64,000 nucleotides of DNA, taken from NCBI RefSeq assembly GCF_003344965.1, contig NZ_CP031194.1:6262001-6326000 (forward strand), in the 5' to 3' direction. Shown piece by piece: positions 1-64,000 of this stretch. The stretch is from Streptomyces paludis. GTDB lineage: Bacteria; Actinomycetota; Actinomycetes; Streptomycetales; Streptomycetaceae. The position numbers and the translations under genes are program-made. The notes under the pieces are model-generated. The model made no database searches. It saw only the letters and a program-made list of their open reading frames with translations, and had not been told where the DNA came from. The number at the start of each line of letters is the position of its first letter. Within the stretch, counting starts at the first letter, position 1.

Positions 1-439
1 TGCGTGAGAGTTCGAGGCGGGCGGCGTAGTCGGAGGCCCACAGTGTGATCAGGCGCATGATGCTGTCCCATCGGTCCGGGGCGGTGTGGACGTGGTGGAG
101 GAACAAGCTGGGTCCGGCTCCGGCGATGCCCCGGTGTGCGAGGTTCGGCTTCTGATCGGGGATCAGGCAGCCGAGCAGGACACCGTCGTCCTCGAACAAC
201 CCCACGGGCGCGCTCCCCTCGTCACGGAAGAGCCCCGGGATGTCTCTCTGGGAGAGAAGAGGGAGACGCTGGTGCGTGACCAGGCCGAGGCTGTCCCCGA
301 CGACGAGGGCGTCGGCTTCCGCGCGTTCGGCGGCGGTGCGCAGGGGACGCATCTCGTACGGCGACCGGATCCGTGCGCTGTTTGCGGGCGGTATCCGGAG
401 GTGTGGTTCGTGCGGGTGCGGGGGACTGGCGGTGCTCAT
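1..439 (-). CDS. GNAT-family N-acetyltransferase (partial, C-terminus beyond window)
   Basis: The gene starts with ATG at 439 and runs off the left edge, so only about 146 residues are visible. The segment near residues 108-146 (HHVHTAPDRWDSIMRLITLW, then DYAARLEL) looks like the region of Streptomyces GNAT acetyltransferases that leads into the acetyl-CoA loop; the loop itself lies outside the window. The start codon shares the ATGA sequence with the stop of the preceding P450 gene, so it is probably the last or near-last cistron of the conservon operon and translationally coupled to it. The substrate is unknown. The family call is moderate because the diagnostic RxxGxG loop cannot be seen. 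Confidence 0.6.
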   Translation of the reverse strand, partial: MSTASPPHPHEPHLRIPPANSARIRSPYEMRPLRTAAERAEADALVVGDSLGLVTHQRLPLLSQRDIPGLFRDEGSAPVGLFEDDGVLLGCLIPDQKPNLAHRGIAGAGPSLFLHHVHTAPDRWDSIMRLITLWASDYAARLELSR

Positions 440-2193
440 CGGTTTGCTCCGGCCGAGGGTGCCTTGTTGTGGCTGGTGCCGAGCAGGTTCCAGGCGTGGG
501 CGAGCACGATGAGCTGGGTGGTGTCGGAGGCTCGGGTCCTGGTGAGCAGCGCGTCGACTTGCGTGCTGACGTCGGCGGGGGCGATGCGGGCGGCTCGGGC
601 GATGTCGTGGGGATCGGTGTGTTCGGCGACCGCCCGCAGCAGCAGCTGCTCCGCCGGGGAGAGGTCGGGAGTCGGCTTGGTGGTGGTGGGCGGGGTGATC
701 TGGCCCGTGGTGAGGAGGGTGTGTACGAGGACGTGGAGTGCGCAGCGAGGTGGGGTCTGGAGTTTTCTGCGCAGCGTGCGCATGTAGCTCCTGACGGTGT
801 GCGGGGAGAGGTGTGCCGCGGTGGCGATGTCGCGGGGTGCGAGGCCGAGCGCGAGGTGTTCGGCGACGCGCTGTTCGGCCGGGGTGAGTGTGATGGTGGC
901 GGCGCCGGCCGCACGGGTCTTCGCGGTCGGGTTGGAGGTCTGGTTTGTGGCGGGTCGCAGGTGGACGGGGAGGGTCTGGTGTCCGTTGCTGATCAGGGAG
1001 GGCAGTGGCTTGAGTTTCTCGGCGGGTACGGCGAGTTGGAGTTCGGGGAAGCGGTCGAAGAGGAGTTGGAGGGTGGTGGCGATTTCGAGGCGGGCGAGTG
1101 GGGCGCCGAGGCAGAAGTGCACGCCGTGTCCGAAGGCGAGGTGTTCTTTGGTGGGCCGGGTGATGTCGAAGCGGTCGGCGTTCTCGCCGTGCCAGTGGGG
1201 GTGTTGGTTGGCGGCGGCGTAGGAGGCGAGGATCGCCTCGCCGCGGAGGATGGTCTGGCCGTCGGGGAGGGGGATGTCGGTGAGGGCGTAGCGCAGGGGG
1301 AGGTGTTTGATGGCGGGTTCGTGCCGGAGTGTTTCCTCGACGACGTCGTTCCAGTCGGCGCGGCCGGCGCGGAGGTGGGCGAGCTGTTCGGGGTCGGCCA
1401 GCAGGGCGGTGGTGGCGTGGTCGATTCCGTTGACGGTGGTCTCGTACCCCGCGCTGATCATCAGCAGCAGCGTGTCGCGCAGCTCATCATCGGTGAAACC
1501 GCTGCCGTCCCCCTCGGCTTCGTCGTCGCGGGCAGTGATGAGGAAGGACGTCATGTCGTCGCCGGACGCGGTGCGTTTGGCGGCGATCAGCTGGTCGAGG
1601 AGGTTGTAGAGGGCGGCGGTGTTGGTGGCGGCCTGGTCGCGGGTGAGGGTGGTGTCGAAGACTCCGTCGACCACGGCACGGAAGCTGTCGCGCTGGTCGT
1701 CGGGGACGCCGACGAGCCGGCCGATGACCGCGATCGGCAGCGGGTAGGCGAGGTGCTCGCGCAGGTCGATGCTCTCCCCGGCCGGACGGGTGTCGAGGTC
1801 GTCGAGGAGGGCGGTGACGATCGCTTCGACGGCGGACTGCATCGCCTGGACGCGGCGGGCGCTGAACGCCGGGGCGACCATGCGGCGCAGCCGTCGGTGG
1901 TCTCCGCCGTGGGCGGTGAACATGTTGTTGACCGCGATCCACAGGGCGAGCGGCCAGGTGGGGACGGTGTCGGCGAAGGCCGGCCAGTGGGCGCGGCCGT
2001 CCTTGGACACCTGCGGGCTGGTGAGGAGCTGCTTGAGGAGGGCGGGGTCGGAGACGGACCAGGCGGTGACGCCGAGGATGTCGACCCGGGTGGCCGGACC
2101 GCGTGAGCGCAGAGCCTGGTGCTCGGCGTGGTGGTTCGCACCGGTGGGGTCCAGGACGAGTATCGGCTGCTCGGACACGAGGGGCTCCTTCAA
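436..2193 (-). CDS. Cytochrome P450 fused to a C-terminal LuxR-type HTH region (CvnF position)
   Basis: This 585-residue protein is much longer than a normal bacterial P450 (about 400). Residues 1-415 form a complete P450: I-helix AGYETT near 248, ExxR at 287-290, and the heme loop FGHGVHFCLG with the cysteine ligand at about 361. Residues 435-500 form a LuxR/GerE-like helix-turn-helix (LTPAEQRVAEHLALG, then SPHTVRSYMRTLRRKL). A second, weaker HTH-like repeat (LSPAEQLLLRAVAEH) follows at about 515. The gene lies in the CvnF position of a conservon and overlaps its neighbours by 4 bp on both sides. In other streptomycetes a similar LuxR-like segment seems to be a separate protein next to an acetyltransferase, so this may be a gene fusion. 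The P450 substrate is unknown. Confidence 0.85.
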   Translation of the reverse strand: MKEPLVSEQPILVLDPTGANHHAEHQALRSRGPATRVDILGVTAWSVSDPALLKQLLTSPQVSKDGRAHWPAFADTVPTWPLALWIAVNNMFTAHGGDHRRLRRMVAPAFSARRVQAMQSAVEAIVTALLDDLDTRPAGESIDLREHLAYPLPIAVIGRLVGVPDDQRDSFRAVVDGVFDTTLTRDQAATNTAALYNLLDQLIAAKRTASGDDMTSFLITARDDEAEGDGSGFTDDELRDTLLLMISAGYETTVNGIDHATTALLADPEQLAHLRAGRADWNDVVEETLRHEPAIKHLPLRYALTDIPLPDGQTILRGEAILASYAAANQHPHWHGENADRFDITRPTKEHLAFGHGVHFCLGAPLARLEIATTLQLLFDRFPELQLAVPAEKLKPLPSLISNGHQTLPVHLRPATNQTSNPTAKTRAAGAATITLTPAEQRVAEHLALGLAPRDIATAAHLSPHTVRSYMRTLRRKLQTPPRCALHVLVHTLLTTGQITPPTTTKPTPDLSPAEQLLLRAVAEHTDPHDIARAARIAPADVSTQVDALLTRTRASDTTQLIVLAHAWNLLGTSHNKAPSAGANR

Positions 2194-3404
2194 CGGGTGG
2201 CGGGCATGACGACGGGGAGGGACTCCAGGGCGCGGTGGAACGGGCCCGGGCGCCAGCGCAGTTCGCCTGCGGGGACGGCGAGGTCCATCTGCGGGAAGGC
2301 GTCCAGCAGGTGACTGATGGCGGTCTCGGCGATCAGGTAGGCGTGGGAACGCGCCGGACAGGTGTGCGGGCCGGCGCTCCAGGCCAGGTGGGCGCGGTTG
2401 CCCGCGATGGCGCCCGGCGGCAGTCCGCGGGTGAGTTCGGGGTCGTTGTTGCAGGCGGCCATGGAGATCACGACCGGCTGGTGGGCGGGGAGCAGGGTCC
2501 CGTCGACATCGGCCGGGTAGGGCGGGTAGGTGATGCAGTAGTTCGCCAGCGGCGGGTCCCTGTACAGGACGGTGTCGAGAGCGTCACGGACGAGGAACTG
2601 GGCGGCGTGGAGGGCGGCGGAGAAGTTCTCGTCGGTGAGGATCTTCCGGCAGGTGTTGACGATGAGGTTGGTCAGCGGCTCGATACCCGCGCCGTAGAGG
2701 GTGACGAGCTGGTGGGCCATCTCCTGGTCGTCGAGGTGTGCGGGGTGGGCCATCATGCGGGAGGTGATGTCGTCGGCCGGCTGGTGGCGGCGCAGTGTGA
2801 CGAGGTCGGCAACAGCCTGTCCGAGGACCTGGTTTCCACGGTCCGCGTCGGCAGTGTTGAAGATGGCGGCCATGCCCTCCGCGATGCGGGCGCCGATCTC
2901 GTCGGGGCAGCCCAGCAGGGTGCTCAGGACCCGGAAGGCGATCGGGAACGCGTACTGGGAGACGAGGTCCGCGCGCCCGGCTGTCCGGAAGGTGGCGATG
3001 GCGGAGTCGGCGACGTTCTCGACGAGGGCCCGCAGTTCGTGCTGGTCGACCGCGTCGATACTGGCGGTGTTGGCGGAACGGTAGCGGTAGTGCTCGCCGC
3101 CGCTGCTGCGCAGGGCGTTGGGCCGCCACTCCATCATCGGCCGTACCGGGCAGGATCCGGGGACCTGCTGCTGCCATACGCGGGGGTCGGCGGGGAAGCG
3201 CAGCGGGTCGTTGAGGATACGGCGGGCCTGGAGGTAGCCGATCACCAGCGTCGCGGGGATGCCAGGGGACAGTTCGACGGGCACCAGGGCGCCGTGGGTC
3301 CGTCGCATCCGCTCGTAGGCGGCGTGCGGGTCGGCGGCGAACTCCGGTACGTGCAGAGGGATCCGGTCCGTCCCGGTGGGGGGTTCGGTGCTGGTGGTGT
3401 TCAT
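2190..3404 (-). CDS. Conservon cytochrome P450, atypical (CvnE-like)
   Basis: This 404-residue P450 has the heme-binding loop SAGPHTCPAR with the cysteine at about 349. That loop is the variant usual in conservon-associated P450s rather than the standard FGxGxHxC. The I-helix reads GAGIEPLTN (238-246), so the usual acid-alcohol pair is shifted. The K-helix reads DTVLYRDPPLAN where EExLRxxPP would be expected, so the conserved ExxR pair appears replaced. The protein probably binds heme, but its catalysis may be unusual, or it may act as a sensor or partner within the conservon complex. Its ends overlap cvnD and the next P450 by 4 bp. The fold is secure; the role is inferred from context. Confidence 0.85.
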   Translation of the reverse strand: MNTTSTEPPTGTDRIPLHVPEFAADPHAAYERMRRTHGALVPVELSPGIPATLVIGYLQARRILNDPLRFPADPRVWQQQVPGSCPVRPMMEWRPNALRSSGGEHYRYRSANTASIDAVDQHELRALVENVADSAIATFRTAGRADLVSQYAFPIAFRVLSTLLGCPDEIGARIAEGMAAIFNTADADRGNQVLGQAVADLVTLRRHQPADDITSRMMAHPAHLDDQEMAHQLVTLYGAGIEPLTNLIVNTCRKILTDENFSAALHAAQFLVRDALDTVLYRDPPLANYCITYPPYPADVDGTLLPAHQPVVISMAACNNDPELTRGLPPGAIAGNRAHLAWSAGPHTCPARSHAYLIAETAISHLLDAFPQMDLAVPAGELRWRPGPFHRALESLPVVMPATR

Positions 3405-4021
3405 CGCGGGGGCTCCTGGGGTGCGGCTGTGCGGTGCGCGAGGAGGTGTTCCATGAGCGTGATGAGGGCGTACAGGCAGGAGGTGCGGTCGCGGGCGTCG
3501 CAGGTGGTCAGTGGCGTACCGGGATCCAGGGCGAGGGCCTGGCGGAGTTCGGCCTCCGCGTAGACCGGGGCGCCGGGGAAGGTGTTGATCGCGACGGCGT
3601 AAGGGGTTGCGCGTGTGTCGAGCAGGCTGAGGGCGCCGTGGCAGGCGTCGAGGTTGCGGGTGTCGGCGAGGATCAGACAGCCCAGGGCGCCTTCGGCGAG
3701 GTCCTCCCAGAGCGGCTGGAACCGGAGTTGTCCCGGCAGTCCGAACAGGTAGAGGACGAGTTGTCCGCCTGCCATGTGGAGGCGGCCGAAGTCCATGCCC
3801 ACGGTCGTCGTGGTCTTTCCCGGGGTTCCGCTCAGGTCGTCCACTGCCGCGCTGTCCACGGTGAGGGGTTCCTCCATGCGCAGCGGGGTCACCTCGGACA
3901 CGCTGCCGATGAGGGTCGTCTTGCCCACGCCGAAGCCGCCGGCGACCACGATCTTGGCGGACTCGGTCACCGTGGCGGGCACGTAGGCGACGGGCCGGTC
4001 AGACCAGTTCTCGTAAGCCAT
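3401..4021 (-). CDS. cvnD: Conservon GTPase (CvnD-like)
   Basis: This 206-residue small GTPase-like ATP/GTP-binding protein has a P-loop GGFGVGKT at residues 28-35. A DFGRL segment follows, then FGLPGQLRFQPLW in the place of the switch II DxxG region. It belongs to the conservon GTPases (MglA-like), which are thought to work with the CvnA-C proteins in a membrane-associated signalling complex resembling eukaryotic G-protein systems. The start at 4021 lies 22 nt inside the upstream DUF742 gene, and its stop overlaps the P450 start, so translation is coupled throughout. The family assignment is firm; the signal sensed is unknown. Confidence 0.92.
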   Translation of the reverse strand: MAYENWSDRPVAYVPATVTESAKIVVAGGFGVGKTTLIGSVSEVTPLRMEEPLTVDSAAVDDLSGTPGKTTTTVGMDFGRLHMAGGQLVLYLFGLPGQLRFQPLWEDLAEGALGCLILADTRNLDACHGALSLLDTRATPYAVAINTFPGAPVYAEAELRQALALDPGTPLTTCDARDRTSCLYALITLMEHLLAHRTAAPQEPPR

Positions 4022-4352
4022 CGAGGACCCTTCGCATGAGATCGGTTTCGGGCCGGCCCAGGGCGGCGGCGACCGGGCTGGTCAGGTGGCCGGTGTCGAC
4101 CAGGAAGGACACGAGGATCCGCACCGTGGAGGGCGGCATCCGCAGCGCGGCGGCGATGTCCGCGACCGCGAGCCCACCACGCCCAACAGCGAACAAACCC
4201 ATCACCAGGCGGGCATCGGACCCCAGATCGGCTACCGGGCCGGCCGCGGCGATCACCACACTCTCCAACCGCACATCGCGGCGCGGCCGGACCCGCCCGC
4301 CCGTACGGACGTAGGGCCTGACGATGTCCGGGTCATGCCGCGGCCCGCTCAT
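3999..4352 (-). CDS. cvnC: DUF742 conservon protein (CvnC-like)
   Basis: This 117-residue protein starts SGPRHDPDIVRPYVRTGGRV, the usual opening of DUF742 proteins. A winged-helix-like segment follows (VADIAAALRMPPSTVRILV, then LVDTGHLTSPVA). It ends FGRP-like (LGRPETDLMRRVLDGLREL), as in other CvnC proteins. It sits between the roadblock and GTPase genes, overlapping the former by 4 bp and the latter by 23 bp. Conservon studies place CvnC in a complex with CvnA, CvnB and CvnD; the HTH-like fold may mediate protein contacts rather than DNA binding. Confidence 0.92.
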   Translation of the reverse strand: MSGPRHDPDIVRPYVRTGGRVRPRRDVRLESVVIAAAGPVADLGSDARLVMGLFAVGRGGLAVADIAAALRMPPSTVRILVSFLVDTGHLTSPVAAALGRPETDLMRRVLDGLRELV

Positions 4353-4783
4353 ACCACCGGGCCACCGTCCACGTCCGCCTCCGGCACCCCGCGCTCCTCG
4401 GTGCCCAGGCGCTCACCGACCTGCACGGCCAGCTGCGCCATGTGCTGACTGATCAGACCGATGTCCGCGTGCGGCCCGGTGGTGCACACCGACAGCATCG
4501 TGTGCCGGCCGGCCGCGGTCGTCAGACCGATCCTCTCGACGGACTCGATCATCTGCTGACGCACACCGCCACCGCCGGTGAACTCGTCCCACGCCCGGCC
4601 CGAAGCCCGCAACGAAGCGGTCAGCGCGGCGAACTTCTCCCCGTCCTCCTGGCTGAGGGTTTTGGTACGGGCCCGGAGCAGGCCGTCGCTGCTCATCAGC
4701 ACGGCATACCGGACGCCCTCGACCGTGCCGAGCTGCTCGTCCAGCAGCCAGCCCAGGGTGTTACTGGTCGTATCCATCGTCAA
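4349..4783 (-). CDS. cvnB: Roadblock/LC7 domain protein (CvnB-like)
   Basis: This 144-residue protein starts MDTTSNTLGWLLDEQLGTV and contains the roadblock signature GVRYAVLMSSDGLLRART near residues 24-41. Roadblock proteins regulate small GTPases as dimers; here the partner is the CvnD-like GTPase two genes downstream. The expected start is the ATG just before DTTSNT, and the 5' end overlaps the CvnA stop by 4 bp. Length and order match standard conservons. The C-terminal tail (TEERGVPEADVDGGP) is acidic and probably disordered. Confidence 0.92.
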   Translation of the reverse strand: MTMDTTSNTLGWLLDEQLGTVEGVRYAVLMSSDGLLRARTKTLSQEDGEKFAALTASLRASGRAWDEFTGGGGVRQQMIESVERIGLTTAAGRHTMLSVCTTGPHADIGLISQHMAQLAVQVGERLGTEERGVPEADVDGGPVV

Positions 4784-6120
4784 CGTCCTTCGGTCTCGGG
4801 AGAGTTGCTCGGCATCCCGCGGCCCCGGCGAGAGCCCTCCAGCCAGGCCACCGACACCTCCGGCCGCCCCGGACCCACCGACGGGGCAACAGAAACTCCA
4901 GGCGATGCAGCGGCGGGCTTCGCGGGGCGCTGGCGGACGGTGAGTCCGTTCGCGGTGGTGGAGGACACCACCGGCTCCGGCTCCGGAGTCGGTTGTTGGC
5001 GCGTCGGCGGGGTCGGTACGGGCGGTGGCGGCGGGGTGGTGAGCAGGTTCTGGGGGAGCACGAGGAAGGCCCGGGTGCCGCCATAGACGTTCGGGGCCGT
5101 CACCTCGACGCGGTATCCGTATCCGGCGGCGAGTATGGCGGCCACGCGTAGTCCGGTCTGGGGGTAGGCGCCCAGAGCGGTGATGTCGTCGCGTTCCGCG
5201 CTCGCCATCACCCTGCGCGCCCAGCTCAGCCGCTCGTCCTCCATCCGCAGCCCCGCATCGTCCACGACCAGGAACACCGCGCCGTTGCTGTGCTCCAGCG
5301 ACACATGGACGCGGGCATTGGGAGGCGAGTACCGCAAGGCGTTGTCCAGCAGAATCGCCAGCGTATGGACCACCGCCTCCACCGCACGGCTCTCCACCGC
5401 GAGAGAGTCCATCTCCGGGTGCAGCACCCGCTGATAGCCCTCGACACGCCCCATGGCAGAGCGGACAACATCGGTGAGCACGGTCACCGGATGGCGCCGC
5501 GACAGCTTCTCCCCGGCCAGAACGGCATAACCGGAGGCGGTCAGCAGCATCTGCTGCGCCAGGTGATCGATCTCGACCAGCGTCTCGTACGCCTCGTCGG
5601 ACACATGCCGGCGCACCCCGGCACTGATCTGCGTACTCAGCTTCGACGCCCGCTGCACCGTACTGGAAGCGAAAGCACGCACCGCCGCCCGCGCCACATC
5701 CCCCGACTCCCTCCGCACCAGAGCCACCCGCTGATCAGCATCCCGCCGCGCCTGGGCAAGCTGCTCCTCAGCCGCCTTCTGGGCCTGCTGCCCGGATACG
5801 GCGATGACCGAGGCGACTTGACCGGCGAGGGCACCGATGGCGCCGGCAATCGGAGTGCCTGCCAGCTGCGACGGCGCCGCGAGATCGGGACGGTACGACC
5901 GTCCGGTCCGCGCCTTCACCGCCGCGGCCGGGACCACGGTGTCCGCCACATACCCGACGAACCCCTCGACCGCCCCCAACTGCCACGCCAGTCTCTCCGC
6001 CCGCTCCTGGGACAGCGCGGCTTTGCGCTCCGCGCGACGCGAGGTATGCCGGAAGTACGCCGCCAGCACCGCACCGGCCACGGCCATCAAGATGGCGAGA
6101 GTGAGTGTCAGCGTGATCAT
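4780..6120 (-). CDS. cvnA: Conservon histidine-kinase-like ATPase (CvnA-like)
   Basis: This 446-residue protein has one N-terminal membrane helix (residues 4-22), a long helical region with a conserved EIDHLAQQML segment near 183, and a GHKL ATPase domain. The N box reads LLDNALRYSPP (257-267), and VVDDAG at 285-290 corresponds to the G1 region. The C-terminal tail is rich in proline (PPPPPVPTPPTRQQPTPEPE) and probably disordered. Conservon CvnA proteins resemble sensor kinases but act with the downstream CvnB, C and D proteins rather than with a response regulator. No periplasmic sensor domain is visible. It overlaps the GH15 gene upstream and cvnB downstream by 4 bp each. Confidence 0.92.
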   Translation of the reverse strand: MITLTLTLAILMAVAGAVLAAYFRHTSRRAERKAALSQERAERLAWQLGAVEGFVGYVADTVVPAAAVKARTGRSYRPDLAAPSQLAGTPIAGAIGALAGQVASVIAVSGQQAQKAAEEQLAQARRDADQRVALVRRESGDVARAAVRAFASSTVQRASKLSTQISAGVRRHVSDEAYETLVEIDHLAQQMLLTASGYAVLAGEKLSRRHPVTVLTDVVRSAMGRVEGYQRVLHPEMDSLAVESRAVEAVVHTLAILLDNALRYSPPNARVHVSLEHSNGAVFLVVDDAGLRMEDERLSWARRVMASAERDDITALGAYPQTGLRVAAILAAGYGYRVEVTAPNVYGGTRAFLVLPQNLLTTPPPPPVPTPPTRQQPTPEPEPVVSSTTANGLTVRQRPAKPAAASPGVSVAPSVGPGRPEVSVAWLEGSRRGRGMPSNSPETEGR

Positions 6121-8021
6121 CGGGTCCTCGCGAGCGTCGTGGCGGCCCTGGAGGCGTCAGCGTTGACACGACGGTCGAAGGAATGGCGCGGAGCCACCAG
6201 GACGTCGGCTCCAGGCGAGGGCGATGGGGCGAGCCGCTCCAGCAGCAAGGCGCTCTCGATCAGACCCATATGGCTGAACGCCTGCGGGAAATTCCCGAGC
6301 TGCCGCCCGGCCACCGGGTCGTACTCCTCGGCCAGCAGCCCGAGACCACTGCGCAGCGCCAGGAGGCGGTCGAACAGCTCTCGGGCTTCGCCGGTGCGGC
6401 CGGTGAGCGCGAGGGCATCGACCATCCAGAACGAGCAGAGCAGGAAGGCCCCTTCATCCCCGGCGAGCCCGTCCACACCGGCACGGCCACCGGCGGTCTG
6501 ATAGCGCCGGACGAGCCCGTCCGGGGTGGACAGCTCCCGGCGAACCGCCTCCACGGTGCCGATGACCCGCGGGTCGTCCGGCGGGAGGAACCCGGACCGG
6601 GGGATCAGCAGCAGGGCCGCGTCCAGTTCCGCGGAACCGTAGGACTGGGTGAAGGTGTTGCGCACCGGGTCGAAACCCTCGGTACAGACCTCGTGGTGAA
6701 TGGCCTCACGAAGTTCGACCAACGCGAACAGATCAACGTCCAGTGCACCGGCCTCGGCCAGACGGATCGTCCGGTCGACCGCCACCCACGCCATCACCTT
6801 CGAGTGCACGAAGTGCCGGCGCGGCCCCCGGACTTCCCAGATCCCCTCGTCCGGCTCCTGCCACCGTTCCGCCAAGTGCCCCACGAGCCGCTGGTGCAGC
6901 GCGGCCGTGTCCCCGCAGGGGGCCACACCGCGCTCGTGCGCGAGGCAGAGGGTCTCGACCACCTCGCCGTACACGTCGAGCTGAAGCTGGTCCGCGGCAT
7001 CGTTGCCGACCCGGACCGGAGCCGAGCCCTCGTACCCGGGAAGCCACGGCAGCACCCGCTCCCGCAGATCACGTTCCCCGGCAACCCCGTACATGACCTG
7101 CAGGTTCTCCGGGTCACCGGCCACCGCCCGCAGCAGCCACCGCCGCCACGCCTCCGCCTCTTGGCGGTAACCGGTGCCCAGCAGTGCGGCCAGGGTGGTG
7201 GAGGCGTCGCGCAGCCAGGTGTAGCGGTAGTCCCAGTTCCGAGCGCCGCCGATCTCCTCGGGCAGCGACGTGGTCGGCGCCGCCACGATCCCGCCGCTCG
7301 GCGCGTACGTCATCGCCTTCAACGTGACCAGAGACCGTACAACCGCCTCCCGGTCGGGCCCGGTGTAAGTGCACTGCGCCGTCCAGCCCTGCCAGAACGC
7401 GAGCGTCGAGGCCAGAGCGGCATCAGGGTCCGGGATCTCCGGCGCAGTCGCGTGGGACGGGCCCCAGCTCAGCGTGAACGCGACCCTCTCACCGGCGGCC
7501 ACGGTGAACGTGCTGACGATGCAGCCGTCCTTCTCGGCCTTCGCCACCGAGGAGTCGAGCCACAGCGCATCCGAGCCGGCCTCGGCGACCATCCGCCCGC
7601 CATCCTCATGAATCCACGGACTGACACGGCCGTAACCCGGACGCGGACGCAACGCCGAAACCATCGGCACACCGCCGGTCAGCCCCTCGACCATCCGGAT
7701 GAGCTGCGGCGCGCCGTCGCGGGGCGGCATGAAGTCGACCACCTGGACGCTACCGAAGGGCGTGTTCCATTCGGATTCGAGGACGAGCGAGTCGCCACGA
7801 TAGGCGCGCCTGGCGGCAACGGCCGGGACAGGTCCGCGGGCGGGGGCCGGGCTGATCTGCCAGGCGCCGTGCTTCGGGGTGCCGAGCAGGGCGGCGAAGA
7901 CGGCCGCCGAGTCGAAGCGGGGCAGACACAGCCAGTCGATCGAGCCATCGTCACAGACATGCGCGCTGGTCTGCATGTCCCCGATAAGGCCGTACTGCTC
8001 GATACGCGGAAGGCGCTTCAT
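6117..8021 (-). CDS. Glycoside hydrolase family 15 protein (glucoamylase/trehalase-like)
   Basis: This 634-residue cytoplasmic protein has no signal peptide. The N-terminal beta-sandwich opens with IEQYGLIGDMQTSAHVCDDG and SIDWLCLPRFDS. The alpha/alpha barrel carries the family landmarks GARNWDYRYTWLRDAS, QLQLDVYGEVVETL and DEGIWEVRGPRRHFVHSK, the last two bearing the expected catalytic glutamates. Actinobacterial proteins of this layout include trehalases and dextran glucosidases, so the substrate cannot be fixed from sequence. It is the first gene of the conservon operon and overlaps cvnA by 4 bp, an unusual pairing that suggests shared expression. Confidence 0.9.
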   Translation of the reverse strand: MKRLPRIEQYGLIGDMQTSAHVCDDGSIDWLCLPRFDSAAVFAALLGTPKHGAWQISPAPARGPVPAVAARRAYRGDSLVLESEWNTPFGSVQVVDFMPPRDGAPQLIRMVEGLTGGVPMVSALRPRPGYGRVSPWIHEDGGRMVAEAGSDALWLDSSVAKAEKDGCIVSTFTVAAGERVAFTLSWGPSHATAPEIPDPDAALASTLAFWQGWTAQCTYTGPDREAVVRSLVTLKAMTYAPSGGIVAAPTTSLPEEIGGARNWDYRYTWLRDASTTLAALLGTGYRQEAEAWRRWLLRAVAGDPENLQVMYGVAGERDLRERVLPWLPGYEGSAPVRVGNDAADQLQLDVYGEVVETLCLAHERGVAPCGDTAALHQRLVGHLAERWQEPDEGIWEVRGPRRHFVHSKVMAWVAVDRTIRLAEAGALDVDLFALVELREAIHHEVCTEGFDPVRNTFTQSYGSAELDAALLLIPRSGFLPPDDPRVIGTVEAVRRELSTPDGLVRRYQTAGGRAGVDGLAGDEGAFLLCSFWMVDALALTGRTGEARELFDRLLALRSGLGLLAEEYDPVAGRQLGNFPQAFSHMGLIESALLLERLAPSPSPGADVLVAPRHSFDRRVNADASRAATTLARTR

Positions 8022-8108
8022 CGTTTCAGATCTCCGTGGATCGCCCGGAAGACGGGCGGAGCGGGTGAGAATGGCAGGAGGGCGGTTGGAAGAAGTGCGG
8101 GAGCAGCG

Positions 8109-8696
8109 CTATCGCGGACGCTTCATAACGCCGAGGACTTGGTTGAGCGCCGTATCGAGGGGCGGCAACCCCACAGCCGCGCGGCGTTCGTCGACGGTGT
8201 CGGCGTCCTCGACCGGGTATGGGCGCAGGAGACGCGGGTCGATCTGTGTGCCGTAGGTCTGCCGGCGTCCCTGCTGGACGGCGCACGCGTCGTCCACGTA
8301 AGCCAGATGGATCGCGGGGGTGCTCTTCTCCGCGACGGCCTCGGCGATGAGCGGCCGGCACGAAAGAAGGAGCCCCGGGTCCTGGGCATGAAGGAGGATC
8401 TGCAGCGCCGCGATCGACGCGTTCTCCCCGACTACCGAGGAAGTCGGCCAGCCGGACACCTCCACCACTGAGCGCAGCACACGACCATGGTCGGCCCGGC
8501 ACAAGGCCACAGCCCGGCGCCGGGCAGCCGCCGCCGGCAAAGCGCATGCTGCCCGGGTGAGGCGCTCGTCCTCCCCGGCCAGCGCGAGAAGCCGCGCCGG
8601 GAGATCCGGCAGCGCTCCCATTTCCGACGGAGCAGCACTGAGATCCGCAGACGGCACGGTGGGGCCGGCCAGAACCTCCTCGATGGACCGGAACAT
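8109..8696 (-). CDS. DUF6624-like hypothetical protein
   Basis: This 195-residue soluble protein has helical segments and the motif QILLHAQDPGLLLSCRPLI followed by HLAYVDDACAVQQGRRQTYG, which resembles DUF6624 family proteins (H-x-D-P plus YLxDRxLVxxGxxQxYGTQ). The ATG at 8696 is preceded by GAGG at good spacing. It lies 87 bp upstream of the GH15 gene on the same strand and could be co-transcribed with the conservon operon. No function is known for the family. The family call rests on recalled motif resemblance. Confidence 0.75.
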   Translation of the reverse strand: MFRSIEEVLAGPTVPSADLSAAPSEMGALPDLPARLLALAGEDERLTRAACALPAAAARRRAVALCRADHGRVLRSVVEVSGWPTSSVVGENASIAALQILLHAQDPGLLLSCRPLIAEAVAEKSTPAIHLAYVDDACAVQQGRRQTYGTQIDPRLLRPYPVEDADTVDERRAAVGLPPLDTALNQVLGVMKRPR

Positions 8697-9046
8697 GGGA
8701 ATCGCCTCCTCGGCGCGTTTGGTTCGATCGGGACATGGGGAACCGGCCGACGCGAAATTCGCCGGACCCGCGGCAGCCAGCAGACAGCACGCAACCGCGC
8801 CGCGGCTCGTCCTCGTGCTCCGAGGGCGACGTGGTGGCGTCCGGCGTACGCGATCACAGAGCCTCCCCGGGCGTTGCGTTGCGTGAGTTCATCGACACCC
8901 TGCGGAGCCGCTAGGTGTGGGACAAGAGTGTGGGGGCGCTGAATCTCGACAGGCATCGCTGGAGCGATATCGCTACAGCGATACCACCTTTGCCTCTAGC
9001 CTTTGTGGACGCTTAGTTGGTCTTGAGACAGTGCGGCGGGTGCCCG
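8697..9046. other. Divergent intergenic region
   Basis: About 350 bp separate the DUF6624 gene (leftward) and the XRE regulator gene (rightward). The right third carries the double palindrome listed separately. The left part has weak codon-like structure only: one plus-strand frame ends at a TAG at 8912-8914 and reads VRDHRASPGVALREFIDTL, faintly like a DUF397 tail, but no start or ribosome site supports a gene. Confidence 0.5.
8955..8982. promoter_or_regulatory. Two abutting 14-bp palindromes, candidate operator
   Basis: The sequence holds ATCGCT-GG-AGCGAT (8955-8968) directly followed by ATCGCT-AC-AGCGAT (8969-8982). Each is a perfect palindrome around a 2-bp spacer, and together they give four alternating half sites. 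They lie 65 bp before the ATG of the XRE/TPR regulator. The spacing of 14 bp between centres is more than one helical turn, which suits cooperative dimers. The binding protein is not shown; the downstream regulator itself is the simplest candidate. Confidence 0.7.
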
Positions 9047-10540
9047 ATGAGGACGTCAAACCGTGTATGCAGCGAGTGTGGAAATCCGCTGAGCCAGTAC
9101 AACCCCGACCGAATGTGCGCGCCATGCTCCCGCAAAGACGCCGCACCAAGCATCCCTGAAACGGCGTGGCGGCACGAACAGGTTCATCGGGCCCTGGCTG
9201 GTTGGGAGTTCGGTGAGCTTCTGCGACTCCTGCGCCGGCGCTCCGGCCTCTCACAAATGGCCGTCAGGTCCCTGACCGGTCTTACCCAGTCGTACATTTC
9301 CGACCTGGAGAACGGCCGTAAGCAGTTGGGAAGCCGCGATGTCATCGTCGACTTCCTCAACGGCCTCGGGATGCCCGCAGACATGCGCCCCCTGCTCTTG
9401 ACGCCCTTCGGAGGAGCAGCGCCACAGGCAGCCACAGACGCTCTGGACCCCGCTCTGCCGTGGACGGCGGATCGTATGGTGACGTCACTTGAAGTTGCTG
9501 CCGGAGGTGTCATGAAGCGCCGCAGTGTTCTGGCCGCCCTGGGCGGAGCAGGACTCACGCAATATGTTCTGCAGTCCGCCGTCGCGCCTGCGGAGGCGAT
9601 GGCCGCAATGTCACCTCACGGTGTACGGGTGATCGCGCCGCTCATCGACTCCCTGCAGAGCACGACGGACGTGCTGCGCCTGATGGACGCCAGCAGCGGC
9701 AGCGGCACCCTGGTGGACACGGCGAGAGAACACCTCAAGGCGCTGCTCCGGCTCATGAAGCACGGCACCTACGACGAACAGACGGGCCGGCGGCTTGCGG
9801 CCGTGACAGCGGACACCGCGATCCAGACCGGATGGTTCACCTTCGACGGTGGAGCACACACAGAGGCTCAGCAGTTGTTTCTCGGTGCCCTGCGCGCGGC
9901 TCATGCCTCCGGCGACTCCCGTCTCCGCGCCGGAGCCCTCTCCTACCTCGCCATCCACGGCTACTCCGTAGCAGACCCCCGCAGCGCTGTCACCGCCGCG
10001 CGCACCGCACGGCAAAGCATCGCCGACCAGGACTCACCGGCTCTCCACGCGATGCTCCTCACCCGCCAAGCCCGCGGTCACGCCCGCCTCCGCGAAGAAC
10101 GCCACGCCCTCGCCGCCCTCGCGGAAGCCGAGGAGCAGCACGCACGCGGACCGGGCGAGGACGATCCCCATTGGCTGTACTGGATCAACAAGGGCGAAAT
10201 CCTCGGACAGACCGGCAGTTGCTACCTCGACCTCGGCCGACCCGCCGAAGCCGCCGCGTCCTTCGCCGCCGCCCGCAACGTACTGAGCCGGGACGAGACC
10301 CGAACACACGCACAGTTCCTGACCCGCGCCGCAACTGCCCAGATGAGAGCGGGCGACGCCGACGCCGGCTGCGCCACCGCCCAGGAAGTCCTCACCCTCG
10401 CCAACGGCGTCCACTCCGCCCGCCTGGACGAACACCTCCACTCCATGCTCCAGGAAGCCCGCCACTTCGACACCGCTGCTCCGGCCCGGGCACTCCTGGA
10501 ACGCGGCCAGGCCGTCATGAAGGGACGCAGCGCCACATGA
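9047..10540 (+). CDS. XRE-family transcriptional regulator with zinc-ribbon-like N-terminus and TPR-like C-terminus
   Basis: I chose the ATG at 9047; an earlier TTG at 9017 would add ten residues. The 497-residue protein begins with a CxxC...CxxC cluster (CSECGNPL, then CAPCSRKD) likely to bind zinc. A helix-turn-helix follows at about residues 60-110 (LSQMAVRSLTGLTQSYISDL, then ENGRKQL). After a short hydrophobic stretch preceded by KRRS (RRSVLAALGGAGL), the remainder is helical and TPR-like, as in many Streptomyces XRE regulators. Its stop overlaps the start of the HAD hydrolase gene, so the two form a coupled pair. The double palindrome upstream suggests autoregulation. Confidence 0.85.
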   Translation: MRTSNRVCSECGNPLSQYNPDRMCAPCSRKDAAPSIPETAWRHEQVHRALAGWEFGELLRLLRRRSGLSQMAVRSLTGLTQSYISDLENGRKQLGSRDVIVDFLNGLGMPADMRPLLLTPFGGAAPQAATDALDPALPWTADRMVTSLEVAAGGVMKRRSVLAALGGAGLTQYVLQSAVAPAEAMAAMSPHGVRVIAPLIDSLQSTTDVLRLMDASSGSGTLVDTAREHLKALLRLMKHGTYDEQTGRRLAAVTADTAIQTGWFTFDGGAHTEAQQLFLGALRAAHASGDSRLRAGALSYLAIHGYSVADPRSAVTAARTARQSIADQDSPALHAMLLTRQARGHARLREERHALAALAEAEEQHARGPGEDDPHWLYWINKGEILGQTGSCYLDLGRPAEAAASFAAARNVLSRDETRTHAQFLTRAATAQMRAGDADAGCATAQEVLTLANGVHSARLDEHLHSMLQEARHFDTAAPARALLERGQAVMKGRSAT

Positions 10541-11241
10541 TCCTCGTTCTGTGGGACATCGACCGGACGCTCCTGTATGTCGGCGACATCGACCGCCTCG
10601 TCTACCGCGAAGTCTTCGAATCAGTCGTCGGACGGGAACCGGAAGTTCTACCGCGAAAGGGGACGGGCATCACCATGCCCTTGGCGGTACGTGAACTCCT
10701 CCTCGCCAACAGTGTGCCGCCGGACCAGGTCGACGAGTTCACCGACCGCATCGTTGATCTGCTGCCCAAGCGTCTCGGCGATCACCGCGACAGGCTTCGT
10801 ACCGAGGGGCGTCTGATGCCTGGAGCGGTCGCAGCGCTCACGGCCGTGCAGCGATCCCCGCAGCTTGTCCCCTCTGTCGTTACCGGAAATCTTCAAGAGA
10901 GCGCCCGGATCAAGCTGGAAGCACTCGGTCTGGTCACCTACGTTGATATCGAAGTCGGCGGCTACGCGTCCGACAACCCGCATCGGCCGGCGCTGGTCAG
11001 CACTGCGCAGCGGCGAGCTGGGCGAAAGTGCAAGCACGAGTTCAACCGGGGGAACACCGTCATCATCGGTGACTCGCTGCAAGATGTCCGAACAGGGGTC
11101 GAAGGGGGTGCCCACATCATTGCCGTGGCCTCCGGTACAACCTCGGCCGAACACCTCGCCGAAGCAGGCGCCGACCACGTCATCGCGGACCTCACTGACG
11201 TGGACCTACTTCTCAGGCTCATTGCCAAAGTGAAGGCTTGA
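10537..11241 (+). CDS. HAD-superfamily hydrolase (phosphoglycolate-phosphatase-like)
   Basis: The ATG at 10537 overlaps the previous stop (ATGA). The 234-residue protein has HAD motif I as LWDIDRTLL (nucleophile and acid Asp at residues 7 and 9), motif II in VVTGNLQ, and the motif III/IV region as VIIGDSLQDVRTG. A helical cap lies between motifs I and II. It probably removes phosphate from a small metabolite. XRE/TPR regulator plus HAD pairs recur in Streptomyces, so the enzyme may make or remove the signal for its partner, but this is inference. Confidence 0.85.
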   Translation: MILVLWDIDRTLLYVGDIDRLVYREVFESVVGREPEVLPRKGTGITMPLAVRELLLANSVPPDQVDEFTDRIVDLLPKRLGDHRDRLRTEGRLMPGAVAALTAVQRSPQLVPSVVTGNLQESARIKLEALGLVTYVDIEVGGYASDNPHRPALVSTAQRRAGRKCKHEFNRGNTVIIGDSLQDVRTGVEGGAHIIAVASGTTSAEHLAEAGADHVIADLTDVDLLLRLIAKVKA

Positions 11242-11273
11242 GCAGCCGGCGAGAGGTAGCAGCAGTCTCTGGC

Positions 11274-11766
11274 TCAAGCGATCAGGTCCATGTCCAGCAC
11301 CTTTGCTGCCTGCGTGAGAGTCCCGGGCGTGAGGTGCCGATAGATCTTGAACGTGACGTCGATGCTTCTGTGTCCCATCCATTCGGCTACGTCCGTGATG
11401 GGGATGCCGTGGCCGAGGCAGTTTGAAGCGAAGAAGTGGCGGAGGCTGTAGATGACAACCTCTTCAGGGATGGCGAGTTGCTCTGCCTTCTTAAGTCGCT
11501 GCCACTGGTTTTGCAGAAGATACGGCGGGAACGGACGAGTTGTTTCCTTGGGGTTTCGCAAGAGGTAGCCATCGGTGGTGCCGTGATTTTCAGCGTAGCG
11601 CTCGATAGTTTCCTTTACGCGTAGAGGAAGTGGGACATCACGGTACTCGCCGCGCTTTCGGTGTTTGAGTGGACCGTACGTTTTGGTGGTCTGGTTGACC
11701 TATTCCGTGATGCGGCAGGCGTCGTCCGCTACGATGTTCTGGATATTAACCGCGGCGGCCTCGGTC
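11274..11766 (-). pseudogene. Tyrosine recombinase (integrase) C-terminal remnant with internal amber codon
   Basis: Reading leftwards, EAAAVNIQNIVADDACRITE is followed by an in-frame TAG (11700-11702). The same frame then continues VNQTTKTYGPLKHRKRGEYR and so on to IYSLRHFFASN and EWMGHRSIDVTFKIYRHL. These match the second half of phage-type integrases, including the HxxR and GH...Y catalytic blocks. The TAG sits where related integrases have CAG (glutamine). The N-terminal half is missing, cut off close to an IS256-type remnant at about 11770. It is a dead integrase, so an element once lay here. The left end at 11274 is a natural stop. Confidence 0.8.
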
Positions 11767-11791
11767 ATGTCCCGTCGAGTGGTGTAGCCGA

Positions 11792-12135
11792 TCAAGTGGC
11801 GGTCGTGTTGGTGGTGTTGGGTAGTGCGGGGGCGCTTTCTGGGCGCTCGGTGGGGTAGAGCTGGTCCATGCTTCCTTCGGGGAGGTAGCGGCGGGGGAAG
11901 GCGATCCATTCGTCGTGCATTTCGAAGAGGACGGCGGTGATCAGTCGCAGCAGTGCGTCGTCGTTGGGGAAGACCTGGACGACGTCGATCCGGCGCTTGA
12001 TTTCCCTGTTGATCCGTTCCAGGGGGTTGGTCGACTGGATCTTCTTCCAGTGTCGTTCGGGGAAGTCGGCGAAGGCGGTCAGGTCGTCCTTGGCGTCGAG
12101 GAGCATCCGTTTGACCTTGGGGAACTGCTGGCCGG
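11792..12135 (-). mobile_element. IS256-family (mutator) transposase C-terminal fragment
   Basis: The frame reads QQFPKVKRMLLDAKDDLTAF, then STNPLERINREIKRRIDVV and VLFEMHDEWIAFPRRYLPEG, the C-terminal end of IS256-type DDE transposases including the ERINREIKRR block. The catalytic N-terminal two thirds are absent. The upstream boundary is near 12135, where a regulator fragment on the other strand begins abruptly. The stop is at 11792. No clear terminal inverted repeats were found, so the element is a fragment and not mobile on its own. Confidence 0.85.
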
Positions 12136-12138
12136 CGC

Positions 12139-12527
12139 TGGACCGAGCGCGCTTCGCCTACGACTTCGCGGACCACACCAGTGAGCAGGCATGGGTCCGG
12201 TTCGTGACCCCCTACCGGATGGACTCGTTGGCACTCTCCGTATACGGGCAGTTGCGGCGCCCGGAACTCACTTCCACAGCCGACACCGCAGTCGTCCGCC
12301 TCGGAGACGAACTGCCGGACGGGGGCGTAGTGGTCCTCGGCGATCTGGCCTCGGCCCTACTGCGAGGAGGCGACATAGACCAAGGCGTCTACGTGGCACG
12401 CCAATTCGCCGCGGCGGCACAGGCCAAAGCCAACACGATGGGCAAGGAACGAGCAACGACTATCGCAGCTGCGCTTCCCGACAGCGAGCTGGACCTTGCC
12501 GTCCACTTGCGGCGGCTCGCATCCTGA
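12139..12527 (+). pseudogene. C-terminal remnant of an XRE/TPR-type regulator
   Basis: The frame beginning at about 12139 reads ALDRARFAYDFADHTSEQAW and later MDSLALSVYGQLRRPEL and GDLASALLRGGDIDQG, ending at a natural TGA at 12525-12527. This resembles the C-terminal TPR-like part of the large Streptomyces XRE regulator family. No start, ribosome site or N-terminal HTH precedes it: the sequence switches at about 12135 into the IS256 fragment. It is most likely a gene truncated by the transposon, or by a later deletion at its end. Confidence 0.7.
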
Positions 12528-12583
12528 GCCCGTCGCACGGTACACGGGCAAGCTCAGGACGCCGTCGTACGGCCCGTCGTTCC

Positions 12584-12910
12584 TCAGCCCTGCGCCGTCT
12601 CATCAGCAACCCAGGACAGGTACGCCTCTGAACCACCGCTCACTGGCAGTGTGATCCACTGGGGGACGTCGTACGGGTGCTTCTCGTGCAGCCACGCCTC
12701 CAGCGCCGGGAGGCGGTCCGTCGTAGTCATATAGGAGATCCGCCACTCCTGCGCCGTCTCGACCTTCCCCTTCCACCAGTAGAAGGCGATGATCGGCGCG
12801 TCGATATGAACGCCCGCTGCCAGCTTGCTCTCGACCGCCCCCCGGGCCAACGCCTTCGCCTGATCCTCATCAGCGCTGGTTGTCTGCGCGATCACAATCT
12901 CGTGGGTCAT
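12584..12910 (-). CDS. cutA: CutA-like divalent-cation tolerance protein
   Basis: This 108-residue protein matches CutA in length and order: an N-terminal strand ending IAQTT, ESKLAAGVHID, FYWWKGKVETAQEWRISYMT near the middle, and the C-terminal HPYDVPQWITLPVSGG. CutA proteins form stable trimers and are linked to metal tolerance, though their real role is uncertain. The ATG at 12910 has GAGAGG upstream at good spacing. It stands alone among mobile-element debris and is transcribed leftwards; the GC-rich sense codons look intact. Confidence 0.9.
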   Translation of the reverse strand: MTHEIVIAQTTSADEDQAKALARGAVESKLAAGVHIDAPIIAFYWWKGKVETAQEWRISYMTTTDRLPALEAWLHEKHPYDVPQWITLPVSGGSEAYLSWVADETAQG

Positions 12911-13924
12911 GCAACTACCTCTCCAGCTCGGGTACCGCGACCCTACCCAGTGTCCAGTGCATGGCGACGAGCGGCATTATCGGTGAGGATAGGTGGGGCT
13001 CACCCACCCGGATTGCTCAGGCGATAACCCATCGTCCGGGTGGTTCGTTGGTTTGGGGCCAAGGCGAAGATCCTCTCATCGACGAGGCCGGGGAAAGGCT
13101 TTGTGATGCAGGTATCGGCGCACGCCTCACGCATTAAAGAGTTCGTGGTGGGAGGGTTCCAGGCGGCTGCTGGTATGCATTCGCCCACAGCAGACAGGAA
13201 ATAGCTGTAAAAGACTGGATAGCTACGCCAGGGCTATGTCAACGTACAACGTTCCGGAAAATATCCTGGTCAGATAGTGAAATTGCGCGGGTATGGCAAA
13301 GGGAGAGGCTGGTTCGCGGTCTCTCATCACACCGGACTGGCTTGGCTGGGCATCTATGAAGGAGGTCCCTCTGTCGAGTTCCGCCATTCGCTCCGTTCCC
13401 CCTTCCCTCTTCGCGCTCGGCGCGCTGCATACCTGGTCTGGTCAGGCGACGGTCGGCGATGGTGTTGTGGCCAGCAGGCTGTGCGTATGCCTCTATGCTG
13501 CTGGCCCGCTCGGCGAGGATCTCCTCCAGCGCGGTTACACGCCGCGATAGGGCTGTACTTGCATGCGTGGCAGCACACCCCGGAGCGATAACGCTCCACA
13601 TCGCGCGCTATTGGAACTCCTGAGCATGTTGCGGCGTCAATCTCGATCGCCCCGCAGGCGACGGCCTGCTGGCGCTTGTCACGGACGGCGTGATCCCGGC
13701 CCTGCGCTCATGTGGCGCGCAACATAGCCGACGATCGCCGGTTAGCCAAACCGGCGATCGTGGCGACCATTGAGGAGTTCGCACTTCAGCTGCGCTTGGC
13801 GGTGGAGCTGAAGCGAACGCAGTCGGTCGCACCGTTCTGCTCATGCACTGCGAGGCGCTCAACGACACAGAGATCTGCTCGCTCAGGGGCAGACCCATGT
13901 CTCCCCATTCTCAAGGACCCTTTC
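12911..13924. other. 1-kb stretch without a convincing gene
   Basis: No frame here has both a ribosome site and believable protein composition. Short frames exist on both strands, including a minus-strand frame at 13239-13601 and a plus-strand fragment at about 13635-13720 reading LDRPAGDGLLALVTDGVIP. They look like debris or chance. Base composition dips near 13190-13280. A 13-bp palindrome AACGT-ACA-ACGTT lies at 13241-13253 and a strong hairpin at 13731-13761. The region precedes the excisionase/integrase genes, so an attachment site could lie in it, but no repeat proves that. Confidence 0.5.
13731..13761. terminator. Perfect 13-bp inverted repeat, hairpin
   Basis: The arms ACGATCGCCGGTT and AACCGGCGATCGT are separated by AGCCA. 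No T-run follows. It could be a terminator isolating the excisionase/integrase genes, or a protein-binding site such as a recombinase arm site. Confidence 0.5.
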
Positions 13925-14131
13925 ATGTCTGCACGTTTGCTCTCCATTCCCGCAGTTGCCGCCGCTTTGGACGTCAACCGGCGCACCGTTTACCGCTTCA
14001 TCGCCGCTGGCGAGCTCCCGGTCGTCGACCTGCGTACTGGAGTGGGCCGCTCCCGCGTCCGTGTTCCCGCTGCTGGGCTGGAGGAGTTCATCACCGGTAG
14101 GTCGGTCACAGTGTCGCGGCCACGCTGCTGA
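13925..14131 (+). CDS. Excisionase-like DNA-binding protein (MerR/Xis HTH)
   Basis: This 68-residue protein begins SARLLSIPAVAAALDVNRRT and continues VYRFIAAGELPVVDLR, a typical helix-turn-helix of AlpA/Xis-type excisionases, ending in a short basic tail. The ATG at 13925 follows AAGGA at normal spacing; a longer in-frame extension upstream has no ribosome site. It lies just before the integrase gene, as in actinobacterial integrative elements, where it would direct excision by the integrase. Confidence 0.85.
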   Translation: MSARLLSIPAVAAALDVNRRTVYRFIAAGELPVVDLRTGVGRSRVRVPAAGLEEFITGRSVTVSRPRC

Positions 14132-14189
14132 ACTCCCGTCGTCGGCTCAGTTTTCCTCGCGTTCGAATAAAAGGAGTAGTACCGCGTAT

Positions 14190-15287
14190 CTGCGCAAGTT
14201 GAAGTCCGGTAAGTGGCAGGCGACCGTACGCAACCGGGCCGGAGACCGGTTCAGCGAGTCGTTCCCTCTCAAAGCCCAGGCGCGGGCCTGGGGCATCGAG
14301 CAGGAGACGCAGTTCGCCCGCAGGGGCCTGCGCGATCCGCGGGCCGGTGAAGCGTCGTTCCGCGAATGGCACGACCGCTGGTGGGACGCTCGTGTGGTCG
14401 AGCCCCACACTTTGCGGGGTGACGCGTCCAGCATCAAGAACCACATCTTGCCTCACTGGGCGGACTGGGAGATGCGGGCCATCACCCGTATGGACGTTCA
14501 GAGCTGGATCCGTGTCCTGATCGAGAACGGCGCCGGTACTTCCGCGATCAAGCGGGCCTACAACCTGACGTCCTCCATCATGCGCGCGGCCGTCGATGAT
14601 GACGTAATCGCGGTGAGCCCCTGCCGCAACATCGACCTGCCGGCCATCGCAGTCAAGCCGCCGCAGTGGTTCACGCTCGACCAAGCCCAAAGCATTCTTG
14701 ACGAACTCCCGGCCGCCTGGCGCACCATGTGCCTGCTCGGCCTCTACACCGGGCTCCGGTGGGGAGAACTATCCGGCCTGCACCGACACCGCGTCGACCA
14801 GCGCCGCTCACGCCTGTTCGTCGTAGAGGTCAACACCAAGAGCGGAATCAAGGAGTACCCCAAAAGCTCCAAGAGCCGCCGGGAGGTCCCGCTCCCACCC
14901 CACGTCCTGGAGGCCCTCGAACGCCACATTCACCGGCTGGAGCGGGACGCCGTCGTGTTCACCACCATCACCAAGGGCAGGGTCGGCCGCCGCCTTGATG
15001 ACGGTAACTGGCGTCGGCAGACCTGGTGGCCAGCTATCGAGGGCGCACACTACTTCGACGACGATGGCGAACAGCAGCTCGTCCCGCACTACCCGCCGCA
15101 CTCCATGCGCCACACCTGCGCCTCGTGGCTCGTCCAGAAGGGAGTCTCGCTCTACGAGGTCCAACACCTCCTCGGACACGAGAGCTTCCAGACAACCCAG
15201 CGCTACGCCCACCTCCAGCCGGACGCCCACAAAGCCGTCCTCGGAGCATGGAAACGCATGGAAACCCCGCTTACTATTGCCCCATGA
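14190..15287 (+). CDS. Tyrosine site-specific integrase with no standard start codon
   Basis: This is a nearly complete phage-type integrase of about 365 residues. It has an N-terminal arm-binding region (KSGKWQATVRNRAGDR), a SAM-like core domain, and a catalytic domain with TGLRWGELSGL (Arg), HSMRHTCASWL (HxxR) and LLGHESFQTTQRYAHL (His and Tyr). A ribosome site AAGGAG lies at 14171-14176. The codon where an ATG or GTG would be expected (14181) is ACC, followed by GCG TAT CTG. I give 14190 (CTG) as a nominal start; TTG at 14199 is the next option. Upstream in-frame starts overlap the excisionase and lack ribosome sites. It may therefore be weakly expressed or defective. A strong terminator follows. 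Confidence 0.8.
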   Translation: MRKLKSGKWQATVRNRAGDRFSESFPLKAQARAWGIEQETQFARRGLRDPRAGEASFREWHDRWWDARVVEPHTLRGDASSIKNHILPHWADWEMRAITRMDVQSWIRVLIENGAGTSAIKRAYNLTSSIMRAAVDDDVIAVSPCRNIDLPAIAVKPPQWFTLDQAQSILDELPAAWRTMCLLGLYTGLRWGELSGLHRHRVDQRRSRLFVVEVNTKSGIKEYPKSSKSRREVPLPPHVLEALERHIHRLERDAVVFTTITKGRVGRRLDDGNWRRQTWWPAIEGAHYFDDDGEQQLVPHYPPHSMRHTCASWLVQKGVSLYEVQHLLGHESFQTTQRYAHLQPDAHKAVLGAWKRMETPLTIAP

Positions 15288-15293
15288 ACGTTC

Positions 15294-15324
15294 CTTTGCC
15301 CCGTCCTTAACGGACGGGGCAAAG
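15294..15324 (+). terminator. Terminator hairpin after the integrase
   Basis: A perfect 13-bp stem (CTTTGCCCCGTCC paired with GGACGGGGCAAAG) with a TTAAC loop begins 6 bp after the integrase stop. Confidence 0.8.
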
Positions 15325-15796
15325 ACGTCTCGGGCTGAGCAACCCGAAAGCCTGCGTATCAGCTCCGGGCGGGCCGCCCGGTGGCCGCTTCCTCGCTATC
15401 GCTGGGCACTCCCTCATCGCCACGGTCCGTGTCGGTGCCGAGCCCAACAACGGCCAGGTTGTGGCGAGAGGAAGACGCGGCCCGATGCCGGGGCCCAGAG
15501 TGGTGCAGCGACGGGCAAGTCGACGAACTCGCCGAGGCGGCGCCATCGGGCCCTGCTTCGTCTGAACCAGCCACCCGTGCGGGTGATGTGTGCGCGTGGC
15601 TGCTCGCGACTGGGCGTACGTGAGCTATGGTTTGCCGTGCCTGGCCTCTGACGCGGCCAGTTCTGGATGCTGACCCGACCTTCAAGCATCGACAGAGATC
15701 CCACGTCCGCCGTTCAGATCCTGTTCGTCGCGTTCTGTATCCGGGTTGAAATGCGGCTTCGCCGCCAAGGTCGGGGGCGGCTCGGAGGACCGCATC
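15325..15796. other. Intergenic stretch, no gene supported
   Basis: About 470 bp between the integrase terminator and the next gene. Frames on both strands have compositions typical of antisense or random high-GC sequence. The right end must hold the promoter of the 611-residue protein; the ribosome site GGAGGA is at 15784-15789. An attachment site could lie here, but I found no matching repeat elsewhere in the window. Confidence 0.5.
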
Positions 15797-17632
15797 ATGT
15801 TCGACATCGATCAGATCAGCAACGCGGCCGCGGAGTTCACCGGCGAGTCCCTGGAGGATGCGCGTCGACGGCTGGGCAACCGCAGCCGGTACGACCACTT
15901 GATCCCGGACGCCGGCTGGTCGGGCCAGGCGCTGCTGGAGTCCACACTGCTGTCCGCACTGGGAGCGACGACCGGCGGCGAGCGTCCGTTCGGGATCCGT
16001 GAAGCCAAGATCACTGACCACGGCCTGGACCTGCGTGTCGAGCGGGCAGAAGACGTGCGGGCTCTGCTCGATCTTCTGCCGCTGCGTACGAAGCGGGGGC
16101 CGTGGCAGGGCGTGCGCGAACTGACCGCTCAGCCGGTGCGCACCCGACTGCGGTTCGGGTTCCGCGAGTGGGTGTACAACGCGGAAGGGTACGGTCGTAG
16201 CCCGGCACCCGTGGTGCGAGTCGCCGGGCCGCACGGAGTGGACCTGGAGGTTCTGCTCGCCGCCCACAGGAAGCAGACCGAGTCGTCGGGACACACCGTG
16301 CGCTGGGATCCGCAGGACACCGAACCCCGGCCCAAGCGACAGGAACCAGTCGCACGAAGCCTAGTGCGGCAACTCGGGGCGTCCTCCGCCATCGGGAGCC
16401 GCCTGCTCCGGCGTCCGCGCCTGTGGGACTGCCTAGCCGGCTATGCCGGGGTACATCTGAGCACCCACATCACTGACTACGGACTCGACTGGACCCTTGA
16501 ACGCCGGGTCGCCGGGCCGCACTTCGACCACGAACGCCTTCTGGCCGTACTTACCGACCCGGTGGTCGGCTACGGCCTCGCGGCGCTCGACCACCTATGC
16601 AGCACCGAGGAGTGCACGATCCGAGCGGTCCACCCGGGCCGCTGGAACAGCCGGGGTGTGCTCACCGTGCGCAGCCGCCAAGCGCCGATCACTGCGGAGC
16701 CGCCGCGCCCCACCCTGCCGCTCACGATGCTGGGTGAACGCCGCCGCATCAGCCGCCCACGTGCACAGCAGCAGTCCGGGCCGGTCGAGACCGACCGCTC
16801 CGGTGCGGTCCTGCAGTTGTTGGGCGACGGCGGCCGGGACCAGCTCGTGTGGGTAGCTGAACGGATCGCGGCGGCCTGGGCGGCCGAGGGCCTGGTTACC
16901 GCCGTGGTAGCAGCTCGGGCCCACGAAGGGTTCGGCTTGCGGGATCGGAGTCGGCCGGACTGGGCTACCGCGTCAAGCCCTGCGTCGGAGGCCGGGTGGC
17001 AGAGGCTGCGCGTTGTTTCCCCGCCCGGGCAACTGTGGCTGCGGGAGCCTGCACGGTCGGCTGGACCGGTCGCCTCCACCGTGGCGGAAGCCCGTCGCTT
17101 TGCCGACCGGGTCCTGCTGGTCTCCCGGGACTCGGACTATTTCCTGGAGGAAGCGGAGTACACCCAGCTCGCCGATGTCCGCCTCCTGGTACGAGAAGCC
17201 AGCCGGTACCAGCGGCATCTCGCTCTTCCTCCTTCCTCACTCGGGGCCGCCGGTGCCGTGGCGCTTACCCCGGCCGAGTCCGCCATCGCCTGGCGCCAGA
17301 AGAACTGGTCATACGAGACAGCGCATCTCCCCGTGACCGGTCTGCTACTCCTGCCCCGGGCAGATGAGGACGAGGCTCTTGACGAGTTCGATCACGCGGT
17401 GGAGGAGCAACTCGCCCGCTACGGCACCCCGGTCCTTGGACGGTTCCCGGATCATGGCTCGATCGTCCGCGGCAGGAGTCACAGCATGCACCCTCCGACT
17501 GTCCTGGATCCGGAATCGGCTCCGTCAGCGCACGCCCGCATGGTGAAAGCCGCTGCCGATCTCGCGCGACGCCTATGGCCCGAACTGCTCGCTGGCACCA
17601 GGACGACGCCGCCGGACAAGGGGCACCGGTGA
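15797..17632 (+). CDS. Unrecognised 611-residue protein
   Basis: I chose the ATG at 15797 because GGAGGA lies 7 bp upstream; an earlier in-frame ATG at 15746 lacks one. No family is recognised. The first 260 residues mix acidic and aromatic segments (RLRFGFREWVYNAEGYGRSP). The middle has a basic, proline-rich linker (RRISRPRAQQQ) at about 325. The last 250 residues (AVLQLLGDGGRDQLVWVAER, then FADRVLLVSRDSDYFLEEAE) alternate strands and helices in a way that recalls a degenerate MinD/ParA-like fold, but no proper Walker A motif is present. No signal peptide or membrane helix is seen. It follows the integrase and may be cargo of that element. Confidence 0.75.
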   Translation: MFDIDQISNAAAEFTGESLEDARRRLGNRSRYDHLIPDAGWSGQALLESTLLSALGATTGGERPFGIREAKITDHGLDLRVERAEDVRALLDLLPLRTKRGPWQGVRELTAQPVRTRLRFGFREWVYNAEGYGRSPAPVVRVAGPHGVDLEVLLAAHRKQTESSGHTVRWDPQDTEPRPKRQEPVARSLVRQLGASSAIGSRLLRRPRLWDCLAGYAGVHLSTHITDYGLDWTLERRVAGPHFDHERLLAVLTDPVVGYGLAALDHLCSTEECTIRAVHPGRWNSRGVLTVRSRQAPITAEPPRPTLPLTMLGERRRISRPRAQQQSGPVETDRSGAVLQLLGDGGRDQLVWVAERIAAAWAAEGLVTAVVAARAHEGFGLRDRSRPDWATASSPASEAGWQRLRVVSPPGQLWLREPARSAGPVASTVAEARRFADRVLLVSRDSDYFLEEAEYTQLADVRLLVREASRYQRHLALPPSSLGAAGAVALTPAESAIAWRQKNWSYETAHLPVTGLLLLPRADEDEALDEFDHAVEEQLARYGTPVLGRFPDHGSIVRGRSHSMHPPTVLDPESAPSAHARMVKAAADLARRLWPELLAGTRTTPPDKGHR

Positions 17633-17821
17633 CACCGACGCCGTAAGCCCCAGAAGCTGCAATCAGGTGAATCCTGTCCTGTAGGCGCCGCTTGGGACAC
17701 CTGCCGCACGTTGGCACGCACAGCTACATGGAGAGGAGTGTGCTGTGCCGACGTGGCAGGACGAGCTAGTCACCTGCTGCCTGACCTGCGGTGGGGCCAC
17801 TCCAGAGGACCAGCCTCAGTC

Positions 17822-18061
17822 CTACAGGGATTCCTCGGAACCGCCCTCGCTCGATCCAGCGATCTTGCCGCCGATGAATGCCACGCCCAACCCGAGGGCG
17901 GCTACACCGGCGGCTGCCACCAGCCTCATCCCCGCCCCCAGGAACTGCTTGCTCTCGCTGTCCTTCGCGCCTACCCGCTGTACGTTTCGGTCGAGGCGGT
18001 CATGGAGGGCCTCCCTTTGCGCCCAGCGGAGGTCGTCCCGACCGAAGTCGGCCCGCAGATC
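17822..18061 (-). pseudogene. Remnant encoding a C-terminal membrane helix
   Basis: The frame ending at a TAG (17822-17824) reads DFGRDDLRWAQREALHDRLD, then RLVAAAGVAALGLGVAFIGG and an acidic serine-rich tail. It looks like a charged helix followed by one transmembrane segment at a natural C-terminus. No ATG, GTG or TTG opens it with a ribosome site; an in-frame TGA lies immediately upstream at 18062-18064. The composition is protein-like, so I read it as the end of a gene that lost its beginning. The family is unknown. Confidence 0.5.
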
Positions 18062-18286
18062 TCAATCCCGGCGCACGAGGCATGGTCTCGGTCCGTACGA
18101 AGCCATGCGCGAGGCTCCTCGTAGTCGAGAATGATCTAGGCAGCGCCCGTTGGACGGGCAGCTTCCCCATGCCCGTCTACGGGACTGTGGCGCCTCGCAC
18201 CCCGTCGCACGGATGGTCTTGAGCAGGACGACGCTAGCGTTGTCAGGGGAGACGCCCCACAGCATGTTCGAGTCCAAGATGATCAA
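18062..18286 (-). pseudogene. PIN-domain-like N-terminal remnant
   Basis: The frame starts MIILDSNMLWGVSPDNASVV and LLKTIRATG, which resembles the first strand and helix of Streptomyces PIN-domain proteins with their leading Asp. After about 30 residues the sequence stops looking like a PIN domain (CEAPQSRRRAWGSCPSNGR) and ends at 18062. The other acidic active-site residues are missing. A deletion or insertion has probably joined this start to unrelated sequence, possibly the membrane-helix remnant that follows in the same frame. Confidence 0.55.
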
Positions 18287-18510
18287 AGTAGGTGGCTCCG
18301 TCCCTGGGCGACATGCAACAGGCGGGATGAGCTTCCCAGGCCCGATCGGCCTCGTCAGCGGGTCCGATCACACTGCCCCTGTGACGCCGGGACTCTCGTA
18401 CGTACTGGGCGCACCGACGTGACTCCACCGGCGTGAGACTCAGTACCGGAGGCGCTGCCTACTACGGGTAGCCATGACGCGCCAGAGTTCCGGTGACCGA
18501 TGTAGGGCCG

Positions 18511-18671
18511 TGACGCTCATTTGACGCTCTGGGCGCCCTGAGGCTCTCATATGGGACCCAAAAGCATCGCTGACCTGCTGCTTTCCTGCCTGCGTCCAGG
18601 CCGACATCTTTCCGATGACGTCGCACGTGGAGTGCGTGGCGATTCTTGAGCCCGCAGCAAAGGGTCTTTGA
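18511..18671 (+). repeat. Left copy of 161-bp direct repeat with methyltransferase 3' end (att-like)
   Basis: It opens with TGACGCTCATTTGACGCTC and closes with codons for QADIFPMTSHVECVAILEP and a TGA at 18669-18671. The closing part matches the C-terminus of TrmA/RumA-family RNA methyltransferases. No methyltransferase body precedes it, so it is a displaced gene end of the kind left by integration into the 3' end of a gene. The right copy is at 35026-35186. The direct repeat TGACCTGCTG occurs at 18571 and again at 18669, and may be recombinase-related. Confidence 0.7.
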
Positions 18672-19033
18672 CCTGCTGATTTTCTGATTCGCCAGGTTGC
18701 GGGCGGGTCGTGCCGACATGGTTCCGTAGGTCCACCGCGTGGAGCATGCTGCAGGTTCCCGCCACGTGTCTCACGTGCGGTTTCGCAGCGGGGGCGTGGT
18801 CGAGAACGCTCTGCCTCAACTCCGTGAGGGACGGGTTCGGGAAATGTCTTGACGCTCGTTCGACGCCGCTTCTGACGGCGTGTTAGGTGGTCGTCCTGGA
18901 TCAGATAGCGCGGGTCAATCGAATTATTGGGCTTAACCCGTCGAGCAGCGCTATCCGAAACAGGGCACACGGGGCAGCTCGTCCGTCATACTGAACTCGC
19001 GCACGGACGGGGACCTTGGGGGGGCGAGTCACT
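18672..19033. other. Leader region of the helicase operon
   Basis: No gene is supported. A third partial copy of the repeat motif (TTGACGCTCGTTCGACGC) lies at 18849-18866. A 7-bp inverted repeat CGTCCGT/ACGGACG (18980-18986 and 19003-19009) is 24 bp before the operon start and could be an operator. A G-rich ribosome site lies just before the GTG at 19034. Confidence 0.5.
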
Positions 19034-22000
19034 GTGGCGGCGATCGACGACGCGAAACGGCTGATCCGGCACTTCTGCTGCGACGAACGAACTGCCCGCT
19101 ACGGCCCGTACGAGACCGTCCTCCCCGACGGCGACCCCGAAGTCCGTGAAGTGCTGCCCGGTCAGCTCTACGCCTGCCAGCTCCTGGAGGGCGATGCCCT
19201 GACCGCCCGGATCGTCGACGTCTCCGTCCACCTCGGACTGTCCGACCTCGGGGGTCTGATGTGGGATCAGGAGGTCAGGGCGCTGTCCCGGCTCTCCGGG
19301 CTCGCCCACCCCGCCCTCCCCGAACTGCTCGGCGGCGGCTATCAGGAACGGGAGGCAGTCGAGGCGGCGGGCGCGCGTGTCGACGGCGCCGCGTTCGTCG
19401 CGGCCGAGGGCTCCGACTACACCCTGGCTGTGTACGGTACCGCCGCCTACCGGCAGGACCGCGTAGAGGCGCTGCGTCAGTTCGAGCACCTCGCCGATGG
19501 ACTCGCCGTCCTCCATGACCTCGGGCTCGCCCATCGCAACCTGTCACCGCACAGCGTCGATGTCGTCGACGCTTACCGGGGCACCCCGCGGCTCAGACTC
19601 GCCCGGTTCGAGATGAGTGCCTTCATCTCCAGCCTGCTCGGCGGCGGCCCCACCCTCGACTCGCAGACCGCGCCCGGCACTCTGCGCCATCTTTTCCTCG
19701 GTGGCGGCCCGGCCATCCTGGCCTATATGCCACCCGAGAGATGGCAGTTTCTGCTGCCTCTCGACGAACGGACGGCGACGGCCCATGAGAACGCCACGGC
19801 CGACGTATACAGCCTCGCCGTGATGGCCTGGGAATGGTTCGTGGGGCCGCTGCCCACGGACCTCGTCCCCAGTCGGCTGCCCGAGACCCAGGAGGAGTAC
19901 CGCGAAACCCACGACCTGCTCGATCGTCTCGGCGACCATCTTCGGGCCGGTCTGCGCACCGCCGACATACCCGCAGAACTCGGCGGCCTGCTGCGGCGCA
20001 TGCTTGGCCCCGCCCACGAGGACCGTCCCACCTCGACCGAGGTCGTCAACGAGCTGAGCGACACCCACGACAGCAACGTCGTCGGACTCGGCGGTGTCAC
20101 CAGCGACCTGCCCTACCTGCTGGCGTTCATGCCCGACAAGAGCGACGAGACGCTCGGCCGCTGGGAGTGGCTGACCTTCGACGCGGATACCGACGACGGC
20201 ATCCGCGAAACCGCCGAACTCCTGCGCGCCGACCTGAAGAAGGCCACTGTCCTGTACTCGGAGGACGGGGCCGACCCGTTCGTCGGCGGCGGGTCCACCG
20301 AGGCCAAACGTCTCGCCACGGTTGTCCTCGTAGGCGAACGCGCCCTGTGGTTCGGACAGTTCTTGCGCCCACCTAACACCGGGTACGGACTCGGCGAACC
20401 CATGCCCGAGGTCCTCGTCATCAAGTACGTCGCGCAGCGCGACGTACACGCCGTGAACGACCGCCTCAAGAGCCTGGAGAACGCCTCCCGTTCCCGGTCC
20501 CTGCCCGAGGTCCAGCCCATCGACTACCGGATGCCGCTGATCCGGCTCAACGCGCTGCGCCGCGACCGCCCGTCCTGGCAGACTCTCGTCGACTCCATCA
20601 GGCCGGTCGGCTCCAAGTCCGAGGCACAGCTCGACTACCAGCGGGCCATCGACTGGCTCCTGGAGTATCAGGGCGTCGAACTCCAGGCCCGCCGCTACCC
20701 CTTCCGTACCGATCCCGCCGCCGAGCACGGACGCGCCGAGGAGATCCTCGTCCACTGGGACCGGGACCGGGACCGGGACCGCATCTACCGGCGTGCGCTG
20801 CTCGCCAAGTACGCCGGGTACACCGATCTCCGCCCGCCCTTCGGGGACTTCTTCGGGCGGCTGGAGAACGAGGAGAGCGGCAGCTCCGAGGTCGAGGTGT
20901 ACGACAGCGACAGTGATCGCAAGCCCGGCAGCGTCCAGGGTGTCCTGGCGAATGTGGTGCGACGGGAGGGCCAGGACCGGGTCGTCCTGCGTCGCAAACC
21001 GGGACAACTCAGGCTGCCCTCCCGGGGCTGGATGCGCCCCGCCGACGACGTCGGCACCGAGGCGGTCCTCAGCCGTCAGGTCGACGCCCGGTTCGAACTG
21101 TTCGCGCTCGCCCCCCTGACCTCCCGGCTGCGCAACCCCACCGCGATAAAGACCCTCCCTAACCGCTGGAAGGACGCCGGAGAGGGACTCCTCGAAGGCG
21201 GCCGGGAAGCGGTCCGGGACATCCTCACCCACCAGCCGTTCTTCGCCCTCCAGGGGCCGCCCGGTACCGGCAAGACCACCGTCACCTCCCGAGCGGTCGC
21301 CGCCTACCTCAAACAGGAACCAACCCACCGCATCCTGGTTTCCGCCCAGTCCAACTTCACCCTCGACAACCTCGCCGCGCGCATCCTCAAGGACATCGGG
21401 GCCCGCGACGACGACGGACCGACCGACCGACTCTCCGATGTACCCATCGCCCTACGCATGGTCTCCCGGCGCAACACCCCCGACGAGGCCGTCCGCCCAT
21501 GGCTCCGCGACGAACTCGTGGTGCGGCGCTCCCGGCAGATGCGCCGACGTGTCCAGGGCCTGCTCGACAGCGGTATCGACGGCACCGTACGGCCCGTTCT
21601 CCAAAGCTGGTACGACCTCCTCGACCAGCGCGACGGGCACTCCATCCTTCCCGAGCTGGGCGACCGGCTCCAGCGCGGCGCCAACATCGTCTTCGCGACC
21701 TGCGCCACGGCCACCCCCCGCAACATCGGCACCGCGGGCGGCGCCTCAGCGTTCGACTGGGTGATCGTGGAAGAAGCCGCCAAGGCATGGCCGACGGAAC
21801 TCGCCATCCCGCTGGTGCGCGGCATCCGCTGGACCCTGATCGGCGATCACTTCCAGCTGCCCGCCCATCGCCGCGACGAAGTGGTGCGTTTCCTCGACTC
21901 CTGCGTCGGCGACCCCAACACCGGCATTGCTGTCGCCGGCGACCAACGGCAGAAGTACGTCGAGGCGTTCGACCTGTTCCGCAATCTCTTCGTGCAACGG

Positions 22001-22732
22001 TCCGGTGGCCTCAGAGAGCGGCCCGTGGCGATGCTCTCCACCCAGTTCCGGATGCGTGAACCCATCGCCCAGGTCGTCAGCCGCGTCTTTTACCCCCGGG
22101 CCCTCGAACCCGGCGAGACCGCCCCCGAGGACGGGCTGAAGCCCGGCGGCCTCGCCACTCACCACGACGAGGAACCCTCCCCGCTGCGCGCTCCCCACTG
22201 GCTCAGGGAACGTTCCCTGGTATGGGTCGACACCGCCCGGCTCCCCGGCTGCGTCGAAGAACCCCACTGGCGCAACGAGGGCGAGGCGGCAGTCGTCCGG
22301 GCGGTCGTCCGCTCCCTGGACCCCGAACCGGTCCCCGGCCGACACGGGTACAGCACCGAACCCCTCGCCGTGCTCACCCCCTACCGGCTCCAGGCCGAGG
22401 AACTCCGCCGTGACGTCGGCCTCGCCAAGTACGTGCAGACCGTGCACGCCTTTCAGGGCCGCGAGGCCGACATCGTCGTCGTGTCCCTCGTCCGTAACCG
22501 CGTCCGCGGCCAGGGCAGCGCCGCCGAGAGCTACGGACACCTGGCCCGCCGCGACCTCATCAACGTCCTGTTCTCCCGGGCCAGACGCCTGCTCGTCGTC
22601 GTCGGCGACTACGGGCACTTCTCGCGCTTCCACGACGACAACGACCCGTTCTGGGCCGAGGTCTGCCAGGCTGTCGACCACTACGGGCACGTTTATGACG
22701 CCGCCACCGTCCTGCCCGAGGTGGCCAGTTGA
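19034..22732 (+). CDS. Pseudokinase-SF1 helicase fusion (Mokosh MkoA-like)
   Basis: This is a 1,232-residue cytoplasmic protein; I prefer the GTG at 19034 after a G-rich ribosome site. Residues 1-345 have the layout of a serine/threonine kinase (LHDLGLAHRNLSPHSVDVV near 159, YMPPERW, ADVYSLAVMAWEWFVG). The catalytic HRD is HRN (167-169), DFG is replaced by RFE (191-193), and no VAxK lysine is evident, so it is probably a pseudokinase. Residues from about 700 form a DNA2/UPF1-like superfamily 1 helicase (COG1112 type): Walker A GPPGTGKT at 741-748, Walker B VIVEEAAK near 910, STQFRMREPIA near 1001, HAFQGREADIVV near 1137 and NVLFSRARRLLVVVGD. The next gene overlaps its stop. In Mokosh type I anti-phage systems, as I recall, a kinase-helicase is paired with a PLD protein, exactly as here. 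Confidence 0.88.
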   Translation: MAAIDDAKRLIRHFCCDERTARYGPYETVLPDGDPEVREVLPGQLYACQLLEGDALTARIVDVSVHLGLSDLGGLMWDQEVRALSRLSGLAHPALPELLGGGYQEREAVEAAGARVDGAAFVAAEGSDYTLAVYGTAAYRQDRVEALRQFEHLADGLAVLHDLGLAHRNLSPHSVDVVDAYRGTPRLRLARFEMSAFISSLLGGGPTLDSQTAPGTLRHLFLGGGPAILAYMPPERWQFLLPLDERTATAHENATADVYSLAVMAWEWFVGPLPTDLVPSRLPETQEEYRETHDLLDRLGDHLRAGLRTADIPAELGGLLRRMLGPAHEDRPTSTEVVNELSDTHDSNVVGLGGVTSDLPYLLAFMPDKSDETLGRWEWLTFDADTDDGIRETAELLRADLKKATVLYSEDGADPFVGGGSTEAKRLATVVLVGERALWFGQFLRPPNTGYGLGEPMPEVLVIKYVAQRDVHAVNDRLKSLENASRSRSLPEVQPIDYRMPLIRLNALRRDRPSWQTLVDSIRPVGSKSEAQLDYQRAIDWLLEYQGVELQARRYPFRTDPAAEHGRAEEILVHWDRDRDRDRIYRRALLAKYAGYTDLRPPFGDFFGRLENEESGSSEVEVYDSDSDRKPGSVQGVLANVVRREGQDRVVLRRKPGQLRLPSRGWMRPADDVGTEAVLSRQVDARFELFALAPLTSRLRNPTAIKTLPNRWKDAGEGLLEGGREAVRDILTHQPFFALQGPPGTGKTTVTSRAVAAYLKQEPTHRILVSAQSNFTLDNLAARILKDIGARDDDGPTDRLSDVPIALRMVSRRNTPDEAVRPWLRDELVVRRSRQMRRRVQGLLDSGIDGTVRPVLQSWYDLLDQRDGHSILPELGDRLQRGANIVFATCATATPRNIGTAGGASAFDWVIVEEAAKAWPTELAIPLVRGIRWTLIGDHFQLPAHRRDEVVRFLDSCVGDPNTGIAVAGDQRQKYVEAFDLFRNLFVQRSGGLRERPVAMLSTQFRMREPIAQVVSRVFYPRALEPGETAPEDGLKPGGLATHHDEEPSPLRAPHWLRERSLVWVDTARLPGCVEEPHWRNEGEAAVVRAVVRSLDPEPVPGRHGYSTEPLAVLTPYRLQAEELRRDVGLAKYVQTVHAFQGREADIVVVSLVRNRVRGQGSAAESYGHLARRDLINVLFSRARRLLVVVGDYGHFSRFHDDNDPFWAEVCQAVDHYGHVYDAATVLPEVAS

Positions 22733-25700
22733 ACACCGTCACCACCGTCTACGTGCCCTGCGACGTGGTCCGCGTCCACGTCCGCATGGACTACGGCGAC
22801 ACCCTGTCGCCCATCGAGGAACTTGTCCTGCGCGCGATCCACGCCGGTCTCGACGACGTACCGCAGCTGGTCGAACACCTCCACCTCGGCAGCCGTCTCA
22901 TCCGTGACCTCGTCTATGACCTATGGCGGCAGGGCCACCTCACCGCGAACACCGTCGAGAGGACCGTCGCCGTGTCCCGGCTCGTCGCGGAGTGCCTGCG
23001 GGACGAGGATCTCAAGCGGCTGCGCGGCGCCGAGAGCGCACAGGAGACCCGCGACCTGATGATCGAGAAGCTGGCGATGCGGGTGCTGCCGGCCTCCGGC
23101 TGGTCCAAGCCGCCCAACTCCCGTTTCACCATGCCGCTCGAAGGGATCCGCGTCAGCCTCGCCGAGGCACCCGAGGCCCACATCCTCCAGGCGCTGCGCG
23201 AGTCACTGCGCAGAGACGAACAACGCCACCAGGCCCTGGCCGACGGCACCCGCACATCGGCCGTCGGACCCCGCGCCAAGCAGGTCCACTCGTACCGGAT
23301 ACCGCCACCCGGACTGCGTACTTCCACCGGACAGCGGTGGATCGACCTCATAGTGACCTCCCACTGGGACGACGACCACGAACGGCTCACCGTCACCGTC
23401 GTCGACGAGCGCATGCCCGCGGAACTACGCGAAGGCGCCTCGCAGCGCCTCACCCAGCTCGCCGTCGAGTACCCGCGTGCCTCCGTCTTCGTGGAATTGC
23501 GACGGCAGGCTCAGACCATCCTCGCCGAGCCCCCTTCGGCACCGAAGGCCCTTGACCGGCTGGCCCGCCGCGTTGCCCAGGCACCCGGCATCCCCGCCGG
23601 GCAGCGCCGCGCCTGGCACCATGAACTCGCCGACGATGCACGACAGTTGGACGGACTGCTGCGGGCCCGCGTCGAGCGGGAGATCGAGGTGCGGATCGTC
23701 GACGGTGCGGACCAGGCTCGCACCCTGAACGCACTCATCACGGATGCACAGCAACAGCTCGTCGTCGTCAGTCCCTGGATCCGCTATCGCGCTCTCGGCA
23801 GTCATCTCGACGCCCTCACCGCAGCCGTCCAGCGCGGCGTGACCCTCGTCCTCGTCTGGGGGCCGGGCTCCGACAGCGAGTACGAGGACACCTTCGACGA
23901 GCAGACCCGCAATGCCCTGGAGGACCTCGCCCGAGGCTCCGGCGGCCGGATCCTGCGCCGTGTCGTCCTGCCCCGCACCAGCAGTCGCACCCACGCCAAA
24001 CTCGTGGTCGCTGACCACCGCACCGCCTTCGTCACCAGTCGCAACCCCTTGTCCTCCGACGGCTCCCGGGGTGAACTCGGCGTCGAACTCACCGCCCGCG
24101 ACGGCACAGGCGAGACCGTCGTGCGCGAACTCCTCGACTGGGTACGCACCGCCGTCCCTTCCTACGAGCACAGCCAGACCGTCCGCACCCGCCCCGTCTC
24201 CGGTACCCCGTCGCCCACCACGGCCGAAGTGAACGAACCGCCGTCCCCGGCGATCGGGCCACCGGAGGAGGACTCCGCCTCCGATACGGCCGTACGGCTG
24301 TGGGCAGGCGACTGGCAGGACCACGTCTCCCGCTGCCGGGACTTCCTCGGCAAACGCGTCCTGCCCTCGGTACGCCCGGTCACCGACAGCGCCCACCGCA
24401 CTCTGCTGCGCACCGCCCTCACGCAGTCCCGGCATCAGCTCGTCATTGCCTCCGGAGGACTGTCCGACGAGGCCGTCGACCAGGCGTTCCTGACCGACCT
24501 GCGCGCCTGCCTGGAACGGGGCGTACGGGTGACGCTCGTCCACCCCGGACCGCCGGACGCCGGCCAGGCCAAGAACCGCTGGCAGATCGCCCGCGCCACA
24601 CTCGCCGCACTGCGCGAGGAATTCCCGGACCTGCTCACCCTGAACGGTGACGGCGCCAACCACGCCAAGGCCATCGTCTGGGACGACGAAGCCGTCGTCG
24701 GAAGCTTCAACTACCTCTCGTTCGAGGGCCGTTACGGGCGCCGACGTTTGTCGTCCGAGCTGAGCGTGCGACTGACCGGCCAGGAGGTGGCCGATGCCGT
24801 CGCCGAGGCCCTGGGCGCCACACTCGTGGCCCGGCCGGAACCGGAGGCCGAACCGCTGCTCGTCCTGCCCGGACCGGGCTTCCGCAGTGCCAGGCTGCTG
24901 CTGGAGCAGCGCCGCGACGACGGCTCGCCCGACGCCGAGGGCGTCCGGCGGGTCCTCGCCGACGCCGCCGACCCGTGGGAGGTCCTGGACGGCCTCGGCG
25001 AGGACGGCCCCACCGACCTGCTGCGGATCGCCGCCGCCCGCTGCCTCACCACACCCGGCACCGCCACCGGCCCGGGCACCGACACCGCCCGGCGGTCCCA
25101 CTGGACCGAATGGCTGGTACGGGACCGCTGGCAGGACCACGATTTCGTCCAGGCCGCCATCCTGCGCCACACCCTGCCCGACCCGGACCTGCGGCCACGC
25201 CCGGGCCTGGCCCTCCTCGCCGCCGCCCGGGGCACCCCACGGCTCACGGACGCGATCGAGAACCTCGTACTGTCCGACATGACTCCCGCGGAGGTCCAGC
25301 CGACCCTGCTCGCCGCAGTCGGCGCGGTGCTGCTCCAGGGCAGTCAGAGTGCCGCCGACGCTTTGAGCGCGTTCCTCGCCGACACCGTGGAGGGCGTCTG
25401 GCTCGAACTGGCGGAGCGCACCGGCCGGTACTGGACCGACAGCTACGTACCCGTACCGATGGACCTGGTCCGCAGCGACCTGCGCAGCACCGGCAAGGAC
25501 CGGGCGCGCGCACAGGCGTGGGAGGTGTTGGAGCGACTCCTCGACCACGCCCGCGCCTCCGCTTTCGACAACACCGTCAGCAACCGCACCCACCGCGCCC
25601 TTTTCGACCGGGAAGCGGGAGAGTTCGCCGTGCTGGCCGACATCGTCGCTGAGCGTGCCCCGGGCCGGCTCACAGCCTGGCGGTCCGCACCGGCCGTGCA

Positions 25701-26022
25701 GGACCTGACCCGGCTCATCGAACGGGTCGGCGCCGAGGTCTCCCCGGGACACCCGCCGATGCACGGCGATCATCTCAAGCGATATCTGAAGCGCCTGGAA
25801 CCGGTCCTCGACCAGGCGGCGACCGTCGCGCCCCTGTCGGACTCCGCCGGACACGAGGAAGGGGAAGGGCAGTTGGCGGCTGCGCGAGAACTCGGCGACT
25901 GGCTGGCCGCCCGATGGCGCGCCTTGTCGGAGGCGACGGCCGCGCTGACCGGACCCGAGGGACGGCTGGCGGACGCCTTCCTCGCGGACCTGGAAGAACT
26001 GGCCCGCTGGAGGGCGACATGA
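22729..26022 (+). CDS. Phospholipase D-family nuclease-like protein (Mokosh MkoB-like)
   Basis: This 1,097-residue protein has two HKD motifs: HAKLVVADHRTAFVTSRN from about residue 422 and HAKAIVWDDEAVVGSFN from about 645. Two such motifs in one chain form a complete PLD active site; PLD proteins next to helicases are usually nucleases. A winged-helix-like N-terminus (PIEELVLRAIHAGLDD) precedes, and a long helical region follows residue 720. The TTG start shares TTGA with the helicase stop; the next in-frame ATG is at 22786. Coupling implies equal amounts of helicase and nuclease. No membrane segment is seen. The family is firm; the defence role is inferred from the pairing. Confidence 0.88.
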   Translation: MNTVTTVYVPCDVVRVHVRMDYGDTLSPIEELVLRAIHAGLDDVPQLVEHLHLGSRLIRDLVYDLWRQGHLTANTVERTVAVSRLVAECLRDEDLKRLRGAESAQETRDLMIEKLAMRVLPASGWSKPPNSRFTMPLEGIRVSLAEAPEAHILQALRESLRRDEQRHQALADGTRTSAVGPRAKQVHSYRIPPPGLRTSTGQRWIDLIVTSHWDDDHERLTVTVVDERMPAELREGASQRLTQLAVEYPRASVFVELRRQAQTILAEPPSAPKALDRLARRVAQAPGIPAGQRRAWHHELADDARQLDGLLRARVEREIEVRIVDGADQARTLNALITDAQQQLVVVSPWIRYRALGSHLDALTAAVQRGVTLVLVWGPGSDSEYEDTFDEQTRNALEDLARGSGGRILRRVVLPRTSSRTHAKLVVADHRTAFVTSRNPLSSDGSRGELGVELTARDGTGETVVRELLDWVRTAVPSYEHSQTVRTRPVSGTPSPTTAEVNEPPSPAIGPPEEDSASDTAVRLWAGDWQDHVSRCRDFLGKRVLPSVRPVTDSAHRTLLRTALTQSRHQLVIASGGLSDEAVDQAFLTDLRACLERGVRVTLVHPGPPDAGQAKNRWQIARATLAALREEFPDLLTLNGDGANHAKAIVWDDEAVVGSFNYLSFEGRYGRRRLSSELSVRLTGQEVADAVAEALGATLVARPEPEAEPLLVLPGPGFRSARLLLEQRRDDGSPDAEGVRRVLADAADPWEVLDGLGEDGPTDLLRIAAARCLTTPGTATGPGTDTARRSHWTEWLVRDRWQDHDFVQAAILRHTLPDPDLRPRPGLALLAAARGTPRLTDAIENLVLSDMTPAEVQPTLLAAVGAVLLQGSQSAADALSAFLADTVEGVWLELAERTGRYWTDSYVPVPMDLVRSDLRSTGKDRARAQAWEVLERLLDHARASAFDNTVSNRTHRALFDREAGEFAVLADIVAERAPGRLTAWRSAPAVQDLTRLIERVGAEVSPGHPPMHGDHLKRYLKRLEPVLDQAATVAPLSDSAGHEEGEGQLAAARELGDWLAARWRALSEATAALTGPEGRLADAFLADLEELARWRAT

Positions 26023-28496
26023 CCGAGCCACTGCTGTCAGTCCTCGCGGAGTGGCCTGGACGCTGGCGCCACCCCGGTCTCGCCGATGCTCTCTCCGGCG
26101 GACGGAGCGGCACCCTCGACCAGGCCGCCGCGCACGTGCTGGCGGGTCTCGCCGACCCGCTGACCACGACCGAGAGTGTCGAAAGGCTCCTGAGGCAGGG
26201 GCACTTCGAGCTGGTGGACGAGTTCCTCGCCGAGTGCGCGGCCGACGGGCCGACGCTTCAGGACACCGACCCGGTGGACGCCGCCTGGATCAGGGACGTG
26301 CTGGCCGCGGCCCGGCTCGACGCCCTCGCCAAGGCCGAACGCGACCTCGCTCTCCTCGGCGAGCGGGCGATCCGCGCCGGACTCGACCCGGCCTCCCCGC
26401 CCGACGGCTTCTTTGACGCGGTGAACCTGCGCACCTCCAGGGCGAGCGAACTGCTCGACGGGGAACGGGAGACGAGGATCCTCCCGGCGGAGCGGAGTGT
26501 GCGTGAGCGGCTCGAACGGCGGCTGGCCGAACTTCCCGAAGACCGGGTCGACCGCAAGGCCGTGGAGGACTGCCTGAGCGCGGGCGAGTTCCCCGCGGCC
26601 CGGCTTCTGCTGGAGTCCACGCACTCCGAGCAGGAGAACGGCGGCCCGGCAGCGGTGCCGCGCCCGCCCCTGTGGGATCCCGCGCTCGGCAGTCGGCTGG
26701 ACGAAATCCTTCCGCATTACCTGGAGGGAGCGTTTGCGGACCACCGGTTGCGACGCTTCACCGACGTCGGTGAAACGGGTCGCGAAGCCGTCCTGGCGCT
26801 GAACGACCTCGTCGCCCGACCAGAGCCGGCGACCGCCGGGGCGTTCGCGCGCGCCCTCGGCCACCTGCTCGGTGAGGATGTACGGTTCCCCGTCGTCGAA
26901 GAGGCCGGAGGGTTCCGTACGGCGTTCGTCGGGTTGAACGACGCCCGGCTGCCCCGCACCTCCCTCCACCGGGACACCGGCGCCGTCCTGTGGATCGCCG
27001 ACGAACACACCCCGCCCCCGGACGACCTGCTCCGGCCCCTCGTCTGGTTCCGCACCACCGGTACGCAGCGCGAGCCCACCGGACGCCCCGACGGCGTCGC
27101 CGTCCTCACCGCGACGGACCTGCTGCGCCTGTTCGCCCAGCCCGCGCCTGGCACGCCCGCGGGCCCGGCCACCCGCCGCGTGAACTTGCTGCGGGTGCTC
27201 GTCCCCCAGCTCGGCATCGAGGGGATCTCCGATCCCGACACGGGCGTCGCGCTCGGCCGGGGCGTGCCCCCGCGCGAGGGACTCGCCTGGCTGTTGGACC
27301 TGCTCGCCGTGTCGGCGGAGGCCGTAGTCATGGACACCCTGCACTACGAGACCGGAGCCCACCCGGTGATCCTGCCCCGGTTCCTGGGCGACCTGCTCTC
27401 CAGGCTGCCATCCTCGCGCACCCTGACCCTCGGTGCGCTGGCCGCCGTCCGCAACCCTCGCACTCGCGACGACCTGCGCGCCGTGCTGACTGGGCCGCTG
27501 CGTCTGAACGAGGGTGCCGTCCTCGGTATGGCGTACGCGCTGCACCAGCACGTACCGTTCCGGGCCGCCGACCTGGCGGCGGACATGACGTTCTTCGACG
27601 TGCCCGTGGAGTTCGACACGGAGACGGTGCGCCTGCTCGATGTGGAGGCCGCCCTCTCGCAACTCACCTCACACGGACTGCTCACCGCCCAAGGTGACAC
27701 CTGGGTGACGCTCCGCTCGGGTCTGGGACGGCTGCTCGCCGAGGAGGCCGAGAAACTGGCGGGAAGTTCCCTGCGGGCGTTGCTGGAGCGTGTGGAACAG
27801 GCCGACGCGCACGCCCGGGTCGCGCTCACCGACCAGGCGATAACAGCGATCGGACACCGCAACGACAACCGGGTGGCCAGCATCCTGGACGATCTCTCCC
27901 GGCTGGAGGGTTCTCTGCCGCCCGAGGCCCGTGGCGTCCTGGACCGGCTCCGGGACCGGGCGAGCCAGTTCCGGGGTGAGCACTACCAGGACGCGGTGGC
28001 CGGTTTCCTGCGGCCGGCAGAACGCGCGGACCTGGTGCAGGCGGTTCAGGAGGTGACGACGGCCGTCCAGCACGAGTACGGCGTGCAGATCGACGTGTGG
28101 ACGTCGGCGCCGGAACCTCTGCACGTCCACGCGGTGAAGGTGTATGTCAAGATCGCGGTGGAGAACTTGCTGATGAATGCGGCGCAGGCGCTGGGCACGG
28201 TGGACGACGACGAGGAGCGGCGGATCGTCGTGCGGCTGAGGACTGCCGACCGGGGACCCGAGGGCGGGGAGCCCGCCCCGTGGTGCAACGTCGAAGTGGA
28301 GGACAGCGGGCCCGGCCTGACCGAGGAGGAGCGTGCGGCGCTGCGCGTGGGCCGCACCTTTTCCCGCAACGGCAGTGGGGGATCGGGGCTGGCACTGGCG
28401 CGCAAGCTGGTGCAGGAATGCCGGGGCACCATCGAGATCCTGGAACGTTCACCCCTGGGTGGCGCCCATCTCAAGGTGTGGCTGCCGCGCGTCTGA
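26019..28496 (+). CDS. Cytosolic GHKL histidine-kinase-like protein with large N-terminal region
   Basis: This 825-residue protein starts at an ATG overlapping the PLD stop (ATGA). The last 220 residues are a histidine kinase core: possible phospho-acceptor His in AITAIGHRNDNRVASILDDL (about 613), N box ENLLMNAAQAL (715), G1 VEDSGPGLTEE (about 761) and G2 GSGGSGLALARKL (785). The first 600 residues match no domain I know. They include VLWIADEHTPPPDDLLRPLV near 330 and a helical, winged-helix-like stretch at about 470-590, and might be a sensor. There is no membrane helix. As the third gene of a helicase-nuclease operon it may sense infection or control expression. Its likely partner is the receiver-domain regulator encoded convergently 12 bp away. 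Confidence 0.82.
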   Translation: MTEPLLSVLAEWPGRWRHPGLADALSGGRSGTLDQAAAHVLAGLADPLTTTESVERLLRQGHFELVDEFLAECAADGPTLQDTDPVDAAWIRDVLAAARLDALAKAERDLALLGERAIRAGLDPASPPDGFFDAVNLRTSRASELLDGERETRILPAERSVRERLERRLAELPEDRVDRKAVEDCLSAGEFPAARLLLESTHSEQENGGPAAVPRPPLWDPALGSRLDEILPHYLEGAFADHRLRRFTDVGETGREAVLALNDLVARPEPATAGAFARALGHLLGEDVRFPVVEEAGGFRTAFVGLNDARLPRTSLHRDTGAVLWIADEHTPPPDDLLRPLVWFRTTGTQREPTGRPDGVAVLTATDLLRLFAQPAPGTPAGPATRRVNLLRVLVPQLGIEGISDPDTGVALGRGVPPREGLAWLLDLLAVSAEAVVMDTLHYETGAHPVILPRFLGDLLSRLPSSRTLTLGALAAVRNPRTRDDLRAVLTGPLRLNEGAVLGMAYALHQHVPFRAADLAADMTFFDVPVEFDTETVRLLDVEAALSQLTSHGLLTAQGDTWVTLRSGLGRLLAEEAEKLAGSSLRALLERVEQADAHARVALTDQAITAIGHRNDNRVASILDDLSRLEGSLPPEARGVLDRLRDRASQFRGEHYQDAVAGFLRPAERADLVQAVQEVTTAVQHEYGVQIDVWTSAPEPLHVHAVKVYVKIAVENLLMNAAQALGTVDDDEERRIVVRLRTADRGPEGGEPAPWCNVEVEDSGPGLTEEERAALRVGRTFSRNGSGGSGLALARKLVQECRGTIEILERSPLGGAHLKVWLPRV

Positions 28497-28508
28497 CGGT
28501 CTGGCGCG

Positions 28509-29717
28509 TCACGCGGGCCAGGTGTCACGGAAGTCCCGGACCGCGCGGCGGGCCTCGGGCAGGGTGCCGATCTCCATCTGGCGTGCGGCCACGGCTGCCT
28601 CCACCTCGCACTGCCTGAGCCGCGTGTGGTTGTGCTCGGGGGAGGGGTAGCTCAGCCGCTTGCGGGCGTGAAACAGCGCGGTCTCCAGCGTGGAGCCCAG
28701 CCGGGCCCGTACGTGTACGTCCTCGTCGGAGGTGAGCTGCGTGGCGGCCTCACGGAGGGCCCGGGCGTTGAAGGTCCCGTAACCCTTGTAGACGATCTGC
28801 AGCAACCGGTACCGCTTCTGCTGGATGGTGCTCTCCTGGCGGAGGTTCCCCGCCGGCGGGGCCATCGTCATCACGGAGGCCGGGATCTCGGTGTTGAGGC
28901 GCAGCCAGTCGGCGATCTGGTAGCCGTCGTGATCGCGGAAGGAGTCCGTGAGATGCAGGTCGATGAGTGCGCCGTGCACGGACAAGATGTCGTCCCTACG
29001 GTCCCTGAGCTGCCGCTCCCAGTCCGCGAGGTCCGTGACCCGTACGCACTCGTAGGCATCGAGGATGTCGACGATCTGGTCCATGTTCTGGTCCTCGACG
29101 ACGAGGAGACGCTTGCGATCCAGCCGGGCCAGATCGGCCTGCAGCAGAGCGCTCGCCCGGTCGTCGGGAAACAGGTCCAGGAACTCGCCCAGTTCGGGCA
29201 GGGATTCCCAGTCCGCTGCCCGCACATGTTTCAGCAGGGTACTCCGTCCCTTGATGTGCCGGTTCCACAACAGGCGGTCCACCTGGGGGTGATGCAGCAG
29301 CGGATCGCCTGTCCAGTGGGCCATGAGCGCCGCCAGCCGGCTCACGTCAGGCGTGGCCGCCAGATCCCGCAGATCGCGCAGGAAGTCCTCCGCGTCGACC
29401 CGCACCCGCTCGAAGTCCAGCACGTACGGGTCGGTCGCGGAACGGCCCCGCTCCGGGATCGGCAGCCCGAGCCTGCGCAACTCGGTGACGTGCTGTTCAA
29501 GGGCGTTGGCCGATCTGATGCCCCGTCGGCGGCCGTCCGTACTGAGCACCGACTGCAGCAGCCGGTCGGGGCCCAGCCCCCGCTGGCCCGCTGTCGCGAG
29601 ACAGACGAGAACAGCGCATCTCAGGCCCCTGGGCGGCGGATCGAGCAGCACCCCATCTCGCCACACCGTCAACGGACCCAGTACCTGGATTCTCCAGATC
29701 TCCCCCGAAAGCCCCAT
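28509..29717 (-). CDS. Regulator with N-terminal winged helix and C-terminal receiver domain
   Basis: I start at the ATG at 29717; upstream in-frame codons lack support. The 402-residue protein begins with an AfsR/OmpR-type winged helix (IQVLGPLTVWRDGVLLDPPP). A helical BTAD-like segment follows. From about residue 203 there is a response-regulator receiver fold: LLVVEDQN (acidic pocket) and ALIDLHLTD near 252 with the likely phosphorylated Asp. The lysine usual at the end of strand 5 is not evident (SVMTMAPP). About 100 helical residues follow. The order (DNA-binding first, receiver later) is the reverse of normal response regulators. It converges on the GHKL gene, suggesting a two-component module controlling the island. 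Confidence 0.78.
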   Translation of the reverse strand: MGLSGEIWRIQVLGPLTVWRDGVLLDPPPRGLRCAVLVCLATAGQRGLGPDRLLQSVLSTDGRRRGIRSANALEQHVTELRRLGLPIPERGRSATDPYVLDFERVRVDAEDFLRDLRDLAATPDVSRLAALMAHWTGDPLLHHPQVDRLLWNRHIKGRSTLLKHVRAADWESLPELGEFLDLFPDDRASALLQADLARLDRKRLLVVEDQNMDQIVDILDAYECVRVTDLADWERQLRDRRDDILSVHGALIDLHLTDSFRDHDGYQIADWLRLNTEIPASVMTMAPPAGNLRQESTIQQKRYRLLQIVYKGYGTFNARALREAATQLTSDEDVHVRARLGSTLETALFHARKRLSYPSPEHNHTRLRQCEVEAAVAARQMEIGTLPEARRAVRDFRDTWPA

Positions 29718-29900
29718 GAACCTACCGTAGCCGCCGACGGCCTGACGCTGAGTGTTTTCGCCGCAACCTTCCTGGGGGCCCAGAAAACTCAGCGGGCCGA
29801 CCACGCCGATCCGCCTTCTGATCGGACACCTTGGTGCCAAGGGTTCCGGCGCACCATGACGCTGTGGACCGAAGACCGATCAGAACCCGAGGTGTTCACC
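29718..29900. promoter_or_regulatory. Divergent promoter region
   Basis: This lies between the receiver-domain regulator (leftward) and the S1-domain protein (rightward). An alternative start for the latter is the ATG at 29856. GAGG at 29889-29892 favours the ATG at 29901. No clear palindrome was found. Confidence 0.4.
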
Positions 29901-31169
29901 ATGCACGAGGTACGACTCACCCGTGACGAGCAGCCCATCGAAGGCAACGTGATGGTCGTCGCCCCCTTCGGCAAGAAGGCTCTGCCGGACGGCACCACCT
30001 TCGACTTCGACTGGCTGTACACCGACGTCATCAGCCCCACCGTGATCGAGGCCGGGATGACCCCGGTCCGAGGCGACTCGGTGTACGGCCCGGCATCCGT
30101 GCTGAACGTCGTCTGGCGGGCCATCCAGCAGGCGGAACTGGTCGTCGTCGACTTCTCCTGCCGCGCCCCGAACGTGGCTATGGAGTACATGGCGGCCAAG
30201 CTCATCGGCAAGCGCATGATCTACCTCGCCCAGTCCCCGGACGACATCCCGAGCGACGTCCGCGGACTGCGCTACATCCCGTACAGCGCCCTGTACGCCG
30301 ACATGTCCCACATGTGCGGTGAACTGCGGTTGCAGTTGGAGGCGGTACGGCAGGAGCCCGTGCAGGAGATGGCCCTCATCCCCATGGCGACCAAGGGCAC
30401 CGTCCCGGCCCGTGCGCGGGTGGTCTCCGTCAGCCGTGAGTTCGCGGTGGTCCGGGCCGACGACGGCACCCACGGCGTCCTCGGCCAGGAGGACGTCGAC
30501 TGGTCGCGGATCGTCGCCGACATGACCCGCCTGTACGCGGTCGGTGACGTCCTCGACGGCGCCTTCGAGCTCCAGCCCACCGGCGGTGCCAAGTACACGC
30601 TCATCGCGGGTCGTCCCAACCCGTGGCAGGCCCTCGCCGCGAGCCACCCCGCCGGGCACCGCTTCACGGCCGACGTGCACAGCGTGCGCGACGCCGGTGT
30701 CTTCGTCCGCGTCACAGGCGACATCAATGGCCTGGTGCCCCGCAGCACCCTCCCCGAGGGAGTCGAGGTCCGCCCGAGGAGCGAGGCGGACGTCAGTGTC
30801 GTCGACGTCGACGTGCGGCGGCGGCGCGTCACCCTGAAGCTGCACGAGCGGCTCCCGGCGCCCACCCCGATCCGGCAGAACGCCTACCCGTCCGTGCTCC
30901 GGGCCGGGGACCGTCTTGAGGGCCGGGTGCACAAGGCGCTGCCCGAGGACGAGGGCGGCTACATCCTGCTCAAGGTCGAGGGCCGCAGCCGGCCCGTGCT
31001 ACTGCACTGCTCGGCGATGAGCGAGGAACTCCGCCACGACCTCAACGCGGGCGAGGTCGAGCGGGACGAGATCATCGACGTGGAGGTCGTCTCGGTCGAC
31101 TCGTCCCGGGACAAGGTCCTGGTGCGGGACCTGCCGGAGGAGGTAGAGGACGTCGGGACCGCGGCCTGA
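29901..31169 (+). CDS. Nucleoside-deoxyribosyltransferase/TIR-like domain fused to S1 RNA-binding domains
   Basis: The start ATG at 29901 has GAGG 8 bp upstream; ATG 29856 would add 15 residues. The protein has about 422 residues. Residues 12-150 (NVMVVAPFGKK, VISPTVIEAGMTPVRGD, AELVVVDFSCRAPNVAMEYM) look like a Rossmann-like nucleoside deoxyribosyltransferase or TIR-like fold, with a Glu in NVAMEYM in the place of the catalytic residue. Two or three S1/OB-type segments follow (ARARVVSVSREFAVVRADDG, ADVHSVRDAGVFVRVTGDI, and one near the end). The combination suggests an enzyme acting on a nucleotide with RNA or ribosome binding; a defence effector is plausible but unproven. A two-tier terminator follows. 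Confidence 0.75.
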   Translation: MHEVRLTRDEQPIEGNVMVVAPFGKKALPDGTTFDFDWLYTDVISPTVIEAGMTPVRGDSVYGPASVLNVVWRAIQQAELVVVDFSCRAPNVAMEYMAAKLIGKRMIYLAQSPDDIPSDVRGLRYIPYSALYADMSHMCGELRLQLEAVRQEPVQEMALIPMATKGTVPARARVVSVSREFAVVRADDGTHGVLGQEDVDWSRIVADMTRLYAVGDVLDGAFELQPTGGAKYTLIAGRPNPWQALAASHPAGHRFTADVHSVRDAGVFVRVTGDINGLVPRSTLPEGVEVRPRSEADVSVVDVDVRRRRVTLKLHERLPAPTPIRQNAYPSVLRAGDRLEGRVHKALPEDEGGYILLKVEGRSRPVLLHCSAMSEELRHDLNAGEVERDEIIDVEVVSVDSSRDKVLVRDLPEEVEDVGTAA

Positions 31170-31186
31170 CCGCCCGAATCTGCGAA

Positions 31187-31235
31187 CCGCCGTCGCCGTG
31201 TCCCCGGGCCTGTCCCGGGGGCGCGACGACGGCGG
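31187..31235 (+). terminator. Two-tier GC-rich terminator hairpin
   Basis: The outer stem is CCGCCGTCG (31187-31195) with CGACGGCGG (31227-31235). The inner stem is CCCCGGG (31202-31208) with CCCGGGG (31214-31220). It lies 17 bp after the S1-protein stop. Confidence 0.75.
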
Positions 31236-31361
31236 ACGTCGTTCATCAAGGAACTGCCCTTGGACTGCCTGACGTGAGACGGCAGACACAGCGGCAGTGC
31301 GAGGGGAATGACATCGGCCCTTGCTCTGATCGCTTTCAGATGCGATCTCATCCGGACGTGA

Positions 31362-31920
31362 TCAGTCGATGTCCGGATCATCGGCCTCTTCGAGGAGACG
31401 GGTCGCGAGGTCGTCGGCCCACTCCACGGCCCAGGAGCGGAGAGCGGTAATGGCGGCGTCATCGAGCCCATAGGCGGCGAAGGCTTCGTCGTCGGTCCAC
31501 TCGGCGCCCGTGAGGTTCGCCTGCAGATCCTCGCGCTCGAAGCGGGCCGCGGGCGTGGCGGCGGCCGAACTCTTCGAGCTCGGCATTGGTCCAGCGGCGG
31601 GAGGCTGCGAACACGTCGATCAGGTCGCGGGGCGCTCCGCGGTCGGCGAGGGCGCGGACCTTGGTCCCGATCACGTCCTCCTCCGAGAGGACGGGGCCGT
31701 ACGGGCTCTGGGTGACCGGCCGCCAGAAGATCTCCTTGAGGATGTCGACTTCGCAGTCCTGCCCGGTGGCCGGGTCGGTCACGGTGAAGCGGGCGGACAG
31801 TGGGGCGGTCTCCAGCGCGTGCACCTTCCAGCCGCGGGCTTCCAGGCTGGCGCGGAGCGTGGCGGCGATGTCGGCCATGGGCGCCGGGTTCTCGGTAGCG
31901 ACGTCGAGGTCCTGGCTAGG
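31362..31920 (-). pseudogene. AbiEii-type nucleotidyltransferase toxin, C-terminal part
   Basis: Reading leftwards from 31920, the frame gives SQDLDVATENPAPMADIAAT, EVDILKEIFWRPVTQ and DRGAPRDLIDVFAASRRWTN. This is the body of an AbiEii/AbiGii-type nucleotidyltransferase, with DLDVAT supplying part of the metal-binding motif. Near 31557 an extra base shifts the frame: the natural continuation (RFEREDLQANLTGAEWTDD and on to the stop at 31362) is in another frame. The N-terminal part lies at 34375-34500 on the far side of an IS481-family insertion. Removing the insertion and one copy of the 6-bp duplication rejoins the codons perfectly (VNRP-SQDLDVATENP). The gene is therefore broken twice. Confidence 0.82.
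31915..31920. repeat. Target-site duplication GCTAGG, left copy
   Basis: GCTAGG directly adjoins the left end of the IS481-family element. The identical right copy is at 34375-34380. Confidence 0.85.
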
Positions 31921-32899
31921 TGTATTGACCCGCAGGGTTGTTGACGCGACTGATTGGCGGTTGACCACCGAGTGCAGTGTGGCACCGGTGGTAGTTGTAG
32001 GTGTGGAGGAAGTCCGCAAGGGCCTCGGTGCGCTCGGTGTTGCTGGAGTAAGGACGCACGTACGCCCACTCGTCAAGCAGGGTGCGATTCAGGCGCTCGA
32101 CCTTGCCGTTCGTCTGCGGGCGATAGGGACGCGTGCGTTTATGGATGATGTTGGCGGCGCTGAGGGTCTGGGCGAACAGGCGGGATCTGTAGCAGGAGCC
32201 GTTGTCCGTGAGGACGCGCTCGACGGTGATGCCGTGCTCGGCGAAGAAGGTGTTGGCGCGCTCCCAGAAAGCGGCGGCGGTCTCCTTGCGTTCGTTGGCC
32301 AGAACCTCGCTGTACGCAAGTCGGGAGTGATCGTCGATGGCTGTATGCACGAAGCTGTAGCCGATCACTGGGCTGCCGCCCCTGCGCGCGTCGGTGGTGG
32401 CCTGCCGGTTGCCGTTTGCCTGCTGCCGGGGCATGATCCGATGCCCTCCGCCGTCGGGTATGTTGCCGAGTTTCTTGATGTCGACGTGGACCAGCTCGCC
32501 AGGGCGTGAGCGTTCGTAACGGCGGATGATCTGCCCGGTGGGCCGGTCCATCCAGCGCAGGCGGTTCATTTGGTGCCGGGTCAGGACGCGGTGGACGGTG
32601 GAGGCAGGCATGCCCAGGATGGGACCGATCCTGGCGGGGCCGAGTTTCCGTTCGCGCCGCAGCTGGCAGATTTGGGCTTCGACGTCGGCAGGGGTTCGGT
32701 GCGGCGTCGTCCGGGGTCGGCTGGAGCGGTCGTAGAGTCCGGCGTCGCCTTCGTCGCGCCAGCGCCGTACCCACTTGTGGGCGGTGGCGCGGGAGATGCC
32801 CATCTCTTCGGCGACGTGGGCGACGGGTCGGCCGGCCCGAACCCGGTCGATCAGGAGCCGTCTGCCGTGGACGGTCAGCCGGGCATGGGGATGAGACAC
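31916..32899 (-). CDS. IS481-family DDE transposase
   Basis: I chose the GTG at 32899 (protein starting VSHPHARLTVHGRRLLI), giving 327 residues; longer frames upstream are arginine/proline-rich and unlikely. An N-terminal HTH (VAHVAEEMGISRATAHKWVR) precedes the integrase-core fold. The DDE residues are in GELVHVDIKKLG, VERVLTDNGSCYRS and TRPYRPQTNGKVERLNRTL. The C-terminus RVNNPAGQYT is encoded by the terminal inverted repeat, and the stop codon TAG comes from the duplicated target GCTAGG, not from the element. All catalytic residues are present, so it may be active. Confidence 0.92.
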   Translation of the reverse strand: MSHPHARLTVHGRRLLIDRVRAGRPVAHVAEEMGISRATAHKWVRRWRDEGDAGLYDRSSRPRTTPHRTPADVEAQICQLRRERKLGPARIGPILGMPASTVHRVLTRHQMNRLRWMDRPTGQIIRRYERSRPGELVHVDIKKLGNIPDGGGHRIMPRQQANGNRQATTDARRGGSPVIGYSFVHTAIDDHSRLAYSEVLANERKETAAAFWERANTFFAEHGITVERVLTDNGSCYRSRLFAQTLSAANIIHKRTRPYRPQTNGKVERLNRTLLDEWAYVRPYSSNTERTEALADFLHTYNYHRCHTALGGQPPISRVNNPAGQYT

Positions 32900-33142
32900 G
32901 AGGACCTTCGCGGTGATGCGGGGCGGGTGCGGACACCGGCGGCCGCCACCTGATCCAGGGGCGGCCGCCGTGCATGGGTTCAGCACGCTGTCTGGAGGAA
33001 GGCGCGCACGTCGGCAACGAGTTCGGCGGGTTCCTGGAGGGGGACACCGAATGTTGAACGTGTGCCAAGTTGGAGTGACGCACCAGAGTCTGATCCGGGT
33101 GCGGCGTGGAGTGCGGCCGCATCCGGGCAGCGTCATCGCGGG

Positions 33143-33775
33143 TCAGGCGTTGATGTCCTCGCCGATCGCAAGGTGGGCGGTCTCGGGCTTGGTCAGGGTC
33201 TCAATGACCTTTCCGAAAATCATGTCTCCGGCGGGGCCCAGGAGGCCGTTGTGGACGTCGATGGTGCGGGTCGGGTTGACCTCGCGGATGTAGTCCACGA
33301 CCTCCTCGGACTTGCTCCACGGGGCGACAATCGGGAACAGCAGTGTCTCGACGGCGCGGTCAGGCACGGTGAGTGCATCGCCGGGGTGGAAGATCGCGTC
33401 GTCGATGAGGAAGCCGACGTTCTGGCTCTTGGGCAGGTCGCGGTGGATGGCGCCGTGGTACTCGCCGTACACCTTGACGTCGAAGCCAGCTGCGATGAAG
33501 GCGTCGCCGTTGCCGACTGTGTGGACGCGGCCGGGGAACGCCGCCGAGAGGGCCTCGGTGACCGTGGCCTGGCTCCACAGTTCGAGGGCGGGGTTGGACT
33601 CCATGAGGGAGCGCACCAGGTCGGCATTGAAGTGGTCGGGGTGTTCGTGCGTGACCAGCAGGGCATTGGCGCCGGCCGCCTCCTCCGGCTTGCCGAACAG
33701 ACCCGGGTCCATCACCAGGGCGCGGCCGCCCTTCTCCAGGCGGACGGAGGAGTGGGTGTTCTTGGTCAGCTTCAT
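33143..33775 (-). CDS. Metallo-beta-lactamase-fold hydrolase (UlaG/YddR-like)
   Basis: This 210-residue protein begins MKLTKNTHSSVRLEKGGRAL and has the zinc-binding motif THEHPDHFNADL near residues 42-53. Later metal ligands are likely in YHGAIH and FHPGDAL, giving the pattern of small UlaG-like Zn hydrolases. AAGGA upstream of the ATG at 33775 supports the start. It is divergent from the hxlR gene 205 bp away, a common regulator/target layout. It lies inside the IS481-family element, so it travels with the transposase. The substrate is unknown. Confidence 0.88.
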   Translation of the reverse strand: MKLTKNTHSSVRLEKGGRALVMDPGLFGKPEEAAGANALLVTHEHPDHFNADLVRSLMESNPALELWSQATVTEALSAAFPGRVHTVGNGDAFIAAGFDVKVYGEYHGAIHRDLPKSQNVGFLIDDAIFHPGDALTVPDRAVETLLFPIVAPWSKSEEVVDYIREVNPTRTIDVHNGLLGPAGDMIFGKVIETLTKPETAHLAIGEDINA

Positions 33776-33980
33776 GGTTCGGCTGTCCTTACTTTCCGGG
33801 CGGCGCAGGCATGCGCCGACACGTGGTCTTCAGGGTCGCAATGGCCAGCACGCGCCGCATGTCCGGTCGCGCCGTTGCGACTCGTTCATGCACCGCTTGG
33901 GCCCTTGTATCCGGATCAACGCCCCGCGAACAGGTCACATTCCACTCGGGTGGTACCCACTTTTAGGTAAGATTTGGAAG
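33776..33980. promoter_or_regulatory. Divergent promoter region of passenger genes
   Basis: A short inverted repeat TACC-N8-GGTA (33954-33969), overlapping the palindrome GGTACC, lies 12 bp before the hxlR-type ATG. It could be the operator by which the regulator controls itself and the MBL gene. The repeat is too short to be sure. Confidence 0.4.
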
Positions 33981-34370
33981 ATGAGCGATCCTATGAACAC
34001 TCCGGGCGAGCTTCCCGTCACCTTCCGGCGCGACTGTGCAACGCGGACCGTCCTCGATCACGTCACCAGCCGATGGGGGGTACTGATTCTGCTTGGGCTG
34101 TACCGCTCGACCCTGCGCTGGGGCGAACTGCGCACCGCCGTGGACGGCATCAGCGAGAAGATGCTCAACCAGAACCTGCGCACCTTCCAGGACGATGGCT
34201 TCGTCACCCGCACCTCGCATCCCGAGGTACCGCCGCGCGTCGAATACTCCCTCACTCCACTCGGGCGCGACCTCGTCGAGCACCTGCTGCCGCTCACCGG
34301 CTGGATCGCCGCCAACGCGGACTCCATCGTCGGCAGCCCGTCACCGACCGTCAACAACGCTCGTGGTTAA
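33981..34370 (+). CDS. HxlR-family winged-helix regulator
   Basis: This 129-residue protein has the HxlR core: VLDHVTSRWGVLILLGLYRS near residue 27, LRWGELRTAVDGISEKMLNQ, LRTFQDDGFVTRTSHPEVPP and VEYSLTPLGRDLVEHL. GGAAG precedes the ATG at 33981. Its last residues (PTVNNARG) and stop codon lie within the right inverted repeat of the IS481-family element, so the original C-terminus may have been replaced when the gene was captured. It probably senses a redox or electrophile signal, like other family members, and controls the divergent MBL gene; this is inferred. Confidence 0.88.
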   Translation: MSDPMNTPGELPVTFRRDCATRTVLDHVTSRWGVLILLGLYRSTLRWGELRTAVDGISEKMLNQNLRTFQDDGFVTRTSHPEVPPRVEYSLTPLGRDLVEHLLPLTGWIAANADSIVGSPSPTVNNARG

Positions 34371-34374
34371 TACA

Positions 34375-34380
34375 GCTAGG
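34375..34380. repeat. Target-site duplication GCTAGG, right copy
   Basis: This is identical to 31915-31920 and directly adjoins the right end of the IS481-family element. Confidence 0.85.
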
Positions 34381-34500
34381 GCGGTTCACGAGGCGGTGCG
34401 CCCGCACAGCGTATCCACCGGTGAGAACCAGTGGATACGGGGAACCGAGTGCGATCACATCCGCAAGGAGCCGCGTGTGCAGCTCCTGCATGTCCGTCAC
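34375..34500 (-). pseudogene. AbiEii-type nucleotidyltransferase toxin, N-terminal part
   Basis: The frame starts at GTG 34500 (or ATG 34491) and reads MQELHTRLLADVIALGSPYP, then LVLTGGYAVRAHRLVNRP, the N-terminal helix and GG motif of AbiEii-type nucleotidyltransferases. It is cut after 42 codons by the IS481-family element; the rest is at 31362-31920. The GTG shares GTGA with the stop of the upstream gene, so toxin and antitoxin candidates were translationally coupled before the insertion. Confidence 0.82.
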
Positions 34501-34889
34501 GCGGCTGCTCGGTGGCGGGACGCGAGCCGGGGGAAGGAGTCCTCCCATACGGCGCGCACGGTGCGACCGACGAGGGTGCGCAGCACCGGCCACAGCTGGA
34601 GGAGCAGGTCCCGGTTGAGGTAGCGGGGCAGGTCATCACGCAGGCCCTCGTGCAGGACGGCGCGGTACAGGCCCATGCGCTGGCGAGGCTTGCCCAGGTC
34701 GTATGAGGTCATCCCGGACCAGGCCATGCGCAGCGGCAGATCCACGACACCGTGGGTCGGCCCGCGCAGCTCGTCTAGCGACTCCGGCAGACGGCGGCGG
34801 AACTTCTCCCGGTACAGCGTGAGGTCCTCGGAGTCCGCGTCCGAGACGTCCCTCGGGGTGGGTGCGGGGTGCTGTGGGCTGGAGGGCAT
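34497..34889 (-). CDS. Hypothetical partner (candidate antitoxin) of the AbiEii-like gene
   Basis: I use the ATG at 34889; an alternative ATG at 34928 adds 13 residues, and neither has an ideal ribosome site. The protein (about 130 residues) contains LTLYREKFRRRLPESLDELR, GVVDLPLRMAWSGMTSYDLG and DLLLQLWPVLRTLVGRTVR. I recall similar Streptomyces hypotheticals just upstream of AbiEii-like nucleotidyltransferases. It overlaps the toxin start by 4 bp. In type IV AbiE systems the first gene is an antitoxin and regulator; no clear HTH is seen here, so that role is inferred from position only. Confidence 0.7.
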   Translation of the reverse strand: MPSSPQHPAPTPRDVSDADSEDLTLYREKFRRRLPESLDELRGPTHGVVDLPLRMAWSGMTSYDLGKPRQRMGLYRAVLHEGLRDDLPRYLNRDLLLQLWPVLRTLVGRTVRAVWEDSFPRLASRHRAAA

Positions 34890-35025
34890 CACTCCATTAT
34901 TGCGGCCCGCAGACGTTGCGAGGGTCATGATGTGCGAGCTGGCGTCCGGAGCGGGTGGGGGCGGATCCCCGGATGAGCTGGTTGCCACAGTCTGCTCGGC
35001 CCTGAGCAGGACGGACTCTCGGCCT

Positions 35026-35186
35026 TGACGCTCGATTGACGCTCTGGGCGTCTGTACGAAGGACGATGAGCCGAGAAATCGGCTCTGACCAGGGCTTTTT
35101 TGGGATCCGTTCAGGCCGACATCTTTCCGATGACCCACCACGTGGAGTGTGTCGCGATCCTGGAGCCGGTCGCGAAGGGCGTCTGA
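35026..35186 (+). repeat. Right copy of 161-bp direct repeat with methyltransferase 3' end (att-like)
   Basis: It opens TGACGCTCGATTGACGCTC and closes with codons for QADIFPMTHHVECVAILEP and a TGA at 35184-35186. The length and internal spacing equal the left copy exactly. FPMTHHVECV is the closer match to the usual methyltransferase end, and a terminator hairpin follows directly, so this looks like the original gene end displaced from its body. A small hairpin GAGCCGA-GAAA-TCGGCTC followed by a T-run lies within (from 35068). Confidence 0.72.
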
Positions 35187-35203
35187 CCCGCGGTTTCGCG
35201 GGT
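35186..35203 (+). terminator. Hairpin directly after the methyltransferase stop remnant
   Basis: ACCCGCG-GTTT-CGCGGGT forms a perfect 7-bp stem starting at the last base of the remnant's TGA. The left copy of the repeat has no such hairpin. Confidence 0.6.
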
Positions 35204-35240
35204 GTGCGTGAGGTACGGGGCGGGGTGTTGAGCCCCCGTC

Positions 35241-36155
35241 CTACTCCGCCATCAGATCCCGGGGGGCCGCCCGGCTCAAGGCGTCCAGGACCGGACGGAA
35301 GAGCGGGTGGTTCTCCGCGCCGCGGCGTACGGCGGCGAAGACGCGGCGGGTCGGGGCGGTGCCGTCGACCGGGCGGACTACCACGCCCGTGAGGTCGATG
35401 CCGTGCAGGGCGGAGCGGGGGACGAGGGCGACGCCCGCGTTGGCCGCGGCGAGGGCTACGGCGGCGCGGAAGTCGTCGGAGGAGTGTTCGAAGCGGGGCT
35501 GGAATCCGGCGTTCTCGCAGGCCAGAACGACCACGTCGTGGCAGGGGTTGCCGGGGTACGGGCCGACCCAGGGGTCCTTGGCCAGTTCGGCGAGCGGGAC
35601 CGCGCCGGCGCCGGTCAGACGGTGGGCGACGGGGACGACGGCGTCGAACGGCTCGGCGTACAGCGAGACGCGGGTCAGACGCGGGTCGTCCACCGGGGCG
35701 CCGCGGTACTCGACGGCGACGGCGACGTCGACCTGCCGGTCCAGCACCATGGGCAGACTGGCGTCGCCCTCGGCGTCCTGGACCCGGACGCGTATGCCGG
35801 GGGCGGACGAGGCGAGGCGCACGATCGCCGGCGCCACGACCTGGGCGATGCCGGTCGCGAAGGAGGCGACCGTGACCGTGCCGGCCGAGCCGGAGCTGTA
35901 GGCGGCCAGCTCCGCCTCGGCCCGGTCGAGCTGGGCCAGGACCGCGTGGGTGTGGGTGAGCAGGATCTCCCCGGCCTGGGTGAGCCGTATGCCCTTGGCA
36001 CCGCGCTCGACCAGCCGGTGCCCCGTCTCCTGTTCCAGCGCTGTCAGCTGCTGCGAGACCGCCGAGGGGGTGAGGTACAGCGCGGCGGCGGCCGCCGTCA
36101 TCGTGCGGTGGTCGGCCACCGCGCGGAGGATATGCAGTCTTCGCGCCTGGATCAC
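35241..36155 (-). CDS. LysR-family transcriptional regulator
   Basis: This 304-residue protein starts at GTG 36155 (VIQARRLHILRAVADHRTMT). The N-terminal winged HTH reads AAAALYLTPSAVSQQLTALE. The C-terminal periplasmic-binding-like effector domain includes VVAPAIVRLASSAPGIRVRV. It is downstream of, and co-directional with, the tdh-kbl genes, separated from kbl by 38 bp, so it could be their regulator and even part of the same transcript. The effector is unknown. Confidence 0.9.
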   Translation of the reverse strand: MIQARRLHILRAVADHRTMTAAAAALYLTPSAVSQQLTALEQETGHRLVERGAKGIRLTQAGEILLTHTHAVLAQLDRAEAELAAYSSGSAGTVTVASFATGIAQVVAPAIVRLASSAPGIRVRVQDAEGDASLPMVLDRQVDVAVAVEYRGAPVDDPRLTRVSLYAEPFDAVVPVAHRLTGAGAVPLAELAKDPWVGPYPGNPCHDVVVLACENAGFQPRFEHSSDDFRAAVALAAANAGVALVPRSALHGIDLTGVVVRPVDGTAPTRRVFAAVRRGAENHPLFRPVLDALSRAAPRDLMAE

Positions 36156-36193
36156 AGAGAACAGCCTCGCACTTTCACAACCCCATACGGGCC

Positions 36194-37390
36194 CTAGGCC
36201 ACGGACAGCTCTGCCCGCGCCGCCACGAAGGCGTCCACCGCGCGGTGCACATCGGCGGTGGAGTGCGCGGCGGACAGCTGGACCCGGATGCGCGCCTGCC
36301 CCTGCGGTACGACCGGGTACGAGAAGCCGATCACGTAGACGCCCCGCTCCAGCAGCAGTTCCGCCAGCCGCCCGGCGACCGTCGCGTCGCCGATCATCAC
36401 CGGCGCGATGGCGTGGTCGCCGCTGAGGATCTCGAAGCCCTCCTCGGCCATCCGGCGACGGAACAGCGCGGTGTTCTCGCGCAGCCGTTCCCGCAGGTCG
36501 TCGGCCGACTCCAGCAGGTCGAGCACCTTCAGCGAGGCCGCGGCGATCACCGGGGCGAGCGTGTTCGAGAAGAGGTACGGGCGGGAGCGCTGGCGCAGGA
36601 GCGCGACGATCTCGGCGCGGGCGGCCACATAGCCGCCGGAGGCGCCGCCGAGGGCCTTGCCGAGGGTGCCGGTGATGATGTCGACGCGGTCCATGACACC
36701 GTGCAGTTCCGGGGTGCCGCGGCCACCGGGGCCGACGAAGCCGACGGCGTGCGAGTCGTCGACCATGACCATCGCGTCGTAGCGGTCGGCGAGGTCGCAG
36801 ATCTCCGCCAGCGGTGCCACGTAGCCGTCCATGGAGAACACACCGTCGGTGACGATCAGCCTGCGTCGGGCGTCGGCCGCGTCCTTCAACTGCCGTTCCA
36901 GATCGGCCAGATCGCGGTTGGCGTAGCGGAAGCGGCGGGCCTTGGAGAGCCGGATGCCGTCGATGATCGAGGCGTGGTTGAGGGCGTCGGAGATCACCGC
37001 GTCCTCGGGGCCGAGCAGGGTCTCGAAGACACCGCCGTTGGCGTCGAAGCAGGAGGAGTAGAGGATCGTGTCCTCCTGGCCGAGGAAGGAGGACAGCCGT
37101 GCCTCCAGCTCCTTGTGGACCTCCTGCGTGCCGCAGATGAAGCGGACGGAGGCCATGCCGTAGCCCCACCGGTCGAGGGCCGCGTGGCCGGCGGCGATGA
37201 CCTCGGGGTGGTCGGCGAGGCCGAGGTAGTTGTTGGCGCAGAAGTTGAGCACCTCGCCGGGACGGCCGCCCGAGGTGACGTTCACGGTCGCGGACTGGGG
37301 GGTGCCGATGACGCGTTCGGGCTTGTGCAGGCCGGCGGCGCGGATCTCGTCGAGAGTGGCGCGCAGATCGTCGCGCACGGATGCGAACAT
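36194..37390 (-). CDS. kbl: Glycine C-acetyltransferase (2-amino-3-ketobutyrate CoA ligase)
   Basis: This 398-residue PLP enzyme of the alpha-oxoamine synthase family has [20 protein letters not shown] near the N-terminus, [40 protein letters not shown], and the PLP lysine in [15 protein letters not shown]. It cleaves 2-amino-3-oxobutanoate with CoA to glycine and acetyl-CoA, the second step of threonine breakdown, acting after the dehydrogenase encoded just upstream. Length and motifs are standard. The tdh-kbl gap of 73 bp contains a tandem repeat. Confidence 0.95.
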
Positions 37391-37422
37391 GGGGAAGCTC
37401 CTCGATTTCCTTCGCTGAATGG

Positions 37423-37476
37423 GGAGTTACGCGGTCCAAGGGAGTTGCGCGGTCCAAGGGGGGTTACGCGGTCCAG
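37423..37476. repeat. Three 18-bp tandem repeats spanning the tdh stop codon
   Basis: The units at 37423-37440, 37441-37458 and 37459-37476 differ by only a few bases (core GTTACGCGGTCCA). The third unit contains the tdh stop codon and last codons, so the end of the gene has been copied twice into the spacer before kbl. Confidence 0.85.
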
Positions 37477-38498
37477 TCGAGAATGACCTTTCCGCCACGG
37501 CCACTGTCCGCGTCGGCGAACGCCGCCTCGAAGTCGCGGTAGCCGTACCGGCCGGTGATCACCGGCGAGAGGTCGAGACCGCCCTCCAGCAGCACCGACA
37601 TCGCGTACCAGGTCTCGAACATCTCCCGGCCGTAGATGCCCTTGATGGTGATCATCGAGGTGACGATACGGGCCCAGTCGACCGCGAACTCCTGCGCGGG
37701 CAGGCCGAGCATGGCGATCCGGCCCCCGTGCGTCATGTTGGCGATCATGTCGCGCAGGGCGGCGGGGCTGCCGGACATCTCCAGGCCGATGTCGAAGCCC
37801 TCGCGCAGGCCGAGAGTGCGCTGACCCTCGGCTATCGAGGACTCCGCGACGTTCACGGCGAGGCCGGCACCGATCTTGCGGGCGAGGTCGAGGCGCTCCT
37901 CGCTCACGTCGGTGATCACGACGTTACGGGCGCCGGCGTGCCGGGCGACGGCGGCGGCCATCAGGCCGATCGGTCCGGCGCCGGTGATCAGCACGTCCTC
38001 GCCGACCAGCGGGAAGGACAGCGCGGTGTGCACGGCGTTCCCGAACGGGTCGAAGATCGCGGCCACATCGAGATCCACCGGCACCCGGTGCACCCACACG
38101 TTGGACGCGGGCAGCACGACGTACTCGGCGAAGGCGCCGTCGCGGCCGACACCGAGCCCGACCGTGGCCCGGCACAGGTGCCGCCGGCCGGCGAGACAGT
38201 TGCGGCACTTGCCGCACACCAGATGCCCCTCGCCGCTGACCCGGTCGCCCACCTCGACATCGGCGACGTCGCGGCCGGTCTCCACGACCTCGCCGACGAA
38301 CTCGTGCCCCACGATCAGCGGCGCGCGGATCGCCTGCTGGGCCCAGCCGTCCCAGGCCCTGATGTGCAGATCGGTACCGCAGATGCCGGTGCGCAGCACC
38401 TTGATCAATACGTCACCCGGCCCGACGGCGGGCTCCGGGACGTCCGCGAGGGACAGTCCGGGCTCAGCCTTCTCCTTGATCAGCGCCTTCACGGCCAT
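37464..38498 (-). CDS. tdh: L-threonine 3-dehydrogenase
   Basis: This 344-residue zinc-dependent medium-chain dehydrogenase has the catalytic zinc site near [14 protein letters not shown] and [12 protein letters not shown], structural zinc cysteines in [15 protein letters not shown], and the NAD-binding [24 protein letters not shown] is typical of Tdh. It oxidises L-threonine to 2-amino-3-oxobutanoate, the substrate of the downstream Kbl. The ATG at 38498 begins [20 protein letters not shown]. Confidence 0.95.
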
Positions 38499-38888
38499 GG
38501 CTCCTGGGGGTCCGGGTCCCGGAAGCGGACCTCCGGAGAAGTCCGCGCCGGTGAGGGGGGTGGAATCCCTCAGAAATCTTCCCTACGACGGCCCTCGCGT
38601 CCATCGAGGATTTCTTAAGCGCCACCGCAGTCTTCCTTAAGGCGCATTCTGGAAAAATCACCAAGGGGGTGTGGATTTCCTGAACGCTCATTCTGTGCGG
38701 GGTTCTCCTGAACAATCCACGCCCATCGGCGGGCCGCGGCCCCCGAACGCGCTCAACAGGTCGGGCAACCACGACGCCCCGCGTCAGAGCCCGTACCCTC
38801 GTGGACCCCAACACGCGGGCGCGCCGCAACAGTTGCACGCTCAGGCAAGGACAAAATTCCGGCAGTAGAAAATCAGTGTGCACCGAAA
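38499..38888. other. Divergent intergenic region between tdh and an SDR gene
   Basis: About 390 bp with no supported gene. It is locally A/T-richer and contains paired CTTAAG-type segments near 38612-38643 (TTCTTAAGCGCC and CCTTAAGGCGC). These may be regulator-binding or promoter elements for tdh. Confidence 0.45.
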
Positions 38889-39863
38889 GTGGGAACCAGA
38901 CTCGTGGATTCACATCGTGGAACGGACGGCGGAACGACCGGAGGGGTGGACCTGACCGGCAAAGTGAGTCTGGTGACCGGTGCCGGCGGCGGCATGGGCC
39001 GTGTGATCGCGACCGAACTGGCCCGGATGGGCTCCACGGTGGTGATCGTGACCCGTGGCGAGACCGGCGGTGAGCGGCTCCGGCAGCAGATCGCGGCAGA
39101 GATCGGCGCCGACCGGGTCGAGGTACTCGCGGGCGACCTGGCCGTGCAGGGCGAACTGCGGCGTATAGCTGAGCAGTTCACCGCTCGCCATCAGAGTCTG
39201 CACGTGCTGGTCAACAACGCCGGCGCACACTACCGGCAGTGGTCGGTCAATGCCGACGGCATCGAGATGCATGTGTCGGTGAACCACCTCGCCGGATTCG
39301 GCTTGACCGGGCTGCTGCTCGGCCCATTGCGGGCGGGCGCACCGTCCCGTGTGGTCAACGTTGTGTCGGAGGCCATGTCCGACGCGCGTGTCAGCAAGAT
39401 CAGCCGCCGCCCCCGCCCGGTCACACTGAACGCCGACGAGATCGACGACCTGCGCAGACTGAACGGCAAGGCGGGGTTCGCCCCCTTCGAAGCCTATGCA
39501 CGGGCGAAGCTGCTCACGACGATGAGCGGTTACTACCTGGCCGAGCAGTTGTCCGGGAGCGGGGTCACGGTGAACGCCGTACACCCCGGAATAGTCGCCA
39601 CCAGTATCGTCGACGACATCGCCGCGCCCGTGATGAAGCCCTTCCTCGGGCTGATCAAGCGATCCCTGCTCACCCCCGAGCAGGGTGCCGCCGCGACACT
39701 GCGCCTGGCGACCGCCCCGGAAATGGCCGGTGTCACCGGTCGCTACTTCGTGGGCGACAGCGAGCAGCGTTCCCCCGAGGTGTCCTACGACCGCGCCCTC
39801 CAGCAGCGGATCTGGGCCGCGAGTCAGGCTCACTTCCCCGGACTTGAGCCGTTGACGAGCTGA
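38889..39863 (+). CDS. Short-chain dehydrogenase/reductase (retinol-dehydrogenase-like)
   Basis: I use the GTG at 38889 after GAAAG; later GTGs (for example 38946) are possible, and the first 20 residues are not conserved-looking. The core is a classical SDR: cofactor loop TGAGGGMG, NNAG in HVLVNNAGAHYRQW, a Ser in VVNVVSEAM, and YxxxK in FEAYARAKLL. VHPGIVATSIVDDI follows. It probably uses NADP(H); the substrate is unknown. The last 34 bp overlap the 3' end of the convergent esterase gene. Confidence 0.88.
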   Translation: MGTRLVDSHRGTDGGTTGGVDLTGKVSLVTGAGGGMGRVIATELARMGSTVVIVTRGETGGERLRQQIAAEIGADRVEVLAGDLAVQGELRRIAEQFTARHQSLHVLVNNAGAHYRQWSVNADGIEMHVSVNHLAGFGLTGLLLGPLRAGAPSRVVNVVSEAMSDARVSKISRRPRPVTLNADEIDDLRRLNGKAGFAPFEAYARAKLLTTMSGYYLAEQLSGSGVTVNAVHPGIVATSIVDDIAAPVMKPFLGLIKRSLLTPEQGAAATLRLATAPEMAGVTGRYFVGDSEQRSPEVSYDRALQQRIWAASQAHFPGLEPLTS

Positions 39864-40975
39864 TCCGGGTGACCGCCGGGCACCTGCCCCGGTAGCGAGG
39901 GGTACGAGGCCGGCAGCGGGTGTGCGGTGGACCCCGATGTGTCCTTACCGGCATGAGTGTCCAGGACGCGGCTCAGCCACTGGGTTCGGGTGTGGCGGGC
40001 TTCGCGGGAGAGGACCGCGGTGGGGGCTACCGAGTCGAAGCCGTGGAAGGCGCCGGGCCAGACATGGAGTTCGGCGTGACCGCCGTCGCGCCAAATCCCC
40101 TGTGCGTAGGCGATGTTCTCGTCCCGGAAGGTCTCCGCGGAGCCGACATCGAGGTAGGTGGGCGGCAGCCCGCTCAGGTCGGTGGCACGGGCGGGCGCGG
40201 CGTAGGGCGGCAGGTCCGGCGCTCCGTAACGGTCGCCCAGGTACGCCTGCCAGGCGACCGCCGTCGAGGACCTGTCCCACAGGCCGGCGCCGGTCATCTG
40301 GAGGGCGGAGGGGGTACGGAGGCGATCGTCGAGCATGGGGCACAGCAGGAGTTGCCCGATGGGGGTCGGCCCGTCGCCCCGGTCCCGGTTGAGCAGGGTC
40401 AGGGCCGCGGCGAGTCCGCCGCCGGCGCTCTTGCCTCCGACGACGACGCGCTCGCTGTCGATCCCGAGTCCGTCCGCGTGGGCGGCGGTCCACACCAGTC
40501 CCGTGTGGCAGTCCTCCAGCGGTCCCGGATAACGCGTCTCCGGCGCCAGCCGGTACTCCACGGACAGGACGGCCAGATTCAGGGGAGCGGACCAGTCACG
40601 GAGGATCCTCGGGAGGACGGACCGGGCGTTGCCCATGATCATTCCGCCACCGTGCAGGTAGTACAGCACCGGCAGCGGACCGGTGGCGGCGGCGGGCCGC
40701 GCGTATACGAGGGTGACGTCCGGGCCGCCCGCCGCGCCGGGCACGCTGAGTTCCTCGACGGCGAAGCGTCCGTCGGCGCGCAGCTCGGTGAGCGTGGGCA
40801 GGGGCCGGCTCGCGGCGTCCCGGCGCCGGTGAGCGGCGAGATTCTCCGAAGTGAGCCGCTCTTTCGACCGGTCGCCCAAGGCCGCCAGGGCGGCGCCCAG
40901 TTCCGGGTCGAACGGAGGGCGCACCCTCGCGGCGACCGCTGAGGAGGCCGAAGGGCCCCGGCGCCCGGTCGTCAT
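39830..40975 (-). CDS. Alpha/beta hydrolase, hormone-sensitive-lipase-type esterase
   Basis: I start at ATG 40975 (TTGRRGPSASSAVAARV), with GGAG upstream. The 381-residue protein has the oxyanion motif YLHGGGMIMG, the nucleophile elbow VVGGKSAGGGLAAAL, an acid in the DENIAYAQ region and the catalytic His in WPGAFHGFDS. This is family IV (HSL) carboxylesterase architecture. The C-terminal tail (STAHPLPASYPSLPGQVPGG) is extra and probably disordered. It is convergent with the SDR gene and overlaps it. Confidence 0.9.
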   Translation of the reverse strand: MTTGRRGPSASSAVAARVRPPFDPELGAALAALGDRSKERLTSENLAAHRRRDAASRPLPTLTELRADGRFAVEELSVPGAAGGPDVTLVYARPAAATGPLPVLYYLHGGGMIMGNARSVLPRILRDWSAPLNLAVLSVEYRLAPETRYPGPLEDCHTGLVWTAAHADGLGIDSERVVVGGKSAGGGLAAALTLLNRDRGDGPTPIGQLLLCPMLDDRLRTPSALQMTGAGLWDRSSTAVAWQAYLGDRYGAPDLPPYAAPARATDLSGLPPTYLDVGSAETFRDENIAYAQGIWRDGGHAELHVWPGAFHGFDSVAPTAVLSREARHTRTQWLSRVLDTHAGKDTSGSTAHPLPASYPSLPGQVPGGHPDQLVNGSSPGK

Positions 40976-41379
40976 GCCGCGCCGCTCCGGCGCGCGGGAA
41001 CACAGCCCTGGTCCGCCCCGAGCCACCGCCCTCCGGCGGGCACCGTTGCGGTGTCAGGGAGCAGAGCCGTCGCGATCATGCCCCAGCACATCATGTACGC
41101 GCCGATCACGGCCAATGAATTCTGCGGTCTCTGGCCACCCGTACCCGAAGGCTTGCGCCCGCCGAGTGGCAGCCGCCGCTGGCGCAGGGCGTGGGCGGCT
41201 CAGGGTGCCCTCGGCGTCGACGGGCAGCGCGGCCCGTCGCGCCGGGGCGGGGCTCCCCTACGCGGATTTGCGTAGGGCCGGGCCGTTCCCGGGCTGACGC
41301 CGATTTCGGGCGGGCGGCGGATAGTCGGGCGGGGGGTCGGGACGTACGGGCAGGGCAGTGGGACGGAAGGAAGACGACG
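40976..41379. other. Divergent intergenic region with operator hairpin
   Basis: About 400 bp between the esterase and the two-component operon. It contains the TACGC palindrome given separately; no gene is supported. Confidence 0.5.
41256..41277. promoter_or_regulatory. Candidate response-regulator operator (site 1)
   Basis: CCCTACGC-GGATTT-GCGTAGGG is a perfect 8-bp inverted repeat 102 bp before the membrane-protein start. Its centre, TACGCGGATTTGCGTA, matches the site at 43655-43670 in 14 of 16 positions. Confidence 0.65.
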
Positions 41380-41784
41380 GTGAAGAAGACGACCGTGAAT
41401 GTGATCGTGGCGAGGATGGCGGCGGCGCCGAGGGGGACCAGGTTGTCGCTGTGGGGCTTGGCGGTGGGTGTCCTGGGGCTGGTGGTCCAGTGGATCGCGG
41501 ATCCCGGCAAGTTTTACCCGTTCCCCCCGGGGATCGTTGTCATCGCGGTGTGCGGTGTTTTGGTGTTGTGTACGGTACGGCGCTGGTGGGCGCCGGTGTT
41601 CTCGGTGCTGATCGCGTTGTGGATCGTCCTTGGCGGGTGGGCGGCCGGCCAGCTGGTCCCGAACCTGGTTTCGGGTGATATGGGCACTGTCGCCGGTACG
41701 GTGGTGATGTCGCTCGGGCTGATGTTCGCCGCGGTCACGGGGACCGTGGCGATGGCCGGGGTGCGGCATGCGCGTGCCAGGTGA
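41380..41784 (+). CDS. Small membrane protein ahead of a two-component system
   Basis: The GTG at 41380 follows GGAAGGAAG at good spacing. The 134-residue protein has about four hydrophobic helices (for example SLWGLAVGVLGLVVQWIA, IVVIAVCGVLVLCTV, VFSVLIALWIVLGGWAAGQL and VVMSLGLMFAAVTGTVAMAG). No family is recognised. It overlaps the sensor kinase start (GTGA) and is therefore co-expressed with it; it could be an accessory sensor. Confidence 0.78.
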   Translation: MKKTTVNVIVARMAAAPRGTRLSLWGLAVGVLGLVVQWIADPGKFYPFPPGIVVIAVCGVLVLCTVRRWWAPVFSVLIALWIVLGGWAAGQLVPNLVSGDMGTVAGTVVMSLGLMFAAVTGTVAMAGVRHARAR

Positions 41785-42959
41785 GGAAGGCGATGGACGA
41801 CCGCGGGCCCCGGCAGTTCCGGCAGCAGTCCCGGCAGGTGTGGCAGCTCCGGCAGTTCTGGCAGTTCCGGTACGGGATGGACCTGGCGTGGGCCGTGCTG
41901 GCGGCGGCGGTGCTTGTCACCGCCACCGTCGCTCTGGTCGGGGCGCACCGCGACCAGGGGGCTGACCTGGACTTCTGGGGGATCGTGCTGGTCGCGGCGG
42001 CGGCGCTGGTGACGGTGGGGCTGCGCCGGGCGCCGGTCTGGGCCCTGGCCGGGGCCATGCTGGCGGTCAGCGCGTACCTGCTCGCCGGCTACCCGCCCGG
42101 CCCGGTGCTGTTGTGCATGGTGGCCGCCATGTTCGAGGTGGCCAGACGGCGGCCACCGCGGTTCTCGGCCGGTGTCTGCGCGATCGCGGCGCTGACGGCT
42201 TCGGCGACGGTGCTGCTGCGGTCGATGCCGGGGCTGCGGGAGCCGGCCGTATTCGCCCTGGGGTGGACGGCGTGGGTGGTGCTGCCCTGGTCGCTGGGAG
42301 CGCTGGTGCATGTCACGGCGGCGGCCAGGGAGCGGGCCGGGCGGGATCTCGCGGCCCGGGCCGCCACCGCCGAACGGCTGCGGCTGGCCGGTGAGGTGCA
42401 CGATGCGGCCGGACACGGATTCGCGCTGATCGCGATGCACGCCGGGATCGCGCTGCTGGTGCTCGACGAGCGTCCCGACCAGGCGCGCGCGTCGCTGGAG
42501 GCGATCAAGACCACCAGCGGCGCGTCCCTGGCCGATCTGCGCCGTATGCTCGACGCCTTCCATCCGCAGGACGGGGAGGCGGGGCCGACCGGTCTCGGTG
42601 TCCTCGTCGACGAGGTCCGCGCGGCCGGACTGCCGGTGGAGCTGACGATGACCGAGGTGACCCTGACCGACGAGGCATGGGCGGTGGCGTACCGGGTGGT
42701 GCAGGAATCGCTGACGAACGTACTGCGGCACGCCGGACCGACCGTCGCGGACGTCCGGGTGGTGCCCGCCGGCGGTGAGGTGCTCGTACAGGTCGGAGAC
42801 CGGGGGCACGGAGCCGCCGACGGTGCCGCGACGGGCGGCCGGGGGCTGGTGGGGCTGCGCGGCAGAGTCGAGGCCGTCGGCGGCCGGTTCGCCGCCGGAC
42901 CGCGGACCGGCGGCGGTTTCCAGGTCGCCGCGCGGCTGCCGGCGGGGGGTGCCCGGTGA
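41781..42959 (+). CDS. Two-component sensor histidine kinase (NarL/DesK-type)
   Basis: The start is GTG 41781 or ATG 41793. The 392-residue protein has about five membrane helices in residues 30-190. The HisKA_3 dimerisation segment LAGEVHDAAGHGFALIAMHA carries the phosphorylated His. An HATPase domain follows with VVQESLTNVLRHA and a GRGLVGLRGRVEAVGG loop. It overlaps the response regulator gene (GTGA). No extracellular sensing domain is evident, so it probably senses the membrane or acts through the small upstream membrane protein. Confidence 0.92.
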   Translation: MRKAMDDRGPRQFRQQSRQVWQLRQFWQFRYGMDLAWAVLAAAVLVTATVALVGAHRDQGADLDFWGIVLVAAAALVTVGLRRAPVWALAGAMLAVSAYLLAGYPPGPVLLCMVAAMFEVARRRPPRFSAGVCAIAALTASATVLLRSMPGLREPAVFALGWTAWVVLPWSLGALVHVTAAARERAGRDLAARAATAERLRLAGEVHDAAGHGFALIAMHAGIALLVLDERPDQARASLEAIKTTSGASLADLRRMLDAFHPQDGEAGPTGLGVLVDEVRAAGLPVELTMTEVTLTDEAWAVAYRVVQESLTNVLRHAGPTVADVRVVPAGGEVLVQVGDRGHGAADGAATGGRGLVGLRGRVEAVGGRFAAGPRTGGGFQVAARLPAGGAR

Positions 42960-43621
42960 TCCGGGTGGTGCTGGCCGACGACGAGGACCTCGTACGGATG
43001 GGCCTGCGGATGCTGATCGACCGGGAGGACGACCTGGCCGTGGTGGGCGAGGCCGCCTCCGGGCACGAGGCGCTGCGGGTGGCGCGCCGGGAGCGGCCGG
43101 ACGTACTGCTGCTGGATATCCGGATGCCCGGTATGGACGGGCTGGCCACGCTGCGGGCGATGGCGGCCGAGCCGGATCTCGCGGGTGTCCGGGTGATCGT
43201 GGTGACCACCTTCGAGATCGACAGATACGTCTTCGAGGCGTTGCAGGCGGGCGCCGCCGGATTCCTGCTCAAGGACACCGCCTCGGCGGATCTGGTCCGG
43301 GCGGTACGGGTGGTGGCGGTCGGCGAGGCGCTGCTGTCGCCTTCGGTGACACGGCGGGTGGTCTCGGTGTTCAGCCAGCCCGGCGGAGCCGTCACCGGCA
43401 TGGACACGCTGACCGACCGGGAGCGGGAGATCGTGGCCTGGGTCACCACCGGCCGGACCAATGAGGAGATCGCCCGCGAACTCTCGCTGAGCCCGGCGAC
43501 CGTACGCACCCACGCCGGCCGGGCGATGGTGAAACTGAACGCCCGCACCCGCGCTCAGCTCGTCGTCTTCGGCGTCCGCGCCGGTCTCACCGTGGACCGC
43601 CGGCGACCCGGCCCGGCGTAA
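42956..43621 (+). CDS. LuxR/NarL-family response regulator
   Basis: This 221-residue protein has a receiver domain (VVLADDEDLVRMGLRMLID; phosphorylation Asp in VLLLDIRMPGMDG; lysine in GFLLKDT). A LuxR-type HTH follows (LTDREREIVAWVTTGRTNEE, LSLSPATVRTHAGRAMVKLN). It pairs with the upstream kinase. The same palindrome occurs before its own operon and before the next gene, making it the likely binder. Confidence 0.93.
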   Translation: MIRVVLADDEDLVRMGLRMLIDREDDLAVVGEAASGHEALRVARRERPDVLLLDIRMPGMDGLATLRAMAAEPDLAGVRVIVVTTFEIDRYVFEALQAGAAGFLLKDTASADLVRAVRVVAVGEALLSPSVTRRVVSVFSQPGGAVTGMDTLTDREREIVAWVTTGRTNEEIARELSLSPATVRTHAGRAMVKLNARTRAQLVVFGVRAGLTVDRRRPGPA

Positions 43622-43653
43622 CGGCGCGTACGTACCGTCCGGTCCCCGGCACG

Positions 43654-43671
43654 GTACGCGGATCCGCGTAC
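43654..43671. promoter_or_regulatory. Candidate response-regulator operator (site 2)
   Basis: GTACGCGGATCCGCGTAC is a perfect 18-bp palindrome 56 bp before the DUF2306 gene. It shares TACGCGGAT-YY-GCGTA with the site at 41259-41274. Confidence 0.65.
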
Positions 43672-43727
43672 ACGTCGGCCGTCACCGGGCGGATGTGGGG
43701 ACCCGGCGGCGCCGGAGAACCTGAGGC

Positions 43728-44378
43728 ATGCGCAAATCAACGCCCTGGCTACTCCTCGCCGTCGCCGTCGTCTTCAGCCTGGTGGTCGCGTACCCGTACC
43801 TGGGTCTGGACGTCCACCGGAGCCGTATCGAAGTGAGCGGCGGCCTGCACTACGGCGTGCTCGTCACCCATATCCTCACCGCCGCGGTCGCCTTGATCCT
43901 CGGCCTCCTCCAGGCCGTACCGAAGGTGCGCGCCCGCAGACGGATCCACCGCACCGTCGGCCGCTGCTACCTCGCCGCCGGAGTCCTGCCCGCCGGCCTC
44001 ACCGCGATCCCGGTCGCGCTGTGGTCCGGCCGCCTCCTGACGCAGATCGGCCTCACCACCGCGGCCGTCCTGTGGCTGCTCACCGGCGCTCTCGCGTACC
44101 GGGCCGCCCGACGGCGGGACATCACCGCCCATCGCGACTGGATGACGCGCAACTACGCACTGACCCTCCTCGCCGTCACCGCACGCCTCCTGGTGCCGCT
44201 GCTCCTGCTGGCACAGATCCCGTTGGGCACGGTCACCCCGGGCGAGCTAGGCCAGAAAGCGGCCTCAATGATCCCGGTCGGCCAGACCCTGGCCTGGATC
44301 GTCAACCTGGCCATCGCCGAGACCCTCATCAGACGCCGCCACCGCCGCTCCGCACCGTCCGGTCACCCGCGGACGTAG
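43728..44378 (+). CDS. DUF2306-like membrane protein
   Basis: This 216-residue protein has about six hydrophobic helices. The motif HYGVLVTHILTAAVALILGL, then RRRIHRTVGRCYLAAGVLPA and ITAHRDWMTRNYALTLLAV, is the DUF2306 pattern, with conserved His and Arg at membrane edges. The family is uncharacterised. GAGG lies just before the ATG. It follows the response regulator by about 100 bp with its own candidate operator, so it is a likely target of that system. Confidence 0.85.
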   Translation: MRKSTPWLLLAVAVVFSLVVAYPYLGLDVHRSRIEVSGGLHYGVLVTHILTAAVALILGLLQAVPKVRARRRIHRTVGRCYLAAGVLPAGLTAIPVALWSGRLLTQIGLTTAAVLWLLTGALAYRAARRRDITAHRDWMTRNYALTLLAVTARLLVPLLLLAQIPLGTVTPGELGQKAASMIPVGQTLAWIVNLAIAETLIRRRHRRSAPSGHPRT

Positions 44379-44402
44379 ACCGCCGGGCGCGCCCGTCCGC
44401 GG

Positions 44403-44819
44403 TCAGACGGCCGTGGACAGGTGCTCGTGCACGGCGAGCCAAGGGCCGTTCGGGGTGCGGCGGGTGAAGATGATGGTTTCTCGTTCGGTGAGGGTTTCCT
44501 CGCCTGTGTGGGTGGTGATGCGGGTGGTGACGTGGTGGCTGAAGACGGCGGTGTCGCCGAGGGGCTGGATGAGTTGTTCGGTGGAGGCGCAGTCCAGTAC
44601 GCGGAAGCCGTCCTCCGTCACCCAGCGCTGCCACAGCTCCCGGTACTCCGTTACGGAGGTGAGGCGGCGCGTGGTGGTGGGGAAGAGGAAGGTCGCGTCG
44701 GGGGCGAAGGCGGCGAAGTAGTCGTCCAGGCGGCCCTCGGCGAAGGCGGACACCAGGGCGGCGGCCGCCGCGCGTACCGACTCCTCGGCGGGCCGGTGCT
44801 CTGTCGTGGTGCTGTTCAT
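44403..44819 (-). CDS. SnoaL/NTF2-like domain protein
   Basis: This 138-residue protein has the NTF2-like fold pattern: helices RAAAAALVSAFAEGRLDDYF, then FAPDATFLFPTTTRRLTSVT and the strand-rich end TETTIIFTR-like (LTERETIIFTRRTPNGPW), finishing LAVHEHLSTAV. Proteins of this size act as small enzymes or ligand binders. It lies 38 bp after the NCS1 permease gene on the same strand and is probably in its operon; its role there is unknown. Confidence 0.85.
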   Translation of the reverse strand: MNSTTTEHRPAEESVRAAAAALVSAFAEGRLDDYFAAFAPDATFLFPTTTRRLTSVTEYRELWQRWVTEDGFRVLDCASTEQLIQPLGDTAVFSHHVTTRITTHTGEETLTERETIIFTRRTPNGPWLAVHEHLSTAV

Positions 44820-44857
44820 CGTGGGTTCCCTCGGGGTGGTGCTGGTGTCGGTGCCGG

Positions 44858-46384
44858 TCATTCGGCGACGATCGGGGCGGTCGGGGTGTCCTTGGCCGGG
44901 ACGAGGCGGGGGCCGGCCGGGCCGAAGACGGCGCGGGGTTCGGGGAAGAGGAACAGCAGCGCGGTGTACAGCACCGCGGCGACGGCGAGGGTGGCGACCA
45001 GGCTCAGGTCGATGCCGCCCGCGATGTCGCGCCAGGGTCCGGCGATCAGCGGGGTGTTGGCCATCAGCAGGCCTACGGCGGTGGCGGGGACCCAGGCGGC
45101 CATACCGCGCCAGTTCACCCCGTTGGTGAACCAGTACGCGCCGCCCTTCTGGCCCCGGTTGAACACCTGGATGTCGTCGGTGAGGTAGAAGCCCCGGCGG
45201 ACGAAGTAGCCGATCATCATCACGGCCATCCAGGGCGTGGTGCAGAGCACGATCAGGACCGCGAAGGCGTTGATGCTGGAGACCACGTCGAGGACGAAGT
45301 TCCCGACGAAGATGAAGGCGACCGACAGCGAGCCGATCAGCGCGGTCGCCCGGGCCCGGCTCAGACGCGGGAAGATCGACGAGAAGTCCAGGCCGGTGCC
45401 GTAGAGCGCGGTCGTGCCGGTGGACAGACCGCCGATCAGCGCGATCGCGATGAGCGGCAGGGCGTACCAGAGCGGCGAGATGGCGGCGAGCCCGGCCACG
45501 TAGTTGTTCGGGTCCGCGACCAGGGTGGCGGTGGCGACGCCGAAGAGGAACGGCAGCAGGCTGGCGACCTGGGCGAGGAACGGCGCGGCCATCAGCCGGG
45601 AGGAGGGGTAGCGGTCGGGGATGTAGCGGGACCAGTCCCCGAGGAAGGCCCCGAACGAGACGGGGTTGGCCAGCGCGGTGAGTACGGCGAGCATCCAGGT
45701 GGGCCAGAAGCCGCCGAGCGCGTAGTCCCCGCTGCCGGCGAAGGATGCGTGGAAGGAGCCGCCGAAGGCGAAGATGCCCAGCAGCATGATCGCGCTGCCG
45801 GCGACGACCGCGATCTTGTTGATCAGCAGCATGAACTCGTAGCCGTAGATACACACCACCAGGACGGCGACGGCGATCACACCGTACGCCGCCGCGCGCA
45901 GTGTGTCCCCGCCGTCCACACCGAACAGCCGGCCGGCGGCGCCCACGATCGCGTCCCCGCTGACCCACACGGAGATGGAGAAGAACGCAATCGCGGTCAG
46001 CAGCGACAGGAACGACCCGACACACCGCCCGACCACACCGAAGTGTGCCCCGGAGGACACCGCGTTGTTGGTCCGGTTACGGGGACCGAACAGCGACATC
46101 GGCATCAGGATCAGCGCGCCGGCGACCACCCCCACGACCACGGCCGAGGCCGCCGCCCAGAAACCGAGGCCGTACGCGATCGGCAGGGTGCCCAGGATGA
46201 TCGTCGCGAAGGTGTTGGTCCCGCCGAAGACCAGCCGGAACAGATCCAGCGGCCGGGAGGTCTGCTCCTCGGGCGGGATGGGGGCGACGCCGTACGGCTC
46301 CACCTTGGTGACCTTGGCGTGGGGAACCTCGGGGGACGCCTGGGGAGTGGCGCCGCTCTCGGCGGGTGCGGAGGTCTGGGACAT
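44858..46384 (-). CDS. NCS1-family purine/pyrimidine-type permease
   Basis: I start at ATG 46384 (SQTSAPAESGATPQ), with AGGAG upstream. The 508-residue protein has about 12 membrane helices. NCS1 features include VEPYGVAPIPPEEQTSRPLD at the start, FGGTNTFATIILGTLPIAYG, GPRNRTNNAVSSGAHFGVVG and NPVSFGAFLGDWSRYIP. It resembles cytosine/purine/allantoin permeases. With the ureohydrolase gene 34 bp upstream and a PucR regulator divergent from both, it probably imports a nitrogen-rich compound processed by that enzyme. Confidence 0.92.
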   Translation of the reverse strand: MSQTSAPAESGATPQASPEVPHAKVTKVEPYGVAPIPPEEQTSRPLDLFRLVFGGTNTFATIILGTLPIAYGLGFWAAASAVVVGVVAGALILMPMSLFGPRNRTNNAVSSGAHFGVVGRCVGSFLSLLTAIAFFSISVWVSGDAIVGAAGRLFGVDGGDTLRAAAYGVIAVAVLVVCIYGYEFMLLINKIAVVAGSAIMLLGIFAFGGSFHASFAGSGDYALGGFWPTWMLAVLTALANPVSFGAFLGDWSRYIPDRYPSSRLMAAPFLAQVASLLPFLFGVATATLVADPNNYVAGLAAISPLWYALPLIAIALIGGLSTGTTALYGTGLDFSSIFPRLSRARATALIGSLSVAFIFVGNFVLDVVSSINAFAVLIVLCTTPWMAVMMIGYFVRRGFYLTDDIQVFNRGQKGGAYWFTNGVNWRGMAAWVPATAVGLLMANTPLIAGPWRDIAGGIDLSLVATLAVAAVLYTALLFLFPEPRAVFGPAGPRLVPAKDTPTAPIVAE

Positions 46385-46418
46385 GGGAACTCCTGGGGAC
46401 ACGGGGCGGTGGCGGAGG

Positions 46419-47366
46419 TCAGGGCCTTTGGGTGAGGGCGAGCAGGCTGATCAGGTCGTACGCGACATGGGAGGCGGCGACGGAGGTGATCTCGGCGTGG
46501 TCGTAGGCGGGGGCGACCTCGACCACATCGGCGCCGACCAGCCGGGTGCCGGCCAGCCCGCGCAGGATCTCCAGCAGCTCCCGGCTGGTCAGACCGCCGG
46601 CCTCGGGCGTTCCGGTGCCGGGGGCGTGCGCCGGGTCGAGCACGTCGATGTCGATGGAGACGTAGAACGGGCGGTCGCCGACGCGCTGCCGCAGCGCGTC
46701 CACGGTCTCGTCCACCCCGCGCCGCATGACATCGGACGAGGTGATGATGCCGAAGCCGAGGCGCCGGTCCTCCTCCAGGTCCTTCTTGCCGTAGAGGGGG
46801 CCCCGGGTGCCGACATGGCTGAGCGCCTCGGTGTCGACGATGCCTTCCTCGACCGCGCGGCGGAACGGGGTGCCGTGGGTGTACTCGGCGCCGAAGTAGG
46901 TGTCCCAGGTGTCCAGATGGGCATCGAAGTGCAGGACCGCGATCGGGCCGTGCTCCCGGGACAGGGCGCGCAGCAGCGGCAGCGCGATGGTGTGGTCGCC
47001 GCCGATGGTGACCGGCCTGGCACCGGTCGCGATCAGCTCGCCGGCGGCGTGCTCGATCGTCTCGACGGCCTCGTTGATGTCGAAGGGGTTGCAGGCGATG
47101 TCACCGGCGTCGGCCACCTGTGTCTCCGCGAACGGCGAGACGTCCAGCCCGGGGTGGTACGGCCGCAGCAGCCGGCTGGCCTCCCGTACCGCCGACGGGC
47201 CGAACCGGGCCCCCGGCCGGTAGGACACCCCGCTGTCGAAGGGCACCCCGACCACCGCGATGTCACACTGCTCCACCTCGTCCAGCCGCGGCAGCCGCGC
47301 GAAGGTGGCCGGGCCCGCGAACCGGGGGATCCGGGAGGAGTCGACGGGGCCTCGGGGTGTGGTCAT
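46419..47366 (-). CDS. Ureohydrolase (agmatinase/guanidinobutyrase-type)
   Basis: This 315-residue arginase-superfamily enzyme has the binuclear manganese motifs [25 protein letters not shown] and [20 protein letters not shown], all intact. It hydrolyses a guanidino compound to urea plus an amine; agmatine, guanidinobutyrate and related substrates cannot be told apart by eye. The ATG at 47366 is followed by [20 protein letters not shown], typical of actinobacterial members. It is the first gene of an operon with an NCS1 permease and is divergent from pucR. Confidence 0.92.
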
Positions 47367-47447
47367 GCGGGGGTGGTCCTCTCGGCTCGGGGCGGGCGCC
47401 GCGGGGCGCCGGACCCGGCCCAGTCTGTGGCGACGAGGACAAGGACA

Positions 47448-47461
47448 GCAATTGTCTCTTT
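47448..47461. promoter_or_regulatory. GCAATTGTC element, copy 1
   Basis: GCAATTGTCTCTTT lies in the 136-bp divergent promoter between the ureohydrolase and pucR genes. GCAATTGTCTATTT occurs at 53831-53844 before the binding-protein gene. The core CAATTG is palindromic. It may be a shared regulatory site. Confidence 0.5.
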
Positions 47462-47502
47462 CCCGAACGGATAGGGTGTTTCTTGTGGACAGGAACAAGC
47501 CG

Positions 47503-48975
47503 ATGGCCGAAACAGGGGCCCATTCGGTGGCCGGGAACGAGCTGACCGTGGAGGATCTGCTGTCGTTCCCCGCCCTCCAGCTCCGGCTGCTGGCCGGTGA
47601 GGGCGGGCTGCGGCGGGCGGTCTCCTGGGCGCATGTGAGCGAGCTGGACGACCCCACGCCCTGGCTCCTCGGCGCGGAGATGATCATGACGACCGGGCTC
47701 GCAGTCCCCCGTACGGCCGCCCGCCAGCGGGCCTATCTGGAACGGCTCGACGACGCCGGGGTCTGCGCGCTCGCGCTCTCCGCCCAGCTGCGGGTGCCAC
47801 CGCTGCACAAGGCGTTCTTCGCGGCGGCCGAGGAGCGGAACATGCCCGTCCTGGAGATCCCGCTGGCCGTGCCGTTCGTCGCCGTCGCCCAGGAGGTCGC
47901 CGCCGCCGTACAGGAGGACTCCCGGCAGCGGCTCGGCGCCCAGCTCCAGGTCTTCGGCGCCCTGCGCTGGCTCGCCTCCGAGAACCTGGACACCGCCACC
48001 CTCTTCCGGCGCCTGGAGCGGCTGTCCGGCTACGACGTCTACCTCTGCACCCCGCAGGGCCGCCCGCTGCTCCCGGGTGTCCCCGCCCCCGACCCCGGGG
48101 TGATCCCGGCCTCGGCGGACGCGCCGCCCACCATCCCCGGCGGGTTCGTCCTGCCCGTGCTCGCGCCGGGCGGACCCGCCGGATTCCTGATCGCGTTCGC
48201 GCGCGAGGGCGCCCGGCCGGCCGGGCTCGCCGTCGTCCAGCACATCGCCACCGTGGCCGCGCTCCAGCTCGCCATCGTCCGGACCGAACGCGAGACCCTG
48301 CGCCGCGAGGGCGCGGAGACCCTGGCCGAGCTGCTCCAGGACGTCGTGGACCCGGCGGTCGCGCGCCGCCGTCTCCAGCGGCACTCCATCGAGGGGCCGA
48401 CGGCCCTGCTGGTCGTACGGGGGGTCAGCGAGGACGCCCTGCTGCGCAGCCTGGACGGACAGCCCTATCTGCTGCTCGGCCGGGGCGAGGACCGCTATGT
48501 CCTCGGCTCACCGGAGCTTCAGGGAGCCATCGCCGCCATGCCCGGCGTCGCGGCCGGCATGAGCCGCCCCGTCCCGCCCGGCGAACCCCTGCGGGTCGCC
48601 CAGCGCGAAGCGCTCTGGGCGGCGTCCAACGCCGCCGAGTCCGGCCGTCCGCTCGTCGTGTACGGGGACGACGGCACCGGCCGCTGGCTCCCCGACGACC
48701 CCGCGGTGCTCGCGGCCCTCGTCGAGCACGTACTCGGCGAGGTGATCCGCTACGACGCCGCGCACAACTCCCAGATGCTGCCGTCGGTCCGCACCTGGAT
48801 GGAACGGGACCGCCGCGGCGACGACGCGGCGGCGGCCCTCCACATCCACCCCAACACCCTCGCGTACCGGCTGCGCCGCTTCGCCGAGATCACCGGCCGC
48901 GACCTCTCCTCCACGGCGGCCTTCGCCGAGGTCTGGCTCGCGCTCCGGGCCGCCGCACAGCTCGGGAGCGGCTGA
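47503..48975 (+). CDS. PucR-family transcriptional regulator
   Basis: I use the ATG at 47503, 8 bp after AGGA; the in-frame GTG at 47485 is an alternative. The 490-residue protein has an N-terminal PucR purine-catabolism domain ([40 protein letters not shown]) and a C-terminal HTH_30 ([38 protein letters not shown]). Family members activate nitrogen-compound catabolism. It is divergent from the ureohydrolase/permease operon, its likely target. Confidence 0.92.
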
Positions 48976-49015
48976 GTGGGCTGCGGGCGGCTGAGCGGTC
49001 CAGGCTCTGAGTGGG

Positions 49016-50332
49016 TCAGAACTCGCGCAGTGTGTCGCGCAGATGGCGGCGGGTGCGGGGGGTGTCAGCCGTACGGAGCAGGCCGCGGCGGCGCAGTTCC
49101 GGTACGAGGCCGTCCGTGACCTCGATGACGTACTTGCGGCTGATCCGCATGTTCGGCGCGTGGAAGAGGAAGCCGTCCCCGCCCACCGCCTCCGCGATCT
49201 CCTCCAGCCGGTCGGCGACCGTCGCGGGCGAGCCCACCAGATCCCCCTTGCGCCGCCCGGCATCGCCGGTGATCAGCTCCCGCAGCGTACGGTCCCGGCC
49301 GCCCTTCAGCATCGCGCGCAGGGTGCCCTGTTCGCCGTGGGTGGCCAGGTCGGCCGGGAGCGGCTGGTCCAGGTCGAACCGGGAGAAGTCGATGTCCGTC
49401 ACATCGGAGATCGCCACGAGGCTGCGCTCGATGAACAGCGGGTCGTTGACGCGGGCCTCGACCCGCTGCCAGGCGTGCTCGTCGGTGTCGCCCAGGACCG
49501 GGGCGACCAGGAAGAGGACCTTCACGTCGTCCGGGTCACGGCCGTTCTCGGCGGCCCGGCGGCGGATGTCGTCCCGGTACGCGCGCATGTCCTCCACCGT
49601 CGACGCGGGCGCCACCACCGTATCGGCGTACTTGGCGCCCAGCGCGCGGCCCTTGGGTGAGCCCCCGGCCTGCGCGAGGACGGGGAAGTGCTGGGGCGAC
49701 GGGACGGTGTTGAGCGGCCCCCGGGAGCGGTAGAAGCGGCCCTCGAAGTCGATGTCGTGAACCTTGGTGTGGTCGATGTACGTACGGGTCGCGCGGTCGC
49801 GGACCACCGCGTCCGGCTCCCACGACCCCCACAGCCGGCGCACCAGATCCACGTACTCGTCGGCCTTCTCGTACCGCAGGTCGTGCTCGGGGATCGCGTC
49901 GTGGCCGAAGTTCTGCGCGGCCCGGTCCTCGGCGGAGGTCACGATGTTCCAGCCGACCCGGCCCCCGGTGAGATGGTCCAGCGTCGACACCAGCCGCGCC
50001 AGCAGGAAGGGCGGGTAGAAGGTCGAGGAGAGCGTCACGATGAAGCCGAGGTGCTCGGTGGCCTGCGCCAGCAGCGGTACGAGCGGCGCCGGGTCGAGCT
50101 TGGGCGAGTGCTGCGCGTGCCGCAGCTCCGCCTCGAAGCTCCCGCCGTAGGCGTCGGCGACCATCAGCTTGTCCTCCAGGAGGACATAGTCGAAGCCGGC
50201 CCGGTCCAGCTGCCGGGCGATGTCCACGAACACCTCGCCCGACCAGTCCCGGCCGCCGTCGGACCACTGCTCGTCCCAGCCGTCCACCGTGTAGTTGAGG
50301 AACCAGCCCAGATGGAATCTGCGGTCGGTCAT
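49016..50332 (-). CDS. LLM-class flavin-dependent monooxygenase (NtaA/SnaA/DszA type)
   Basis: This 438-residue protein has the FMNH2-dependent monooxygenase pattern: FHLGWFLNYTVDGWDEQWSD at the start, FDYVLLEDKLMVADAYGG, GFIVTLSSTFYPPFLLARLV, LTGGRVGWNIVTSAEDRAAQ, and VLAQAGGSPKGRALGAKYAD near 230. Relatives oxidise nitrilotriacetate, sulfur heterocycles or alkyl amines using FMNH2 from a separate reductase; no reductase is encoded next to it. It is the last gene of a five-gene operon with an amino-acid-type transporter and an amidohydrolase, so the substrate is probably the imported compound. Confidence 0.92.
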   Translation of the reverse strand: MTDRRFHLGWFLNYTVDGWDEQWSDGGRDWSGEVFVDIARQLDRAGFDYVLLEDKLMVADAYGGSFEAELRHAQHSPKLDPAPLVPLLAQATEHLGFIVTLSSTFYPPFLLARLVSTLDHLTGGRVGWNIVTSAEDRAAQNFGHDAIPEHDLRYEKADEYVDLVRRLWGSWEPDAVVRDRATRTYIDHTKVHDIDFEGRFYRSRGPLNTVPSPQHFPVLAQAGGSPKGRALGAKYADTVVAPASTVEDMRAYRDDIRRRAAENGRDPDDVKVLFLVAPVLGDTDEHAWQRVEARVNDPLFIERSLVAISDVTDIDFSRFDLDQPLPADLATHGEQGTLRAMLKGGRDRTLRELITGDAGRRKGDLVGSPATVADRLEEIAEAVGGDGFLFHAPNMRISRKYVIEVTDGLVPELRRRGLLRTADTPRTRRHLRDTLREF

Positions 50333-51006
50333 GCGGGGAGTCCTTTCGTACGGGGTGCGGCGGCCGGGGCTCCGGACCGTCTCTCCAGGGCGGCGACCAG
50401 ACGGATCACCGGAAGCGTCACCAGCGCGTAGAAGATCCCGGCGATCGTCAGGACCTCGACGTAGAGGAAGGTGGCGGAGCCGATCGCGTACGCCCGGCCG
50501 GTGAGTTCCGGGACGGATACGGCGAAGGCAAGGGAGGTCGCCTGGAACATCTGGACCGCGAGCCCGAGCAGCGGGGGCAGGGCCACCCGCAGCGCCTGCG
50601 GCAGCACCACGTACCGCAGGGTGTCGGTCCGGGACAGGGCCAGCGCGAGGGCGGCCTCGCGCTGGCCCTCGGCCACCGACTGGAGGGCGGCCCGGATGAT
50701 CTCGCTGGAGTACGCGGCGACGCTGAACCCGATGGCGAGCCAGACGGTGGGGACGGCGTCGAGGCGGATGCCCGCGCCCGGCAGGCCGTAGTAGAGGAAC
50801 TGGAGCGCCACCACGACGGGGATGCCCCGGCCCGCCTCCACGACCGCGATCGCGGGCCAGGACACGGCCCGTCTGCGGGACGAGGAGAGCAGCGCCAGCA
50901 GCAGGCCCGCGGGCAGCCCCCAGGCGAGGCTGACCCCGGTGAGACCCAGGGTCACCTTCAGCCCGTCGAACAGCTCGGGGAGCCGGCCGGTCAGCTCGGC
51001 GGTCAT
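50329..51006 (-). CDS. Polar-amino-acid-type ABC transporter permease
   Basis: This 225-residue permease has about five helices. It has FDGLKVTLGLTGVSLAWGLP at the start, RGIPVVVALQFLYYGLPGAG, and the EAA-like loop EGQREAALALALSRTDTLRY before VVLPQALRVALPPLLGL. That is the HisM/GlnP pattern. It overlaps both neighbours by 4 bp. With the second permease it would form the channel used by the ATPase and the binding protein encoded nearby. Confidence 0.92.
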   Translation of the reverse strand: MTAELTGRLPELFDGLKVTLGLTGVSLAWGLPAGLLLALLSSSRRRAVSWPAIAVVEAGRGIPVVVALQFLYYGLPGAGIRLDAVPTVWLAIGFSVAAYSSEIIRAALQSVAEGQREAALALALSRTDTLRYVVLPQALRVALPPLLGLAVQMFQATSLAFAVSVPELTGRAYAIGSATFLYVEVLTIAGIFYALVTLPVIRLVAALERRSGAPAAAPRTKGLPA

Positions 51007-51641
51007 CGCGCCACCTTCTTCCGCAGCCGGTGGTCCAGGTACCGGGAGAGCAGGGCGACAGGCACGCTGATCACGATGTACAGGGCCACGGCCACCCCGT
51101 ACGCGGGCAGCCCCTGGCCGGTGGAGCGCGCCTGCTCGACGGTGCGGAAGGCGACCTCCGTCACCCCGATCACACTGGGGATGGAGGAGTCCTTGAGCAG
51201 GGTCAGGGCGAAGGTGGTGGCGGTGGGCAGGGCGATCCGGGCCGCCTGGGGCGCGATGACGGTGGCGAACGCCGCCGCCCGGGGCAGCGCCAGCGCGCGC
51301 GACGCCTCCCACTGCCCCCGGTCGACGGCGGCGACGGCGCCGCGGTAGGTCTCGGCGAGGTACGCGGCGGAGACACCGCCGAGGGTCAGCACGGCGGCCT
51401 GGACCGCGTCCAGCCGGAAGGCGCCGACCGACAGGCCGAAGTAGAGCAGGAACAGCCAGACCAGGATGGGGATCCCGCGGACCACGTCCACGACGAGGCG
51501 GACGGGGATCCGCGCCGCGCGGTGGCGCGCCCGCAGCCCCGCGGCGAGCGGCAGGGCCAGCAGCGCGCCCAGGGTGAAGGAGGCGGCCGTGATCCCCAGG
51601 GTCAGCGGGACGCCCCGGACGATCGCGGTGAACAGGTCCAC
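51003..51641 (-). CDS. Polar-amino-acid-type ABC transporter permease
   Basis: This 212-residue HisM/GlnP-type permease has IVRGVPLTLGITAASFTLGA at the start, DVVRGIPILVWLFLLYFGLS, VAAVDRGQWEASRALALPRA as the EAA loop, and VIAPQAARIALPTATTFAL. It heteromerises with the product of the next gene. It overlaps that gene by 4 bp and lies 2 bp after the ATPase gene. Confidence 0.92.
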   Translation of the reverse strand: MDLFTAIVRGVPLTLGITAASFTLGALLALPLAAGLRARHRAARIPVRLVVDVVRGIPILVWLFLLYFGLSVGAFRLDAVQAAVLTLGGVSAAYLAETYRGAVAAVDRGQWEASRALALPRAAAFATVIAPQAARIALPTATTFALTLLKDSSIPSVIGVTEVAFRTVEQARSTGQGLPAYGVAVALYIVISVPVALLSRYLDHRLRKKVAR

Positions 51642-51643
51642 GC

Positions 51644-52468
<825 letters not shown>

Positions 52469-52469
52469 G

Positions 52470-53726
52470 TCAGTCGCTCTCCCGCGCCGCGTCCAGCGCG
52501 GTGTGCAGCAGCACGTTCGCGCCGTTGACCGCCCAGTCCTGCCGGATGTTCTCGCTCTCGTGGTGGCTGACTCCGCCCACACAGGGGATGAAGATCATCG
52601 CGGTCGGCGCGATCCGGGAGAGATGGACGGAGTCGTGGCCCGCCCCCGAGACCAGGTCCCGCCGGCTCAGCCCGAGCCGGTCGGCCACCCTCCGGACGGC
52701 GGCGGCCGTCCCGGCGTCGAAGACGGTCGGGGGCTGGGACAGCACCGGCTCGACGGTGATGGCGGTGCCCGACGCGCGGGCGATCTCCGCGGTCCGCTCC
52801 TCGATGGCCCGCTCGGCGCGGTCCAGGACCGCGTCCTCGGGATGCCGTACGTCCAGCGCGAGGCGCACCGAACCGGGAATGGAGTTACGGGAGTTGGGCG
52901 AGACCACGATCTCGCCGGTGGTGGCCCGCAGCTCCGGCGAGAGCGCGTCGGCGAGTTCGCTGACGCTCCGCACGACGGCCCCGGCGGCGACGAGCGCGTC
53001 GCGCCGGGCGGACATCGGCGTCGTACCGCTGTGCCCGCCCGCGCCGCGGACGCTCACGTCGTACCAGCGGATGCCGTACACGCCGGTGACGACACCGATG
53101 TCGACGCCCTCGTCCTCCAGCACCGGGCCCTGCTCGATATGGACCTCAAGGGCCCGGTGGAGACGGCGCGGCACACCGTCCGGGGTTCCCGCGTAGCCGA
53201 TCCGGGCGAGTTCGCCGCCCAGGGTGGCGCCCGCGTGGTCGGTACGGGCCAGGGCGCCCGCCAGATCGTGGGCGCCGGTGTAGACGGCGGAGCCGAGCAT
53301 GCTCGGGCTGAAGCGGGAGCCCTCCTCGTTGGTCCAGTCGGCGAGCACGAGGGGGCGGCGGGTACGGACACCGGCGTCGTCGAGCGTACGGAGCACCTCC
53401 AGCCCGGCCAGTACGCCGTACGTACCGTCGTACCGACCGCCGAGCGGCTGGGAGTCGAGGTGCGAGCCCATCAGGACGGGGGCCGCGCCCGGCTCGGTGC
53501 CGGGCCGGGTGACGAAGATGTTCCCGACCGGGTCGACGGCGACCGCCCAGCCGCGCTCCTGCGCCGCCCGCACCAGATGGTCGCGGGCCGCGCGGTCATG
53601 GTCGCCCAGGGCCAGCCGGTCGAGTCCGCCACCGGCGGTGGCACCGAACGCGGACACCTCGCGCAGAGAATTCCAGAGGCGTACGGAATCGACGCCGAGT
53701 GTCGTCTCGCTTGTTATGTCGGTCAC
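52470..53726 (-). CDS. Zinc amidohydrolase (allantoate amidohydrolase/N-carbamoyl-amino-acid hydrolase family)
   Basis: I start at GTG 53726 with GGAGAGAG upstream. The 418-residue M20-type metalloenzyme has GNIFVTRPG, VLMGSHLDSQPLGGRYDGTY, LADWTNEEGSRFSPSMLGS, LEVHIEQGPVLEDEGVDIGV and GAGHDSVHLSRIAPTAMIF with HHESENI. These are the conserved metal and substrate motifs of allantoate amidohydrolases and L-N-carbamoylases. It removes a carbamoyl or ureido group, releasing ammonia. It heads the leftward operon with transporter and monooxygenase genes, divergent from the binding-protein gene. Confidence 0.92.
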   Translation of the reverse strand: MTDITSETTLGVDSVRLWNSLREVSAFGATAGGGLDRLALGDHDRAARDHLVRAAQERGWAVAVDPVGNIFVTRPGTEPGAAPVLMGSHLDSQPLGGRYDGTYGVLAGLEVLRTLDDAGVRTRRPLVLADWTNEEGSRFSPSMLGSAVYTGAHDLAGALARTDHAGATLGGELARIGYAGTPDGVPRRLHRALEVHIEQGPVLEDEGVDIGVVTGVYGIRWYDVSVRGAGGHSGTTPMSARRDALVAAGAVVRSVSELADALSPELRATTGEIVVSPNSRNSIPGSVRLALDVRHPEDAVLDRAERAIEERTAEIARASGTAITVEPVLSQPPTVFDAGTAAAVRRVADRLGLSRRDLVSGAGHDSVHLSRIAPTAMIFIPCVGGVSHHESENIRQDWAVNGANVLLHTALDAARESD

Positions 53727-53925
53727 AATCCGTATCTCTCTCCGGAGCTTCCTGCCATTCGGTACCCGGCACACAGTACGGGCCGTTCCGGAGGTATTCC
53801 ATGGACATTTGTTGAAAGAATGTTTCTTGGGCAATTGTCTATTTACGGCCGGTCGTGCTCCGGGTCATGCTGCTGGTACCCCCGGCGGACCCGTCCGCTG
53901 TCCGAGCCCCTGAAGAGAGCCCGCC
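53727..53925. promoter_or_regulatory. Divergent promoter of the uptake/catabolism operons
   Basis: This lies between the amidohydrolase (leftward) and the substrate-binding protein (rightward). It is A/T-richer than its surroundings from 53795 to 53850 and holds the second GCAATTGTC element at 53831-53844, about 80 bp before the binding-protein ATG. Confidence 0.6.
53831..53844. promoter_or_regulatory. GCAATTGTC element, copy 2
   Basis: GCAATTGTCTATTT differs from the copy at 47448-47461 by one base in 14. Both lie in promoters of nitrogen-compound genes near a PucR-type regulator. Confidence 0.5.
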
Positions 53926-54783
53926 ATGAGAGTTCCCGCCAAAAGATCCAGCACATCATTCAGAGCCGTGGCCGCACTGGCCGGAACGCTGCTTCTGGCG
54001 ACCCTCACCGCCTGCGGCGGCTCGTCGGACAAGGACTCCGGGAGCGGCGGCTCCGATGTCCCGTTCAGCACCATCAGCGCAGGTGAACTCACCGTTGGAG
54101 TACCGACGTTCCCGCCGTTCTCCAGTCTGGAGAACGGCCGGATCGTGGGCCCGGACGGCGATGTCGTGTACAAGATCGCCGAGAAGTACGGGCTGAAGGT
54201 CGTGGCCAAGCCCTATGAGTTCTCCGCGCTCATTCCCGCGGTCCGGCAGAAGCGTATCGACATCGCCATCGGCTCCATATTCCGCACCAAGGAACGCGCC
54301 AAGGTGATCGATTTCACGGATCCCATCTACATCGAGCCGGGCTCCATCATCTCGAAGTCGGGAATATCGACGGTCGACGAACTCAAGGGAAAGAAGGTCG
54401 GCACCGTCCAGGGATACAACTGGGTGGAGGACATCGACAAGGTCCTGAACGGAAAACTCAAGCAGTATCCGTCGTCGGTGGAGCTGAAGCAGGATCTGGA
54501 GGCTGGCCGTATCGAGGCGGGGCTCGACAGTTACGGGACCTCGCTCCACCTCTACAAGGGCACCGGCTTCACCGTGAAGACCCTGGAGCCGGATCCCCAG
54601 GTGGCCGCCGCGACCACCCCCGGACAGGTCGCGTTCGTCCTGCCGAAGAACGACAAGGACCTCAAGGACGGGCTCGACGCGGTCATCGCCACCCTCCACG
54701 AGGACGGCGGTATCGCCGCCGCGCTGAAGAAGGCCGGGCTCGACCCCGACAAGGCGGAGACCGGGAAGCCGTCGTACCTGTGA
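53926..54783 (+). CDS. Extracellular solute-binding lipoprotein (polar amino acid type)
   Basis: This 285-residue protein has a lipoprotein signal: a basic start, hydrophobic helix AALAGTLLLATL and lipobox LTAC with the Cys at about 30. The mature protein is an SBP_bac_3 domain: GELTVGVPTFPPFSSLENG, GDVVYKIAEKYGLKVV, ALIPAVRQKRIDIAIGSIF and RAKVIDFTDPIYIEPGSIIS. It captures the solute outside the membrane for the permeases and ATPase of the divergent operon. Its stop overlaps the next start (GTGA). Confidence 0.95.
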   Translation: MRVPAKRSSTSFRAVAALAGTLLLATLTACGGSSDKDSGSGGSDVPFSTISAGELTVGVPTFPPFSSLENGRIVGPDGDVVYKIAEKYGLKVVAKPYEFSALIPAVRQKRIDIAIGSIFRTKERAKVIDFTDPIYIEPGSIISKSGISTVDELKGKKVGTVQGYNWVEDIDKVLNGKLKQYPSSVELKQDLEAGRIEAGLDSYGTSLHLYKGTGFTVKTLEPDPQVAAATTPGQVAFVLPKNDKDLKDGLDAVIATLHEDGGIAAALKKAGLDPDKAETGKPSYL

Positions 54784-55571
54784 GCGCCGGCCGTACGGCG
54801 GACGGCCGGGAAGACGCGGGCCGGGAAGGCGCGGGCCGGCAGGGCACCGGTCGAGAGGGCACCGGCCGGGAGGGCACGCGGCATGTGTTCTCCCGGCCCG
54901 CCCCGCCGGAGGCGCCGCGGGTCGCGGTGCTGATCCCCGCGACCGACACCGCGGTCGAACGCGAACTGCCCGGCCTCCTGGGCGGCCGGGCCGGGCTCCA
55001 CGTCGCCCGGATGCGGCTGCCCTCGGTGACCCTCGACGGGCTGCTCGCGCTGGAGGAGGACGCCGTACGGCAGGCGGAGGCGCTGGCCCCGATCCGGCCC
55101 GCGCTCACGGTGTTCGCCTGCACCAGCGGCAGCTTCGTCCGGGGCCGCGTGTACGAGGACCGGCTGACGGACCGGCTGGCGGCCGCGACCGGCGCCCCGG
55201 TGGTCACCGCCGCCCGCGCGATGGTGACGGCGCTGCGGGCCGAGGGCGGCCGGGTCCGGCTGCGGGCGTCGTACACCGAGGACATCGTGGCGGCGGAGCG
55301 GCGCTATCTGGAGTCCTTCGGGCTGACGGTCACCGACGCCCGGGGGCTCGGTATCACCGAGGACGAGGAGACGGCACGGGTCGGCGCCGGTGAGCTGATC
55401 CGCTTCGCACGCGACGCGCCGCCCGGGGACGACGCGACGGTGACCATGCTGAGCTGCACCAACCTCCGGACCGCCGAAGTCCTGGCCGAACTCCGGCAGG
55501 GCATCGGCCTTCCCGTCGTGAGCAGCAACCTGGCGCTGGCCGCCGCCGTCCGGGAGGCGCTCGGACCGTGA
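54780..55571 (+). CDS. Asp/Glu racemase-superfamily enzyme (maleate isomerase/arylmalonate decarboxylase-like)
   Basis: The 263-residue frame starts at GTG 54780, overlapping the binding-protein stop. The first 35 residues are a low-complexity repeat, so the true start could be later (for example the GTG at 54885). The core has VAVLIPATDTAVERELPG, the first catalytic cysteine in TVFACTSGSFVRG, the second in TVTMLSCTNLRTAEVL, and GLPVVSSNLALAAAV. These fit maleate cis-trans isomerases and arylmalonate decarboxylases. It is probably a step of the same pathway as the amidohydrolase and monooxygenase. Confidence 0.85.
   Translation: MSAGRTADGREDAGREGAGRQGTGREGTGREGTRHVFSRPAPPEAPRVAVLIPATDTAVERELPGLLGGRAGLHVARMRLPSVTLDGLLALEEDAVRQAEALAPIRPALTVFACTSGSFVRGRVYEDRLTDRLAAATGAPVVTAARAMVTALRAEGGRVRLRASYTEDIVAAERRYLESFGLTVTDARGLGITEDEETARVGAGELIRFARDAPPGDDATVTMLSCTNLRTAEVLAELRQGIGLPVVSSNLALAAAVREALGP
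54801..54875 (+). repeat. Five 15-bp tandem repeats at the start of the racemase-family gene
   Basis: Five units encode the pentapeptide pattern [DAT]-G-R-[EQ]-[DG]. They lie between the overlapping GTG and the conserved core, so they form either an expanded N-terminal tail or untranslated spacer. Confidence 0.75.
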
Positions 55572-55615
55572 ACCGGCCGCGGCCGCGGCCCCGGCCCCGG
55601 CCCGGAGCCGCCGGG

Positions 55616-56779
55616 TCACAGCTCTCCCCGGAGCGCCGCGAGGGTGAGCCCGAAGTGCAGCCGCAGCCGGGCCACCCCGTCGTGGAGCGACAGACCGGTC
55701 AGCTCCGCCGCCTGGTCCAGCCGGTAGTACAGCGTGCCCCGGTGGACGTTGAGCGACTCCGTCGCCTGCTTGTGGTTGCCGCCGGAGTCCAGGAACACCT
55801 TGAGGGTGAGCGCCAGCGTCCGTCCCCGGGGGCTCTCCAGCAGCGCGCGTACGTCGCCGGGCACGGCGAGCGCGCGTCCGCCGAGCGACCGCCGCAGCTC
55901 ACCGAGGAGTTCGTAGGCGGGGACGTCCTCGGCGTAGTGGACGGCGGGTCCTTCGGCGCGGTGCTCGAAGGCCATGAGGATGTCGCGCAGCGCGTCGACC
56001 GAGGGCCGGTCGGGGCCGCCGGGCGCGAAGCGGGGCGAGACGGCGAAGCGCGGGACGAGGTACGGGGGCAGCGCGCCGGCCCGCAGCCCGTCCCGGGCCC
56101 TGGCCAGCACCCCGTCCAGCCGGGGCCGGGCCACCGCGTCGGCCGGGCCCGCGAGGGTCAGCACCACATCCCCGTCGTCCAGGGTGCCGTGGGCCACGGC
56201 GAGATCGCCCGCGGCCCGGCGCAGCTCCCCGGCGAGCGCGTCGCCGAGCCCGGTCCGCGCGCCGCCGGCCGGGTCGATGACGCCGTCCGGTACGGCCCGT
56301 ACCACCAGCACCCGGTGCGCGGGATGCGCCCCGGCCACCCGCGGTATGCCGCCGTCGTCGGACCGGTCGCGCGCCTGCTGGGTGTGGGCGGCGGCCGGAT
56401 CCGCGAGCAGGTCCCCGACGCTGCGGCCGAAGGAGCGCAGCCGGTCGCCGGTGAGCGAGGCGTCGGGGTCGATCACCCAGACATGACCGACCAGCGTGCT
56501 GCCCCGGTCCCGGACCGGCACGTAGACCCGGCCCAGTTCGAGACCGGGGAAGGGCTCGATCCGCTGCGGGTGGTGGGCGTCGTTGATGCGCTTCTCCGTC
56601 AGCAGGCGCGTACGCACACTGGGCTCGGCCGGGCGGCCGAGGAGGAGCCGCATACGGCTGCCGTCGATGAGGCCGTGGTGCGGGGTGGAGGCGATCGGGA
56701 TCATCCGGGCGTCGTCCAGCGCCACGGGGCGCTGGATCAGCCCGGCGAGGGTGCCGAGGGTATGCGTGAGATCAGCCAT
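55616..56779 (-). CDS. PucR-type (CdaR-like) transcriptional regulator
   Basis: I start at ATG 56779 (ADLTHTLGTLAGLIQRPVA). The 387-residue protein has a GAF-like N-terminal half (GSTLVGHVWVIDPDASLTGD), a GGDEF-like middle (RVLVVRAVPDGVIDPAG) and a C-terminal HTH_30: GNHKQATESLNVHRGTLYYR, then LDQAAELTGLSLHDGVARLR. It is convergent with the racemase-family gene at the end of the catabolic cluster and is a likely regulator of it. Confidence 0.88.
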   Translation of the reverse strand: MADLTHTLGTLAGLIQRPVALDDARMIPIASTPHHGLIDGSRMRLLLGRPAEPSVRTRLLTEKRINDAHHPQRIEPFPGLELGRVYVPVRDRGSTLVGHVWVIDPDASLTGDRLRSFGRSVGDLLADPAAAHTQQARDRSDDGGIPRVAGAHPAHRVLVVRAVPDGVIDPAGGARTGLGDALAGELRRAAGDLAVAHGTLDDGDVVLTLAGPADAVARPRLDGVLARARDGLRAGALPPYLVPRFAVSPRFAPGGPDRPSVDALRDILMAFEHRAEGPAVHYAEDVPAYELLGELRRSLGGRALAVPGDVRALLESPRGRTLALTLKVFLDSGGNHKQATESLNVHRGTLYYRLDQAAELTGLSLHDGVARLRLHFGLTLAALRGEL

Positions 56780-57090
56780 GTGCCTGTGGGTTCGGGGTTC
56801 ATGTGCGGGGACACGGAACACGGGGGGACCGGTCCGTGGGTGTGCCGGATACGGCGAAACACCGAGATACCGCTACGGCGAAACGCCGGTACGGCCATCA
56901 ACACATGGCGGAGGAGACACGCAGCAGGTCGACGTGGCGTCGGCCGAAGAACCCCTGGAACATGCCAGCACGATACATACCCGCCGCCCGGCGCGCACCC
57001 GCCCGTCCCACCATCCGGTCAGCGGGACAGGTGGGCGGGACGGGCGGGACCGGCGGATCAGGCCCGGCGGGTCGGATCAGGCGGGTCGGA
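56780..57090. other. Intergenic region downstream of metE
   Basis: 310 bp without a gene, between the pucR-type start and the metE stop. The right end (57066-57100) has two copies of GGCGGGTCGGATCA plus a partial third; the metE stop codon lies in the second copy. G-rich sequence at 57028-57060 may act in termination. Confidence 0.55.
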
Positions 57091-57100
57091 TCAGGCGGGG
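57066..57100. repeat. 14-bp tandem repeat spanning the metE stop codon
   Basis: GGCGGGTCGGATCA occurs at 57066-57079 and 57080-57093, followed by GGCGGGG. On the coding strand the last two codons and stop of metE have been copied downstream. Confidence 0.75.
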
Positions 57101-59406
57101 AGTTCCCCGCGGACGGTACGGGCCGCCGCGACCAGGTTCTCCAGGGAGGCCCGGGTCTCGGGCCAGCCGCGGGTCTTCAGTCCGCAGTCGGGGTTGACCC
57201 AGAGGCGCTCGGCGGGAATGGCCCGGAGGCCGGTGCGGAGCAGTTCGGCGGCCTCCTCGGCGCTCGGCACGCGCGGGGAGTGGATGTCGTACACCCCGGG
57301 TCCGGCCTCGCGCGGATAGCCGTGGGCGGCGAGTTCACGGGCGACCTGCATATGTGAGCGGGCCGCCTCCAGGCTGATGACATCGGCGTCGAGATCGTCG
57401 ATGGCCTGGACGATGTCACCGAACTCGGCGTAGCACATATGCGTATGGATCTGGGTGTCCGGGCGTACGCCCCCGGTGGTGAGCCGGAACGACTCGGTCG
57501 CCCAGGCCAGATACGCGGCGCGGTCGGCGGCGCGCAGCGGGAGCGTCTCGCGCAGGGCCGGTTCGTCCACCTGGATCACCGAAGTCCCGGACGCCTCAAG
57601 GTCGTTCACCTCGTCGCGCAGGGCGAGGGCGACCTGCCGCGCGGTGTCGCCGAGCGGCTGGTCGTCGCGGACGAAGGACCAGGCGAGCATGGTGACGGGC
57701 CCGGTGAGCATGCCCTTGACCGGGCGGTCGGTGAGCGACTGCGCGTAGGACGTCCAGCGCACCGTCATCGGCTCGGGGCGTGAGATGTCCCCGGCGAGCA
57801 CCGGCGGCCGGACATAGCGGGTGCCGTACGACTGGACCCAGCCGCTGCGCGTGGCGACATAGCCGGTGAGCTGTTCGGCGAAGTACTGGACCATGTCGTT
57901 GCGTTCGGGTTCGCCGTGCACCAGGACATCGAGACCGGCCTTCTCCTGGAAGGAGACGACCTCCCCGATCTCGGCCCGGATGCGCTCCTCGTACCCGTCC
58001 GCGCCGATCCGTCCCGTGCGCAGGTCGGCGCGGGCCGCGCGCAACTCGTCGGTCTGCGGGAACGAACCGATGGTCGTCGTCGGCAGCAGCGGCAGCCCGA
58101 GCCGGGCGCGCTGGGCACCGGCGCGTTCGGCGTACGGCAGGGAGCGGTGGCCGTCGGCGTCGGTGACGGCGGCGGCCCTGGCCCGTACCGCCGGGTCACG
58201 GGTGATCGCCGAGACCGTACGGGAGGCGAGGGCGGCCCGGTTGGCGGCGATCTCCTCCGCGATGGCGCCGGTGCCCCGGGCCAGCCCCTGCGCCAGGGTC
58301 ACGATCTCGGCGGTCTTCTGCCGGGCGAAGGCGAGCCAGCGCAGGATCTCCGGCTCGATGTCCCGCTCGGCCGCGGCGTCGAGCGGCACATGCAGCAGGG
58401 AGCAGGAGGCGGCTACATCGACCTGGCCGGCCAGGCCGAGAAGGGTGGCGAGGGTGGCCAGCGACTTCTCGAAGTCGTTGATCCAGATGTTGCGCCCGTT
58501 GACGACGCCCGCGACGAGCCGCTTGCCGGGCAGCCCGCCGACGGCGGCGAGATCCTCCAGATTGGCCGCCGCCGCGTCGGTGAAGTCGAGCGCCAGCCCC
58601 TCGACCGGCGCCTTGGCCAGCACGGGCAGCGCCTCGCCCAGCCGGTCGAAGTACGAGGCGACCAGCAGCTTCGGCCGGTCGGTCCGGCCGCCGAGGTCAC
58701 GGTACGCACGGGCGGCGGCGTTCAGTTCGGCGGGCGTCCGGTCCTCGGCCAGCGCGGGCTCGTCGAGCTGTGTCCACTCGGCACCGGCGGCGCGCAGATC
58801 GGCGAGCACCTCGGCGTAGACGGGCAGCAGCCGGTCCAGCAGCGTCAGCGGTTCGAAACCGGCCGCCACCCCGGGCGCGGGCTTGGCCAGCAGCAGATAC
58901 GTGACGGGGCCGACCAGGACCGGGCGGGCGCTCAGCCCGAGCGCGAGGGCCTCCTTCAACTGGGCGACCTGCTGGGCGGAGTCGGCGGTGAAGACGGTGT
59001 CGGGGCCGAGTTCGGGGACCAGATAGTGGTAGTTGGTGTCGAACCACTTGGTCATCTCCAGCGGCGCCACGTCCTGGGTGCCGCGGGCCATCGCGAAGTA
59101 GCCGTCGAGCGCGTCGGCGGCGACGGCCGCGCGGTGCCGCGCCGGGACGGCGCCGACCATGACGCTGGTGTCCAGGACATGGTCGTAGTACGAGAAGTCA
59201 CCGGTCGGCACCTCGTGCACACCGGCGTCCGCCAACTGCCCCCAGTTGGACCGGCGCAGACCGGCCGCCGTCTCCCGGAGGGCTGCCGCGGTGACACGGC
59301 CCTTCCAGTACCCCTCGACGGCCTTCTTCAGTTCCCGGTGCTGTCCCTGGCGGGGGTAGCCGTACACGGTGGCCCGTGCTGCCGCGGCCGCGGACTTCGC
59401 TGTCAC
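57091..59406 (-). CDS. metE: Cobalamin-independent methionine synthase
   Basis: I start at GTG 59406 because AAGGAG lies 7 bp upstream; the protein has 771 residues, normal for MetE. Landmarks are the N-terminal GYPRQGQHRELKKAVEGYWK, the EMTKWFDTNYHYLVPE loop, and the C-terminal catalytic half with LPLLPTTTIGSFPQT, VHGEPERNDMVQYF, QVDEPALRETLPLR, HTHMCYAEF with zinc ligands, and VNPDCGLKTRGW. It transfers the methyl group of methyltetrahydrofolate to homocysteine without B12. The upstream riboswitch shuts it off when cobalamin is present. Confidence 0.97.
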   Translation of the reverse strand: MTAKSAAAAARATVYGYPRQGQHRELKKAVEGYWKGRVTAAALRETAAGLRRSNWGQLADAGVHEVPTGDFSYYDHVLDTSVMVGAVPARHRAAVAADALDGYFAMARGTQDVAPLEMTKWFDTNYHYLVPELGPDTVFTADSAQQVAQLKEALALGLSARPVLVGPVTYLLLAKPAPGVAAGFEPLTLLDRLLPVYAEVLADLRAAGAEWTQLDEPALAEDRTPAELNAAARAYRDLGGRTDRPKLLVASYFDRLGEALPVLAKAPVEGLALDFTDAAAANLEDLAAVGGLPGKRLVAGVVNGRNIWINDFEKSLATLATLLGLAGQVDVAASCSLLHVPLDAAAERDIEPEILRWLAFARQKTAEIVTLAQGLARGTGAIAEEIAANRAALASRTVSAITRDPAVRARAAAVTDADGHRSLPYAERAGAQRARLGLPLLPTTTIGSFPQTDELRAARADLRTGRIGADGYEERIRAEIGEVVSFQEKAGLDVLVHGEPERNDMVQYFAEQLTGYVATRSGWVQSYGTRYVRPPVLAGDISRPEPMTVRWTSYAQSLTDRPVKGMLTGPVTMLAWSFVRDDQPLGDTARQVALALRDEVNDLEASGTSVIQVDEPALRETLPLRAADRAAYLAWATESFRLTTGGVRPDTQIHTHMCYAEFGDIVQAIDDLDADVISLEAARSHMQVARELAAHGYPREAGPGVYDIHSPRVPSAEEAAELLRTGLRAIPAERLWVNPDCGLKTRGWPETRASLENLVAAARTVRGELPA

Positions 59407-59584
59407 GGAAATCTCCTTCGCGAGATGACTCCTGAACATCCCGGCGACAGGACGCGAGCGCGAAGGGGTGACGGACCGGACGGACCGGTGCCGCGCCCGC
59501 CGGGGCGCGCTCGTCCGCCTGGTATGCACGCCGACCCGCCCACGAGGTCACCGGGAAATCCGTACGCGATCGGTCGCGTACGGG

Positions 59585-59800
59585 CAACGGGCAGGTCTTC
59601 GGACTCGCGGGCAGTTCTGCCGAGGCAGATTCCAGATTCCTACTGGCCGTCGCTTCCCGGATCCTGACCGGATCCAGTGCTTGATGACGGCGGTCGTTCC
59701 CACTCACCGCTGCGGGGCAGTCCCGGATTTCCACCGGGTTCCCTCTTACGACGCGTCTGCCTGGCGGACAGGGCGAACCAGCTGCACCCGACAGGGTAGA
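59585..59800 (-). promoter_or_regulatory. Cobalamin (B12) riboswitch upstream of metE
   Basis: On the minus strand the region starts near 59800. It has the core GGTGGAAATCCGGGACTG followed by CCCCGC, and ends with the B12 box GCGAGTCCGAAGACCTGCC (complement of about 59590-59609). This is the standard layout of a cobalamin riboswitch and lies about 180 nt before the metE start. Streptomyces metE genes are known to be repressed by B12 through such elements. Confidence 0.92.
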
Positions 59801-60294
59801 GCGTGGCCGGGGCGCCGGCCGCCACCGCCCGCATTCCGGGACGTGACGTGGGACACGGGAGGCGCGGCGCCCGCTTTTTCGTCCCCTCTCCACTCTCCCC
59901 TCCTCCCCTCTCCCGGGATTCTCCGCAATTCTGGTACTCCGGCGTGTGCCCACACTTTTCGGAAAAGCGCAAATGAGTTCCACGGATGCTCCCGCCCTTT
60001 TCTGTGCCCACACCTTCGGGTGTTCCGTCAAGCGCGAGAACCATCACATTACGAGATCCTCCGGAGGGGCCGTAACCGCAGGCCACAGGGTGTTAGGGTT
60101 CGTATTCGTCCCGAGCGCAAGTTGTATGCCGTATCGGCCATCCTTCCCTCGGATTGCATCACGCGCACCCCACTCCACCGGAGACACCGGGAGTGGTGCA
60201 CTCTTCCCTTTTTCCCGGAGCGGGAATTGACTCGCCGAGTCCGTTTCCAGTTCCGGGAGAATGTTTCCGTCCCCATTCCTTGGAGCTTCTTTCC
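59801..60294. other. Divergent promoter region of metE and the MFS gene
   Basis: About 490 bp with no supported gene. It must contain the metE promoter (leftward) and the exporter promoter (rightward). GGAG near 60281 serves as the ribosome site of the MFS gene. No regulator gene of the usual TetR or MarR type adjoins. Confidence 0.5.
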
Positions 60295-61833
60295 ATGTCT
60301 GCGCACTCCACGACCGCCGCTTCCGCCGCACCGCCGGGCACGTCAGGGGCCGCCGGGGCCCCGTCCGGCGGGCGGCATCTCGGGCTGGCCCTGTTCGTGA
60401 TCGCCGCGGCCCAGCTGATGGTGGTCCTCGACGCCACCATCACCAATATCGCCCTGCCCAGCATGCAGACCGACCTCGGCGTGTCGGACGCGAATCTGGC
60501 CTGGATCGTCAACTCGTACGCGCTGGCGTTCGGCGGGCTGCTGCTGCTCGGCGGGCGGGCCGGTGACCTGTACGGACGGCGGCGCGTGTTCCGGGCGGGG
60601 ATCGCGGTCTTCACCCTCGCCTCACTGCTGGGCGGGCTGGCGCCGAACGAGGAGCTGCTGATCGGCGCCCGGATCCTCCAGGGCGTCGGCGCGGCGCTCG
60701 CCGCCCCCAGCGCCCTGGCGCTGATCACCACGACCTTCCCGGTCGGCAAGGCGCGCAACACGGCGATGGGCGTCTACGCGGCCATGGGCGGGGTCGGCGC
60801 CACGGTCGGGCTGCTGATGGGCGGGGTGCTCACCGACGTACTCGACTGGCGCTGGGTCTTCTTCGTCAACATCCCGATCGGCCTGGCCGTCCTCGCCGGC
60901 ACCCGCTACCTCGTCGAGGCCGAGCGCGACTCCGGCCGGCTCGACGTGCCCGGCGCCATCACCGGCACCGGCGGTCTGATCTCACTCGTGTACGGCATCA
61001 CCCGCGGCGGCGAGCACGGCTGGACCAACGGCCTGACCCTCGTCTCCTTCACCGCCGCCCTCGCGCTGCTGACCGCCTTCCTCGTCCTCCAGGCCCGCAC
61101 CGCGCACCCGATGATGCCGCTGCGCCTGTTCAGGGACCGCAACCGGTGGGGCAGCTACGCGACGATGCTGTTCATCGGCTCGGGCATGTTCGCCACGTTC
61201 TACTTCCTGACGCTCTACATGCAGCTGATCCTCGGCTACAGCCCGGTCAGGACCGGCTTCGCGTATCTGCCCTTCAGCTTCGGGATGGCCGCCGCGGCCG
61301 GCATCAGCTCCAAGCTCGTGGCGCGGTACGCCCCCCGGCTGATCGCCGGGCCGGGCCTGGTGGTGGCCGCCGCGGGCATGCTCTGGTTCGCCACGCTGGA
61401 GCCGGGCTCGTCGTACGCGGGGCATCTGATGCCCGCCATGTTCGTCACCGCGCTCGGTCTGGGCATGGGCTTCGTGCCGATGACGCTCGGCGCCGTGAGC
61501 GGGGTCGCGCACGAGGACACCGGGATCGCCTCGGCGCTGCTGAACACCGCGCAGCAGATCGGCGGCGCGCTCGGGCTCGCCGTCCTGTCGACGCTCTCCA
61601 CCACGGCGGCGAACGACAAGCTGCCCGAGGCGGCCTCCGCCCTCTACCGGGGCCTGGCTTCCCAGGACTTCGCCCTCGTGGCGCGGGCGGGCGAGGCGGT
61701 GACCCACGGCTACACCGTGGCGTTCGCCGCCGCGGCCTGCATGTTCCTTGCCGGTCTGGCCGTCACCGCCTTCGCCGTCAACGCCGGGCGGCAGGAGTCC
61801 GGCGAGGACGCGGCGCCGGTGCACATGGGCTGA
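60295..61833 (+). CDS. MFS drug-efflux-type transporter (DHA2 family, 14 helices)
   Basis: This 512-residue protein has DHA2 signatures: LMVVLDATITNIALPSMQTD with motif D1, WIVNSYALAFGGLLLLGGRA with motif A (GDLYGRRRVF), GVGAALAAPSALALITTTF, and motif C-like GVGATVGLLMGGVLTD. It probably exports antibiotics or toxic metabolites using the proton gradient. The ATG at 60295 follows GGAG. A terminator hairpin lies just after the stop. Confidence 0.93.
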   Translation: MSAHSTTAASAAPPGTSGAAGAPSGGRHLGLALFVIAAAQLMVVLDATITNIALPSMQTDLGVSDANLAWIVNSYALAFGGLLLLGGRAGDLYGRRRVFRAGIAVFTLASLLGGLAPNEELLIGARILQGVGAALAAPSALALITTTFPVGKARNTAMGVYAAMGGVGATVGLLMGGVLTDVLDWRWVFFVNIPIGLAVLAGTRYLVEAERDSGRLDVPGAITGTGGLISLVYGITRGGEHGWTNGLTLVSFTAALALLTAFLVLQARTAHPMMPLRLFRDRNRWGSYATMLFIGSGMFATFYFLTLYMQLILGYSPVRTGFAYLPFSFGMAAAAGISSKLVARYAPRLIAGPGLVVAAAGMLWFATLEPGSSYAGHLMPAMFVTALGLGMGFVPMTLGAVSGVAHEDTGIASALLNTAQQIGGALGLAVLSTLSTTAANDKLPEAASALYRGLASQDFALVARAGEAVTHGYTVAFAAAACMFLAGLAVTAFAVNAGRQESGEDAAPVHMG

Positions 61834-61836
61834 CGG

Positions 61837-61856
61837 GGCCCGCGCGGCGGCGGGCC
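61837..61856 (+). terminator. Hairpin between convergent MFS and aminotransferase genes
   Basis: GGCCCGC-GCGGCG-GCGGGCC, a perfect 7-bp stem starting 4 bp after the MFS stop. It may serve both convergent genes. Confidence 0.65.
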
Positions 61857-61928
61857 GGTCCGTCAGCCCGCCGCAGCCGGAAGGCGGTACGTCACCAGGT
61901 CGCCGTCGGAAGGCCCGTCACCCGACTG

Positions 61929-63287
61929 TCAGCTCGTCGTCGCCGCGGGGGACACACCCTCCGCGGCGGCGGCCCGCCGCTCGTACCCCACCAGCCGGAC
62001 GCAGACCGTGAGCCCCTCGATCGCCCGCTCCAGCTCCGCGAGCCCCGGGTAGCTGGGCGCGATACGGATCACCGCGTCGCGCGGGTCGTCGCCGTACGGG
62101 TGCGTGGCGCCGGCCGGGGTCAGAACGATGCCCGCCTCGGCGGCCCGGCGTACGACCTCCTTGGCGCCGCCGTCCGTCAGCTGGAGGGTGACGAAGTACC
62201 CGCCCTTCGGCGCGGTCCAGGTCGCGAGCCCGGTGCCGCCGAGACCGGCCTCCAGGAGCCGCGCCACCGCGTCGAACTTGGGCCGCAGCACAGCGCGTTG
62301 GCGCGCCATGTGGGTCCGTACCCCGTCGGCGTCCCGCAGGAACAGCGCGTGCCGCAGCTGGTTGACCTTGTCGGGGCCGATCGACCGCTTGGCGTTGTTG
62401 GCGAGCAGCCACCGTACGTTCGCGGGCGACGAGCCGAAGAAGGCGACGCCCGAGCCCGCCGCGGTGATCTTCGAGGTCGAGCCGAACACGAACGCCCGGT
62501 CCGGGTTCCCGGCCGTGGCGCAGGCGGCGAGCAGATCGGCGATGCCGACCGGCTCGTCCGTGAGGTCGTGGGCGGCGTACGCGTTGTCCCAGAAGATCCG
62601 GAAGTCCGGCGCGGCCGTGCTCATCGCGGCCAGCCGCGCCACCGTCGCGTCGCTGTAGCTGACACCGTCCGGGTTGCTGTACTTCGGCACGCACCAGATG
62701 CCCTTGACCGCCGGGTCCGCCGCGACGAGCCGCTCCACGGCGTCCATGTCCGGGCCCTCGTCGGTCATCGGCACGGGGATCATGTCGATCCCGAACCGCT
62801 CGCAGAGCGCGAAGTGCCGGTCGTATCCGGGCACCGGACAGAGGAACGCGATCCGCTCCTGGTCCACCCAGCGGGACTCGGCGCCCGGGAGCACGCTCAG
62901 CAGGGCGTGCACCAGGCTGTCGTGCATCAGCTCAAGGCTGGAGTTCCCGGCCGCGAGGAGCTGTCCGGCCGGTACCTGGAGCACCTCGGCGAAGATCTCC
63001 CGCAGCTCGGGCAGCCCTTGCAGGCCACCGTAGTTGCGTACGTCCGTGCCGTCGGCGGCGGTGTGGCGCGCGCCCGGCAGGCTGAGCAGCTCCCCGGAGA
63101 GATCGAGCTGCGCCGGGGCCGGCTTGCCGCGGGTCAGGTCCAGCGCGAGTCCGCGCGCGGCGAGGTCCCGGTACTCCTGACGGGCCCGGTCGAGGAGCCG
63201 CGGCAGGGCGGTGGCGGTGTTGTCGTCCGCCGGGTCCGGGTGGTCCGCCGTCTCGCTCGGGGCGTCGGGGCTCAGCTCGGTGGTCAT
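61929..63287 (-). CDS. PLP-dependent aminotransferase (aspartate aminotransferase, subgroup Ic type)
   Basis: This 452-residue fold type I enzyme has LDLTRGKPAPAQLDLSGELL, NYGGLQGLPELREIFAEVLQ, AGNSSLELMHDSLVHALL, CVPKYSNPDGVSYSD, IFWDNAYAAHDL, and the PLP lysine in FVFGSTSKITAAGSGVAFF. This is the layout of the actinobacterial aspartate aminotransferases (PF12897 group) rather than the E. coli AspC type. It interconverts aspartate and oxaloacetate with 2-oxoglutarate. The short tail RLVGYERRAAAAEG is unusual but harmless. Confidence 0.9.
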   Translation of the reverse strand: MTTELSPDAPSETADHPDPADDNTATALPRLLDRARQEYRDLAARGLALDLTRGKPAPAQLDLSGELLSLPGARHTAADGTDVRNYGGLQGLPELREIFAEVLQVPAGQLLAAGNSSLELMHDSLVHALLSVLPGAESRWVDQERIAFLCPVPGYDRHFALCERFGIDMIPVPMTDEGPDMDAVERLVAADPAVKGIWCVPKYSNPDGVSYSDATVARLAAMSTAAPDFRIFWDNAYAAHDLTDEPVGIADLLAACATAGNPDRAFVFGSTSKITAAGSGVAFFGSSPANVRWLLANNAKRSIGPDKVNQLRHALFLRDADGVRTHMARQRAVLRPKFDAVARLLEAGLGGTGLATWTAPKGGYFVTLQLTDGGAKEVVRRAAEAGIVLTPAGATHPYGDDPRDAVIRIAPSYPGLAELERAIEGLTVCVRLVGYERRAAAAEGVSPAATTS

Positions 63288-63380
63288 GGTCGTTCCTCTC
63301 GCGGATGCCGCGCCGATGGTGGCACCCGCCGAGAATACAAACCGGCGGGGCGCTCCGGCGCGGATATCCCGAGCGGCCGG

Positions 63381-63752
63381 TCAGATCTCGATGTCGTTCT
63401 CGATGCGCTTCAGCTGGTGGCGGGCCATGGCCAGGTTCGCGCGCTTCCGGTCCAGGACCAGATAGAGGAAGAGCCCCTTGGTGGTCGGCCCGGACAGCGG
63501 GCGCAGTACGTGGTACTGCGTGCGGAGGGTGATGAGGATGTCCTCGATGGTGTCCTCTATGCCGAGCGTCTCCAGCGCGCGGACCTTGGCGCGTACGACA
63601 TCGGTGTTTCCGGCGGCGGCGACACCGAGGTCCAGGTCCCTTCCGCCGCCGAGCACGCCCAGGGCCATCCCGCTGGTGTAGTCGACGAGAGCGGTGCCGA
63701 CCGCGCCCTCGATCATCATCGCGTCCTTCAGTGCCACGTCCGTGCTTGCCAT
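63381..63752 (-). CDS. Stand-alone roadblock/LC7-like protein
   Basis: This 123-residue protein reads ALKDAMMIEGAVGTALVDYT, then SGMALGVLGGGRDLDLGVAA and LFLYLVLDRKRANLAMARHQ, the roadblock fold in a variant distinct from the CvnB protein at 4.5 kb. GGGAG precedes the ATG at 63752. No conservon genes adjoin on the left; it is divergent from an ArsR-type gene at the window edge. It may regulate a GTPase encoded elsewhere. Confidence 0.85.
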   Translation of the reverse strand: MASTDVALKDAMMIEGAVGTALVDYTSGMALGVLGGGRDLDLGVAAAGNTDVVRAKVRALETLGIEDTIEDILITLRTQYHVLRPLSGPTTKGLFLYLVLDRKRANLAMARHQLKRIENDIEI

Positions 63753-63929
63753 GGACTCCCACCCTCTTGTCTCGCTTGTTGTCTGCCTCGTTGTCTGCCC
63801 GATCACCTTAGAGGATGACAACATACTGATCTGCCGAATTGAAGACTTCTTCAAGCCGTCCGGGTCCTTTAGGGTGCACCAAGGGATGCGCGTAAGCGAT
63901 TCGGGTGGGGTGGGCGAGAGGTGAACGCG

Positions 63930-64000
63930 ATGCCGGTGCCGCTGTACCAGGCGAAGGCGGAGTTCTTCCGGATGCTCGGCCACCCGGTCCGGATCCGGGT
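63930..64000 (+). CDS. ArsR-family regulator (partial, 5' end only)
   Basis: The ATG at 63930 follows GAGAGG; a GTG at 63921 is an alternative. Only 23 residues are visible: PVPLYQAKAEFFRMLGHPVR, then IRV. The segment FFRMLGHPVRIRVL-like is the first helix of ArsR-type winged-helix regulators. The rest lies beyond the window. Confidence 0.75.
   Translation, partial: MPVPLYQAKAEFFRMLGHPVRIR

Follow-up and report, generated by a model that had tools for sequence, protein, structure and literature searches.

We have analysed a stretch of 64,000 nucleotides from Streptomyces paludis (the window), located within an 8.45-Mb single-contig genome, in which three genes on the forward strand are followed by a gene that faces them and encodes a response regulator. 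At this locus the window is 99% identical to Streptomyces geranii, its closest named relative. The genes, and the features within them to which we refer, are as follows.

19034..22732, forward strand: MkoA-like gene, 1232 residues, GTG start
19478..20050, forward strand: pseudokinase domain of MkoA, residues 149-339 (Pkinase match with E 8.8e-4, under the Pfam cut-off)
21254..21277, forward strand: Walker A motif GPPGTGKT of the MkoA helicase, residues 741-748, compared with 13 aligned relatives
22729..26022, forward strand: MkoB-like PLD gene, 1097 residues, TTG start inside the TTGA overlap
23992..24015, forward strand: first HxKxxxxD motif of MkoB, residues 422-429
24661..24684, forward strand: second HxKxxxxD motif of MkoB, residues 645-652
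26019..28496, forward strand: third gene, soluble histidine-kinase-like protein, 825 residues, ATGA overlap with the MkoB gene
27747..28007, forward strand: DHp helical hairpin of the third protein, helices 577-630 and 635-663 (predicted model and structure matches)
27855..27857, forward strand: H-box His613 (GHRNDN), predicted phospho-acceptor
28011..28493, forward strand: CA (GHKL ATPase) domain, residues 665-825, with N-box, DSGPG and GSGGSGL boxes
28509..29717, reverse strand: convergent response regulator, 402 residues
28959..28961, reverse strand: Asp253 of the regulator, predicted receiver phospho-acceptor (nine-row alignment A6)
29901..31169, forward strand: S1-domain protein (S1 matches) whose N-terminal domain is uncharacterised, a possible further component

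The MkoA/MkoB and MkoB/third-gene junctions are each a 4-base overlap (TTGA and ATGA, respectively), and a third-position GC content of 0.86-0.87 in all three genes fits genuine coding. The original prediction, made from the sequence of the window, placed three overlapping genes at 19034..28496, and they are indeed open on the forward strand there; it overlooked, however, the receiver-domain gene beyond this interval, which faces the third gene and whose end is 12 bases past the third-gene stop. The S1-domain gene, which follows the receiver gene in 10 of the 14 receiver-bearing loci (the sequence retrieved for L092 stops too soon to show it), may be a target of the regulator or a further component. 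A phage-type integrase gene lies upstream of the operon (13956-15287, forward strand) and an IS481-like transposase gene downstream (31916-33136, reverse strand), which together suggest a mobile region. We also note a 628-residue open reading frame between the integrase gene and the MkoA gene (15746-17632, forward strand), which is without a Pfam or PADLOC match and was not found by tblastn in any of 26 loci, a partial AbiEii-like nucleotidyltransferase match adjoining the transposase (31459-32076, reverse strand), and a cobalamin riboswitch (59573-59797, reverse strand; 94.5 bits).

The first two proteins had been proposed to be those of type I Mokosh, and both match the corresponding PADLOC profiles over nearly their whole length: MkoA (PDLC03920) with an E-value of 1.8e-247 over residues 34-1223 (profile positions 20-1096 of 1112), and MkoB (PDLC03922) with 5.5e-136 over residues 4-701 (positions 5-600 of 610). 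MkoA is, as predicted, a fusion of a kinase-like domain, seen as a degenerate Pkinase match, with a helicase that matches Pfam AAA_11 and AAA_12 and is of the SF1 UPF1/IGHMBP2 type (the IGHMBP2-type NCBIfam match itself falls under the cut-off). The replacement of HRD by HRN (residues 167-169) and of DFG by RFE is confirmed, and the reading of this domain as a pseudokinase fits the degeneracy of its motifs in all 13 aligned MkoAs (HRN, HRR or HGS; RFE or HFE). Core helicase motifs are invariant in these relatives while the kinase motifs degenerate; in Walker A, G741, P742, P743, G744, G746 and K747 are unchanged across the 13. Pfam gives no NERD match in the window's MkoA, and a PglW/BREX identity was rejected, the PADLOC match (E 1.3e-5) being confined to the kinase region. 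In MkoB, the first approximately 700 residues account for the match to the 610-position profile, a match shared by all 13 long MkoBs scanned, and the last approximately 400 form an extension common to the long MkoBs. The two HKD (PLD) motifs predicted for this protein are present as H-x-K-x4-D at residues 422-429 and 645-652. Membership of DISARM was considered for MkoB and set aside, since its matches to DrmC are weak (9.9e-14 versus 5.5e-136 for MkoB).

The third protein is matched by no PADLOC family. Its Pfam matches are to histidine-kinase-type ATPase families at the C-terminus only, among them HATPase_c at residues 711-824 (E 1.9e-11), in agreement with its original description as a GHKL ATPase, and the N-terminal 570 or so residues have no Pfam match. 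In an AF2 model (pLDDT 82.6) and in comparisons with solved structures, which among the matches listed cover residues 601-825, a DHp hairpin is followed by a CA domain, and the protein has an H-box His together with N, G1 and G2 boxes, as a histidine kinase should. Judging from the ends of the VIA alignments, His613 probably lies within one residue of H260 of HK853. HisKA was not matched by Pfam in any of the third-protein members scanned. In histidine kinases the residue after the H-box His is usually acidic; across the loci studied here it is R, Q, M, Y, H, K, N or W, and because it is not the usual acidic residue the kinase activity of the third protein could be altered or absent. A membrane-bound classical sensor kinase is disfavoured by the hydropathy of the protein, whose best 19-residue value is 1.48, and the database label "HAMP domain-containing" carried by relatives is without Pfam support. 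The third protein shares 99% of its residues with that of S. geranii and 23-44% with those of the divergent relatives aligned; named relatives belong to Streptomyces or Actinomadura, in protein searches that scored the 7993 candidates with the most shared words. Carriage on a plasmid found no match, and carriage by viruses was seen in 0 of 40 patterned viral stretches.

The facing regulator consists of an AfsR/SARP-like winged helix with BTAD-like helices, then a receiver (residues 200-331), then a helical tail. The receiver has the predicted fold, an acidic pair, a phospho-Asp, a Thr/Ser and a Lys, and D209, D253 and K311 are invariant in the nine-row alignment. Pfam Response_reg leaves the window's receiver unmatched; the best relative, that of L093, reaches an E-value of 0.012. 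At the position of the regulator, L092 has instead a 911-residue protein (15545-18280 of that locus, reverse strand) with a NERD domain and two kinase-like regions, its receiver being at the C-terminus, so that the receiver is retained while the winged-helix output is swapped for a NERD/protein-kinase one, as would be expected of a true partnership between kinase and receiver.

Does the third gene belong to Mokosh, or does it merely lie next to it in one genome? The original prediction had called for a survey of neighbourhoods with MkoA and MkoB profiles, and would have been undermined had the three genes rarely been adjacent elsewhere; the opposite was found. Tracing long MkoBs from MkoB queries, we find the third gene immediately downstream in 17 of 17 genomes, two of whose MkoBs are incomplete (in G157 the gene is cut by contig ends and in G761 it changes frame). 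Among 199 Streptomyces genomes, 14 have an MkoB match, which is long in seven and only short in the other seven (open frames of 463-479 residues); one further genome detail is that G033 also has a short MkoB. Samples of the order, the class and the Actinomadura family (391, 197 and 200 genomes, respectively) added ten long-MkoB genomes. One genome, G700, is the centre of a sample because an earlier scan with the third gene had found it, and in the 391-genome sample, where 287 genomes match the MkoB profile, most of them weakly, we followed the six with E-values of 1.6e-123 or lower and 12 of the 14 with E-values of 6.3e-70 to 1.0e-42, leaving out weaker ones. The spread is patchy, with a long MkoB in 5 of 200 Actinomadura-family genomes and 7 of 199 from Streptomyces. 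At short-MkoB loci of Streptomyces, profiles of the third gene and the regulator match in 0 of 12.

Searches that start from the third gene lead back to the same operon. In Actinomadura the third-gene query matched six of 65 genomes, each with MkoA and MkoB upstream. A contig scan gave nine loci; in five of them the match extends past the kinase module, with MkoB upstream in every one and MkoA in four (the contig of the fifth starts inside MkoB), and the remaining four (L027-L030) match the C-terminal kinase part only, lack MkoB and are left out of our counts. MkoB lies directly upstream of the third gene in 22 of 22 loci examined, a count that excludes relatives known as proteins only (P0004, P0006-P0008, P0010, P0013 and P0014). 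Where the junction between the two genes was read to the base, it is a 4-base overlap in eight loci, an 8-base overlap in two (L026 and L066) and a 38-base gap in L033. In a tree of 24 MkoAs, 18 three-gene rows split from six two-gene rows with support of 100/99, the root being placed at the midpoint and the two-gene branches being flagged as long by the program. We note two broken frames among these loci, in the third gene of L025 (near 12219-12488) and in the MkoB gene of L093 (near 12018-12327), for either of which sequencing error and decay are both possible. Because the third gene accompanies long MkoBs in 17 of 17 genomes and is absent from 12 of 12 short-MkoB loci, the locus almost certainly represents a recurrent three-gene subtype of Mokosh in actinobacteria, much as had been proposed from the window. 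We found no description of such a subtype in the limited collection of literature searched on Mokosh and on anti-phage two-component systems.

What the subtype keeps is not what the window alone would suggest. The prediction of a helicase/PLD operon is correct for the window but does not extend to its relatives at large: among 21 MkoBs of three-gene loci (L024 is omitted, as its sequence starts too late), eight have both HxKxxxxD motifs, two have only the first and 11 have neither, and in these 11 (L031-L035, L065-L067, L084, L094 and L102) the operon is retained. Since both motifs are gone in 11 of 21, conservation in the subtype does not lie with the PLD motifs but with the helicase, the long MkoB and the third protein.

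A second kind of variation concerns the H-box His. This residue is present in 14 of the 22 three-gene loci, and in 14 of these 14 a receiver gene faces the third gene (the window, L022-L025, L031, L066, L091-L094 and L101-L103; L022 hardly differs from the window). Seven loci have neither His nor receiver (L032-L035, L065, L067 and L084), the CA domain being kept and the H-box gone, and their MkoBs all lack both PLD motifs, which the window's MkoB keeps. In L026 both DHp and CA are gone, as is the receiver, and the N-terminal part of the third protein is kept. Tblastn and profile searches of the eight His-less loci found no receiver over at least 3.4 kb beyond the third gene, and none was found by Pfam at an E-value of 0.001 in eight open reading frames near the third gene (two in L035 and one each in L026, L032, L033, L034, L065 and L067; these are not always the very next frame, and L084 is outside that scan). 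The profiles used on these loci were built partly from loci that they scanned, though L084, L091-L094 and L101-L103 supplied none of their sequences. The rule linking His to receiver was stated before L101-L103 were retrieved, and all three fit it (the His of L101 was already known, as P0009, its neighbour not). Nevertheless, because the seven CA-only loci form one clade in the MkoA tree (100/100) and L026 nests among His-bearing loci (100/100), the correlation amounts to about two evolutionary events and not 22; the grouping that unites L026 with every His-bearing locus has itself weak support (81/58). The signalling arm that had been proposed for the third gene is favoured in the window's group by the predicted DHp-CA fold, the conserved H-box His and the co-occurring receiver, and with the receiver gene it extends beyond what had been proposed, but a clade of seven loci keeps the ATPase without His and regulator.

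We think it probable that this three-gene form of Mokosh type I from actinobacteria has a two-component phosphorelay of its own. The soluble third protein would dock onto MkoA/MkoB through its N-terminal domain, and the helicase, on engaging phage nucleic acid or another infection cue, would alter the DHp-CA module. H613 would then autophosphorylate and pass the phosphate to the regulator at D253. Through its AfsR/SARP-like winged helix the regulator would in turn alter transcription, with the Mokosh operon and/or the S1 gene as the likeliest targets, either by activation upon infection or by repression without it. In L092 the receiver has a different output, the NERD-protein-kinase, and in the sister clade the third protein would work without a phosphorelay, as an ATP-driven switch only. 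The wider view, of an immune system with a built-in phosphorelay in which the helicase complex senses, the histidine kinase relays and the receiver acts on transcription or on the NERD-kinase, while the third protein serves as effector or switch in the PLD-less clade, is one we put forward tentatively, at somewhat less than even chances.

It is also possible, although rather unlikely, that the third protein is no histidine kinase but a GHKL ATPase whose part in the Mokosh complex is that of effector or structural switch, with the regulator controlling expression only. The seven loci that keep CA without H-box His or receiver are what such a role would leave, as is L026, with only the N-terminal part of the protein, and an effector other than MkoB would have a place where both PLD motifs are missing (11 of 21 MkoBs). 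Yet in the window's group DHp, His and receiver travel together although the third proteins measured share only 26-44% identity with that of the window, and in L026 they were lost together. The role in phage defence is predicted, from the profile matches to MkoA and MkoB. Helicases of the UPF1 type and PLD proteins also act in other processes, so that the operon might serve nucleic-acid repair or RNA turnover under control of the two-component pair; we regard this as improbable given that the best profile matches are to MkoA and MkoB and that the patchy distribution, with an integrase and a transposase nearby, fits mobile defence cargo. Least likely, and very unlikely in our judgement, is an ordinary two-component pair merely beside a normal two-gene Mokosh system, for while regulator genes are common in Streptomyces and some relatives are named simply "sensor histidine kinase" in databases, MkoB is next upstream in 22 of 22 loci with mostly overlapping junctions where read, scan matches without MkoB cover the C-terminal kinase part only, and the third gene survives in loci that have lost the regulator or even the kinase module.

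The common picture of prokaryotic defence systems is of machines in which sensor and effector are directly linked. If the phosphorelay reading is right, a histidine kinase and a receiver on helicase-based immunity would mean that bacteria link phage detection to two-component signalling; the swapped output of the receiver would then give direct access to the effect of the signal. The role of MkoB after loss of its PLD motifs becomes testable, and the defence catalogue used here (PADLOC) misses components of a named system.

Of known systems, Mokosh type I is closest, with a kinase-like/helicase MkoA and a separate PLD MkoB that match nearly whole PADLOC profiles. The available portions of published accounts describe type I as having helicase and PLD nuclease in separate genes and an STK domain (PMC11672841), give NERD and PLD-like domains for it (PMC10952713) and state that Mokosh degrades foreign viral transcripts (PMC11291487); in those portions of the three papers no histidine kinase is mentioned alongside Mokosh. 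The window differs in its extra third gene, in the receiver gene of its group, in an MkoB that extends approximately 400 residues past its profile match, in its degenerate kinase and in an MkoA without a NERD match, although NERD is given for type I in the part of PMC10952713 available; its relatives differ further in that 11 of 21 lack both PLD motifs. Type II (MkoC, a single fused protein) shares the helicase and PLD modules, as partial MkoC matches reflect, but the window has separate genes and MkoC matches pieces of them only. DISARM resembles the locus in the PLD domain matches of MkoB to DrmC, which fall far short of those to MkoB, and PADLOC matched no other DISARM protein among the operon genes, the regulator, the S1 gene and the upstream open reading frame.

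For the signalling proteins, the HK853-RR468 pair has the same DHp-CA architecture and receiver fold as the predicted models, whereas the window's kinase has a large N-terminal part and is tied to a defence operon, its H-box lacks the acidic neighbour, and the regulator has its receiver after an AfsR/SARP-like winged helix. AfsR and EmbR (SARP) share with that regulator the N-terminal winged helix and BTAD-like helices; AfsR carries a STAND part and EmbR an FHA part where the window's regulator has a receiver. Lastly, Schlafen RNases that carry a minimal histidine kinase and a wHTH in the same fusion are linked to BREX in a survey of that system (PMC12839542) and likewise place a histidine-kinase module near a defence locus, but they are single fused RNases for which the available text mentions no receiver partner. 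Thus a kinase module has been placed near defence genes before (PMC12839542), although not in the arrangement that we describe.
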